From assembly GCF_037975245.1 (NCBI RefSeq), contig NC_092572.1, positions 1,525,501 to 1,589,500 of the forward strand: a stretch of DNA of 64,000 nucleotides, in the 5' to 3' direction. The DNA comes from Apostichopus japonicus (lineage: Eukaryota > Echinodermata > Holothuroidea > Aspidochirotida > Stichopodidae). A program made the position numbers and the translations under genes. The notes below the pieces were generated by a model. It was given only the letters and a program-made list of their open reading frames with translations. It made no database searches and was not told where the DNA came from. Positions 1 through 64,000 of this stretch are shown in pieces (position 1 is the stretch's first letter; every line of letters starts with the position of its first letter).

Positions 1-2149
1 ATCAAAGAATCCTTTTAAATAACCAATATTATTCTAAAGGATATTGAGGAGACAGCTCATCGTGGTACAGAGATCAATACTGTTAGAGTCTTCTTCACTG
101 AAGAAGGTCTAAAAATGCATTTAGAACTCAGTTCAGATGACAATACTTATTTTCACAACGATTTCATGTATTATCCTAATGTTTGTACTATGTCACAGTT
201 ATGACGAAATCTTTCCAAATACCATGTAATATAACAGCATTTATATCCACACGTCACTAATGGCGAAGTTATGTTTCAAGTTTTGGTTTCGTCACATCAG
301 TTTAATTACAGGTCAATAATTATTTTACCTTGGTTTTGTTCCGAAATCATTGAGAAGATATTATTCACCAGACCTATCAATGTCTTTACCAAAACATAGC
401 TTATCGTTAAAATTTCCGTTTGATTATCCGGTTTCAATTGTCATCAAGCTGCAATATTTATGTTCAAATTTTGTAACCTCTGAATATAAGCATTTGTGAC
501 GTTCCCTGTCTTTTGTCATTGTGTTGTTAACTGTAAACTGGTTTCGTAAGGATGTGGCCATATAGTGTGATGGACGAGATTGGTCGTTCTGTGCCATCTT
601 CGTTTATCAGTTCTTACTGATTCCCTGTTTCTTTTGCATGTTTTATTTGCTCTAACTCGACGTTTATTCAACAAATGTTCATGCTAAACTTTCAAGTACA
701 GGCCGTAGTCTGCAGGAAGGAGGGGTGGGTAGGTGAGTAGAAGGACTATCCCGTGAGATATATACTTCATAAATGACAATAGGCCTACGATCAAGTGAAT
801 CTCTGCACAGCAATAGTATGCGCAATTTAAGTTAGTTTTAGCGGAATCATTTCTTGTTTTCATTAGTCAGTGGCGTGCAACCTCAAGATTATATAGGCAC
901 AATTTGTAGGAATGGAGTTCATTAAGAACATATAAAGGTTTTATTTTAAAGGTTTATCACGTATTTGCACGACCGCTGATGCGATGACCGTGGGTTTGCT
1001 TTGGTTTTTACGAGTGTTGTTAAAAAACAATACACGTAGTGAGCTACTTACATTAATACTGTATAATATTGCGTGTACAGTGCAGTGATCTAATGTAAAA
1101 CTATGTTTCATTAATTGATCTTTGCAGCACTATGAAACATTTTGACGATACATAATGCTTCTCGATGTTCCTCAACTGCCCTCTAGAGTTCTACCCTGCA
1201 GCCCTGAAGTATACTGTATATGTTTTTTGTTTTTTTTCTAACGTGAATGTGCCCAGATACCCAATAGTGTGCTTTAAATGTACTTATTTTGTGTGCATTT
1301 TGCAAACATCTGTAAGTATAAGATCATTTTACTATTATATGCAAAGTTTAAGAATGTTTCCCCTTTGGTATAAGTTTCAATTTTATTAATTGTGATGAAT
1401 GCTCTAGGTTATACCTGGATGTTAAATAGAATATTAATTTAAGTCTTATCACTCATCCGATGTGACTTTTGTTAAAATATATTTATGTCTGACATATAAA
1501 TCAGAAACAAACATAAACACCCTTGTAGATTCCTAGACCGGAGTCCGCCCTTCGCTCCCATCGGGGCTTCGCTCCTGGACACCATCAGGGACACAAAGGC
1601 CACTGGAACCAATCCGATAAAGGCTTTGTACCAGAGCGCTCCCTCAGCTTTTATACATGTTCAGTGATTTATATCCACGACCCTTCCCTCCCCCCATTTT
1701 TCAATTGGTATTGACGCCCTGGTTTCAAGCTGTATTTTTAGATTCTTGAATGATGTATCTTCCACGTTTACATATTTCTAAAATTGAGATGTTTATGAAG
1801 AGGTTTTCATTTTCCGTACCCTGGGAATAAGAAAGAAACATAAAACATAAATATAAGAAATGAATTCTTATTTATTTTTTTTTTACTTTTGCGCATTGTT
1901 CGAATTTCCATTGATAAATAATGCGTAAATAGCATGGAGGTAGTCACATTTGCAAAGTAAATTGTAACCACAGTGTATATAAGCAATTAGAATATTGAAA
2001 GATGTGTGAAAAAACAGAGATTTATATAAGTAAAAATCTGACCAGTACACTCGTCTTTGACATCCCGTAGCGACTATTAAGATCAGTACTCTCATGAAAA
2101 ACTGTATGCTATACATGAACCTACACTAAAGGCTATAAAAGAATAAAAC
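1..2149. other. 3' flank of NACHT gene 1, left arm of a segmental duplication
   Basis: No coding exon is supported here. The first ~650 bases align by eye with 47,180-47,830 (both carry 'cagttcagatg' followed by 'caatacttattttcac'), and 690-2,149 aligns with 50,780-52,190, so this is the left copy of a duplicated segment. Bases 1,535-1,600 hold a GC-richer 'ggggcttcgctcctggac' motif also present near 51,640, probably an interspersed repeat. An AATAAA-type signal on the minus strand near 1,870-1,885 could serve the NACHT gene to the right. Confidence 0.55.
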
Positions 2150-2299
2150 TCACCGTATTACATTAGTATTTGCAATTTGTATGCAATGTGGATATTCTGG
2201 AAACCGAGGGTTGTGAAAGTCCACTAGATTTTCAACCTTTGGTAAATAGCTAAGCAGACGGATCGGCTTATCATATATCTCCAAAGAGTCGAGCTTTAC
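2150..2299 (-). CDS. C-terminal LRR-like exon, copy 1
   Basis: Begins in phase 0 after acceptor CAAACAG and encodes a short leucine-rich segment (LDSLEIYDKPIRLLSYLP, then VENLVDFHN). It ends at TGA (2,152-2,150). The stop overlaps a GTGAGT that looks like a splice donor. All three paralogues keep both the TGA and the GTGAGT at this point, so whether the exon is terminal or spliced is not settled by sequence. Confidence 0.55.
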   Translation of the reverse strand, partial: VKLDSLEIYDKPIRLLSYLPKVENLVDFHNPRFPEYPHCIQIANTNVIR

Positions 2300-2688
2300 C
2301 TGTTTGTATGAAATAATATATTTACAATTAATAACCATATTTCTATATATCTCGTTTAACGTCAGATGTAAATTAAAATAAATAGCTCTTTTATCTGAAT
2401 CTTAAATAATGTAAACGACGCAGATTAAATGTCTTCATTTTCAGTTTCTTGATCTTCCTGGAATTTACTTTCATGAGTACAAATTTAATTCAGAGACTTT
2501 GATGCAACAAGATTTCTCTGTTATACCAAACGAGTAAAAAAGACACGGTTTTGTCTAAAATAATGTGTGTTTAACTCGTAAACATACAGTCGAATGTCTT
2601 AAACAAACAATCATTTCGTTTGAATTATATCGTAATGACAACAAAGTAAGATGAAAATAAGATCAATGTAGAAATAGAAACCACTTAC

Positions 2689-3783
2689 ACCTGTTTCATT
2701 GAGAGTCTTCAATAAAAGCAGTATCGCTTCTTTGTAGTAATCACTTGTGCTTTGTCTGAACACCAGCTTCCTCATTTGTAACTTTCTAGCATAAAGTTTG
2801 TATTCCTCTTTGTCTTTTGTTCCTACTTTTAGTAAATATGCTAATATATCAAAGTTTGTAGATTGAGTAATAAACGTGGCGGTATCACCATCTTCGAAAA
2901 AATTAAACAAATTTTCTTTTTTAGTCGTACTGCTCCTACCGTTAGCATTTAAGTAGACTGACTTAAACAACCGAACAATTAATGGAGATATAGTGCGGTC
3001 AAGTTTATTGTAAATGTTCGGGTGATCGTTCAACTCATCTAACATTTCTTGAAGAGGTGTTGTTTGAGCTGTCCAACGTTGTCGTATTCCCTCCACAACT
3101 TTCAATATTTTCCACATTTTCCCATGCATCTCCATTTCAAAAAAATCTTTAATTTGTTGTTTACTAAACCCCCGCAGTTCTACCCGAGCGGTATTTTCGT
3201 GAAAACGTGTCATTTCAAGTACGTTATTATCGGAAGTTACCCAGATTTTCATTTTCTCGAATTTGCTTGCCTCATTATACAAAAGCTCTTCTACAGTTAA
3301 AATATGTTGATATGCATTGTGAAGACTCGATGGAGTGATACTAGGACTTGACCAATTGTTAATTCCATCTAACATTACAATGCTTTTTTTAGTCTGTATT
3401 TCATTATGTAGTGTTTGGCAAGCTTTCTCAGATATTTGACATCTCAATTTTGTTAAGATTTCCTCCAATATATTAGCGCCTTTGGGAACATAATCAAGCT
3501 GAAGGTATATCAAAATATAATCTTTAAGAATTTCTCCATTCATCCACCTCCTTGCTATGTTTTTGAATAAGTGTGATTTGCCAATAGCGCGTTCTCCACA
3601 AAATAACACTCGTTTATCATGGTCGCCCCGGCATAAATGGTGAAGAAGTATATCGTCGTTGTTCGCTGCTATATTTCCTTGTCCACTTTTTTATTTTATG
3701 TAACGTTATCTGGTAAATGCTATCACTGCACCAAGTTCTTCTCAAGGGAATGTAACTCTGCTTTAATTTTTGTTTCAACATAT
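2689..3783 (-). CDS. NACHT domain exon, copy 1
   Basis: A single 1,095-bp exon. Acceptor is TATTACAG, donor-like end is GTAAGTGG. Visible motifs: Walker A GERAIGKS, an aromatic/charged segment ARRWMNGEILKD, Walker B-like IVMLDGINNW and sensor-like IWVTSD. Length is 1 mod 3 relative to the paralogues, reflecting the +1 frameshift upstream of Walker A. The C-terminal half (ILAYLLKVGT, ARKLQMRKLVFRQS) matches the other two copies closely. Confidence 0.75.
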
Positions 3784-4085
3784 CTGTAATAGAATCGATC
3801 AATCGTAAACGTTTATAAAAATACATTGACTAATTTAAATTTTAGAAAAAAATCTAGCAAAAGCATGATACATATGGAGACCTGCGGTATTCATTATAAG
3901 ACCCAATAAGCACATCTCAACAACAGGAAGCAAACGTATGGACATGATAACTACTTAGGAGAAGTCACCTCTTGTATGGTAACACAGGGAACACATCGTA
4001 TATGTGGTTGGGAAATTGCCCTACTGTAACATATATTTAGAGAACAACAACAAAATATATTATTCAAAATTATTAAAACAGCTAC

Positions 4086-4190
4086 CTTGTTGACGAAGCC
4101 ACATCCATAGTCTTAAGCAAACGAAAGCTGCAGCTGTTATTATGAAGGCGAAAAACACAGCGATCACAGCTATGCTAGCCGTGGTGTTGT
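4086..4190 (-). CDS. Transmembrane exon of NACHT copy 1
   Basis: A 105-bp phase 1-1 exon with acceptor TTATCAG and donor GTAGCT. It encodes NNTTAS followed by a strongly hydrophobic run (IAVIAVFFAFIITAAAFVCL) and then RLWMWLRQQ. Aromatic and basic residues just after the helix place the C-terminal NACHT side in the cytoplasm. The same exon with the same phases occurs at 54,126-54,233 and 37,968-38,111. Confidence 0.7.
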
Positions 4191-4509
4191 CTGATAAATA
4201 AGATAGAAAGTCATTATTAAGAAGGCATTTATCCATCCACCAGCCATCCATCCAGCAAACCAGCCACATATACATATACAAGTGATTTTTACATGTTTAC
4301 ATCCTATTGCTATCTTATTGTACCTTTGCAGAGAAGTGCAAGAAAGAAGTGCAATACTTATTAAATCGTTTCCCTTACGCTTCAGAAAAGAACGTGACGT
4401 AACGATACAAAAATATGTGCAGGTTTTGTAAACACTCTATCCAGAAAGTCGAACAATTTTCTTATTATTTTCTATCTTTTTATCACCCTCTACTCTTGTT
4501 TAAGTAAAC

Positions 4510-4665
4510 TGAAAATGTAATGTAATGTAAATAAAATCTTATATAGCGCACTACGCGCGATGCATCTGTGCGCTTTACAATCTAGAAAATACAATGCCAT
4601 AAAACAATAAAATACAGAACAAGAAAATACAGAAAATGCGAAATACGAATCATTATCAAAGGGCC
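4510..4665 (-). repeat. L2/CR1-like LINE 3'-end fragment
   Basis: On the minus strand this reads '...gcgctttacaa'-type sequence then a 'gcgctatataa' tail and a short TTACAT repeat, typical of L2-like LINE or LINE-mobilised SINE 3' ends. The segment is absent from the matching place at 54.55 kb, supporting insertion after the duplication. A related tail sits near 56,265. Confidence 0.45.
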
Positions 4666-5964
4666 ATAAACGTATTTAATTTGTAAGAAATGTCTTAAAC
4701 TGTAGCTGTTAGCAGGGTGGATCACGTGGTTATTGTGTTCCTGTGTCAATTGTGTACACGTATGTTTGACTATATCTCATCCTATATTCCATGTATCCGT
4801 ATCAGGTTTAATGTAGACATTTCCTACTATTTACAGCATTTTGTTTTGATAACTTAGTTGACTAATTACAATTTATTTACAGAATGGCCATTGCATAAAA
4901 CTTAACGTGCTTGCCGAACGGCAGGGAACTTCCTATCAACAGAGATTTCTAAAACATCAATATGTGTGGTCATACAGTTACAATTAGACATGCACATATC
5001 TAATAGTGCTAATAATGATTACGATAGCAATGACGATGACATTGACGATGTGTTAAATACATCGTGTATAGCTAGGTTGGGTTTCTTGTATAACTTAAGC
5101 CCCTTAAGTCATATATAATAATAACATTTTTTTAATTAGCATGTAAAGAGCTAGCTATGTATAAGCACGCACAAATGTCGTAAATTGTTCCTTTATATCT
5201 TGCAAGGCATATATAATACGATATGCTATATTTTCTGTATTTTGTTTACATATGTTCAAGACTGACTAATTACAAAGTAACTACAATCCAAGAGAGATTC
5301 ATTATCTACTGATATGAGGTCATTCACGTGACCAGCTCAACTCAAATTGCGGCAATTGTGCAATAATGCATAGCTCAAATCTCTAATTTCATAATGTCGA
5401 TTCCATCTCCTAGGAAAGTAAGGAAGGATACTATCAAGAAAAAGGTGGGTGCAAAAATAATACAAATCAAAATGTTCAGAAATTTTAAAAACGAGACGTT
5501 TATAAATTGCCTCTGTGAACATAATACGATGTCGGTTCACCTACAAATCGTTAGCTATCATTTTATTGTTTCAAGTTTTCATGATAATAGGAAGCATAAA
5601 TCCATTAAACTTATATTACGAAATGGCCGTATAGGCGTTAAAAAGTTAATGTACAAAACAAACGTCTTGTTTCATACCTACTTCTTCTACCATGGTCGTC
5701 ATGGACGACATATGTCACGTTTGTTCCTATAAATTTCTCTATATTATATAGGCATATGCCAAAACAATGCTTCATACTAGAAATAAAATAAATCTAGCAA
5801 CTGATTTCATTTAATAAACATATCCTTTCTAGTCATTTATAAACTCGACCACCATGCAAAATTATTTAGACCATAATCTGAAATATAGCTTTGCCTATAT
5901 CAAGCTACATTTAAACAAGAAGTTTGAGAGAATATACATGTGACTAATATAGAGTAAAACTTAC

Positions 5965-6076
5965 TCAATTTGTTGACTGCAGAGTCGGCAGTTTTAGGCA
6001 CAGAGGGAGTATTGGTGCAAGGATCCTTCTTTTTTTCGCTGTATGGTGCTAGAGCTTTTGTCACACCCGAAGACAT
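5965..6076 (-). CDS. Exon 1 of NACHT copy 1
   Basis: The ATG at 6,076-6,074 opens 37 codons (MSSGVTKALAPYSEKKK and on) and ends at a GTAAGT donor in phase 1, which joins in frame to the transmembrane exon. The N-terminus is hydrophilic, so the helix in the next exon must act as a signal anchor. The paralogous exon at 55.6 kb has lost this ATG. Confidence 0.6.
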
Positions 6077-7942
6077 ATTTTGTTGTTTTGGGACAGTGTG
6101 TTAAAGTAACAAGTTAAGCTGCTAGCTTGGAAGTTTGAACTGTTTTGTTGAACTCGTCACAGGTATGGCCATATGTTAGCGCTATCACATGGTAAGACTG
6201 GAGTCAAAATTGAAATAGGCAAGAAAGAAACAACAGTCAGTTTTTGGTGTTTATAATTTCCAAAGATTTTCTAAGCAATCAACTTTAGCCACCAAAGTAT
6301 GCTTTTAACATTAAAAAAGCTATACCACGCAATTTCAATAACTTTGGTGCCTGCAAACATTTGTGAAATTTTACCCCGTTGAAATCCATTGAACATATGT
6401 TCTTTAAGCATTTTACGTAAAATAATGCAATATTAATATGTAGATTCTGGTATTCACCAAAGCTTGTGGGTCTTCACCATTTTGTCAGTTTGAGATTATA
6501 TTTGCATAATTGCTAAAGTGCGGTTTCCCTCTTTCGTGTTATCTTCAGACACGTTGACGTTTTGAGTCCGTCGACATTACGATAAGTATGTTGTTAGCGA
6601 AACAACTTTCCCCAAAATTTTCTCATGTCTGCTTTCATTAAGTGACCGTTTGACTTTTACATTTATTTAAAAGCTGTTAATTTGCTTAGTCAGATGTTTT
6701 GCATAGTTTGGAAGTAATCAGTAATCTGTCATATTAGTACTATGGTAATGACAAAGATTCTCTTTTCTTTTGTTAACATCTGCGCTTTGTTCTTTAAGGT
6801 CAATTGCCATTGCATTCTATTCCCCGGAATATTCCCCCAAATGTTAAGCCTGTTGGCCCAACTGTTAAATAATACAGCCCTTCGCAGTAAAGGTTCTTTG
6901 CACAAACGAAGTTTGATATTGACTTCTTTACATCATGTGGCTTTTAATATTTTTTATATCTTTTTTTTTTACATTTTTTTTTTACATATGGTATGATACT
7001 CTATATGAATGTGAATGCTTCGACAATTTTGCCGTATTTTTCTATATACGTGGTATTTCTTCTTTACATATTAAGAAATGCACATGTTCTTGCTATTAAG
7101 AGAAACGTGTGTTTATAAAAACGTTTTTTGCTTGGACATTTAATTGGTTAATCTTTCATGAAACGCAACCACATATTCGATGTGCGGCGTAACGTCTTGA
7201 ACATTTTGAAGTTCAATCTGATCTCAGTTATAGTTTATCAGAAAAGAAAACCAAAAAATCTAAAAGAAAATAAAGGAAGCAGAACTTCATCATACTCATA
7301 ATCGTTGTCGTTACCGTTATCACTTTATTGATCGTCGCACTCGTCCTCAAAATAACCAAAACCATTACAGTCACTACCATTACTACCGTTAAATCGACAC
7401 CCAGCAGACTTCTGATTGATTTATCCAGTGTTAATTCCTCATCCAATATAATTTGTATTGTAAAGATATTAACAAAATATACTCAGAAAAATACATGTCT
7501 ATCACATCTGAAGATCATTCTAACCTTCAGCTATTGCTTTATTGTGTTGAAGGAGGAATAAGCGGTGTTTTCCTTGACTTTTTTATATCAACATCTTGAT
7601 CACACATTAAAAATGCAAAAATATGAGTTATTAAAGTTTTCGAACATGTACACAAAATATCTGACCTATTTCTGCTCCACTCGATAGTATATTAAAGGTC
7701 CACAACAGACGATCGTCATTTTGACGTTTCTGATTAGTGTTTTTTATGTAACCGTTCTTACTATTTCGAAAATTTGATATTTTGTCGATATAGTATCACT
7801 GGTTCATTAGCCTAGTGTTACGAGGGCCCATTGTAGCCTAAAGCTAGTCACTGCTAGTGAGGAACCTAATGTTATAATATAGAAAGTATTTGAAATTGCC
7901 AACGTGATAAATCAATATTTGAGAAATTAGGTCGGGTTACCG
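6077..7942. promoter_or_regulatory. Shared intergenic region between divergent NACHT and kinase-like genes (left copy)
   Basis: No exon found. The block just upstream of the NACHT start (6,110-6,240) aligns with 55,800-55,930, including 'gttgaactcgtcacagg' and 'tggccatatgtta'. The block 7,520-7,740 aligns with 56,890-57,090. The two genes are transcribed away from each other, so this region holds both 5' flanks. No clear TATA box is seen. Overlapping ORFs at 7,228-7,561 on both strands are low-complexity artefacts. Confidence 0.45.
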
Positions 7943-8911
7943 TGTCAGAATGTTATAATACACGATTGTTCTGGTATATTCCTTATGATGACACGCTGGT
8001 CTCGGGTTAACGTCGGTTTACGTGAAATCGCGTGTAAGCTGTGCACACATCTTCGTGGATTCTCTGGAATGTTCGCGAGATATGCAAAGGACTTCCAAGA
8101 ATGGAGAAACTGGGTCGAGTTGTTACTCAGGTGTATCGAGAAAGATCTAGATGATTCTTGACATGGCGAATCGTATAAAAACCCGCCCAGATCGGAGAGT
8201 TTCTCAGTTTCTGAACGAATACAAGCGACCACACTTATTATACCATTCTACTATATATCGTCAGTGCTCAACTGCCAGTAGTTTCTGAAGGATTGAGATA
8301 TCGATACCAAGATTGATTCTACACTTCCATTCAGAAGTTTGAAGGGGACTTTGCTGTGAAACTACAGTTTTCCAGTCTTTATTTCGGAGAAGGTGAAGAA
8401 TTTCTGTCTCCGTTGAGGAAGTTCGTTACGCCAGGAGTTGGTGGATATAAAGCTGATTTTGGACTCTGGTAATATTTAGTCGGCGAGAAGTTCGACTTGT
8501 GCTTCACTCGATTGTAGCTGGAAGTCCGTCTTCTATTTTGGAGCATCGCCGGAAAGAAGGTGACTGCTGTTTCTGGGATCGCGAGAAACTTCGTCGAGGA
8601 CCAGTGAATTTCGCGGTACAACGGGCCGAGAATCGTCGTCATCAAGGTCGCGGCCGCTGAGGGATATCGCCGTTGGAAGAGACCAGCGTGTTTTAAAGTG
8701 TATCCTATCTTGTTAAGTTTGTGAGTAATTTTCTATATATTTGTAATTACCATTTGTTGTTGTTGGTTCAAACTCCATTGTTCAATATAGTTTACGTTCT
8801 CATTCAAATTCTCTAGACTCGTCAATTTGTCTGTGTTCCTTACGGAAACGAACCCAGGCTTGTGTCTCGTTAAAAATTAGTTATCGAGACCTCTCGCATT
8901 CCAACGTAACA
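7943..8911 (+). mobile_element. Probable solo LTR of a retrotransposon
   Basis: About 970 bp of higher GC that is missing from the aligned place at 57.2 kb. It begins TGTCAGAATG, ends CCAACGTAACA, and has a TATAAAA box at 8,174-8,180 in a promoter-like setting, as in an LTR U3/R. No internal retrotransposon genes adjoin it. I could not find a clean target-site duplication, so the ends are approximate. The minus-strand ORFs inside (7,945-8,232 and 8,379-8,645) do not look like proteins. Confidence 0.4.
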
Positions 8912-9120
8912 AAAGATAGATAGTGTACGTTATTTATTAGAAACCTTGTTAACCTATTCGCCGACGTCAGTCACAAACAGAAAGTGTACAATTTCATGTT
9001 TCGTCCAACAAACAAACAACTATTTCATTCGAGCTCAGATAAGAAAATCATTCACTAAATTTAATCAATGCATCGATCTCTAGGAACGTTAGTATTAAAG
9101 TAGTTACTTCTTAATCACAT

Positions 9121-9257
9121 TTTAGTTGTGATTCTCTATTATAACGCGTCACTGAATGAAAATATTACTAATCTGATTTCACTTTTACATCATTACATGA
9201 GAATATTTTTCGATAATCTCTTACGTCGGATACAGTGTTTGTATTACCAAGAACATA
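9121..9257 (+). promoter_or_regulatory. Conserved 5' flank block of kinase-like genes (copy A)
   Basis: Starts with TTTAGTTGTGATTCTCT and runs to the ATG. The same block precedes the kinase-like genes at 17,571 and 59,528. Its survival next to a pseudogene reflects common descent; its survival in all three suggests core promoter or 5'UTR. Confidence 0.5.
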
Positions 9258-9401
9258 ATGACCCAATTTAGGGTAATAATATTGTCTTCACTCAGCCTGT
9301 CGCTGATTATCTGCGGTAAGTAAGAACATACAAATATTTCAATAAATATGTAATAGTATCATATAATTCAATACTAAGTTACGGTACGTTTCATTTTGCA
9401 G

Positions 9402-9694
9402 ATGGACAAGAAAACACAACTGAAATGTGTGAAGAAATATATGGTTTTCAGAAAACTTTATGTAAGGTCTCGCCTTGGGGTCCTGTCTGCATTGTTTGAG
9501 TTGTTTATCAGGAACCTGACGTGACATTAGTTCATTGCTGAGACTCGAATTGCTTACGGAGACATGAATATGGGGAAACGTAACAGAGTAAGCGAAAATT
9601 ACTGCCATGAGACGAATGCTTCGTTAAGTGTGGAACCTTTTGACGCTGAGAATGAATCCTCTGTTCTATGTCAACAGTCATATGTAAATAGACG
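9402..9694 (+). pseudogene. Disabled Ig-like exon, copy A
   Basis: Acceptor TTTTGCAG and donor GTGAGT are intact. The sequence clearly matches the exons at 17,822 and 59,819 (shared CHETNASLS). It contains a premature TGA at 9,497-9,499, frameshifting differences around 9,500-9,540, and a deletion of the segment that encodes EKVLAKFT in the other copies. Confidence 0.75.
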
Positions 9695-9816
9695 GTGAGT
9701 AAATTTTACACTTTTACGTAAGCGACTATGAATTAACAGAATTGTCAATATTAATATATTGAGAGTCAATAAAAGTATACAGCTAGCTTATTTTTGCATC
9801 ATTGTTTCCTGTGCAG

Positions 9817-10420
9817 ACAATGTTGAAAGTACAGGAGATCAGCCTGGTAAATTCTTCTTCAATCCAAACTAATTGAGATTCCGTAATGATAATATAACAA
9901 CATATCTTAACAATAATGATACAATTTGTGCTGGTAGGGATATTTAAACTTTAGTGGCATGAAAACACAGATATTTATCATCGATATCCACATGGTAAAT
10001 GCGTTTTCAATAACAAAACTGATTCGATTTCCTTTAATAATAATACATTACGATTTTATTAATGATGTGTTCATCGTCCGCTGGAAGACACACTATTTTG
10101 TTTTGACATGTAAGTCTCTGCAGATAAAAGAGAATACTCAGGGAGATCCACATGGAAAGTTAATTTTCAATATCATATGTAACTATGATTCCGTTTTAAT
10201 AACAACACAACATTTTGTTTTGGTAAGTATGGGTTCATCGTGTGCAGGAAGCGACACTCATTTGTTTTTGACAATTTTGCCCTTCTCTACAAACAAAGAA
10301 ATTGGTCAAGGAGATCCACATGGTAAATTAGCGTTCAATAACAAATCTAATTAAGATTCACTTTTCATAACAATGTATTATAAAAAGTATGTTCATCGTG
10401 TGCTGAGGGTGGCACTCAAT
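9817..10420 (+). repeat. Decayed tandem stalk mini-exon repeats, copy A
   Basis: Units of about 160 bp, each built around a 30-bp mini-exon ending GATCCACATG or a variant. Unit landmarks 'ttcatcg' plus 'tg/cgctg' recur at ~10,073, ~10,233 and ~10,390. The mini-exon at 9,817-9,846 has both splice sites. The one at 10,124-10,154 has a 1-base insertion and lost donor. The one at 10,293-10,322 has AA in place of the acceptor AG. A 24-bp remnant lies at 9,971-9,994. Confidence 0.6.
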
Positions 10421-11615
10421 TTGTAGCAAAGTAATTTTTTCTCGTAGTTTTGTCATAAAGCACTCTCTTCAAGAAAGGTACTGATGACGCCTCAAGGCTC
10501 CTGCAAATTATATTATATTTATCCAAATAACTGATGTATGGAGAGAATCAAATATTTGACGAAAAAGGTAAACATATGACATTAAAACGTAAGTTAATTA
10601 AAAGTACTTATTATTCATACTTATCACCACTCTTTAGCTATATATTAATTTCTTTAAATAATTTCTTAATGTGTCTGGTATTTACAGCCTGCTCTCACAG
10701 AGGTAGAAAAGATGAATAATTAAGAAAGTCTTACGAAATACGCAGGAAATTTACGTTTTGGGGATTTGAGAAGACTCCCTATTTTCCAATGTTTTAGTTT
10801 TATGATATTATTATTATTATTATTATTGTTAATCCATTGTGTATACGGAAAACTCCTCCTACGGCATGGATGGCTACTGAGTGATTCTTGGAACTTTTTC
10901 TGTTTTCTTGTGGGAGCTTCTGTCGATAGGTAATATTTCATAAACTGAATTACTTTGGAACCAACCAATTTAAGACAGTCAAATTTCATTTTTTTGGGCG
11001 GGGGTGGGGGGGGGGGGTGGAGAAACGTAGTACGTACTGTCATGTATTTTCATCTAAGAACACTATTCACCATTCATTTGTTATTCTCATATATGTCTCA
11101 CTTTTCTTGCAAGGTAACATACCGTTTGCTGGTATCTCCCAAGAAGAATTCAAAGCGAAGGTTCTTGACGGGTTTATGTTATCGAGAACGTACGTTTCTC
11201 CAAAAGATATGTAAAAAAGATGAATATTCTATACTTTCTTCATTAAAAAGTGTTAAATTGTTACGTGCATGCAGAACGTTTAAAAGTAATTTTAAATAAA
11301 AATAGCCGAATTGGAACACCTTATTGATCTCTGTAAACCAAATAAGAATTATGAAACACTTTCCAAGGTATACAAATATCTTTCTTGTGAATAGTTAAAC
11401 AGACTTCATAGATATTAACGGGTCAGATGACTGTAGTTTTAGGTACACGAATATTTCCCAGAGTTACAAATTGTTCGTTTTTAACTGTAATTCTCTTAAT
11501 ATCTTAAAGTAGTTTTGTAACTCCACTTAATGATTACTGTGAAACTATGAAAACTAACAAAGACATGTACACGGCATATTAATTAATATAACTCAGCACA
11601 CTAAATGTAGTTGTG

Positions 11616-11616
<1 letters not shown>

Positions 11617-11672
<56 letters not shown>

Positions 11673-11703
11673 TATATATATATACACACACACATATATA
11701 TAT

Positions 11704-11764
<61 letters not shown>
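11617..11764. repeat. (TA)n/(CA)n microsatellite
   Basis: Alternating TA with interspersed CACACA blocks. It directly abuts the predicted acceptor AG (11,764-11,765) of the kinase subdomain XI exon of pseudogene A, so it replaces the polypyrimidine tract. ORFs rich in IYIY and THTH across it are artefacts. Confidence 0.95.
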
Positions 11765-11766
<2 letters not shown>

Positions 11767-12180
11767 TATTCATCGTTCATTAGGTTTCGAATTATGGTGT
11801 CTTGCTGGCGAAAGAACCACACCATGCGATCTTCGTGCAGTAATATATTGGAAACTATTCGATGTGAATATGAAAAGTTGCATGAGGTAAGTAAACCATA
11901 CATAAGCAAAATATGTTAGAAATTGCTTTAATTTTACCTCCGAGTCTTAAAATAATGTTTATCCAGTTCTTTGAAAAAACATACTTATTTCAATTGAACA
12001 ACCTAGCAGGTTTAATATTAAGAAACATCGAATTATAATTAAATTTTAATTGTGCTAGATTTAAATGGATAGAACAATATATTTGCTTCTATCAAAGTTG
12101 CAGTTAGTTATTTCTTGGTTGTTCACGACGCAATGTATTATTTCGTTTTCTTTCAGAATTACCAAGAATATGATTACTGA

Positions 12181-15100
12181 GAAATCCAGGAGTGATTCTA
12201 TGTCGATCGTTAAATCAGTAAATGATGTTGATATATCGACGAAGCCTGAGTTCCTCGTTTTAAGTTTCAAATTGCTCGTAAAATCTTCTTCGATAAAAAC
12301 ATACTTGAGATTGAAATATTTACCGTTCATAACTACCTTTCGGGATAATGAGAGAGACCGGCATAACATACAAATAACGCGAGGCTTATTTTGTTTCAGT
12401 AAAGTGCAAAAAAAAAAAACTTGGTCACTGTTTGCACAGCCATATCAACACTTTAAGGAACTTTTTAAACGCTACTTGCTTTGTACTGACACTATGATGG
12501 TTAATATTTATATCTATCAGACAATCGAGGCTAAGTATCTGTACTACGGTAACATTTTAGTTTTTGCTTTATTAACTGTATCTATCAATAAGATTTGTTT
12601 CTAAGTGTTACTAAATTATGTCACAATAAATGTGTATAATCGAAAGAAGATCCCTCTTAGGAATGAAATACAGAAATGAGAGTTTATCTTCAATCAATGT
12701 TGAGGTTAGTAATCAGCGATATCAGTGTGCAGAGCAATCTCTCAAGTAGCTTCAAAGTATCTGATTTAAAGTATTTAAATACAATACGTGACAGCCTAGC
12801 TACCTATACAACACAATACTCTTTTAATGCTAAGAATTCAAAAAAAGAGAAGATTTCCTGATTTTGTTTTCTTATTTTCACTAGGAAAGTTTATTTTGTT
12901 AGATTTTTAAATAAATGATGAAATGTTGTCAGTAGTTACGCCTGATCCACTCGTTTTATAATTGTAATCTGCTTACGTCATGAATAAATGGCAAACTGAA
13001 AATGAAACAAGCATTTCATGAAAAGTTCAAATGAAAAGAGTACTTCAAGTGGCAATTAATCATTACTACGCCAATTGAAGCAGATGAGACATTAATCTAG
13101 AATAATCTTTATTATACGGTTTTATGACGCACGGCGATTATCATTACTACCTAACTATACACAGAAGGATAAACAGAACATTGCAATGTGTTTGCAAATA
13201 AATAGAAGATTATGTGTTACACTTTAAACGCCATAAGGCCACAACTGTAACTAAATTACGGAATTTACTCACAACAAGAACACACTATCGCTGTAGGTAT
13301 TTATAAATGTTCACTTAACGTTCAGCAACGATTAATGTGACAAATTATTGTTGACAATTACGAATTAGTGTGTAAAATACCCATTGCATTTACCACTGAA
13401 CATATATATGTTCCACAATTCACTCTAACATTATATATAAAACGTACTGAGTAGCTAATTAATTTCGATTACGCCTCAACAGTAAATATTTTAGTTGATT
13501 AAGGTTAGGATGACTTACCAACAACGTTGCGTTCTCTCTGACACCGACGATTAACAAATATGTTATGTCGTCTTGCACCCTAACTATCGTCCGGGCAGTT
13601 TTCGGTAAATAGTATACGGTATCCTTGTGCGGCTTACCAATACTTGAACTTTGTATTGTAGATTACGAAGCCTGGTATACTGTAGCCTTTTCTGCATATA
13701 TGGCAAACATGTCTGTGATATAGATAATAAAATATGTTTACTTTGTGGGCGAGCTGTGTAAACCACCGATTATAAATAACATCACGAGATATCTATGAAG
13801 TAAGTTTGACTATTTTGTAAAATTATTCATAGCATAAAACATACATATTACTTACTTTAGTTTTCGCAGATTTTGATGAAACATATATTGACATGATATT
13901 CCTGTCTCATGTAATCACACGTGAACCTTTCCAGTTAACGCAAGTATTAAAATCGTGGAAATCATTTTACTGGACATAAAACATATTCATATTCGGATCG
14001 GGATCGTACCATGTATATAAAATAATAGAGAATATTTAAAACATTACCGAACTGAGAGAACTGTTATTGACGTTATGTCCACAGTTCTAACATAATGAAA
14101 CTGCTAGCCCGACCACGGTACTGCATTTAACGTCACCACCTGATTATATTAACAAATACAGGACCGAAATCGTCATCAATGAGAATATATTAACTTCATA
14201 TTTATAACAAGGATGTAACAACTAATCGCCTAAAAATATCATATACATTTGGATCATATTTCGTGCACTACAATGTTTGCAGAAGATTTTGGCCGTCGAC
14301 CTGTAACCCAAACCTCCCATCCCCCCCCTCCCCACCCACACTTTTCATCTCATTTGCTAGTCAACTCTTTTCTGACTAGCATTTGCAGTTATCCTAGCCA
14401 AAGCTTGGACTGGAAAACGACGCATGAATAAAAGCTAGCAAGTAACCAGTAAAGGAAGTATAATTTTCTTAGTTTCATACAAACAACACTTCTTTGGAAC
14501 TGACGTTTGTAAACAAAAATCAACGCCTTGATGACAACGTATAAACCAAAATATATATTCATAAGCCATACTTCAATCAATAATATTTTGCCCAGGATAC
14601 TGTAAACTCGATTCTTGTTTATTTGACGATATTTTGTAGCTCATTATTTCGTCAGTAAGACCTCTGCTAAATATGTAACGAGGAGCCCACAAACGGTATT
14701 AAGCTCCCAACAGTAGTATAATGAAAGGAAAACATATGTTACATTGTATCATATATTATACGCAGGTTAAAACGCTCTTCAAATAATGAAATTACATTTT
14801 TAAACAGTTCAAGTGGTAACAAACATTAACACGAGACAATGGAACTATACCATAAGCTCTGTTAATACATTATAGTTTGTCATTCAGCGATGAGTGTTAA
14901 GAGTTACATTGCAATCTATAGTCACGTGGAGAAAGTAGAGAACACATACATTTGATGTAGAAAAACCTGTTCCAGAGATATTCCGGTACAATAAGGTTAG
15001 AAAAATACAATTGATACCTGGCCTCATTAAACAAGGCCTATATTACAAATATGCAGTTAATATTAGCATTATTTTTAGCCTTACCAAGAGATGTAAGTGG

Positions 15101-17570
15101 CTTGGAAGGGATCCCAAAAATCTTACAAATCCAGCAAATTCTGAGGACATCGCCTCTGGACCCTAGCACCTCCACCATGGATTCGATATGAACTCCAAAG
15201 AAAATTAATTTCTCCCACCCCCATTTATGTTTTACTCGCTATGAGCAAGATATAATTCCAGATTCATTTGATCCGAAACACGTTTCGCTCGTACGTCCAA
15301 AGAACATTTGATTGGTTCTTAATCAACAATGACCTTGTTCAACTTCTGTACTATAGTGTTCGAAGTTAAATGTTTCGTTGATTGAATGACTATCTCTCCA
15401 GTAATCTAACTGTATTTTAATTAAACTGTCATTCCTTAAAATTTATCTCTCCCAACCTTTTTAATATTTTATAATGCTTTTTCCATTATATGGATTATCT
15501 TCACTTTATTGTTTTAGCTGGCAATGCCTTTACTGCAACTGTTCCTTTAGTTTGTTTTTATTTTAGCCGCTGTCAAGATGTAACTTAATGTGTATGTACA
15601 TTCTTTTAGTTAATGCTGTTTAGAAAGGACGTGTAACACGCTTTATTTAACTCATTCCCGATTACATATTTTTCTAACCTCATATAGTCGTACCTACCTC
15701 ATTACGACTTTCGCTATACCAATACAGAACAATGTAGTTATATTGTTAGTTTCTTACATTGTCATAAATCAGTATGTTTCTTTGACAAAGCACCTTAAAA
15801 CTAATTAATTAAATACACACCAATTACACACAAATGTACTCATCTTCTCTGTTTTATTCTTGTTATTGTCGTGTATTTATCTTATGTAATGGACGGTTAC
15901 TGCATAGCCGCTCACATGAGTTTCAATTGAGCTTCTCCTCCTATAGTATTCTCAGATACGTTTAATTATAATACCCGTTTGACCGGTTTAACAAATAAAT
16001 GTGTAAACTTTATGCATTTTACGCAAACTTCATTAAGTGTGACGAGATACCAATGGGTTGTTTCTAAAGTCAACTGTCCTAATGCACTTGGAGGACAGTG
16101 AATAAATACCTAAGGATACAGATATCATTTGTCCCTTCCTGCACTTCACATACATCCTGTCGTTCTGTCCACTGAATCATTGCTTTTTGCCGTGTTCCAA
16201 ATTAGACACAAGACAGTCAGCTTTGTGATTGTATTTCATCAAACGTTGGTCTCAAATCAACGCAAGTATTTATTTAAATTGGAGACGGATTCAGTGTGGT
16301 CTTCTATCTACTAAAGTAAGAGTAATAATAAAAATAGTACAAAGAATACAAAATCATTCTTTCGTATTCCAACTTTCGTCTTCATTCCCAGATTTGTATA
16401 ATATGATTTGTAACAGTATTACATGAATTGTTTCTTTTTTTAATGGTTATATCCCTTGGCAAAATGGTAGATGTCTGTCACTAGTAGTTTTTGCAGCTTG
16501 GAAGGAGATTATTACACTCCCAACCAACCAATCGAGCATTATTTAGTTCATAATACTGCTTGCATCCATCAACCACTTCTGTCTGGAGGGTCAAAAGGAG
16601 TTTTTATTTTGTCTTCAGCATTTGTTACGTTAAAAAAAAGTAGTTTTTTTGACATTTTGACCCGTTTTTTGCAAGAAAATCGTGAGACAAGTTAAATCCT
16701 TCAATCAACTAAACCAACAGTTACAAGTAGGTCAGGCACAACTTAATTCACAGACATAGGTAGATATATGGCTCTGTAAATGTGGGTAATATATCAAAAC
16801 TGAAATTTTATCGGTCGAAATTTTGGCGATAATACGATCTCATTCCAAGCATATGTTCTCCCGGATGCCTCACTCTACCCGCCAGATTTTTACCTCTCCA
16901 GAACCGTCACATTAGGAAGGAGGAATACATACCAACAATGATCGTATCGGATTAAGGTCAACCACAGTTTAACGTCTCGTGAAGCGCTTGGCACGCTATC
17001 ACTCACATTTTTTAACGCCATGCGTTACAAAACGGATTTATGTGAGACATTTCTTGATTTTGGCTTTACTTTTAAGATGAAATTCGTATCCCTCACATTC
17101 AAACATCACATTATATTTTACTTATAAAATAACATATCTGGAACTCACCCAGCTATCAAAATCATTAGAAATAGGCAAAGCAAAGTACAGTGTATCTATA
17201 ATTACCTCATTTGCATATTTGCATACGTAAATAGCTCGTTTATTAAAATAAAAATGAGAACCTCGTTTCAATACCTTCCCAACAATGTACGGGTTCTTAA
17301 TGTCAAAAGTGACTGAGAAAAAACAATTTGTAAATAATTCCCCTATAGATCTTTGATTTGATTGAAAAGAACTTCGAAAATAGAGAAAACATTCAACAAG
17401 TTCTCATTTAATCGGAAAAAGGAAATCTTTGCAAAAGGGAAAACTTTATTGATCTAAAAAATTTATTGCCTGAAAGGGAGACCTCAGCTATTTGTAAATA
17501 TAATAGATTTATAACCATAGCCTATATTGTAACAAACAGTCAAGTTGTGACAGTATTTAATATGTTACAT
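12181..17570. other. Intergenic region with no supported gene
   Basis: I see no exon series here. The largest ORF (12,065-12,604, plus) overlaps the terminal exon of pseudogene A in another frame and has no recognisable features. Bases 13,000-13,070 show weak similarity to 57,318-57,390, so part may be an older upstream flank of the next gene. A short C-rich run lies at 14,316-14,340 and a GC-richer patch at 15,080-15,230 may be an interspersed repeat. Confidence 0.4.
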
Positions 17571-17667
17571 TTTAGTTGTGATTCTCTGTTATAACGCATC
17601 AGTGACTGAAGCTATTACTATGCTAATTTCACTTTGACATCATTACACACAGTACATTTGCGTTGCA
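17571..17667 (+). promoter_or_regulatory. Conserved 5' flank block of kinase-like gene B
   Basis: Shares TTTAGTTGTGATTCTCT and about 90 further bases with the flanks at 9,121 and 59,528. No TATA box is obvious in this copy. Confidence 0.5.
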
Positions 17668-17734
17668 ATGGACATCATGACCCGATTAAGAGCAATATTA
17701 TTTTCTTTACTCAACCTGTGGCTGATTATCTGCG
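17668..17734 (+). CDS. Signal peptide exon, gene B
   Basis: Encodes MDIMTRLRAILFSLLNLW then LIICG, a basic start followed by a hydrophobic core, with a phase 1 GTAAGT donor. The upstream in-frame ATG at 17,668 is preferred because the homologous 59,662 start also exists; a second ATG lies at 17,677. Confidence 0.75.
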
Positions 17735-20700
17735 GTAAGTTAGTGCATTAACATCTGGTAAAAGAATAAATAATGTTATAACAGAATCTAATACCAAGTT
17801 ACGGCACGTTTCATTTTACAGAAGGACACGAACAAACAACTGGAATTTGTGAAGAAATAGATGATATTCAGCCTTTTCTGACAACACTATGTAGTGTCCT
17901 GCCTGGGGATCCTGTCTGCCTTGTGTGCCCTGTTTATCAGGATAATGACGTAGAATGGATCACTGCTGATACTAGAATTGCTTATGGAGACATGAACTTG
18001 GGGAAACGTAAAAGTGTTTACGTAAATATCTGTCATGAGACGAATGCTTCGTTAAGTTTGAAACCTTGTGAAGGTGAGAATGAATCCTTTGTTCGATGTC
18101 AACAGAGCGAGAAAGTGTTGGCCAAATTTACACTCATATGTAAAATAGACGGTGAGTAGATTGTATTGCTTCTATTAGATATAAATTTGTCATATTTAAT
18201 TACAATATGAATTGGAAAATTACCCCTCAAAAGATGCAAAATGTGTGTTTTTTCAATAATATATATATATATAATTTAAAGTGTACGTTTAGCTTGTTTT
18301 CCCCTTTCCCTGCAAACAAAGTTAAAAGTGCAGGAGATCAGCCTGCTTAATTCATCTCCAATTCAAAATGAAATTTAATGCTAAAAAAACATAAAAATCT
18401 TCATAAAAAAGCGATATTCAACTCGGCATAAAATGTTTACTTTTATTTGTCTTGCTCTGCACTCAAATGTATTGATCAGAAAATTCATTTCAATAACAAA
18501 ACTACTTCGATTACCTTTTATAAAAACACACAATATATTTTAATAAGTATATATTCATCTGGCGCTGAGAGTGACACTCAATTTGTAATGGCAGTGGTAG
18601 AAAATATTAATATGAGCAATACTTTACGTTTACTTGTTGGTGTAAGTCTTCAATAGATGTTGCCACCGGTATCAATAACCATACCGATAACAGGGGTTAA
18701 ATCCCTTTGGTATTTTGAAACATATTTTAATGAAAGAATGTAAAGCAAGCATATATCACTGGTCTGACTATTCAATTAGGGAAAATTCAGAATGTAGACC
18801 CAAGTTATTTTAGGAAATATGTTATCTCAATTTTATCTTTAATGACAGATGTAGTGCCTGTGACAACTGGTAAACAAAGTTGTTTTTTTCCTTTCAAGTT
18901 TGTCTAAATAGTCATGCAAGTAATTTTAGGAAATATGTTTATCTATATTTTATCTTTAATGACAGATGCAGTGCTTGTGACAACTGGTAAACACAATTGT
19001 TTATTTCCTTTCAAGTTTGTCTAACTAGTCATACAATTCCAAGCTCAGCAAGGAAGTAAACTTAAAAAAAAATCTGATTCTATCATTTCTGCGAAAGCTC
19101 TTGATCCAGTTCTAACTATGAATTGATAAATTTTAGTAAAGTGACTTCATTCAGTTTCGTACTTAATTTCCCTTTATTGTTAACAGAAGGTCAATGTTAA
19201 ATTGTTTCCTTTGTAACGAGAAAAATAAAAATGAGCTAATCAAAACCGGTAATTGAAACATAAGTTCATGATATATTTATTACGGTATGGCAGACGATAG
19301 CTGGTACATACAGACGCAGAGCCAATAGGACATATTTTACAGCCATTAGCGAAACGGTCACTTGGTTATATGCACGAACGCTTTATTTCCTTGTCCACAG
19401 ATACTCTACATACAACACGGAAATCAGAAGGGCGAGAATCACGCCAATTAGAAAACACATGGATTATAGTAGCTGGTGCATTCGTGTTGATTTTCAATTG
19501 TCTGCTAGTCTGTGTTTGCATCACAGTCAGGAAATATAGATGTATGTAAAAGTGTTGTACATACCTTTGATATTTAAAGTTGAGGAACATAACTATTAAA
19601 GTAATATGTATTAAATAGACTTATGATGCCAAATAATATCGTACTGTGTTAAATGCGAAATAAAAATAATATTGTACGAATTGAAGCAGTTTCTAGGGGT
19701 AGCTATGTATTAGTCAACATTGATTGGACATTTTGTTCATACTTTCGTTAGGCATTATCTTTTCATCGATACCCTTAACAAATGTCATTAAAGGTGATCG
19801 TATGTTACAGCAGGGTATATTGATTGATTATAAGCAACACACTGTCAATCGTTACATTATAATGGCCTCTTAATAACTTGATACTAATAGATTAAGGATG
19901 CATGTAATGAACAGGTTTCTTAATTTTATTCCAAAATAAAATACCTAAAGAAAATGAGCTCTCAATAAACGTATCTTGGTATAGATATATGATTGGTTGA
20001 TAAACATGTTGACGAAAAAGTAATAGTAACCAAAATAAGTCATTTATTCTGCGTTAATTTACTTATTTTAGGTGGGTTAACCTCAGCTACTCTTTCCTTC
20101 TCTGTCCGTTTACAGTTCCAGTAACAAGAAACCGGCAAGGATGAGTATTATTGAAAATAAAAATAATATTGCGAAAATGCCCCCCCCCCCACTATCCCCT
20201 ACTTATACTCTTGAAATGATGTTTTAAATGTGTTTATGTTTGCTATGGAAAGCAGTCAAATTACCATTGACGTTGATAGTGCAATGAAACAGTTATACTT
20301 ACCTTTAATTAATTAATAATTGTTTTCCATTTGGTTTAGAAATCGAAATATCAACTCACGTCATCAAATGAACGTACTCGATAAAGACGCCCTAGATGCC
20401 GATCAATCAAGTAAGATGTATTTTCATGTCAACTAAGTTTCAGAATTTGAGATACGGAATACGGGATACCTATAATGATAATGTTATGGGCGAAGTGATT
20501 TTTAGTACGATTATATGCAAAAAATAGGACAAAAATATGGTATAACTTTCAAACAATAAATACTGGTGCACTTCAAAGTAAAGACACCAAAATAAATTCC
20601 TTTGAAACTATCTTACCAACTTGATCATTTTTCTAGATATCTTATGTAGATTAACACATTGATTCAATATGATGTATCACATCCTTTAGCACCTCGACAA

Positions 20701-23700
20701 AAATTGAAGTATATATAAAATAGAAAGAAATGAAGTTGTATAAGATAAAACACCGACAATATTATTTTACAGTTAATTGTAAGAAGAGACTGCCAGAAGG
20801 GAGGTAAGCTATGTTCTAAATGTTCTTTACAACTGTATAACGAAACCGACAAGTTTTAAACTAATTAACATACTAAATATTAAAGTTTATTATAGTTAGG
20901 ATAATTACAGGTAATTGGCAGTGATATATTAATAGATCATGACATGTGTTAATGTGAAAATAGAAGCGTATTCATGTAACTTCACGGATTATCGTCACTG
21001 ATTTCTGTAGCAGGAAAGAATTATCAAAGACACCTGTTGACGAGGAAAACTCACAAAACTCGCACAATTCTGGAGGAAGTGAACCTAGTAAGTTAATTCA
21101 AAATATCGATAGTAATTTAAATGAATCAATTAAAACGTAAAAACAGATTCATGTTACTTATTACACATCGCATGCACTAAACAAGAGATGCAGACAACAT
21201 TTGTCAATGAGAATGACGTCCCAATGTCTATAAAAGAAAATTGATACAACTGTTCGATACTTATGTCATTGTGTTATACAGTCCACCAAGAGTAAATTGT
21301 TACTGAAGGTCATATGGAGCCACTGTGTATTAATAAATACTGAGTATTTAAATGATAAACTCTCAAATAGGTTTTTTGCACTATTTCGTGAGTAATTTGC
21401 ATGTTTATCAGTTTAAGATATTTTTGTTCTCTTTCGCAGATTATTATTCTACAGTAGATGTAATTTCAGAAAAAGATCCCCGGATGTTGAATGAGAATGA
21501 TATTTCCATCATTATGAATATCAAGATAGGAAAAATCTACAAAAGATGGATGGGATCTATTTATCTTGCCAATGAGACCAATAAGTGTGTTGTAGTAACA
21601 ACTCTAACAGGCTAGTAAGATTATGATATACAATCATCGTACTTATTGAGTTTAAAGCCACGGTTAGATATTATATAATACAACGTCTGTATCGATTTTT
21701 GTGTGCAACAACGGTAAATTGTTGGCAATGTGCCCCTTTAAAATATCATTTAAAGATGAGAGGGGATTAAATGACATTGTGTACCAGTCCGAACTATATA
21801 TTGATCCATGACTGTTTATGGTTCTGTTTCTAGAAACACTTTTTAGAAAGAAAGAAATTCATTGGGAGGCTTACATCAGAAAATGTCTCGAATTACCAGC
21901 ATCGAACCATCTAGCAAAGATCGAGGCTATATCTATACAAAGCAGTGAGTTGTTATTGTCCATATTTTATTAATCAAGTAATAGTATATTGTTAATCTAT
22001 GTTAGTGAAATACAACCAAATTAAAATAAAGTCCATACACCCATAATTGTTCCGTTTTTAAAACTCCGAGGGTAAATATGTCCGCCATGTGGAATAAAAA
22101 GAAAATGCATATAACGATGACCTGATATGATCTTCTGGTCATAATGTATATGTGAACAAGAAGCTTATATTTTTATTACCATCTAAATGAGCTTTCCTAT
22201 GCTACAATAATTATATGCAGGACATTCCACATACGTTAACGTATTTTACTATAAACACGTTTTCTTTAACGTAGTTTCTTCTATTTTTTTCTTGTACTGT
22301 TTAAGATAAACTGTTTCTTATCAGTGAACACCTCGTTTGTGAAAGTATGCACAAAGTCTTGTCACGTGACACTAAAGATGAAAAGGACTTATACTGCTGT
22401 AGCTCATTAACAGTTCCTGACGTCATCAAACATATATCAGGAATTTTGGAAGGAATGGACATTCTAAATACGTTCGGGGTAAGTAATGATAGAACCTTCG
22501 CACTAAATATGTAGCAACCTAAACAACGTATTTTCATATAGCTGAGTTATTGAGTATTATCGTCATCGTCAATGTTTATTATAAACCTATCTTCCTGTTT
22601 AAAAGATCATTTCTAAGTAAACAATGTGTTTACAATTTTGTTCCATATGTGCTTCTCTTCACATGAACCAAAGTTATTGTTTTTCATCTTCGTTAAGTTC
22701 CTTCACCCTGGCTTAACAACGAAAAAGGTTTTGCTAACAAAAGGAGGACAGGTCAAATTATTTGACTTCTGTCTGGCTCGCGATGCACCGAGAATAGCTG
22801 CTCTCAAGAAAGAACAGGTAAAATGTAAAATGTAATTATATTAATTACAAGATTATGATCAAATAATGTGTTCAAAAGACAAATATATAATATCATCCAG
22901 TCAAAGCACTCAAAAAGCCGTCAAAATATTTTAATTAGCGTAATATCCTGGTGTAAGACACATCCGTAACCTTGAAACCTGTTAACAAAAATAGCCTGAG
23001 CTTTTCCTTTGGAATAATGCTACACGTTAGGCTTGTGCGTTCAAACTTTATATCGATGTCTCAATGTTAAAACATGTAACAATTATCTGTGTCATATTAA
23101 ATGTATTAATGGAATAACGAGGTCTATGATGTACATATATAACAAAGAACAACATAAACATATTAACTTAGCCTTCAGTGTGATTGCTTTTATTTCAAAA
23201 TGCTTCGATTAATATTGGATGATAGTATTTACCATAATTTGATCAAGTTCTCCACACACTCCCTTTAAGAATTTCATATTGTAATAGATAGTTTCAGAAA
23301 ACAAACAGTCGCCCCAATGCAGAACCAATGTTTACCGTGCAGCTAACTCAATTGTGGTTTAATACAACATTTTTTTCACATTTCTTTTTACAGCAGATTC
23401 GTTCCTTGACTTTGAATCAATTTCCACCTGAAATGTTAATGTCGAATCAATATACGCAATCCAGTGACGTGTGGTCTACAGCAGTAGCAATATGGGAGAT
23501 TATGAAAGCAGGTAAATCAAACTAAATTCCTATGAAAGCTTAATGCAGTTGCACGAAGAGAAAGTATCGACACTTATTTCAATTATGTAGCATAACATTG
23601 AACCGAATATAGCTATGTCACACTTGCAACAAAAAGGTATACGGTGATGTTCATATATGTATAAATGAATCTGTATATAAAGACATCTTGCGATTTATCA

Positions 23701-24892
23701 CATGGGATACCATCGATTTACTACCAATTGTGTTATTCTTACAATTTCCTTCACGGACGACTTAAAATAATGTATTCATCCTAGTAACGATATTTAAGGA
23801 CAATTCATTAGCCTTGAACGAATTAGAAACAAGAAATAAGATACCATCTAAGGTACTGGTTGCACCTCCTGCATCAATCAACATGCAGTAACTCTGGTGT
23901 ATGCCCAGTCTTAAAAGTTATATACCAGAATCAATGATTCTAAAATCTTAATTTTGTAAGGAATCCCACCATTTCCGGTTGACCGGGAAGTTAGATTTGA
24001 CGAGGAAATTATCAAACCATCAGTACCCTGGCCCGAGAAGTACTTACAGATAAGGTAAGGAAACATATGCTTCTTCCATAATCTAGTTTATTGCCAAAAT
24101 GAGACTTTTAATATGTTATTTGAACACAATAATAAAGTAATCGCATAGTGTACGACCGTTATGTATCGTGTTCGAGTTTTGTATCTGGATGTAGAACTGG
24201 GAACATTTGGAAAATGTAGAAGAAAGTTACTCAGTTATTTTTTCACATTTTGGTTTACTAAGTGTATTATGCAATACAGACAACATAGTACCTTAAGGAA
24301 CACTGACTTTCTCTCCATACAAAATCCTGATTAATGAATGTTTTCGTTGTTGATTATGTTACAGCGATGTCGTCCTTATTTCATTTGTAAGGTTTAACGC
24401 TTTACTTAACTAATTGATAGCCCAAAACATTTCATAATGCCTTAATTTGTTTCAAGCATCTTGTAGTTTACATTTCATTAAGATCTACAAAGTAGATTCA
24501 CATCTCGTTCATTCAGTTTTTGTCGACTATTTTTCAAATATTTACAGAGATAAAATCTTGTTCGATTGTTGGAATTATAACTGTTCTCTTCGACCTTCCA
24601 TTCATCAATTGAGAGCAACATTCGTAGCTGTAAGTAATCCATTACTCACATAATGTATCAACCAGTATTTAGAATGGTGAGAGTTAACAACAGTATACTT
24701 TGCTAAATAGTTTGCTCATCCCTGATTTTATATTCTACATTACGTACTCATGTTATCCCTCAACAGATATTTGAGAAATTAATCACGGACAGTTCTTACG
24801 AGATACCGATACCTACGACGTATTTACCTATGAGAACCCCTGATACCACTCAACCTACCTATGCAGAACAAATCTACCATGCTGGAAAGTGA
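17668..24892 (+). CDS. Ig-domain receptor tyrosine pseudokinase (gene B)
   Basis: Sixteen exons give an open frame of 584 codons: 17,668-17,734; 17,822-18,151; 18,849-18,869; 18,966-18,986; 19,401-19,545; 20,340-20,410; 20,773-20,803; 21,014-21,087; 21,440-21,610; 21,834-21,944; 22,306-22,478; 22,698-22,817; 23,394-23,511; 23,961-24,054; 24,548-24,629; 24,767-24,892. Order: signal peptide, one Ig-like domain, short stalk, helix, juxtamembrane region, kinase domain, Tyr-rich tail. The kinase fold is clear (LFLISEHL hinge, SSDVWSTAVAIWEI, DCW) but VAIK reads VVVT, HRD reads HPG, catalytic Asn is Lys and DFG reads DFC, so catalysis is unlikely. The tail carries YLPM, a YxxM-type motif. One intron (after 21,610) has a GC donor. 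It may signal as a scaffold; ligand unknown. Confidence 0.8.
17822..18151 (+). CDS. Ig-like ectodomain exon, gene B
   Basis: A 330-bp phase 1-1 exon. Ig-like hallmarks: B-strand Cys in VCLVCPV, C-strand Trp in DVEWIT and F-strand Cys in SFVRCQQ, with additional Cys residues (ICEE, TLCS, ICHE, KPCE, ICKI) likely forming extra disulfides. N-glycosylation sequons NAS and NES are present. About 70% of residues appear identical to the exon at 59,819-60,154. The Ig assignment rests on spacing of Cys/Trp only. Confidence 0.65.
18316..18345 (+). pseudogene. Dead stalk mini-exon in gene B
   Basis: Thirty bases matching the functional mini-exon at 60,283-60,312, but the acceptor AG is AA (18,314-18,315) and the donor GT is CT (18,346-18,347). 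Loss of both sites means it is skipped. Flanking intron sequence is still alignable. Confidence 0.65.
18811..19040 (+). repeat. Tandem duplication carrying two 21-bp microexons
   Basis: Two ~117-bp units, each with acceptor AATGACAG, a 21-bp exon (18,849-18,869 encoding DVVPVTT; 18,966-18,986 encoding DAVLVTT) and a GTAAAC donor. Both microexons are phase 1-1, so either, both or none can be included without changing frame. They encode Thr/Val/Pro-type stalk. The counterpart in gene D is single (61,245-61,265). Confidence 0.65.
19401..19545 (+). CDS. Transmembrane exon, gene B
   Basis: Starts after TTGTCCACAG in phase 1 and encodes a hydrophilic stalk (TRKSEGRESRQLENT), the helix WIIVAGAFVLIFNCLLVCVC, then ITVRKYRC. 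The donor at 19,546 (GTAAAAG) is chosen because the nearer GTATGT at 19,542 would create a stop at the junction with 20,340. Confidence 0.65.
21440..21944 (+). CDS. Kinase N-lobe exons, gene B
   Basis: Two exons, 21,440-21,610 and 21,834-21,944. The first has a degenerate Gly-loop (IKIGKIYKRWMGSIYLA) and VVVTTLTG where a VAIK lysine is expected, so the ATP-anchoring Lys is Thr. The second encodes an alpha-C-like helix (EIHWEAYIRKCLEL) and the beta4 region. The first ends CAG|GCTAGT; the nearby GTAAGA at 21,615 would give a stop, so a GC-AG intron is required. Confidence 0.7.
22306..22817 (+). CDS. Kinase hinge and catalytic-loop exons, gene B
   Basis: Exons 22,306-22,478 and 22,698-22,817. 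The first encodes beta5/hinge LFLISEHL and helices D-E (ISGILEGMDIL). The second carries the catalytic segment: HPGLTTKKVLL in place of HRDLAARNVL, and VKLFDFCLAR in place of the DFG motif. Loss of the catalytic Asp, loop Asn and DFG Gly marks a pseudokinase. Confidence 0.75.
23394..24892 (+). CDS. Kinase C-lobe and tail exons, gene B
   Basis: Four exons: 23,394-23,511 (FPPEM in place of APE, then SSDVWSTAVAIWEIMKAG), 23,961-24,054 (GIPPFPVDREVRFDE), 24,548-24,629 (FDCWNYNCSLRPSIHQL) and 24,767-24,892 (tail with SYEIPIP, TTYLPM and YAEQIYHAGK, stop TGA). Phases 0-1, 1-2, 2-0 and 0 are the same as those of the exons surviving in pseudogene A. The acceptor CAGCAG at 23,391-23,396 may give a one-codon NAGNAG variant. 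Confidence 0.75.
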
Positions 24893-25619
24893 GCTGGGTG
24901 TCGCAGGGCTCTGATATTGGATGTAACGGCTGGACGGTGCGGTATCTGGAGAGCAAATGATGCTGTTGGAGCTACTTACCACGGTAGTTCTAACATGCTG
25001 GAATTATACGCTACGCCAAAAAAGGGTCAACAATACACCATGATGATGTATAACCTAACGATGGTGGTGTAAATTGAAAGACGATGATGTAAGACCTAAC
25101 AAAGATGATGTAGAATATACGATTATGATGTAAAATACACGATGATGAGGTGACAACTAACAAGATGATTTAATAATATAGAATATATGATAAATATTCG
25201 ATAATAAGAACTTTAGATTGGTTCACTTTTATATGATGATATGGTTTGGATATAACACTTTTCACGCAAAAGCTTTATGTTCATGTGCTACGGAATCCTT
25301 TAATGGTAGTTGATATAATTCAGCATGAAATTCACACAAATTTCACACACTAGACTTGAGTAAAACCTGTTAGCCAATCAACGATGTTGTATAATGCGAA
25401 CCACACATAACAAAACATTAACAGCCTAACTGACGGGCGGTTTTGGAAGTGCAAGACTTTTTATCAAAGAAAGGTCAACCAATTTTCCCAGAAGTATTAT
25501 TACATCATATTCATAACCAAAAGCCAGCAATTAAATAACGCTGCTTTTCTCTTCCGTACCTGTTTTCAGCTCCCTTCCATCCCAGAAGATTAATTACTTG
25601 TTGAACACCGTTGTTAACC
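24893..25619. other. 3' flank of gene B with degenerate 'gatgatgta' repeat
   Basis: Bases 25,036-25,170 hold a degenerate repeat of about 20-27 bp built on 'gatgatgta'. No perfect AATAAA is seen close to the stop. The rest is featureless. Confidence 0.5.
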
Positions 25620-28600
25620 CTTAGAGTGTTTTGAGTTTGATTTATTGCCACATAATATAAATACAATGGTGGTTAAGTTAAATCACTAGCAGGTGGAGGT
25701 AGACAGAAAAAGCAGAGCTTTTACAAGCATTCTCCTTTTACGAAATCAATAAATGAAAGAATACAAATTATAAGAAAGAGGAAGAAGGAAAGAACAAAGA
25801 ACAAAGAAAAAAAAACGCAAGAAACAAAGAATCACTGCTTAATGATAATAATCGTTGAGTAAAATTGATTTCATTTTTCTTTGAATCTTAAATAGTTTTA
25901 GATTCATCATTGTGTTGTCCAAACTATTCCAGATTGTATCTCCAGAATTGATAAAAAGTCGATGAGTCGTCGTAGAAGTGAGTAAATTTTACGGAAATGT
26001 TGACAAAAGCGTGCATTGTAGTTATAAATGTCAAAATTCGCAGGCAAAAGTCCATGACATATTTATACATAAATTGAGCCAATTGGAATTTGTATGTGTC
26101 AAAGATATTTAAAAGTTTGAAGTTAGAAAATATGATATTACTCTGCGCACGATGACTAGAGTTTGTAATCAGGCTGATGGTTTTCTTCTGGAAAGTAAAG
26201 AGGCGATTAAGGTAAGATAGAAAGGGCTTTTCCCTATATTATATCCCAGTAAGACAGTTTTGATTTAATCAGGGAATCTTGCAGTGTTTTAAGTGTATGC
26301 GATTGTACAATATAGCGATTTTTATGAAGTATTTCATTAGCCTTTGAAATTTGAGGGCATTGTCTTTTGATATGATACTTCCAGGTGAGATTTAACCTAG
26401 AAATTTAACTTGTTAGCAAGAGGAATATCATCATTATCAATAAATACGTTAACAATATCAACCTTTCGCTGAACAGGACGAAATAGTATACAATTGATTT
26501 GCCTACATTTAAAGGCCAATTATTTGCTTAAACAAGTTTAATACAGAATATAGTTCAGAGATAACGACACAAGTGCACAATGAATACCACTGTGCTTAAA
26601 AAGAATACGTCTGTAAAGTGTGTAATGTTAAGAATGTGAGAACAGTTACACACGTCATTGATGCATGTTATAAGATCACGTAGTGGTCCACAGAACCATT
26701 TGGGAGGCCGCAGCTTACTGTACTGGTCATAGAAGTTTGATCATTAATGCGAACAACATGTTCTCTCTTGGAAGATAGCTAACGAACCATATATATTTAA
26801 CCCCACGAGTTCCATAATGGCTAAGCCTTTTTTAGTAAGATGTAATGGTTGAAAGTGTCGAATGCTTTAGACGATTTCAAAGACAGCAAAGTAAATTCAT
26901 TGTTATTGAGGTTAATATCGAAGAACTGAACTGTATCTGCTGCCGCCATATAAGTGGAAAGATTCTCATGAAAACCAAATTGACGTGATTAAATGATATC
27001 ATTCTTGTTTAGGGAGTCTGTGAAATTTAAAAACATAGTTTTTTTCGAGAACTATAGAAGATGTAGAAGAAAAATCGAGATTAGTCGGTATTTTGAAAGC
27101 ACAGATGGATCACTAGTTTTTTTAAATAGTCGTTATTCTAGCAACTTTCATACCATAAGGAACAATACCACTAGAGAGGGGAAGGTTGCAAGTATAGGTG
27201 AGCGGTTCAAGAAGATTTTCGCAAGTAAAAATTATATTGACAGTTATACCGTCAGTCCCAGCCGCTGAACCTATCATAAAATTATGAATAATTGAAGAAA
27301 TTTCCATACAGTTAGTTGAGGAAATAAACATAGTATTAGGGTAAGAGTTTATAAGAAAACTACTGAAGCCGAGATTACCTTTTTCAATATACCCAGCTTA
27401 GTTCAGACCGAAACTAGACCATTGACCATTAAAGCAATTAACAACCCTTAATTCTTCGCTATTGTAATTTATTCTAAGTAGGCTTGATGTTTCGGTCATT
27501 GCAGGAGGCTGAATGGCAAGTGTTATTAGTCAATTCAGCCTCTGCAGAAGATCCTGCTAGGCTAAAAAGGTCAGGCCTACTTTCTTTTACTCATTCATTG
27601 TGCTTACATTGTATTATACATATTTTGGTATTGTAATTTATTCTAAAATGCATTTCTTCCCTACCAATTATTTCATTTATAGTTCCACAGGTTTCCTTCT
27701 GAATATTTTTATTTTCACTCAAAAATATTGCTATAGTAAAACTTTTTTGAGAGCTTTATAGTAGGAATAAGTATATTTTTGAAATTAACGTAGATGAACT
27801 TATTTCGAAGAGATCTGTTTGGGGGTACGATTTGTAAAGTATTTTCTTAAGTAGCAATTGATTTAATAATTCAATTAGTAATCAAATGATTGCACTTGCC
27901 TGACCCCTTGACGCCAGTGCGCTTAATAGGATAATGTTTGGCATAGATCTCACTTATTAAACCAATTTTTTTTTTACAAGCATCATTTACATCTGTTTTT
28001 GTGTACAGCTGATGCCAATTGAAGTCGTTGAGCTCAAAGGAAAATATATTATAAATACCCGTCGACGTATTCCTTTTTATTACATAACTGGTAGTACAGT
28101 ATGAGCAATTTGAAGAATTAAACGCAGCTGAGCATATAATACGTCAAAATGAAGAGATTGACGTCATTACAGAAATGTTATCAATTTAAGTGGAATTTCA
28201 ATCAGTAATCCTGGTAGTTTTTTTTTTTATAAGCGGCGTTAATTAATCAGAGTACATAGTATCTCAGAAAGTGGCAACATGACCATCAGAGTCATACTTG
28301 AGGAGGTCAATATTAAAATCACTGAGAAAGGAGCATGATTTCTGACCCAGGTTAATGGCATTTAGCAGGTTGGACATCTCATCAGTAAAAGTAATCACGG
28401 AACCATCTGGCGGTCGATAAATACACCAATTATGCAGTTGCGGTATTGGTGTATAGCTTCAATAATTACAAATTCAAAAGTACTGTAATTGAAATTAAGA
28501 TCATACCTTGTTTATACTGAACAACATTACGAATGTAAAGCCAACTCCATCACCACCTTTATCAGTTCTATTAACATGAATGAAGTTATAGTTATCCACT

Positions 28601-28760
28601 TGTCACATATTTGAATCCAAGTCTCAGAAATGGCAACTATTGAGACTCTACAGTCTAAGTCGTCATGAATTAGATAACGAATATTATGATGATTTTTCCA
28701 TTAACTACGAGTAAAGTGAGATCCAGGTGGCTGAAGTGCACTATAACAAATTGTTTGGAA
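25620..28760 (-). mobile_element. Degenerate L2/CR1-like non-LTR retrotransposon
   Basis: Read on the minus strand from ~28,760, conceptual translation shows an AP-endonuclease-like region (VSIVAISETWI; GVFIDR/PPDGS; SDFNIDLLKYD) around 28,690-28,270. Reverse-transcriptase segments follow: GSAAGTDGITVNI near 27,260, FGFHENLST and KSSKAFDTFNH around 26,970-26,830, and YLPREHVVRINDQ then CGLPNGS around 26,780-26,690. Many frameshifts and stops make it dead. The 3' end near 25,630 has the 'gtggcaataaatcaa' type tail. It lies between the 3' ends of gene B and the Ig-NACHT gene. Confidence 0.75.
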
Positions 28761-31041
28761 TTTGGTAGTTTCTATCGTAAAGATACACATTATAAAAATA
28801 TAGTTAAACTGTTATGACATGACAAGAACCGAGTTAGAGAAGTCAATAGAAAAATGCTAAATACCTGTATTTTGTTTTATGTTTTTACAAATTTGGTAAA
28901 TAATATCCGTCACGACACATCTACAGGATAAGGAGGGGGTAAACTGTTACACTGTACGTAACTGCCATGTAAATAATATGAAAACCAACATTTTTTACAT
29001 GCAACTAATCATCATGCAAAATCAAATTGAAACTAAGCTGCCTGTGCATGATGTACGGTGCAACGTTGGATGAACCTATGCAACAAAATAGCAAACCGCA
29101 ATTATGTGATTTAATGTAAAGTTTATACATCGAAATGTGTATTATGCTAAATGTATCCCAGTCAGTTTGTAGGTGGGTTTCCATTTTCTTATGGAAGGAA
29201 AGTGTTGATGGTGGGAGCGAAACATTGGAAAGGAGTAGGTTGTTTCGACTATACTCTAGTTAGTTATTGAAGAAAAAGATGGTTATTGAAGGAACGAATC
29301 ACATATTTAACATTGTTGCTACAATAACAATGAACTAATCAAACGGTGTAGATTAAGTTTGTTTTTGTTCATTCGATTTAACTTACTACTTAAAAATCAC
29401 GGTACATAAACTAAGCGCTGTCAAGAACAAAACAGTGTTTGTCCGTTTACTCCTTGTCCTTCGACTTCAGTCGCCATTCCATGCTGGATGTGTGCTCAAT
29501 GTTTGTCCTTTCCTTTGATTAGACCTTCCACACTTCACCTCTGACCCCTCATAATGAAGATCTTCAGTATTTCATCCCAGGCTATGTTTGGAAGTTTTTG
29601 ATAGACCTTTAAGGATAATTTTACATATTTAAATTGTAATAATTATAAATTTGACCTCAATCTCCGTTATTATAAGAACCACACACTTTTTTATGGTACT
29701 GTAAAACAATCACTCTTTGCTTCTTTTTAGCACTAACCTATTGATATCTGACCTTTCAGCTAGTAATTGTAACCTGCAAAGAACAACCGGATATACACAT
29801 ATTATCCCTCAAGTATGATATCAACATAATCTCCTTGTCAGAGTACATTTAAAGTTCTGATTGCTTTATCTCTATATTCGTGTTTTGTGAATACAGATGG
29901 GACAGTAGAAGACTTATCAATGGCATGTGCGATTAAATCCAACCCAAAGTGGTGACAAATCAATAGGCAGATTTGCCATTAAGTGTTCATCAGAAAGTAT
30001 ATTAATACTTTAGAATCATATAATACGAACAATGTTAGTCTTTATTTTGAATTAATTCAATTTTGGTTGTCCGATTTCTCATCAACAAGTCGATAAGTGA
30101 TTCGTCAAAGAAGCAAATCACTCTTATACTTTACGAAGCCCGTTTTGGAACCTCAACAACACTGAAGTAACTTAAACTCATTTATTCAATTTTATTAAAC
30201 TCTTACTGTATTATTGAACCAAAACTGAAAGGACCAAAGGTATGTTTCTCGTCCTTCGATACTTTGTTTGCTACATAACTAGTACATGCTAAACCCTTAA
30301 AAACCACGACAGCTTAACGCAATAACATATTGATGACAGCACAATATAAACTACATACAATGAAGTGCTGTATATACAGAAGCCTATGTTATCTACAAAC
30401 CTATGAATACTCTCAGTATTAACACAAGCAAAGTTTGATCCAGGTTATAGCACTGTAAATAGTACTATAAAAGGTGTTGCACACCATTATTAACCATGCA
30501 CCTCAACCACAAACCGTTCCATCAAGGACTACTGAATGAAACGTACTCTTTGACAGTTGTTTTAATATGGTAATATTAAGAGTATAACTTGAAGTGATAA
30601 CAATAACTGTTACTGGTTCTTATACATAGCTTCTTGATCACTTAGGTGTCTACTGCTTTTATATTCGTAAATTCCATTATCGTTTCGGTAAACATCCTGC
30701 GCACTTACTAACTTGAAATATATAATACGTGTCATAAATTACCGAGAGGTGTTTTAATTTTTGATGATGATCTTAGATAACAACAAGTTTTTTCATATCT
30801 GCTTTGATGAAAATATATATATGAATAAAGTTCAATCATAATTGAAGAGTGATAGTACATTGGAATTTTGAACTTTGGACTCAGCCACTATGGTGGAATT
30901 ATTGATAACAATCGTACACACAGTAAACATACATACACTATGCGAACCAGGGATACGTCTGGTTTCAGGTACAGCTGCATCCTACACGACTAAGTTAAAC
31001 AAAACAAACCACTGTATGGTTTTGTAACCCTTATAATGTTC
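28761..31041. other. Intergenic region, nothing recognised
   Basis: No coherent exon series, repeat family or RNA gene is visible. GC-richer patches (29,450-29,560) carry no motif I can name. Confidence 0.4.
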
Positions 31042-31286
31042 TCATTTATTTTGAAGGAATTTAACTGATATTAACACAAGGAGAGGCCAATTGGTCGATA
31101 AGTTGCAAAAATAATTAAACTCAACCAGCTGTGGTATATTGAAACATTCCACGATGAGCTTGGTATTGCAGCGTACGTTTTCTAAGCCGAAAAGAGTTAC
31201 AGTTAGATGCGCTGACTTAAAGCCAATTGCAATGACAAACCAGGGGATACCCACATGTAACAATGGCCGCTTCCCAGCTTTAAACA
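31042..31286 (-). CDS. Possible alternative 3' exon of the Ig-NACHT gene
   Basis: Open for 81 codons after acceptor GATTAG in phase 1, with stop TGA at 31,044-31,042 overlapping an AATAAA on the minus strand (31,050-31,045). Content is leucine- and aromatic-rich (CFNIPQLVEFNYFC), loosely like the LRR-like exon. It would connect through a small exon at 32,409-32,345 (KTPERLSQDELQDIVDIEK). This requires splicing across the conserved stop at 33,104, so it is an alternative model only. Confidence 0.25.
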
Positions 31287-33101
31287 CTAATCAGTGTATC
31301 TTGAAACCATAAGACAGACATTTTGGTAAACAACATTAATGAAATAATTAGAAGATGAATTGGCACGGTAAGCATTAATATGTATTTGCAAATACAAAAC
31401 AATACTATGTGAGAATCACAGGAGATGTGAATGTTACAAAAAGGTGTTAAAAACCAAACGTACGACTTATTATAATTGAAATTAAAACTGAGAAACACAA
31501 TGTCATATATATGACTACAGCGATGACATCGCGCACAAGGCTGATCCTAATGTCATTTTTTTGTTTATGAAATAAATCAATTCATCAGTGCATAATAAAT
31601 GTAGATTCACGTGTATTCCGACTGCAAATAAGAAAACTAAATTGAGACAGGGCTCAGAGCTGACATTTCGATTAATATAAAAGGCTTCATGAAAGCATTG
31701 TATTTCTTATTAAAGAAGGTTTATTAATTTAATTTTTCTTCTTTTCCTTTTCGGTGCTGAGTTTTTTTTTTCTCTTGACACTGAGAAATATCAGTCAGCA
31801 TGTTGGTTTCATAAATATTGTTATTAAACTTTTGCAAGTTGTATACTACGCGTTGTTCTCTTGTTCTCTTGTCCACTTCTCCCACTCTCCATTTTTGCAT
31901 AAACGCTCATAAGGGGCATCTTCAGTCTTGCGAAAAACTGCCAATTGAAAAGAACATTTTTAGTTTTAATACGTCATTACAACTATTTGAAACCAAAGCA
32001 TTTACATGTATTTCTTTATTTATATTTTCTTCTCCTTTGATATAGGTGTTCAATGGATTATAAGACAAAAGTATAAAAAGAGCTGATATTTAGTTAAAGC
32101 AAATATTGCTATACATCTTCGTAAACATGTCTTTATATTGATCGATTGATGAACCATGGCAGCATATATTTTCTTGATGTAGTTAATTTTTCAAGGTCAT
32201 CCAATCATCTCAGTGTTTAAAAATGAAAACGCTTGCTTGCTTAGAGCCTCAAATTTTACGTTCTTCGAAATAACTTTACCATCCTAACTCAGTTTGATTA
32301 GCTACTCGAAACATGTTGTTTTGTTTATGTTATTGAATATCTACCTTCAATCTTCTCAATATCAACAATATCCTGTAGTTCATCTTGTGAAAGTCTTTCT
32401 GGGGTTTTGCTCTCATAAAACCTTGCGCAAACGAAGAGTAGAACAAATATAAACAGTATTAATCTTTTGCAGAGGTTGACTTCTCAAAGTATGTGTGTTA
32501 CTTTTTATTGGTTGATTATAAGAAGTCTCTGAAACGACAAACTGTTCATTCCAAGTAGAACACATAGTAGATTTTTATACGAATGGTAGCCTTAACATTT
32601 TCAAAAGTAATCTCAATCAATTCGGAGGAAATATAAAATCGTTAACAATTCTCTTATATGAAGTTCTATGCCGTCAATTTTAGAGTTCAACATGTCTAGG
32701 GCTTAAAGGTGAAGGCTATTAAACAATAATTCTAACCTTAATTTCTTAATTGATTTTTCGGGGGATATAAATTTAAAAAAAGGAAGACATTTAAACAGTA
32801 GTGTTCCGTGTATTATGGCCTATGTGAATAATGATTACATAATCTTTAAGGCAAATAGCAGTAACATATTAGCTATATCAGCTATTAAACAATGTAAATT
32901 TGTGTAATTATTTTCATTATTAGCGGACACAACAAGATAGGACATTGGTCTATATTTTATCAGTTTATTATATATGACAGCTTTATAACTGACAACTTGG
33001 CCTGTTAAAAAAATACTTAACGTGAACGTTATTTACGCTAGACAATACTTAATATTTAATATAAAACTCATGAGAAGAAAGTAAACAAATTCAAAAGTCA
33101 C

Positions 33102-33269
33102 TCACTTTATTTTCTTCGTCATTTGTGGAACCTTTTCCATGACAGCTTTGAATTTATCTTTGTTTGCTAAATGGACCCCGTGAAAGACAAGCCAATCGTC
33201 GATGTTTGGTAAACCGCTCAATTGAACAATTGGGAAGTCCCCATGTATCTCCAAAGATTTAAACGTGGT
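33102..33269 (-). CDS. LRR-like C-terminal exon, gene 2
   Basis: Starts in phase 0 after GCCGACAG; encodes FKSLEIHGDFPIVQLSGLP then IDDWLVFHGV, aligning with the terminal exons of copies 1 and 3. Ends at TGA within GTGAGT. Too short for a standard LRR solenoid. Confidence 0.55.
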   Translation of the reverse strand, partial: TTFKSLEIHGDFPIVQLSGLPNIDDWLVFHGVHLANKDKFKAVMEKVPQMTKKIK

Positions 33270-36200
33270 CTGTCGGCCAAAAGTATAAATATCAGTGTAT
33301 ATTTATTTGTTTCGGCAAAACGCTTTTGTATCATCGACAGTTTTTCCGCCGTTTCATCTGCGGGGGATTTGCTTTGATGCACACTATTGACAGTGGGTGT
33401 GACTCAAGTAGAATGCTATACTAATGGTAAACCAAGCGAAATTTCTGACGATACTGCAGGGAGACTCGATTGCTTGTCGTGCTTGATGATTGAACTTCTA
33501 CAGTAAATCAAGACACCAAATTCCGACAGATATGTAAAAAAACGTATAATCAACATTGGGGCCGGCCATCGACTCAAAGCGTAAAGTCATAGAGAGAAGG
33601 AACTCAAGAAGCTGTTCATTTACTGCAATGTTAAATATATAAAAGTAAGACGGCTTGATGTTGGGACGCTGTCAAAATCTTCCTCAGGCGGCCACGACGC
33701 AACAACTAAGGATACATTTAAGCTAGATGATGAACAGACCAATGAACATGTAATCGAACAAATTATATAGGTTTATAATTGAAAACAAAACAGAAGATAA
33801 CATTTTCAGATGGATATAAATTTAGTTAATGCGGAGAATTGGGACTAATAATGTAGGGAGTATAATTATTACGGACGATTTACCCAAATCAATACAGTAT
33901 GAAGACAACTTACATTATCTAATAGAAAAGCAAGATTGCATGAGAAGCAATAATGCTAATCGGATAATTTAAAGCAGTTTGCACATCGATGCTTTTGGTT
34001 TACAAGGAAACAATAATTTTGATTTACTAATTTAGATAATACAATGGTTATCATACCATCTATACCTTCTAGGTTAAAATTTCTAACTGAAAATCTGACT
34101 GTGTTTGGTACTAGAGGATATATAGTAGTAGCTAAGTCCTTACCTCTGCCTCCTTGCACTTCTTCAACAAGTGCAGTATTGCGTCTTGGTAATACTCTTC
34201 TGTGCTATGATGGAACACCAATTTCTTCATTTGTAACATTTTAGCATATTCTTTGTATTTTTCATCATCTTGCGTTCCTACTTCCAGTAAACATGCTAAT
34301 ATATCAAAGTTACCATTTTCTACAAGTTTTTCGATAGTCTGAAGCTTTTCTGCAAAGAACATGAACAAATCTTGTTCCAGCATTGTACTGTTTGTATCTA
34401 ATTGAATCGAAGCAAACAAGCGAGCAATTAATGGAGATTGTGTAATAAAATCTTTACAATGATAAACAGTTTCCATCTGAAATTGCCAATTTTCCAGAAT
34501 ATCTTCAGCAAGTTTGTAATTCAAGGGTCTGGCCTCGGGATTAAGTGTTTGATCTTTCGATTCCTGCTGCTTTTCCTTTAACATTCTGTACTCTTCCATG
34601 TTTTCCTCAAGTTTTTTATCTTCATTTTCTTGCCAAATTTTTTCAAAAAATGCAGTTCTTTGGATTTCGTTAAATCCTATAACGTCTATTCTTGTGTAAG
34701 GTTTGCTCATAACGTTCAAGTCCTTGTCAATGTTACAAGAGGTTACCCATAATTTCATATTTCTAAAGTTACCGATATAACCCTTCAAGATATGCTCCAC
34801 AGTTAGTCTCTTCTTACTGACTACATTCGATATATTATTATCATCATTATGAAGTCTTGACCAATTGCTAATACCATCTAACATTACAATGCTGTCTTTC
34901 CTTTCTAATTCCAAAATTAAACTATTCGCTTCATCAACAGACTTTTCTCGGTTCAACATTTTCATGAGTTCATCCAATATGCAAGCGTCTTTGGAAAGAT
35001 ATTGTAGCTGAAGGTAGATCAGAATAACATCTTTCATAATTTCCCCATTCTTCCACTTTCTGGATATGTCACGAAACAAATGAGATTTGCCAATACCAGG
35101 CTCGCCGACAAACAATACCCGGTTACCCTGGTCGCGCTTGGATAATACAGTAATCAGTTCATCGGCTTTATTCACATTTGATATGTCGTTGTCTGTGTAT
35201 GTTATCGTGTACTGACAGTCACCACACCAGCTGTCACTGAATGAGACTTGTTTTAATTCTTCCAACATATTAGTCTGCTTTACTTCTTCCAACAAAGTTC
35301 CTAACGAAAGAATATCAGAATAACAAACATTCATTTAAATGGCATTGTTATGTACTTCCACCCAAAAGTCTCCATCAAACTCAGAGAGACTACGTATCAT
35401 TCATCCTTTCAATATGTTATATTAAAAAATGAGGCCATTTAAGATCTTTTCAATTCATTCCACTGGTTAATATTTACCCTCCCCCCCAAAAAAAAAAAAA
35501 AACACAAAACAAAACAAAACAAAACAGAGCAAACAAACGATGCCATGAAAGCTTATTATTTTATGTGAAAGTCGCATTCAGGTACAACAGGCATTTTGAA
35601 AGAACATGAACTATTTGATTGAAGCCCTTTTACAATTTAATTAAACGTTCAGTTGTACCTTCTAAAATAACGATATATTCTGGCAAGGGCATCTCCCAAA
35701 AATTCAAGAGGCGACAAGCGCAATTCCATTTTCAGTAACCAATTTACTGTCCGAACATAAACTAGTTAACCGGTTAACCGTCCACATTGACACAGTGTGT
35801 TGTCGTGGGCATGGGTAAGGAATGTACTACGAAGGGCAGCAATATAATTTAGCCTATCAAGCAGATTCCATGTTTCTTATCTATATTTGGTACCTGCAGC
35901 CGCCAGGATATGGCTCCCTCGGGCTTTCTTCCTTAGGACAGATTTTTAAATTTCCATTAAGGTGAGTCTTAAGAGAGCATATGGCTTCATTTTTCTTTTG
36001 TTTTTGTGAAGGCCGGTTTTACTGGACGAATGATTTTGCGTAACCTGTTACCAGGTCCCAGGCCGCCGTACCGGTAGCATTGGCTCAGTTACGTTGCTCT
36101 CTGGTGGTCATTCTTAAGATTTTAGGTAGTACAGTAACATATCTGGCCATGTAATCAATTACAATCCGATAGGAAGGTTGTTTTTGCAAATTCGGCCGAC

Positions 36201-39200
36201 GGAGCTACTTGTAACTTGACAGGGTATACCAAAAGCGTATGGGGCAGATCGATTCTGAGACAGACATGCAGTTACTTAGAATGGCATTTGAGATTTGGTA
36301 ATTTGTTATACAATATCACCTGTATACGTGAAGCAAGTTTTTCCTATTGTGTACACTGTTTTTAGCTGGGAGCACAAGGGGTGCGGCGATGCGCCCAGAA
36401 CTTGGAGCATTTCCAGATAGTTTTTGTCCTATGCTGAAAATTGCTCAGTACATAAATATATGTCCGAAAGTTAAATTACTCTTTCACACTGTGAAATCAC
36501 TAGACAGTCATGGCTCATACTGTAAGTACTGTTCAAGTCCTGTAACACATGTAACGCATGTCACGAACACAAACCAATAATAACTGATGCACGATTGTGG
36601 ATCATTAAGAGTAGTTACTGTAGGCCTAACAACCACTGAGTGCGAGTTCTATAATACGCGATTCTAAAATGAGTTGTATCTAGTCGTTTTATGCCATAAG
36701 GAGGCCTACAGATATACCCAAACATGGCCTTTCATTCTCGGCTTGACAAATTGGCGTAATTTAAAGAGAGGATTGAACTGGAATCAAGCTGTACGGTACC
36801 TCCTCTACTTCAAACACATGGCTAATTCAGTAACTACTGGTGCCATCTGTAACACATGTTCCTACTGTTCATGTCCTACAACCGTGCATCAGTAATTACA
36901 ACTCTGTGTTCGTAACACGGTAACACGTGCTATATGTGGCACCAGCATTTTACTGTACTAGCTATGAGTATCGGCTAGTGGTAAGTATTTCATACCCCGT
37001 ATGGTGATATCGGAGGGGTGTGGGCAGAGCCCCATTGTTTATGGGAGTTAGCTGTCAGTCGTAGCAAGCGTAATTCTCGAATGTCGAAGTGAATGTCGGA
37101 GAGAGTAATTACAATTCTCCGGAATGTACTTTAAGGAAGGTGAGGGATCTGGTCACAACATTTTGATATTTTGACTTTGAAGTTGCTCCATTTTCTTTGA
37201 TTAAGACTCAGTAAAGTTAATACAGTTCACTAAATATATTTGATAACCCCTCTGTGGTCCAGAAGCTAACTTCCTGGTAGCTGTAGCACTTTGGTGTAAT
37301 TATTTCTGTAGCATCTCCTTTTCCACTAATAAAACATATAAGAGTGTTCCTTCGGTAGGTTTAAAGTCCATACAACTATGTCATATGCAGATCGTAAGGA
37401 GTTGAACATTGTTAAATATTGTTTCAAAAATTACAAAACATGGTAGTTTTACATGCAATTACCGTTCGTATAAGCGAGATTTCTCACAAGGGAGATAAAA
37501 TACACAGTTGGTAGAATCTCTTCTAGAAGGAAGAAATTATCACAAAACATTTTACACCCTCCCACTCCCGTAACAACGATAGTAGTTTCGCCCATGGTTT
37601 ATATACGTTATTATATTTAAATGGGCAAGTTACACCCACATGACATTTTGAAGAGAGTAGTTAAAAATGGAATTGCTAGATTATCACAGTTGGCTACACT
37701 TAAAACACACATAGTGGGTTGAATTGTTAAGTTGTTCAAATATGAGATCATGAAATCAAAAAGTACTAAACCTGATTTTCAGGATGTGTTCTAAAAGGTA
37801 TTCCGTTGTCTATGTGACATATTATATACTTATTTTGAATTTTGGAACATGCTCTGCGCTTAAATCGGTGTATAAGATTTACTTAGGAAGCAGATGTGAA
37901 AACTCTCCGTCTTCTAATAACGACTAAATAACTTTAACTAATGAACATACTTTACCCAATACATTACCTTGCCGTCCACCGTGCCGTCGATGTAGCTTAT
38001 AATAAAATATAGCTAAAGCAAAAAGAGTTATCCCCAAGACAGCCAAAACACACGTAACAATTACTTGCGTTGGAGAGCTCGTCTGTTTCGTGTTGTCGTC
38101 ATTGCATTCTTCTGAAAAGACATTAAGTTCACTAATTTGTTGATGTAAATATAGTCAAAAATAGTCAATTAACTTCGAAGTTAATTGACTATTTTTTGTG
38201 ATACCATAGCTCTACGTTTTCCAATAAACCTCCACGGTTTCTTATCTAATCAGGTAGAATAATCAACACATCACTTGTACAATCTTATACTACATATATA
38301 TTTCTTCCTACATTATATATGAATTATGACAATGGGAAAAAACAGGTCGATGTAATTTATTCGTGTTGCGTCTTCTGCTATATACAATTGGGCTTTGATA
38401 ACATTATGTAGCTGCAAATAAAGAGATAGTGTTTATCACTAAAGAACAAATAATAGTCATTTTTGTTCTAACTGTAATTAACTTACCTTATCTTATTTCA
38501 TAGTTTACATCTTGAATGTCATTTGAAAATCAGTTATATTACATGTAAAAAATCATTTTTAACTGAGCACAATGGATGCTCAGCGTTTGAAAGACTTACC
38601 TGATCGAATGTTAACTGTCTTATTTCCTATTGTCAGTATCTCTCGATCGTAATAAACAGAGCAGCGAAATATAGCATCTTCAGCACATTTCAATTCGAAG
38701 AGAATAGTAGTAGAAATATTCCAGGCATCCGTTATGTTATTCTTGATCTCAAATGATGTCTTCTCGGTGAATGTAGTATTATGTCCTTCGACACTCCAAT
38801 ACAAAGTAACATTCGGGCGTACCTGTTCTATGTAACAAGTTAAACTAGTAGGATCGTTGGATTTAACTCCTACGATGCATTCATCGCAGTTAGAACAAGA
38901 CTGGACGAGAGGACACGGAGGTGTCGGCGTGACTTCAAGAGAATAAAAGTATATACACCTGGATTAATATAGGTTGCAAAATTGCATTTTAGTTTAAATT
39001 AATTGTAACAATAACTGTGAACTTAGGACCATTGAATGATAGTGCATATCATTTTAACTGAAGATATTTTTCCCAAATTGCATCCGATGTTCCCTTTAAA
39101 TGTATAAATGTAGTGAAGTTGGACAATCTGTGTGATGTAAAGTGCTACAAATTTGTCTACACACATAAAATCTCAACAAAACAATCACAAATTATTGAAC

Positions 39201-40702
39201 AGAATAGCTGATCACACATATTTGTAACTCTGAACATAATGACGGAATATTTTAAGATCTGAACAATGCATATTTCAAGACTGAATCTTAAAAAAGAAAA
39301 AGAAAAGAAAAAGACAGGAAAGTAGAATGGCAATGCAAATACCAAGCATCATAATTGGTAGACTTCTCACCTATTATCAAGACTGAAATAGACCGTCTCC
39401 ACACGGTTCCGTTTTCAAAGATTACAGCATATGTGTAAGAGGCCTCGTGATCCAGCCTAGCATTGATAATTTTCATATTACCTTCAGAAGTAATGTCATA
39501 ATGGTCATCATCATACTTTTCTCCACCCTTTACACCATTCTCTAATTTAAGTATTGGTTTGGTCAGTGATATCGATCCCTGGTACCAATAATATCCCTCG
39601 ACGTTACCGCCAACGTCACAGTATATGGTGTTGGTTTCCATTCTTTCGACATATTGATTTGAAAGACATGTTTGGCAAAAACCTGCAAAAAAGTAAAACA
39701 ACAACAACAAATTCGAAAGTATTGTTGAAATCTGTACGTGAAAATCTATCACATTTTCCAATATTTTTGTAAACATAGATTTTGTCTTCCTTTTTCGAGG
39801 ACTTTTTCATGGAAGCGTTTGCTACAGTCCTCGATAAAACTAACTTCTTAAGGGGAGTGAGTACCGTCACTTAAGGCTTGCTAATATGTGATAAGTCCGC
39901 AATAATGAAACATTACAAAAGTAATTTTGATATTTTGAAGACCATTCAAAAGCAGCGCTAAAGGTTCATGATTTATTTATAGAATTACGGCAATGTGTTT
40001 TAAATTACTCTTTTTTCACCCGAAGTTTATCAATTAAATAACTAGCATATAATTAGTCTACCATGTTGGTTCAGCTCCTCACATGAAACAGAAAGCTCAA
40101 CAGCTATAATTGTGACTTAATGAACTGAAATAAAACGTTTAAAATGTCCTAACATTTTTCCAATGGATATGGTATTGAAAGTCATTGAAGATATCAGAAC
40201 ATATTTTATTGGTTAGTTAGAATCTGCAAGCCACTGATTCATTAGAGTTATTATTACTGATCAACCAATGAATCAATAGTACTGACTGTACCGAGGAGCC
40301 AGCGTCATTATCACTTTAACCTCGAATGATCGTTGCAGAGACTGAGCATACTTTACAGGTGAACGTCTTGAAAACCAGAATGACAATGAAGAAAAATCAC
40401 TATCTATCATACATTTCATTTTCTTAAATTATAACATATATCACATACAATTATGATATGACTTTCCTTCATAAACTAATTGCCAGACACTTTTTCTGTG
40501 GATTTTTCTGATGTATGTAATTGCTCTATAAAGAGTAGATATACTTCAACAGTCCGTAGCTACTTCATCCCAGCACCACAGAATCCCATGAATGTGTTTC
40601 TCCTTCAATGCACTGTTTTTGTATTCTTTTTAACAGTATTATAAGTACGTTACCTTCCACCACGAGGATGGATAACATGTAAAAAGACGAAAACATTATC
40701 AT
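33102..40702 (-). CDS. Transmembrane receptor: signal peptide, two Ig domains, helix, NACHT (gene 2)
   Basis: Six exons, 720 codons: 40,702-40,654; 39,682-39,371; 38,932-38,600; 38,111-37,968; 35,300-34,144; 33,269-33,102. Order: cleavable-type signal peptide (MIMFSSFYMLSILVVEG), Ig V-like domain (~17-120), Ig C-like domain with five N-glycosylation sequons (~121-231), helix (~252-273), NACHT NTPase (~281-665), LRR-like tail. All junctions up to NACHT are phase 1. NACHT motifs: GEPGIGKS, IVMLDGISNW, LWVTSC. Known NACHT proteins are cytosolic; here the NTPase is fused to a type I Ig receptor. The stop TGA (33,104-33,102) overlaps a GTGAGT; an ATTAAA lies ~45 bases downstream. A surface receptor whose binding switches the NTPase is inference. 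Confidence 0.8.
34144..35300 (-). CDS. NACHT domain exon, gene 2
   Basis: One 1,157-bp exon, phase 1 in, phase 0 out, 385 codons open. Walker A GEPGIGKSHLFRD, Walker B-like SIVMLDGISNW and sensor-like KLWVTSCN are visible. A charged, possibly coiled stretch (EENMEEYRMLKEKQQESK) sits in the middle and is longer than in the other two copies. The acidic pair that follows the Walker B Asp in typical NACHT proteins is replaced. Confidence 0.8.
35470..35530 (+). repeat. A-rich (AAAAC)n microsatellite
   Basis: A C-run, an A-run and about seven AAAAC units, just upstream of the NACHT exon acceptor of gene 2 (in the 2.7-kb intron 35,301-37,967). The rest of that intron shows nothing I can name. Confidence 0.7.
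37968..38111 (-). CDS. Transmembrane exon, gene 2
   Basis: A 144-bp phase 1-1 exon encoding a polar stalk (EECNDDNTKQTSSP), the helix VIVTCVLAVLGITLFALAIF and a basic stop-transfer tail (YYKLHRRHGGRQ). Orientation is therefore Ig outside, NACHT inside. Confidence 0.75.
38157..38196. repeat. Perfect 40-bp palindrome
   Basis: Two adjoining 20-base arms (AAAAATAGTCAATTAACTTC and its exact complement) with no spacer, inside the intron between the Ig C-like and transmembrane exons of gene 2. Confidence 0.9.
38600..38932 (-). CDS. Ig C-like exon, gene 2
   Basis: A 333-bp phase 1-1 exon. Starts with a Cys cluster (PCPLVQSCSNCDEC), followed by SLTCYIE, TLYWSVEG and AIFRCSVYY, the B-strand Cys, C-strand Trp and F-strand Cys of an Ig domain. 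Five sequons: NVT, NTT, NIT, NIS, NKT. Donor GTAAGT. Confidence 0.7.
39371..39682 (-). CDS. Ig V-like exon, gene 2
   Basis: A 312-bp phase 1-1 exon after acceptor TTTTTTGCAG. Ig signature: B-strand IYCDV, C-strand YYWYQG, then LDHEASYTYAVIF where the usual D-x-A-x-YYC motif has Tyr in place of the second Cys. CQTC at the N-terminus might supply another disulfide. One sequon (NGT). A single V-like domain at the tip is the usual ligand-binding position in Ig receptors. Confidence 0.7.
40654..40702 (-). CDS. Signal peptide exon, gene 2
   Basis: ATG at 40,702 gives 16 codons then a phase 1 GTAACG donor. The peptide is hydrophobic throughout. A second ATG lies at 40,696. 'aatttcag' just upstream (minus strand, ~40,733) could be a 5'UTR acceptor. 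Confidence 0.65.
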
Positions 40703-41529
40703 GAAGTCGAAGTGCCTGATGCTATCTGAAATTAAAATAGAAGATAGTGGGTTCAATAACGTAAGGCCTCACGTAAAGAAAATTGACAACAAGCAACTAA
40801 TTGGAAGCATTTGAAAAACACAGGGAGAGGGACAACTATGACAACATTTAACGTGAGCAATGAACTAATATCAAAAACTTACTGCCATTAGTAACGAACA
40901 AAGGTGCAAAAGATTTACCACGGGTTACGAAACCGGAATTAACCGATTACAAGTCTTTTGCTTTATAAACTGAGATATTGAGATCTCAGTTGCAGGTGAT
41001 CCGTATCTAATTAAATTCGTTTCATAGGATGCCAGTCGGAAGAGACAGTAATTGGCACATTGCCGTGCAAACAAGGGTTACACACGGTTTCAATACGATA
41101 AAAACCATCAGAGAGAGAAAGAATTATGAAGCAAAATAATGTAACTGATCTAAATTACAAACATACTGTAAATATTTAGTCAATTTTCTTCGAATATTCC
41201 AATTTAGTTTACATTGTGGCTTACACTTCTAGTCATATGAAACAAAAAAGCCAAGCAACCAAAAGTTTAAGGTTTGAATTGAAGTGCATGAATTTATGCG
41301 TTTAATAATCTTAATTTAATGTAAGTGGGCTGCGATTGTATTATGGAACATAGATCATTCAACGTTATGTACATCTGAAAATGCCAAAAACTTCCTGTTA
41401 ACTTTACTTCTGTATTTCGTTGGGATCAAAGCTTACAGTCCAAGACTTCTTCGCGATTGGTGTTACATTTACAAAAAAAGTAATTATTTCTTCATATTGT
41501 AGAAGTTAATGACTAATGTATAAAGTAAA

Positions 41530-41830
41530 ACATCTCGGACAAGGGCGTAGGAAACGGGGGGGGGCTGGGGGGCGCCAGCCCCCAGTGAAAAATGTGGAGG
41601 GGCGGAAGTATCATTCCGCCCCCCGCTTCGCAAGTCAGAAAACCCCTTTTTCATTTCCAAATGAAAAAAAAAATCTCATTTGGAGCACCAAATTGCATCT
41701 AAGGCCAGGTGAAAATACAAAATTAAGTTTACAAAATGGAGTGGGTGTTGAAGTGTGCTATATTGCACCAAATTGCATCTGAGGCCACCTGGAAATGCAA
41801 AAAATTCCAAAGGGGAGGGGCCACCCTTTA
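41530..41830 (+). repeat. GC-rich interspersed repeat
   Basis: Begins with a G-run and 'ggcgccagccccc' and contains the motif 'caccaaattgcatct' twice (near 41,686 and 41,767), followed by 'ccaaaggggagggg'. A related copy lies at 45,130-45,300, with 'gcacaagatcgcatctaagg' and 'aaaggggatgggg'. The ORF at 41,516-41,782 is an artefact of this repeat. Confidence 0.55.
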
Positions 41831-42998
41831 CTTTAAATTGCTTCCTAATTTCCCAATGGTTTATATTCTGTGTAATGTTCTTTTATAAATTCTTGAACAA
41901 ACCAAGGATAGAACTGACATAGTGCCGGCACAGCTTCCTTCTCTCATCATAGTTGAATTTACACAATATGAGTTTCAATTCCAAATATGATAAGATTTTC
42001 ACTTCAGTCATCTACGATACTGGTTTAGGTATACAGCTAATTACATCTACAGTGAACTCTTTGGAACGAAAAAGTCACAAAGTTGAAACTAAATGTGTTA
42101 AATAAGCTACATCTTTATTATGAACATTAGAGACGACTATTGAATGCTAAAGTGTCATTTGTTAAAACAACTTGGCTAAAAGATAAAGGTAACCAAATAT
42201 TCCCAATTTACCTTTAGATATATGGTATGGTACAGGCTATAGAAATGAGTTGCAAAGAACAACTAATTAGCCAATAAGTAAAGTAAGTGCTAGCTAAGAT
42301 TTGATTTCACAAATTCAGTCATTATAGGCCTAGAGCAATGATGAACGTATACTCCCCAAGATACATTATACATGTGTCAAGTTTAATGGTTTTCATTCTA
42401 ACGTTTTTTACAGTTTGAAATGTACATGTATGTAACAGTGGGCTATTTTAGCCTTTCATATATGCGACAGGTGTAAATAACTCAGGACTAAAACACTTAA
42501 GCACACTCAGCAGTAGCCTACCATGTATGTACAATGTTTATAAGCTAGGCTATGTGACTTATAATATCGAAGACAATAATGCTTGTTTTTTACATTATTA
42601 TTATTAGACTAAATTTGTAAAGTAATTGTAATAATTCAAGTATTTTTCAAAAACATGGCAAGTATTTGCTTGACGTTTGTATTCGTTGGAATACATGAAG
42701 TGTGACTCGGCGTATCAATCCGTGTCCCAAAGTTAGACGTATGTTTATCACATGACCATGAAGGCTATATAATATGATAGTAATATTGTAAACTCGGGAA
42801 TCTTCACAGGTTCACAGGAATGGTTCGAATTGACTCGTCGTTAGCTCTGCATTATTTGCCCTATACTTGCTTGTAACACACATGGGACATACATACATCG
42901 TATGCCTAGTCTGTTTGTCAACACAATATACCATATCCTACCCTAGTCCTGGCCTACATCAGCCCAGCTGCCGCTCAAATGGACAAAAAAAACTAGTC

Positions 42999-43024
42999 AT
43001 CAATCAATCAATCAATCAATCAAT
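42999..43024 (+). repeat. (AATC)n microsatellite
   Basis: About six units of AATC after an A-run; such tails often end LINEs or SINEs, and a non-coding insert may precede it at ~42,800-42,998. Confidence 0.7.
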
Positions 43025-44574
43025 TTACACCTTCAAACGGTCAACTGTTTCATATATCGGCCAGTGTTACACGACATCGTGAAATTTAATGTCATCAATG
43101 ATATTCACATTCAATAAATACGAGCAGAATTAAGGAAAGTCGCCTAGTAACCATCAATAAAACTAACCCAATGATCTATGTTGGCTTGAAGGTGTTTAGT
43201 AGTAATATACATGTGCAAGTTATCCCATGCTGGAAACACTTACACTTTACCATATTTGTTTTCCCTCCAAACTAACAATATCAATTTGGGTTGGATAAGA
43301 CCCATTTAATGCACATGGTTAACTCATACAGAAAAAAAAGACTTGGTACATCGATATGATACATGCGCTACCGCAATTTTCATCTCCAACGACTCAATTG
43401 GTAAATGGTTTGATTGCGGTGAAATTCACATTATATTGATATATAACATTTGGTAAGGTTCCCTTTACTAACTCTGACACGGTTTGTATAACAAGAAAGG
43501 AATATCGACGCAAGTTATTCACATTATTCAGTGTCATAGTCTAAACACACAGGGAAAACAAAATGCCACTCATTTGTAAGCTCTCTTTGTCCTGTTATTC
43601 TCATTCTTTCAGTTAAAGAAAATGTGCATCTACTCTGTTCTACTAAGGTGAACTGTTGAAGGCCCAATGGCTTAACCAGAGATTATCAAGATGATATGCA
43701 AACGAAAATTCTGAATAAACTGATCCTTCACTTGTGTAGCACTCGTTTTGCCAATGCTAATTTTACGATATGCAAAAAAAAAAACGTTATATATTGGAGG
43801 AAGGGAGACATATGTACATGAACGTTTAGTTCCAACAACTTTAAAGCGTATGTTTGTCACTGTTAAAAAACACATAATTTTGTGTTAAGTATTTAAAATT
43901 GACAAAGGCAGAATTCACATTATATTTAAACTTACAATAGGTGGTAATGATCAACATTGAGACCCCACATTAGAATAATGCAAACGAATGATCAAAAATG
44001 AAAGAGTATATTGGACAATGGCGGCATGTTGGTGATATCAACAATATGAAAAACGCAGATCGCAAAAGAGATCGACTACTCAGCATTGCTGCTTAATCAC
44101 AGAACAGTTTATATATAATAATAGTCACACAAACCATTGTGATATTATAAGCAATTTGTGATAGTTTCAAGATCGATTAATGATAGACCATATTCAAATG
44201 ACTAACCTTGAACTTGTCGTTTGTGTTTGCTGCTGATGAGTAACCGAGAGCTTATACAGCTTTGCATGGAAGATATTCTATGTACACTACATCGACGAAT
44301 TAACTCGTGTTACCATCTATAGGGTTTTACAAAACGTGGACTTTGGAATAACGATTATAGACAGAGCTTGTTGCAAGGTAATTCTTTGTGATACAAATGC
44401 CAGTGCGACACACTTGCATCATTTGTTGTCGTGTACATGTAATGATGGGACAATTTCTTTCGTCATGCAAAGCATTCATCATGACTATTTGAACAATACG
44501 AATATTATTCTTTCAACATAAACCAAGGGCAGTATAATTTCTTTAAAGCTTTACTTGGGAGGACAGTATAGAGT

Positions 44575-44660
44575 GGTCGTTGCCAGGAGTGGAGCAGGGG
44601 GAGCGACTGCTCCCCTTTCAGTGTCGAAAAAAATGTTAAAAACTGTAGTTTTTGTCAGCT
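44575..44660 (+). repeat. Fragment of GC-rich interspersed repeat
   Basis: 'ggagcagggggagcgactgc' followed by 'tcccctttcagtg' resembles the start of the same type of element as at 41,530. Only a short piece is recognisable. Confidence 0.35.
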
Positions 44661-45129
44661 CCGTTAACTCAAATATAATCGTAGGAACATTCAGGCCTAC
44701 TGATTCAGTTACCAAGTTTAGCCGATGTGATTAACTACATTTAGCCTATATCCTATTACAAGCCTTCAGTTGGCCACTGCGTAATAAAATACATACAGCC
44801 TACCTTAACACAAACCGTATGCACGACGACGACAACGTGCGTTCTCGTCTTTTCTATGACTTGTCATAAGTTGTTGCACGAACAAAATGTTATTAAACTA
44901 AGCTAGCAATCTTACGTGATACGCGCTTCCTATAAATTCTTATTACACTGCTAAATATAAACGTTTATTTTGTCTATCAGTTAAGTTCGTCAAATGTATT
45001 AAAGTCCAGACATTTTACAATAAACAATAGTCATCCTACTGGAAAAATTGTTAAGAGCACTATCGCTGTCTTTCTGATGTAAGATGTAAAAGATCGAACC
45101 GGAAACAAAATCTGCCGATAATATGATAG

Positions 45130-45300
45130 CATATGATCATGATGAAACTGTGGAACATTGCACAAGATCGCATCTAAGGACCTTCGATTGTTCAAACACT
45201 TCTCAAAGGGGATGGGGCACCACTTACCCTTAGACCCCTCCCCCATATCAATCGCAAAATGTGCCCGCCGCCCTTGCAAGTTCCTGGCTACGTTGCTGAG
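45130..45300 (+). repeat. Second copy of the 41.5-kb GC-rich repeat
   Basis: Shares 'atcgcatctaagg' and 'caaaggggatgggg' with 41,760-41,825 and continues into 'gcccgccgcccttgcaag'. The minus-strand ORF 45,031-45,279 lies in it and is not a gene. Confidence 0.5.
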
Positions 45301-45879
45301 TGGTAGTATTCTTTAAAACTGATCCAATCGACTGGTGTAATTTAAATGTAAAATAAAACAAAACTGTTAGCAAATTGCTTATCCACTAAAGAGTCTGTGT
45401 AAGAGAATGTGTCAAAGTAAGAGGACCTGGCGTTTAGATCCTAGCAGTATCTTCTCCAGAGGCAGAACGAAAAGTTATAGTAACACAAAAAACAAAGATG
45501 TAAGATGATTAGTGGACAATGAATGGAGAGAGGAAAGCAACCAACAGGGGGGTGGGGGGGCAGGTAGGAGATAACTGAAGAAGGACAAAAGAGAGAGTAA
45601 TTGAAATTACATTTCTTCATATCATGTTCACACAGCTTACGAAATACTCTTGTAAATTATCGATGTTATTGGTTTGGAAGAATATGAATAACTGGCGAGG
45701 ATTATGAGTGTAAAGCTGACTTACGGGGTTATTTATATAATCAATGCTGTAAGCTTACACACCGGTTACAGTACAATAATGCTAAGGGTACTTTGAGCAT
45801 ACTTGAAGTTGAAGGCCGATACCTTGTGATGAACTGCAGCATGCGCTCAGCTAGTATACAGCTTATCCTAAATATCAGG

Positions 45880-46125
45880 GTACCCGAGACGGAGAGAGAG
45901 CAAAATGGCTATGAACTTAAACTGTCACTTCGTGTGGCTTTTTATACAACATTTTAATTCAAATGTGGAATTTTAGTTTAGAGAGCCATTTCAGATGGGA
46001 AAGCCGTAGGTTGCTCTTGGAAGAAAAACCCACCTTACGATGAACCGGCCGGGGATCGATCCCCTAACCTCCCAATTACAATGCCTCGTTGCACCGCCTT
46101 CGTTCACTCGGCCACAGAGCGGACT
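45880..46125 (-). repeat. tRNA-derived SINE
   Basis: On the minus strand a tRNA-like head has an A-box-like TGGCCGAGTGAACGAAGG (about 46,114-46,097) and a B-box-like GGGATCGATCCC near 46,063-46,052, correctly spaced for RNA polymerase III. A ~150-base unrelated body follows. The head does not fold into a clean tRNA by eye, so I call it a SINE rather than a tRNA gene. Confidence 0.6.
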
Positions 46126-49100
46126 GAATATTAGAAGCAAAACTGTGCTCATCCTAAATGCCATAAACCAGATCTAAACCTTTTACTCTCTGCTAGTTTA
46201 GCATCGTATCTCTTGTGACCTGTTCCTCTACTAATATATTTGTTTTATCTATATGTACTTTCCCAATTCTCGTGTATTCTTTTTAAGGGATGCTTACTCA
46301 CAAACCTGCACTTCCAAATATACCTGTGTTAGAAAACTGTCAATTTCACTGGGATTGTCTTGTTCTTGTCAATGCTATATACTTTTATTTTTAAATCTTG
46401 GCCACTTCCCTGAAGGTGAATTTTATTACTTCAAGTGACGTCAATGACAATTTGTCTGATATGATCCAGATTCTCATGTTTATAATATTACTAGTTATTA
46501 TTGCAAGTACTACTGTGCCAACAAGATTAATAGAAGGTTCCTGTACTCCTATGCCACGGTCACTGTAAATTGATGAAATTGTGCGTAATTTTTTGCTCGA
46601 CAAGTTAAATTATATTTAAACTTAAGCCATGATGCTTCATGAAAGAACTTACCTTAAATCTCCTCAACTTCGTCATCGATCCTAAAGTACAAGTGTTTAC
46701 AGTGTCATGTCATATTTCTCATTTAGTTCCTTGCATAACCATCTTACTTTTGGTACTAGCTCCTCTGCGTCACAATATTGACTTATTTCTATTACCTCTA
46801 AGATCGATATGCATATAACGGAATATATTACTTTCATAATAAAGCTGCTCATACCAAGGTTGCGTTAAGAAATTCTTACTCTATTACAACTCTATTTTTT
46901 GCTATCAACAGTCGTAGGGGTAATCCACATGGACTTGACGACTAAGGTTATTTTTGACGCGTGTAATACGATAACAAAATAAATATATAAGTATTTTAAA
47001 CTCCTTAAAAGAGACTAAATATAAAGAGTATTCAGTATTTAGCAATAAGATTTCTTCAGTTATTGAGAAACAAAAGCACATTGTTATTATGCTAAGCTTT
47101 ATAAGCTAAGCTTTGTAGTCTGGTAACATCTAATGAGTACTTGGAATAGCCAATGGTGTTCTAAAGGTTACCGATAGCCGTTAGAAGCTTATTGAAGAGA
47201 CAGAACATCGTGGCACAGAGATTGGTAATATTAGAGACTTCTTTACCGACTAAGGTGTTAAAAATGCCTATAGAAAATCAGTTCAGATGTCAATACTTAT
47301 TTTCACTACGATGCTTTTTCCTTATGTTGCCAATGTATCACGGCTATGACGATACCTCTCCAAGTACCGTGCAAAATATATGGCAAAGTTATGTTTTCAA
47401 TAGTTGTGTACGTCACATCATTTTTATTATAGGCCAATAACTATTTTGCCTTTTTTGGGAAGTCATTTACAATATATTATTTACCGCTTTTCAATGTCTT
47501 TCCGAAGTCATAGCTTTTTACTTTAAGTTCTTATTGATTTTCCTTTTCAACCTTTATGTCTCAATATTTAATGGGGCTGTAACTTAATATATTTCTTATT
47601 CAATCGTTATTCAAACTCGTTACACATCTTCTAACGTTTCCTGTCGTTTATTGTCTTGTAACTTTGCAGTTCACTGTAATCTGGTTTCGTTAGAGTGTTG
47701 CCATGTAGTGGGTAGACCGAGATTGGAAGTCCTGTCTCATCTTAGTTTATCAGTTCTTCTGCTTCCCTTTTTGCGTTTGCCTGTTAAATTTGCTCTTCCT
47801 CGACGTCTATTCCACAAATGTTATTAATGTTCTTCAAATGTTCTTTAATTTTTAGAGCAGTCTCATGAATCATTCATTTATTTGAAAATTGTATTTATTC
47901 GAGGTGCATAGAAAACGCCTTATCATTGGAATCTTCTTAATCATGATAACTTCTTGTGATGCAAAACATGTAACATTGTATAGTAAATGAACAGTCACAT
48001 TCTTGACAATTATTTTGGGTAACTGTTGCAACCTGCAGTCATTAAACGTAATTAATATGTTAGTATTTGGATGTATCAACAAAACAAGCAAAAAAGCTAG
48101 GGTATAGAATATAGTACTGATTTTATTACCTACAGAGAAGTACACGATTGAAAATGTGAAAATGAATGTAACAAATAAACAATCAGGATTTCTATAATAT
48201 TTTATTGAAAGGCAAATTCGCTCCTATACGCTCAGACAGTGGAGGCGTTTTGCTTATCAGAGTCGTATTACATGTAGAAATAAATTCACAATTTAATTCA
48301 AAATTCAGAACTGCAGTTTTTAGACATAATACGCCGGCTTTCTTAAGCGAAAAGGAAGAACCTATACTCACTTTTAACCTTATTAAAGATCAATTTGAAT
48401 ATTTACTCGATTGATTCATCTATTTGACTTTAAACAGGCTTTCTGCTACACAGTAACTAGACAGCTAATCAATAACTATATAATTGTTGTATTCACCCTG
48501 CACAATAAACGTTATATTGTTTTGGTTGTCAGAGCAGTAACGTATCAGTATGTCAAGTAAAATGTTAATTAAAGCAAATCCATTACATTCCAGCTATTCA
48601 TGGACGATTGAGAATTTAACAGAATATGTTAACCGTAATAGTTTATACATTGCTTCAATTTGACATTTACAAAAATATTAATATATCATCTCAGCTTATG
48701 GAATCATTACACATTCCTATATACATTCAATACACGTTGCTCAAAACCGCTAACAAGAAGGAGAAATGTAGTCATACCAAAATGGTCACGTATTTAAAAG
48801 TAACGGGAATAATAACACGCAACACATGTAACCTACGTTGATAAATATTAATGATGAGAATGGAAACGAAACTTTACAAGAAACTATTTTCATTGTGCTC
48901 GAACCATGATTGATTTAAAATGTCAATGTCCATCAATTAGCACGTGTGATTGTAGCTTAAATATCTGAAACCAGCTGTTGGGCTTATCTTTATTTTATTT
49001 CGGAAATTTCCTTCAAATATATATATTTTATTTTTATTTTTAGCTAATAATTACACAGTGAAAGAAGACAGCCCTCACTTTGTATTACGTGAATGTCGTT

Positions 49101-49335
49101 TTCTGTTAGCATAACACTTTTGGTAACAACTTTTGGTATAATTTTTTTTTTCAGTTTTTACTTTGAATTTATGTCAGTCCTTTTTGTAGACGGGTTATTG
49201 TAAATACCTTTGTTTTGTCTGGTGTTAAAGAGTTAAACCTCCAAGCGAGTTTCAAGCAGTCCCGGGGGCAACAATCTCCAGGACGGGGACACAATATCAT
49301 ATGCCAGTAGCCCCACGCCAACACCCCCTCCCCTC

Positions 49336-50740
49336 AGGTTAATGACTAAATCGTGTAGGCGAGAGCGTTATATGGCTCATAATGACTCGTGTATCTCTAA
49401 AAAGGAATTGGAACAATGTGCTTCATGAGATTATTAATTATTAATGTTTTATGCTCATCTACTCAAGTTCCCGTTCAAAAAAGAACCGTTCAACCGAGTT
49501 GATAATAAAGCCCGTAGCATTCGCTTTTCTCCTTTCCACTATATTTTGTGTTGATAGTTAACAGCTTGTTATCACGTAAAATAAATATAACAATATATGT
49601 ATATTATAGTTTGGTTAGCAATGCCATTAATAATAGTTTTACGTGTTGTAAGTATGTTTCGAGGGTTCGAGGTTGGAGACTGGTTGGCTCTGTTGCTAGT
49701 CATGCTGTTGTTATTACCATGTAACTTATTATACCTTTAGTTCTAGTAGATTAGTTATGCACATAATTATGTTCACAAATAAATGTAGGTTAATGACTAA
49801 ATCGTGCAGGCGCTAGCGTTATACGACTCATAATGACTCATGTATCTCTTAAAAGGAATTAAAACAATGTGCTTTTTGAGATTATTAGTTATAAATGTTT
49901 TTATGCTTATCTAATTAAGCTCCCGTTCAAAATAGAACTGTTCAACCGGGTTAGTTTAGTTTAGTAGAAAAAAAGGACCAGGAGGGACACTCAAATCCCC
50001 ATCAAAGGACCCTATAGGAGAGGGAAAAAAAACTAAAGACACAAACACTCAGACCCGAATACAATGCTTAAAGAGCTTGTCCAAAGCATTCTTAAACCCA
50101 TTGACACTACTTGCAAGTACAACTTCCTCAGGCAAACCGTTCCACTCATTCACAAACCCTATTATAAATAAAAGTTATGCCGAATATTATTTCTACTTTG
50201 TGACTTTTGGAGTTTATGACAATGACCTCTGGTACAACTTATATTAGCAAACATGAAAAAGTCGATAAAGGATAAATTTTCAAAACCATAACCAATCTTA
50301 AAAACCTGAATCAAGTCACCACATAACCTCCTACGGTCCAGTATGGTGAGATTCAACAGTTGTAACCGCCTATTATTAGGAAAACTCTTTAAGGAACTAA
50401 TCATCCTATAGTAGCCCTCCTCTGGACCATTTTAAATACTTCCTAATCTGTGATAATGAAGCCCGTAGCATTCGCGTTTCTCCTTTCCGCTATATTTTGT
50501 GTTCATATTCAAAAGTATGTTGTATTATCACCTAAACTCAATATAACAATATATGTATATTATAGTTTGGTTGGCAATGCCACTCATGATAGTTTTAGGT
50601 GTTGTAAGTGTGTTTCAAAGGAGGTTGGAAACTGGTTGGCTGGATGCTAAGCTGCTAGTCATGCTGTTGTTATTTAATGTAATGTATTATACCGCAAGTT
50701 CTAGTTGATGAGTAATGCACATAATTATGTTCACAAATAT
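49336..50740 (+). repeat. 451-bp tandem duplication, second unit interrupted
   Basis: Unit 1 is 49,336-49,786; unit 2 starts at 49,787 with the same 'aggttaatgactaaatcgtg'. Both carry 'gcccgtagcattcgc' followed by 'ttttgtgtt'. Unit 2 is split by about 500 bases of LINE sequence inserted after 'gttcaaccggg'. Confidence 0.8.
49950..50450 (-). mobile_element. LINE ORF2 C-terminal fragment
   Basis: The minus strand encodes ILDRRRLCGDLIQVFKI, TRGHCHKLQKSQSR and, after a frameshift, WVERFA and VVLASSVNGFKNALDKL. This is the conserved C-terminal motif of several non-LTR retrotransposons (R-RGDLI-V-K, TRGH, LP--VV-A-S---FK). It is nested in the second unit of the 451-bp duplication. Confidence 0.7.
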
Positions 50741-52196
50741 ATGATATTCACGTATAATTTCACCGATGACAAGTATGGGGCCGTAGCCTGCGAGAATGAG
50801 GGTGGTAGGTGGGTAGAGGGGACTATCCCGTGAGATTTTACTTCTCAAATGACAGTAGGCCTACCATAAAGTGAATACATGCACAGCATAGTATTAGTTA
50901 TTCCGTTCGTTTTAGCGTAATTATACATGTTTTCTTTGTCAGTTGCGTGTAACCTCAAGATTATAGGCACGTATTGTAGGAATGGCATTCATTAAGAACA
51001 TATAAAGGTTTATTTTAACCGTTCATCACGTATGTGCACAATCGCTTATGTGATGACCATTTGTTTGTTTTGGTTTTCATGAGCTTTGTTAGATGAACGT
51101 TTCGCTCACATATTGTCGACATGGTCACTTTTGGGAAATGGCCCACCCACCACAAGTGTATTTGAAAAGGTCATGGTATATACGCACATAAAGAAAACAG
51201 CACTATGTTACTGTTTCTTTATGATAAATAATACGATACATAATACTACTCGATGTTCCTATTCTACCCAGGCTACGGCCCTGAAGTATATTTTATATAT
51301 TTATATGTTTACGATTTAGTGACCATGCCAAGATACCCAATAGTATTTTTAATGTGACTATATTATCATATTTGTGTGGATTTTTAAACATCTGTATAAA
51401 CAAGATAATTTTATTCTTGTGTGCAAAGCTTAAGAATGTTTTCCTTTAGGCAAAATTTTCAATTTGTTCATGATGATGGAGGCTCTAAGTAAAACCTGGA
51501 CGTTAAATAGAATATTAATTTAAGTCTTATCACTTATCAGATGTGACTTTTGTTAAAATATATTTATGACTGACACATAAATCACCAAACAAACATAAAC
51601 AAACTTGAAGATTACTAGATGGGAGTCCGCCCAGTCGCTATCAACGTGGCTTCGCCCCTGGACACCATCAGGAATCCAAAGGCTGACCACTGGAACTAAA
51701 CCTATAAAGTCTTTGTACCCGCTTATCTTTATCAATGTTCAGTGATTAATATCCACGCTCCTACCCCCCCCCCCTATTTTGCAATTGGTATTGCGGCCCC
51801 TGGTTTTAAGCTGTATTTTCATATTCTTGAATTATGTACAATCTTCATATTACCAACATTGAGATGCTCACGAAGAGCGCTTTATTTTCCGAAACCTGAG
51901 AGGAAGAAAGAGAAATGAAACATAATATAAGAAATGAAGTTTTAAATTTTGTTTGTCCTTCTTGCGCATTGTTCGAATTTTCATTGATAAAGAAGGCTTA
52001 AATAATAAAGTGGTAGTCACGGGTGCAAGTCAATTGTAACTACAGTGTTGAAATATATTACTAATTGGGATATTGAAAGACGATATTGCGATTTACATAA
52101 AACTTGATTTACACATTTCTTTGACGTCCTGTTGTGATTACGGTAGTCGCAATGAGAACTGCACCAACATACACCACAGTCTACAAAGAAATACAC

Positions 52197-55100
52197 TCAC
52201 TCTATTTTATTAGTATTTGCAATTGTTATGCAATCTGGATCCTCTGAGAACTGAGCGTTGTAAAAGACCACTTGATTCTCCACTTTTGGTAAATAGTTGA
52301 GCAGACGGATCGGGTTAGCATTATATACCTCCACAGAGTAAGGCTTTACCTATTTGTATGAAATAATATATAAATATATTAAATTCCTATATTAACATCA
52401 GCTATGAAATAAAATAACGAGTTATAGTATTCAAACTTTTAATATTTTAAACAACGCAGAGTATATAACCATCATTTACAGTTCATGACTTTTCTTCAGG
52501 GACAAACTTAACTTCATAATTACAAACTTAAATTTGTAGACTTTGCTGCAACAATACTTTTTTGTTGAACCAGGCGAATAAGAAATGCCACGGTTCTGTG
52601 TAAAATACTGTATGCTTAACGCGTCAATATAAACTAATGTCTAACATTACAATTCACAAAATTGTTTCATATGAGTTATATCGCAAAGAAATCCATATAA
52701 GTAAACGGCTAGATCAATGTAGAAATAGAAACCACTTACGTCTGTTTCATTGAGAGTCTTTAATAGATGCAGTATTGCTTCTTCATAGTAATCACTCCTG
52801 CTTTGTCTGAACACCAGCTTCTTCATTTGTAACATTCGAGCATATTTCTTGTATTCGTCTACGGTTTTTGTTCCTACTTTTAGTAAACATGCTAACATAT
52901 CAAAGTTTTTAGATTCGATAAGAAATGTGATGGTTTCAGACTTATGCGCACTGAAATTTAACAAATGTTCTACTAGCGGATCTCCATCACGTCCTTTAAT
53001 AGTTAGGTAGCGTGACGTTATTAACCGAGTAATTAATGGTGACCTAGTTAAGTAATTGTCTTCCCTTATTTCCAATGCATCTGCCATACTTGGTGTGTGA
53101 GTTTTCCATGGCAGTTTCCCTACAGAGCTGGGTATTTTCCACCCTTTTCCAGACATACCTTTTCGTAAAAATTCGTCTCTTTGTTTATTTGTAAAGCCTG
53201 CCAGTTCTACTTTAGTGTATAGTCCTTGGAAAAGTTCCTGGTTATGTTCAATATTATCGGATGTAACCCAGATTCTCATATTTTTGAAATGTTCTGGATT
53301 TCCTTTCAAAAGGTTTTCTACTGTCAGAGTATCTGTATTTCTTTTGTCAATATTCCAAGGAGTGGTAAGTCTTGACCAATCGTTAATTCCATCTAACATC
53401 ACAATGCTTTTTTTTTCTTTAAATGCTGAACTTAGTTTCTGGTACGCTTGCTGAGATATTTCATATTTCAAAAGTTTAAACGTTTCCTCTAATATATTGG
53501 CGCCTTTAGGAACATAAGGAAGCTGAAGGTATATCAGCATAAAATCTTTGAGAATTTCTCCTTTCATCCACCTCCTTGCTATGTTTCGGAAAAATTGTGA
53601 TTTGCCAATACCACGTTCTCCACAAAAAAGCACGCGTTTATCATTGCCGTTTAGGAATAAGGCATCAAGAAGTTCATCCTCTTTGGTCACCGTCTTATAT
53701 CTTTTTCCATTTTTCATATTTAACGTTATCTTGTAAGTGCTGTCACTAGACCGGGTTCCTCTAAAGGGTATGTAGCTCTGCTTCAAAGTTTCCATCAACG
53801 TATCTATATCGGAATCGAACAATATCATATACATTTATAAATTTACATTAAATAACTTTATTTTATTATAGCACAAGTATGATGCCGATGAAGACTTACG
53901 GCATTTGTTATAAGACCCATTTAGCACATCTCAACAACAGGAAGAAAAAGAAAAGAAAGATTAGTTAACGTATGAACCTTATAACTACTAAGTAGAAGTC
54001 ACAGTTAACTTGTCTTATATATGGTTTAGAAATTCTGCAGCTGTAACATAAGCTAATATTAAGCCAACGTATGTGTATTTGGTGAAACCCAAAAAATCAT
54101 AGCATACAAAAATGTTAACAGCTACCTTGTTTAAGACACCTCAGCAATAGTACCAGTAAAAGCAAACCACCCACTATCATGACGAATACCAGAGTCATCC
54201 AGGCCGTGATGATGTCTTCGTTAGCAGGATTGTCTGATAAACAAGATAGAACGTCATTATTATTTTATTTTATGATCCATCCATCCGTCCGTCCGTCCGT
54301 CCGTCCGTCCGTCCGTCCGTCCGTCCGTCCGTCCGTCCGTCCGTCCGTCCGTCCGTCCGTCCGTCCGTCCGTCCGTCCGTCCGTCCGTCCGTCCGTCCGT
54401 CCGTCCGTCCGTCCGTCCGTCCGTCCGTCCGTCCGTCCGTCCGTCCGTCCGTCCGTCCGTCCGTCCGTCCGTCCGTCCGTCCGTCCGTCCGTCCGTCCGT
54501 CCGTCCGTCCGTCCGTCCGTCCGTCCGTCCGTCCGTCCGTCCGTCCGTCCTTCTACTCGTCTTTTAATGTGTCATGTTGTATTCTTTCGTCTCAGTGGTA
54601 TTTAAAAATTACGTAAAATTAAAATGCGAGATATGAATCGTTCTCAAAGGTCATACACGTCTTTGAATTGTAAGAATTGCCCTCAACTGTAGCATTTTAG
54701 CAGGGTGGCTTACGTGGTTAATGTGTTCCTGTGTCACTTGTGAACACGTGTGTTTGACTATATCTCATCCTTTATTACATGTATCTTTCAATCTAGTTTT
54801 TTTATCAAGTTTAATGTAGAACTTTGCTTACTATTTACAGCATTTGTTTCGATAATTGAGTTTCTAATTGAAGTAACTACAGTAAGTAACTAACATCAGT
54901 AAATTAAAATAGGGCACTTCTAAGCAAATGCATCTTTCAAAACACTAATAACTTGGTCCCTCAATCCATATTAAAGACTAGCACAGTTTTGAATAGCATG
55001 TTAAGAGCTTTCTATGTTTAAGCACGAACAATGGTCACAACGTGCTCATTTATGTCCTGTAAAGGCAATCATAAAACCATATGTTTAAATTTTCTGCATT

Positions 55101-55637
55101 TTGTTTACATGTTCAAAACTGACTAATCGCAAATGATCTCACTGATGATTCCATATCTCGTGAATTTAAGACTAATATCAAGAGAAATAAGTGGATGCAA
55201 GAATGTTCATGTTCAGAAAGAAAAGAGACGTTTATAAATTACCTTTGTGAACATAAGTAGAAGTCGTTTAAATTTCTACAGATGGTTAGCTATCATTTCC
55301 ATTGGTTTAAGTTTTCAAGGTTACAAGAATCATTAATCCATTAAACTTATTTAAATGGCTGAATAGGCGTTAAATATTTAATTTATTAATGAAAATTCTG
55401 GTCTCATACCTAGCTTCTTCTACCACCATCATCATGGATTAGATACCTCACGTCTGTTCCATTCAATTCTCACTATTAGATAGGCATATGCGTAAACAAT
55501 GTTTCATACTGGAAATGAAATACCAAGCTACAATTATACAGGAAGTTTGACAGAATGTACATGCGACTAATATAGACTAAAATCTTACCCAATGGAATTT
55601 GAGAAGACTTCTCTTCGTTCGTACTCTTCTCTTTCAT
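52197..55637 (-). CDS. Membrane-anchored NACHT NTPase (gene 3), intact
   Basis: Four exons, 457 codons: 55,637-55,589; 54,233-54,126; 53,803-52,740; 52,349-52,197. Start chosen at MKEKSTNEEKSSQIPL because the ATG used in copy 1 is ATTG here and a TAG precedes this ATG in frame. Then a helix (TLVFVMIVGGLLLLVLLL followed by RCLKQ), the NACHT exon with GERGIGKSQFF, IVMLDGINDW and RIWVTSDN, and the LRR-like tail ending in TGA. With no signal peptide and a ~30-residue N-terminus it should be a signal-anchored protein with NACHT inside. It has lost, or never had, the Ig ectodomain of gene 2. It might pair with an Ig-bearing partner (inference). Confidence 0.75.
52740..53803 (-). CDS. NACHT domain exon, gene 3
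   Basis: 1,064 bp, phase 1 in and phase 0 out, 354 codons without interruption. Walker A GERGIGKS, RNIARRWMKGEILKDF, Walker B-like IVMLDGINDW and RIWVTSDN are all present. The acceptor (GATTCCGATATAG) has a weaker pyrimidine tract than in copy 1. Confidence 0.8.
54126..54233 (-). CDS. Transmembrane exon, gene 3
   Basis: A 108-bp phase 1-1 exon: DNPANEDIITAW, a hydrophobic helix of about 20 residues, then RCLKQ. Acceptor TTATCAG and donor GTAGCT are identical to those of copy 1. Confidence 0.7.
54277..54550 (+). repeat. (CCGT)n tetranucleotide array
   Basis: About 68 near-perfect CCGT units after two CCAT units, 44 bases upstream of the transmembrane exon of gene 3 on its transcribed strand (ACGG in the RNA). 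Copy 1 has only a few diverged CCAT-type units at 4,233-4,262. The ORF of repeated PSVR is an artefact. Confidence 0.97.
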
Positions 55638-58600
55638 TTTCTAAACAACACTTTTTAACACAAACGAAGTGTCAGTATAATAATTCCTTTCTTGCGTTTT
55701 ATCCCAGGTGTCTTAAGGTGTCTTGCTGTATGTTGTTCGAGTTATTGTCACACTCGAAGACAATTTTGGTGTTGGGGACACTGTGTTGACGTAAAAATTT
55801 AAGCTGCTAGTTTGGGAACTTTGAAGTGTTACGTTGAACTCGTCACAGGTGTGGCCATATGTTAACGCAATCACATGGTAAGGTTGGAGTCACTATTGAA
55901 AAAAAAAGGCAAGAAAGAAACAACAGTCATCGCTTGGCGTTGATAATTGCCAAACATTTTCTTAGGCAATCAGCTTTGGCAACCGAAGTATCATTTTAAC
56001 ATCAAAAACAAATTAAGCTAAGCAGCTAAACGTTTTGAAGTCCGGTTTAAGTGAATAAATGCAATATTAACTTGTTGTTAATGGTATTTAACAAAGCTGG
56101 TAGGTCTGCGCCATCTCGTCATTTTGGTATGTTCGTAATGGCCAAATTGCGGTGAATTAGTCAGTGAAAGTTCCACCTTCGATATAATTGTATTGTAAAA
56201 TAATAACAAAAGCTATTCCGCAAAACACGTGTCTGCCTCACCTGAACATACATACATGAACATATTTATATAGCGCCTCTCCCATAGGCTGAAACGCTTT
56301 ACACAAAAAGTACAAATAGAAAAACCAGAATTAAAATAATCATCAAGGTAAGCAATACAACCCTCCAAAGCGTTAAACAGTACCAGCATGATTTTAAACT
56401 AGCCGCAGTACCTCACCGCAAGCCAATCTAAGTGTATTAAAAAGTTTTGATATTGACATATTTTGGAGAACGAGACACCACCAGGGCAGTTATGTTCAAA
56501 ACACGTAGTATTGGTGTTAAAGTATAATCAGAAAAGCCGTGTAAGAGTGAGTTACAGTCGTCAATCCTATAAGTAATGAGTACAAAAGCAACATTCTTTG
56601 CAGTCTCACAATTTAAGTAAGAAATTTGTCCCAGATATCTGACAAACATCATATCAGATAACCACACATGTTGAGCATGAGGTACTATAGTTTGATGTGT
56701 GTCAAAATGACACCTTGATTAGAAACATAATCAGAGTCAGGAACAAACAAATTACCAATTAGAAGTTTTAAGTCTGCTAGAACAATCGCCTTTTTGCCAT
56801 CAAGCACAATAAACTGGGCTTTATCATGATTTAGTTTTAATCTATTTGTAAGCATACTGATAAAACGAACATCATACTCATCTTAAGTTATTGCTTAATT
56901 GTGTTGAGAAAGAAATAAATGATGCTTACTTTTACAACTTTTCATATCAATAAAGACCAAATCTTTAAAATACAAAGTATTTGTCGAAAACTTACACAAA
57001 GAATCCGACCACCTCTGCTCCACTCAATTAGTTGTTAAAAGAGCCACAGCAGAAGAGCGTTATTTTGACATCTTTAAACTGTTGCAACCATGTCATTTTT
57101 CATGAAAACTGTATTACTTCTTACTACTAATACGAGAGTTGGGTTAATGTGTCAATATTTTAACGACGGGCTCATTAGCTGTATAAAAATACATAGTGTA
57201 CGACATATGTCTTAGCATTCATTACCTTTTAAAAGCTTATTCGCTGACCTCCGTCAAAAACAGAAAGTAAAGTAATTCCTGTTACTTCATTGCTTGGACC
57301 TTACGTTTAGTTGTGCAAATGAAATGAAGCATTTTCATGAAAGTACAAAAGAGTAGTATATTGTGCTACTTCAAGATATAAGACAATTAAATGTTGAATT
57401 CGTCACTTAACGGAGGGACACGCATTTAACAACATTTCTAATACCCTTGTATGGAACCAAAAACTCTATATAGAGGAGTTTGCCATTAATCAGGCAACAG
57501 TATACGACGGTACCAAATCCATACTTATTAATCTATTCTGAGGAACGTTTCTGCAAGTCATAAACGCCCAAAGAAGTGCTTCAGTTCGAGCTTGGATAAA
57601 TAAAAAATCATACACTAGAATAAATCAATGCATCAAACGCAGGGGTAGTTAGTCTGTCACATTAGAGTAGATAGGACAGTGTATTTTACTATTGGTAATG
57701 ATAAGCTTGGTCATCTTTTGCATGAATGAACAAGCTGTTGTGTATTCAAACTTTTAATCCAGGGAACCAGTCAGATCTAGTATAATGATGCTGACTAGGT
57801 AGTAGGAATGTGTCAGCATTATAGGGGCAGGTATGAATAGGGAAGGCTTGGGTAGACTGAGAATGCTATAGAATTGCTCACAATGTCCAGGTGATCCTAT
57901 TGTCTGCGCTAATAGATGCAACATATTTTCTTTACAATGGACTAGCTATTACATGTATAGGCTAGTGCTGAACAAACACATCACTCTTAGCTAAAACACC
58001 ATGCTGTGAGAGTCATATGATTTCTATATGTATATCTCTTGGTAAGGCGCCCGATTTAATTTTCCGTTGCAACACATGGCATGGGATTTATTTCACTTAT
58101 GAAAACCTATATAAGCCGGGAGGCCAAAATGTTGTGAATTTGGATTTCATCATTTGGCAAGAATTGTGTTGGGAAAAGTCGCCTGGGTACCAGAATCTTG
58201 ATAGAGTCTGAGGAGGGCAGCTGTTTGTTGGCAGTATTGGATGCTGACCTGTATCGCTACAGCTGTACTACGGGGCTTACCAAGGGACGTCGAATGTGAT
58301 ATCATTGTAAGTAAAACTTTGACGTAAAGCATGTATTTACAGTAAACATTATTTGGTTAAATATTGAGATTTGCTGTAAGGGAGAAACAATGTAAAAGGG
58401 TTCGTAATTGTTCTATGAAATTCATTTCCATGTATGCATTATTTATGGCATTTAGGTAATGAAAGTATAGCATGCATGAAAAGAGATAAATTGTGTTAAA
58501 TTAGTGAATTTACCGAAATGAAAGATATTATTTTAATGTGCCGCGCCTAGTTTTGAAGTTGTACGACATGTGGCAATAACATTATTCTACAAGCGTATAA

Positions 58601-59527
58601 AAGTAAAGTTATTTTTACGTTAGAAATGAGTTTAATGTAATTATAAAATTATTTAGGTCGACTTTTGGAAAGACCAAAATGATGTATAATTTTTAGTAAA
58701 TGATTCCATTTACTAGCGGCTTGAAGTTATTATTTTGGAAATATGAAAATCATCTCAAAATTGGTTGAAATGAAAGCATATATATATATATATATATTGC
58801 ATTGTGAATTGGAATTCAAAATATTATAACAGTTTTGGGTTCTTGCTTATTTAATACAGTGCCACTTTTATATCCGTTTGGGATTCAACGAGAATAACGA
58901 GTGACTTTCATCTTACGGGGATAATCAATTCACACTGACTGGTGTAACATCTTATACTACTGAAGAGCGGTAGAACTTTATGATTGTAACATCTATAGTT
59001 ACGAGAACTGTCTCTTACTGAGAAGCATTGGACACTGGAACATCGTCGAATTTTGAACTTTAAATATTGTGTTCACAAGTAAACTTATTCTCAACTACTG
59101 GTAATATCGTATTGTAAAATCAACACTATTGAGGTATGAGTAATTACGTAGTTTTTCTGGGGCAAACAAACTACTTGGGCATTGAGTAAATCATACGTTT
59201 TGGAAAACAACCAAATTTTGTCTGAGCACCTAAAACATGTTAAACTCCTGTAAAAGGTTTCAACTTTGAAGTATCTCAATTCCATGCTTGCAGCAGGAGA
59301 ATATTAGAATCCATGGTATTATTGACTTAGAATTATATTCATTTATTTATTTAAGAAAGAAGAGACTTTGATGAATTAAATTGGTATTATTAAGATTACT
59401 TGGATGTCTTTGTGAATTACTTAATTGTACTGTGTCTTTATATCGGTCGGATAGCCTCCATTCGAACGCGCTAAATTGTACCCCGCTTTTGTAGGTGACA
59501 TAGTCATAAAATAGTTAACAAATTACA
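55638..59527. promoter_or_regulatory. Shared intergenic region between divergent genes (right copy)
   Basis: Aligns in pieces with 6,077-9,120 (for example 'gttgaactcgtcacagg' at ~55,833). It contains a LINE fragment at 56,265-56,880 and lacks the LTR-like insertion. From 57,600 to 59,500 I recognise nothing except a short (TA)n at 58,780-58,797. Confidence 0.45.
56265..56880 (-). mobile_element. L2-like LINE ORF2 fragment with 3' tail
   Basis: The minus strand reads LKLNHDKAQFIVLDGKKA, then ETAKNVAFVLITYRIDDCNSL and LRVLNITALVVSRS, matching the common LINE motif N-DKT-F, SRLDYCNSLL and LQ-VQN-AARL. It ends in 'aggcgctatataaatatg', an L2-type 3' end. Absent at the matching place in the left copy. 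Confidence 0.7.
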
Positions 59528-59661
59528 TTTTAGTTGTGATTCTCTATTATAACAAGTGGCAGAATGAAGCTATTACTCAGCTGGTTTCACTTTAACATCA
59601 TTACATGGGAATTGATTCCTATATATAATCGCGTTTGCGTATACACAGTGCTTGCATTACA
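59528..59661 (+). promoter_or_regulatory. Conserved 5' flank block of kinase-like gene D
   Basis: Same TTTAGTTGTGATTCTCT block as at 9,121 and 17,571. This copy also has TATATATAA near 59,619, about 40 bases before the ATG, which might act as a TATA box. Confidence 0.5.
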
Positions 59662-62600
59662 ATGCATATCATGAACCAATTAAGAGCAATATTATTTTCT
59701 TTACTCAGCCTGTCGCTGATAATCAGCGGTAAGTATGTTAGTACATTAAAATGTGTTAATGAATGTCTAAAAGTATAACAGCACCCAATACTAAATTACC
59801 ACACGTTACACTTCGCAGATGGACAAGAACAAACAACTGAAATTTGTGAAGAAATTGATGATATTCAGCCATTTCCCACCACCGTATGTAATACGTTGAA
59901 TTGGGATCCTGTTCTTGTCTGCCTTGTTTGCCCGGTTGGTCAAAATATCGACGTGGAATGGATCATTGCTGAGACTCGAATTGCTTATGGAGGCATGAAT
60001 TTGGGGAACCGTAATGGAGTAAGCGTAGATAGCTGCCATGAGACGAATGCTTCTTTGAGTGTGAAACCTTGTGACGATAAGAATAAATCATTTATTCGAT
60101 GTCTACAGGGAGAGGAAGTGTTGGCCAAATTTACATTCATATGTAAAGTAGACGGTGAGTAAACTGTATTGGTTATGTAAGCGACAAGGAATTTATCATA
60201 TATAATTACAAGATGAATTAGAAATTACCCCTCAAATATGTGTCTATTTAATTTAAAGTGTACATTTAGCTCGTTTTTGCAGACAAAATTGAAAGTCCAA
60301 GAGATCAGCCTGGTGAACTCATCTTCAATTAAAAATTAAAAGAGATTTTCGTAATGATTATATAACGACATATCTTAATAATTATGATACATCTGTGTTT
60401 CAAGCGAAAATTTAACTTCAGTGGCAATGGAAGGAAACGTTAAGTTTCATTTTTCTCTCTTTGCAGACAAAGCTATAAATCAGAGCAATCCACATGGTAA
60501 ATTCATTTTCAATAAACTAATTCGATTCCCTTTAATAAGTATACATACTGTATTTTATTAAGTATGTGTACATCGTATGTGGCGGGCGGCTATGGAAGGA
60601 AACATTAACTGTCATTTTTTTCTCTCTGCAGACAAAGATATAAATCAGAGCAATCCACATGGTAAATTTATTTTCAATAAACTAATTTGATTCCGTTTGG
60701 TAATTATGCATAATGTATTTTATTAAGTATGTGTACATCGTGTGCTGGACGCGAAAATATTTGTTTTGCCACTTGTTTATTTCCCTGCAGACAAAGATAA
60801 TAATCAGGAAAATCAACATGGTAAATTCATTTGCGATACAAATTTAAATTAAAATTTCTTATATAACAATTCACAATGCATTTTAACAAGTATGGCTTCA
60901 TCGTGTGCTTGAAGCGACAAGCAGATTTTACTGGCAATGGTAGAAAACATAACTTACGATAACAAAATAGCTTACGATATATCTTTTTGTGTGTATACTT
61001 GTGGCAATAAGTCATTTTAATATAGTGTAAAAAGAAATATGGTTAACCGTGCATCAAGGCGTTGGTTTAAGTCTTCGCAAATCTTCAACAGGGGTTGAAC
61101 CCAGTCTCTCTAACCTGTTCTTGTTTAATGTTACATAATTCTTAATATATTCCAATGAGACGATCAATATTTAACTGATTTTGATACAAAAAAATGTCAA
61201 CAATTCTTGAGAAACGATATTTTCTCTCTTTCTCATAATGACAGATACATTGCCTCCAACAACAAGTAAGCTTCGTTCATAATGCCGCTAACCGCTGATG
61301 TGATGATAGTTTTAATCAAAATGATATATATCTAATATCATTTTTGGATTATTTTGAGTACATGTTTAGAGCACCAAGTGTACTTATTTTTACGTGGAAA
61401 AGGGAAGAAATGAAGTAAACATATTCGCTTCTGAATCAATAATCTCATATGATGTAGATCCTCATTAAGTGATATTTGTTTTTCATACCGTTAATTTATT
61501 TTTGTTTTAACTATTTGCTGTATACAGATAGTCATCCCAATTTCAAATTAACCATGTACATCACCGTTGGAGTAACACTTTCTCTGGCTGTAGGCTGTAC
61601 TCTTGCAATCTCGGTACATTGCTCCCTGCGAAAACGTAAGTTTGATCTAAACCAAAAGTTTAAACTCACCCAAACGGTTCCTGCGGTATACCGAATATTG
61701 AATATTGAATGAAACTGGGCTGTTGTCCCTGGTAACAAGGTACTCATGCTACTGGATTATTTCTGCCCTCCAACGCAAAAGGGAGGCTGTATAGTCATCA
61801 ATACGGCACTACATAATGGTGATATGGCTCAATCATTAGACCGCACAAATTGTAAACCTAAAACACTAGTTCGAAACCCACCATGCTGACGCTTTTCTTG
61901 ACTTTTGACATTGTTTAGGGTATTCCTCTCAGTTTTCTATTGTTCACTTATAAAACAAATATCAACAGCTTTCAGTAAAATTTAAATACAATTTTCCTCT
62001 ATAATAACATATTTGCATTGATTATACCGTCGTAAGTTCCAGAAGCTTGTCTTCTTCCATCATTTTTCATCTAACGAATAAATCAACTTGTATTTCTATG
62101 GAATGCAGGATAAATGGCATAAATCAACATAGCCTATGAACATATATACTTTCTTCCAACATATAATGATAACAGAACCTAATAAAATTCATGCCACAAG
62201 CAGAAGCCCTGGCTGTCCCATGATGTGTTTTATTCCAAAAGTTATGATCATTTGCTGGTATTTGACAATCTTTACCATTAAACACATCAACTGGTTTAAT
62301 GTGGAAAGACTCGGTGTGAATGCATAAAACAAAACACTTGATTCTGACTCAAGACTAGTAACTGGACAGGGTAAGCATGTGGTCAATAGTTCCACTCATA
62401 TTAAAGGAATAAAGAGGGGGCTACATTGTGGCCATTGGATTGTCCTCTTTTTCTTATTTGCATTAGCAACTACCTCGTTAAGCCCGTCATAACAATTTTG
62501 AGAAAACTACCCTTTCCTCCCACATTGGTATGCACAAGTTAACATGTTGTTTTTTTAATATTTATCTTGTTTGCATTAATTATCAAATTTTTAATCAATG

Positions 62601-63772
62601 TTGTTAAATAACCACTCATATCACTTATAGGAGGCCGTTTCACAACAAGCGAAGGGTAAGCCATATTGAACTTTATTTAGGTTCTGAGCCAATTCAAAAT
62701 TACGGTAAAGCCTAAAAATATTTCGCTTAGGAAATGAAAAAAAATGAAATTGATTTGACTTCTGTTGAGATTGGTGGAACACTTGTAGCTGTTACTCAGA
62801 GTTTCACGCGTTTATACGATCATCAGGACAGTTGTATGATGACCGCGTGAAACTCTGCGTAACAAGTACTAGTGTTCCACTAGTCAGAACAGCGTTATTT
62901 CAAAGGAGAATATGAAATCATAACTTTCCAAATTGTTCTCTCATATTTTATGGGTTAACAGAAATCTCACCATGTCGAGTATTTGCCTCTGAAAAATTGT
63001 GTTACATTGAAATTAACTATGCCGATTATTGTTTTGAGTTCTTACACAAACTTCATTTGTTTCATTCTTGTTATACACAACATAGTAACTTTAATCTGAC
63101 TGTATACTGATGAATTATTTCGTGTAAACTTTTCCTTAGTTATATGTTTCTAAAATTTCTGCAGCAAAGTGCAGTTCATTCGGGTTTCAAGCAAAGTGAT
63201 ATTTGTAATTTATTTAGCGATTGTTATGAGACTAAGAATTATAATAACATTGCAGTCTAGTTAGCTACCCAAGTATCATTGGTGCACAAAGACAAGCTAC
63301 TTGATGTTCATAAGTATGTTATATATTAACCTTCAGATTGACACCCAGCATGGACATGGAAGATAACGTTTGTTACGTAGGAATGGTCAGTGAAACTTCT
63401 ACAACAATGAGTTTGGAATACATTGTACAAACGAATTTAACAGGTGACGCCCGTTGCTACCTTATTTTAACTTGGTTCTTTATAGCAGTTCATTGTGTTG
63501 AGTTTTGTAATAATGGAATTTCGTAAAGAGTAAATTAAACTGTAAAAGAAAGCTTCACTTCTTAAACGAGTTTCTTGTGAGTAGTACGAGTTGGCAATGA
63601 TTATATGTTGGCCTTTGTTCTTTTTTTTTTCTACATTCAGATTCAAATCGTCTTCATCTCAAACCGATCCTGAACGAACAAGTGCTGTCTGGTGTACCCT
63701 TTGAATATTGGAATGCTCACATGACGGTTGATGGTTCGAATAAAATGGATTGTTTCGCAAAGAAGCTATCAG
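59662..63772 (+). CDS. Ig-domain receptor kinase-like gene D, 3' end outside window
   Basis: Exons: 59,662-59,728 (signal peptide, MHIMNQLRAILFSLLSLS), 59,819-60,154 (Ig-like), mini-exons 60,283-60,312, 60,467-60,496, 60,632-60,661 and 60,791-60,820, microexon 61,245-61,265, 61,528-61,635 (helix), 62,631-62,655, 63,337-63,443 (juxtamembrane) and 63,641-63,772 (kinase N-lobe start). Together 305 codons plus one base, all phases compatible. The last exon corresponds to 21,440-21,610 of gene B and ends CFAKKLSG, where the second Lys aligns with the VAIK lysine lost in B. The remaining kinase exons lie beyond 64,000, so catalytic status is unknown. Confidence 0.75.
59819..60154 (+). CDS. Ig-like ectodomain exon, gene D
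   Basis: 336 bp, phase 1-1. CLVCPVGQNIDVEWI and SFIRCLQG give the Ig Cys-Trp-Cys pattern; sequons NAS and NKS are present. Very similar to gene B except around LNWDPVLV and NRNGVSVDS. Confidence 0.7.
60283..60820 (+). repeat. Tandem 30-bp stalk mini-exons, gene D
   Basis: Four phase 1-1 mini-exons, each with good acceptor (TGCAG) and GT donor, encoding DKIESPRDQPG, DKAINQSNPHG, DKDINQSNPHG and DKDNNQENQHG. The last three sit in repeats with 159-165 bp spacing whose intron parts also align ('attaagtatgtgtacatcgt'). Each adds ten polar residues to the stalk; the two central ones add an NQS sequon. Confidence 0.75.
61528..61635 (+). CDS. Transmembrane exon, gene D
   Basis: 108 bp, phase 1-1: DSHPNFKLT, helix MYITVGVTLSLAVGCTLAIS, then VHCSLRK. 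Positive residues after the helix place the kinase side in the cytoplasm. Confidence 0.7.
61815..61900 (+). repeat. tRNA-derived SINE head
   Basis: A-box-like TGGCTCAATCATTAGACC (from about 61,825) and B-box-like AGTTCGAAACC (from about 61,868) at tRNA spacing, within the intron after the transmembrane exon of gene D. No full cloverleaf by eye. Confidence 0.5.
62774..62880. repeat. Inverted repeat with 37-bp arms
   Basis: Arms 62,774-62,810 and 62,844-62,880 are complementary with a few mismatches around a 33-base spacer. Outer ends are GTGGAAC/GTTCCAC, inner ends CACGCG/CGCGTG. It lies in an intron of gene D; possibly a MITE remnant. Confidence 0.7.
63337..63772 (+). CDS. Juxtamembrane and first kinase exons, gene D
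   Basis: Exons 63,337-63,443 (MDMEDNVCYVGMVSET then LEYIVQTN) and 63,641-63,772 (LHLKPILNEQVLSGVPFEY then MDCFAKKLSG). The Gly-rich loop is not canonical. The final ~228 bases of the window are intronic. Confidence 0.6.
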
Positions 63773-64000
63773 GTATATAGCACCTCTTGAGAAAAAAAGA
63801 AAATTAGTTTTAATTACGCAATTTGTAGATTCGTGTAAACGGTTAAAAAATGCACTTTCAGTATTTGAATTCGAAGAAAACTCAAAATAATACGGACATG
63901 CCAACATTATTTATTTTATTGTTACAATGTTTCAACTTAAAGTATAATATTATTTTACAAAGGCGAGTATTTGACAATGGGTCGTTATTGATTTCTTTCA

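Follow-up and report, generated by a model that had tools for sequence, protein, structure and literature searches.

The window analysed here, a stretch of 64,000 nucleotides from the sea cucumber Apostichopus japonicus (contig NC_092572.1, positions 1,525,501 to 1,589,500), carries on its minus strand a gene in which a putative signal peptide, two Ig-like domains, one membrane helix and a NACHT domain are joined in a single protein (Table 1). A first-pass annotation had proposed six phase-compatible exons in one 720-codon frame, ending in a short tail. The 720 residues are 100% identical to the NCBI "uncharacterized protein" P0001. Exons 1 to 5 of this model stand, with AG/GT borders at the introns and a single joined frame. 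The sixth does not end as proposed: the supposed stop codon (33104-33102) falls inside a splice donor (AAA/GTGAGT), and the one chain that a splice-site scan found to reproduce P0001 from the first-pass ATG to the end continues through two further exons before it reaches TAG. The corrected product thus comprises 775 residues, and its tail is not short.

The NCBI model additionally contains a 5' exon with an upstream in-frame ATG, which is probably 5' UTR or encodes an alternative N-terminus. Since the aligned starts of the paralogues P0002-P0007 lie at most two residues from the ATG at 40702, we retained the latter as start. The exon that carries this ATG itself begins at about 40725.

Table 1. 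Features on the minus strand of the window (positions within the 64,000 nucleotides).
Feature	Position	Strand	Remarks
NCBI-annotated 5' exon, upstream in-frame ATG	44207..44267 (lower limit approximate)	-	tblastn of P0001 residues 1-20 at 100%; GT donor follows
Coding exon 1, from the retained ATG	40654..40702	-	hydrophobic, signal-peptide-like MIMFSSFYMLSILVVEG; splice chain, aligned starts of P0002-P0007
Coding exon 2	39371..39682	-	first Ig-like domain (Ig1), V-like; flanking introns phase 1
Coding exon 3	38600..38932	-	second Ig-like domain (Ig2), C1-like; phase 1-1
Coding exon 4	37968..38111	-	stalk, membrane helix (P0001 276-294), basic stop-transfer KLHRRHGGR; phase 1-1
Coding exon 5	34144..35300	-	NACHT and helical part after it; Walker A GEPGIGKS, Walker B IVMLDGISNW, sensor 1 WVTSC
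Coding exon 6	33106..33269	-	start of tail; GTGAGT donor at end
Coding exon 7	32345..32421	-	absent from first-pass model
Coding exon 8	31849..31937	-	C-terminus ...GEWEKWTREQENNA, then stop codon
Paralogue P0019	52200..55637	-	TM exon and NACHT exon, no Ig exons
Paralogue-like copy	2153..4194	-	weak TM-exon match and NACHT exon

A tandem family with a short and a long form

Ig, TM and NACHT occur in the same order in eight further gene models from two assemblies (P0002-P0009), of which P0006 lacks part of Ig2 and P0008 begins within Ig1. Together, 21 proteins form a short clade, which stands at 100/100 against 10 long forms. Long relatives are present in both Holothuria leucospilota and A. 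japonicus, and the profiles of the two forms can be aligned across 722 columns (probability 99.6, E 1.5e-24). Protein searches at E 0.001, which catch only relatives with shared exact words and two of which scored no more than about 8,000 top candidates, gave no named organism beyond these two species among the matches listed.

Two relatives lie in the window itself. In the P0019 locus a phase-1 junction precedes the NACHT exon, as it does in the focal gene; the reconstructed chain of 457 residues matches at least the first 440 of the 465 residues of P0019, while the last residues differ. The frame of the second copy is broken near 3690, and its Walker A motif reads GERAIGKS. P0009, moreover, has an ectodomain strongly different from that of the other short forms, putatively a swapped one. 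The short clade has diversified by tandem duplication and probably also through exchange of phase-1 exons. The Ig exons on the plus strand of the window show no similarity to 40 proteins of the family search (blastp and phmmer, E 1).

The conserved domain order bears directly on whether the Ig/TM exons and the NACHT exon might stem from separate genes. The NCBI models are predictions, and three BSL78 models are shorter (P0010, P0011 and P0012, the latter two beginning at the TM segment). The order, however, is common to P0001-P0009 and to the long forms of a second sea cucumber, and the related AjNLRC4 was reported from a transcriptome (PMC8699970), so that a gene-model artefact appears highly improbable.

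The architecture, regarded as not established in the first-pass annotation, is already known from the same species, which rules out its novelty. AjNLRC4 (MN607598) was described in 2021 as having extracellular Ig domains and an intracellular NACHT, together with work on Vibrio phagocytosis (PMC8699970), and follow-ups on such receptors appeared in 2025 (PMC11932488) and 2026 (AjNLR-new, PIK48001.1, 1197 aa; PMC13133943). Neither CARD nor LRR is reported for AjNLRC4. Its published helix (483-503) and NACHT (600-757) imply a long ectodomain resembling that of the long forms, whereas the focal gene has two Ig domains, about 775 residues and a Walker B motif without DE. Homology to AjNLRC4 was judged from these domain positions and from primer translations: two of its primers translate to GTPQYLEL and AFPVVSGC (compare SPQYLE and PVFPVIDGC in long forms), and in the window its primers are absent, the best site for each oligo on each strand still having 5-10 mismatches. 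AjNLR-new is likewise a single protein with Ig, TM and NACHT but is longer than the focal product and is claimed to have an inverted topology; P0033, matched to it by length alone, retains DGFDE. The Holothuria leucospilota proteins P0026, P0027, P0030 and P0031 (NLRC4 or NLRP14 by source name) share the order and, tail included, homologous profiles, but are of the long form with DGFDE/DGYDE and FYHKLFCEWYA. Further afield, the domain listing for Chiridota heheva gives sea-cucumber NLRs with a V-set domain (PMC8913654). Sea-anemone (PMC5094078) and sponge (PMC12909245) NLRs share predicted membrane helices with the focal gene; those of the sea anemone, called by NACHT plus LRR, have three to five N-terminal helices, and the accounts of these receptors consulted in both sources describe no Ig ectodomain linked to NACHT.

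Ectodomain and membrane topology

In the focal copy both Ig matches remain below the Pfam cutoffs (C1-set 17.5 bits, cutoff 21; V-set 14.5 bits, cutoff 26). The paralogue P0009, by contrast, passes the V-set cutoff with 38.5 bits, and the family profile matches antibody light chains (best E 1.4e-4), so that the N-terminal part can be regarded as an Ig-bearing ectodomain, although its AlphaFold2 model is unusable (pLDDT mostly under 50). A hydropathy scan, used here in place of dedicated signal-peptide or TM programs, called the signal-peptide-like segment and a single strong helix (mean KD 2.86) followed by the basic stretch, with NACHT C-terminal to it; the helix and stop-transfer tail thus hold as first annotated. 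Across 18 proteins, sequons are more frequent N-terminal than C-terminal of the helix (1.79 versus 0.59 per 100 residues), and Lys/Arg in the 12 residues that follow it outnumber those in the 12 residues that precede it in 16 of the proteins (one tie, one reverse). We infer that the focal protein is a type I membrane receptor with the Ig part outside and NACHT inside.

For AjNLR-new the opposite orientation was proposed, with Ig inside and NACHT outside, based on a TMHMM prediction and on binding of recombinant NACHT to coelomocytes that an antibody blocked (PMC13133943). The reported binding of caspase-1 by the AjNLRC4 Ig part (PMC11932488) would also fit such an arrangement. The hydropathy of P0033, the protein of equal length, nevertheless shows no peaks other than those at 2-20 (signal-peptide-like) and 480-498, the term "signal peptide" is absent from the main texts of PMC8699970 and PMC13133943, and sequons and charge are distributed against an inversion, which we hence consider very unlikely. 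The second helix of AjNLRC4 and the inverted topology of AjNLR-new look like prediction artefacts. The caspase-1 binding was described for internalised AjNLRC4 in the cytoplasm; a plain type I topology leaves it unexplained.

NACHT motifs and segment conservation

The NACHT domain of the focal gene scores 40.1 bits (E 4.2e-10), well above the Pfam cutoff of 26.7. In line with this, Foldseek returned NLRC4, NOD2 and NLRP3 as top matches (best E 8.9e-9), albeit from only fair AlphaFold2 models (mean pLDDT 53.3 for the entire protein, 62.8 for exon 5) and with TM-scores near 0.2 for whole-chain matches. Profile and fold together support the NACHT call of the first-pass annotation and place the domain in the STAND class. 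A sequence-only search of the PDB with the short-family profile recovered just a single NLR chain (7crw, E 0.0092). No LRR family appeared in the Pfam output (E 1 and E 0.01); the tail is modelled as strands alternating with helices, with pLDDT mostly about 70-80.

All 21 short forms retain the Lys of Walker A and the Mg-binding Asp, whereas none of them has both acids of the DE pair in the hhhhDGxDE motif: position +3 is Ser (17) or Asn (4), and position +4 is Asn (19) or, in P0013 and P0019, Asp (2). In the long forms the pair is intact in 10/12, the segment being absent from the other two models. At the sensor 1 position 14 short forms have Arg and three, the focal gene among them, Cys. These replacements make the coupling of recognition to an NTP-driven switch, as originally proposed, doubtful. 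That the domain nevertheless works as an ATP-hydrolysing switch is favoured by the invariant P-loop Lys and Mg Asp, by a His at a WHD-like position in 14 of those 20 short forms that have a residue in this column, and by mutant data for NLRP3. In these data (PMC9633759), ATP turnover falls to 0.18 (D305A), 0.22 (E306Q) and 0.10 (R351T), but the double mutant D305A/E306Q retains 0.42, so that loss of DE need not abolish hydrolysis. Given the replacement of both acids, their retention in the long relatives and the Cys at sensor 1 of the focal gene, we regard a hydrolysing switch as unlikely.

The strict winged-helix motif F.H..F.EW.A occurs in 0/21 short and 12/12 long forms. Its absence, together with a global profile alignment that places the WHD-like stretch in the tail, points to a loss of the winged helix in the short clade; the exon-5 model, which spans NLRP3 134-538, counters this.

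Among eight proteins (P0009 left out), conservation was higher in Ig1 than in the NACHT core for 28/28 pairs. Mean protein-level identities over these pairs, which are not independent of each other, are 80.2% for Ig1, 72.0% for Ig2, 67.7% for the NACHT core, 56.8% for the post-core and 59.0% for the tail. Ig1 exceeds the post-core by 23.3 points (column bootstrap 16.4 to 29.6), while the difference between Ig2 and core (4.3 points, -2.7 to 12.2) includes zero. With the divergent P0009 included, Ig1 is ahead in 28/36 pairs, compared to 0/36 in long forms. Exchange between subclades is ruled out as the cause, since Ig1 retains the highest between/within-subclade ratio of seven segments (3.13). 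One possible though rather doubtful explanation is that the family is modular: the conserved Ig part would provide generic or homotypic docking, and the post-core and tail, which change faster, would vary among copies, e.g. for sensing or avoiding intracellular effectors. The excess of Ig1 over the post-core and the subclade ratio speak for it; against it stand the non-independent pairs, the omission of P0009, the Ig2 interval spanning zero, and relaxed constraint inside, which accounts for the protein-level pattern equally well.

Proposed working of the receptor

Gene structure, domain order, family, NACHT fold class and motif states were derived here from sequence and prediction. The account we favour, with moderate confidence as a whole, is that of a type I receptor with Ig outside and a NACHT scaffold inside, belonging to a tandemly duplicated short clade. 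Hereby, the signal peptide and two Ig-like domains would lie outside the cell, the helix with its basic tail would cross the membrane, and NACHT and the tail would lie inside. By analogy with AjNLRC4, which is reported to bind microbes via Ig and to be located in the coelomocyte membrane (PMC8699970), the protein may function at the surface of coelomocytes (immune cells), recognise microbes or some other conserved surface ligand, and cluster upon ligand binding. As the DE of DGxDE is missing, NACHT would probably bind nucleotide but cleave it poorly or not at all, and its main role would then be that of an oligomerising scaffold, not of a cycling ATP switch. A candidate partner is actin, reported to be bound by the NACHT part of AjNLRC4 with a Kd of 5.87 uM (PMC8699970). 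A more specific version, which we put forward tentatively and at less than even chances, is a membrane-tethered, nucleotide-locked scaffold with constant outer Ig and diversifying inside, in which Ig modules, carried on phase-1 exons, are gained, lost or exchanged before one TM-NACHT exon pair.

Compared to the published receptors, whose overall design is the same, the short clade is distinguished by its loss of DE and its unusually conserved outer part. We found no description of the clade, the DE loss or the Ig1 pattern in the open-access literature, searched largely by other terms, nor of phase-1 exon modules, an Ig-less neighbour or a putatively swapped ectodomain in the open-access A. japonicus receptor papers. 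The type I assignment also gives a simple way, open to testing, of correcting two published topologies that contradict each other. The data indicate that surface NLR-type receptors are a modular, tandemly duplicated family in two sea-cucumber genera and not a single curiosity. One branch of this family has probably lost the ability to cleave ATP efficiently, which would make it possible to test directly if a NACHT domain can signal purely as a scaffold.

Gene model and neighbouring genes

The 720-residue product proposed in the first-pass annotation for the minus-strand Ig-Ig-TM-NACHT gene matches the NCBI A. japonicus protein P0001 (803 aa) with 100% identity across all 720 residues; P0001-P0040 denote here the proteins returned by our searches. 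The annotation proved largely correct. Its exons 1-5 hold, but its 3' end and stop are wrong: the final codons of exon 6 continue into AAA|GTGAGT without a terminating stop. In a splice-site scan a single chain recovers P0001 from the proposed ATG through the C-terminus, using a donor after 33106, an acceptor before 32421, a donor after 32345 and an acceptor before 31937, and yields 775 residues followed by a TAG stop. The first four introns, which follow exons 1-4, share phase 1 (the subsequent ones are phases 0, 2 and 1), so that each Ig or TM exon forms a symmetric module whose in-frame gain or loss is possible. The NCBI start of P0001 lies 28 residues upstream of the proposed ATG, within an additional 5' exon. 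Since the related proteins P0002-P0007 align with starts at most 2 residues from this ATG, we regard the additional exon as a putative 5' UTR or alternative start.

Features of the window around the Ig-TM-NACHT gene
Feature	Position	Strand	Evidence or remark
NACHT-family copy	2153-4194	-	NACHT exon frame change near 3690; Walker A GERAIGKS
Ig-like exon, TM-like ORF and tyrosine-kinase exon	17782-23522	+	Pattern by eye, ORF, Pfam/PDB matches
TM-like ORF	19301-19546	+	
Tyrosine-kinase exon	23292-23522	+	PF07714, E 7.5e-8; PDB matches EGFR, ROR1, TRK
Ig-TM-NACHT gene, first-pass exons	40702..33102	-	NCBI model P0001
Second gene	52,200-55,637	-	99-100% identity to A. japonicus P0019 across four stretches
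Long (PSVR)n-encoding repeat	54250-54616		Low complexity
Further copy of the Ig-like exon with a TM-like ORF	59779-61709	+	Ig-like exon 68% identical to the first
TM-like ORF with the second Ig-like copy	61473-61709	+	

In the Ig-less neighbour at about 52-56 kb the TM exon joins the NACHT exon with phase 1, as in the focal gene. In another assembly, BSL78_06492 (P0013, a relative of P0019) and BSL78_06493 (P0002, a relative of the focal gene) carry consecutive locus names, which agrees with the gene order in the window. The first NACHT-family copy is either degenerate or affected by a sequence error. On the opposite strand to the NACHT genes lies possibly an Ig-TM-tyrosine-kinase gene, whose Ig-like exon shows a C..W..C pattern by eye without a Pfam hit; the two copies of this exon suggest a duplicated family interleaved among the NACHT genes.

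Short and long forms of the family

Three protein searches provided a set of 40 proteins. The short forms (P0001-P0021) are all named A. japonicus. P0001-P0009 combine an Ig ectodomain, TM and NACHT, with P0006 lacking part of Ig2 and P0008 beginning within Ig1; P0010 is truncated and lacks the TM, P0021 has one Ig-like stretch only, and the remainder carry at most one short stretch and a TM before NACHT. The long forms (P0026-P0036 and P0040), from sources including Holothuria leucospilota and A. japonicus, have roughly four Ig domains followed by a TM and NACHT; P0036 and P0040 were grouped here though their models lack the Walker B segment. In P0022-P0025 and P0037-P0039 a motif search found no NACHT motif, and no NACHT domain is listed. 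P0022, P0024 and P0025 are Ig-TM proteins with Pfam PF13393, the latter two named histidine-tRNA ligase (H. leucospilota); as the combination is recurrent, it reflects either annotation fusing neighbouring genes or read-through.

Profile alignment of short and long forms spans 722 columns (prob 99.6, E 1.5e-24); in it Ig1 and Ig2 of the short forms pair with Ig1 and Ig4, respectively, of the long forms. In a NACHT-core tree (21 short, 10 long) the groups fall on opposite sides of a 100/100 branch, separated by long branches, a risk flagged by the tool. Together, alignment and tree indicate that Ig-TM-NACHT is common to two sea-cucumber genera and that the short clade is a single lineage.

Mean identity over the 28 pairs of eight Ig-bearing short forms (P0009 left out) is 80.2% in Ig1, 72.0% in Ig2, 57.3% in stalk/TM, 58.1% in the linker, 67.7% in the NACHT core, 56.8% in the post-core and 59.0% in the tail. 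Ig1 is more conserved than the core in all 28 pairs (28/36 with P0009), with a margin of 12.4 points (column bootstrap 4.6 to 19.0). The corresponding margin of Ig2 is 4.3 points (-2.7 to 12.2, zero within range). In the long forms no pair (0/36) has Ig1 above the core. Since the pairs are not independent by descent and short and long forms differ in depth, this is a pattern and not a selection test. Exchange between subclades does not account for it, as Ig1 differences between subclades are about 3 times those within. P0009 and P0004 share 82-86% identity in stalk/TM, linker, core and tail and 74% in the post-core, falling to 34% in Ig1 and 28% in Ig2 with a break near the exon 3/4 border; its divergent ectodomain may result from real exchange or gene-model fusion.

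NACHT motifs, topology and published relatives

All 21 short forms retain the Walker A Lys and the Mg Asp. At the DE pair, the acidic residues of Walker B DGxDE, the first place is Ser (17/21) or Asn (4/21) and the second Asn (19/21) or Asp (2/21); DE is kept in 10/12 long forms, the other two models lacking the segment. The sensor 1 column of the short forms holds Arg (14), Cys (3: P0001, P0002, P0003), Val (1), Asp (1) and two gaps; a separate motif search gave Asp in P0014, P0015 and P0019. For human NLRP3, PMC9633759 reports ATP turnover reduced to 0.18 (D305A), 0.22 (E306Q), 0.22 (D305A/E306A), 0.42 (D305A/E306Q) and 0.10 (R351T), and NLR pseudoenzymes are discussed in a review (PMC7583971). 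Reduced hydrolysis by the short-form NACHT is the straightforward prediction.

Two membrane helices, 483-503 and 776-795, are reported for the published AjNLRC4 (PMC8699970). Our hydropathy scan of the long forms gives a strong helix near 430-510 and, in 6/12, a weaker peak within the NACHT region, formed by a conserved stretch (ILxxLCQVPLxFVxFAHM or similar; 776-794 in P0027). When the long-form profile is aligned to NLRC4 structures, the stretch falls within their NACHT module; we infer that the second AjNLRC4 helix is one buried in the NACHT domain. An inverted arrangement, Ig inside with NACHT outside, is claimed for AjNLR-new on the basis of TMHMM, recombinant-protein binding and antibody blocking (PMC13133943). 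P0033, of the same length and a candidate equivalent (computed 136.5 kDa, pI 5.15; published 136 kDa, pI 5.34), has hydropathy peaks at 2-20 and 480-498 only. The former resembles a signal peptide, and on that reading Ig would again lie outside; the phrase 'signal peptide' is absent from the main texts of PMC8699970 and PMC13133943. Sequon and charge distribution are likewise consistent with type I topology. Against it stands the reported binding of caspase-1 by the Ig part of internalised AjNLRC4 (PMC11932488), not expected of a luminal Ig part.

AjNLRC4 reportedly binds bacteria, LPS, PGN and mannan by way of its Ig part and beta-actin by way of its NACHT part; dimerisation and internalisation with Vibrio are reported as well (PMC8699970). 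The architecture, which the first-pass annotation did not know as established, is already in print for A. japonicus (AjNLRC4, PMC8699970; AjNLR-new, PMC13133943). The focal gene is a distinct short, DE-less variant of it.
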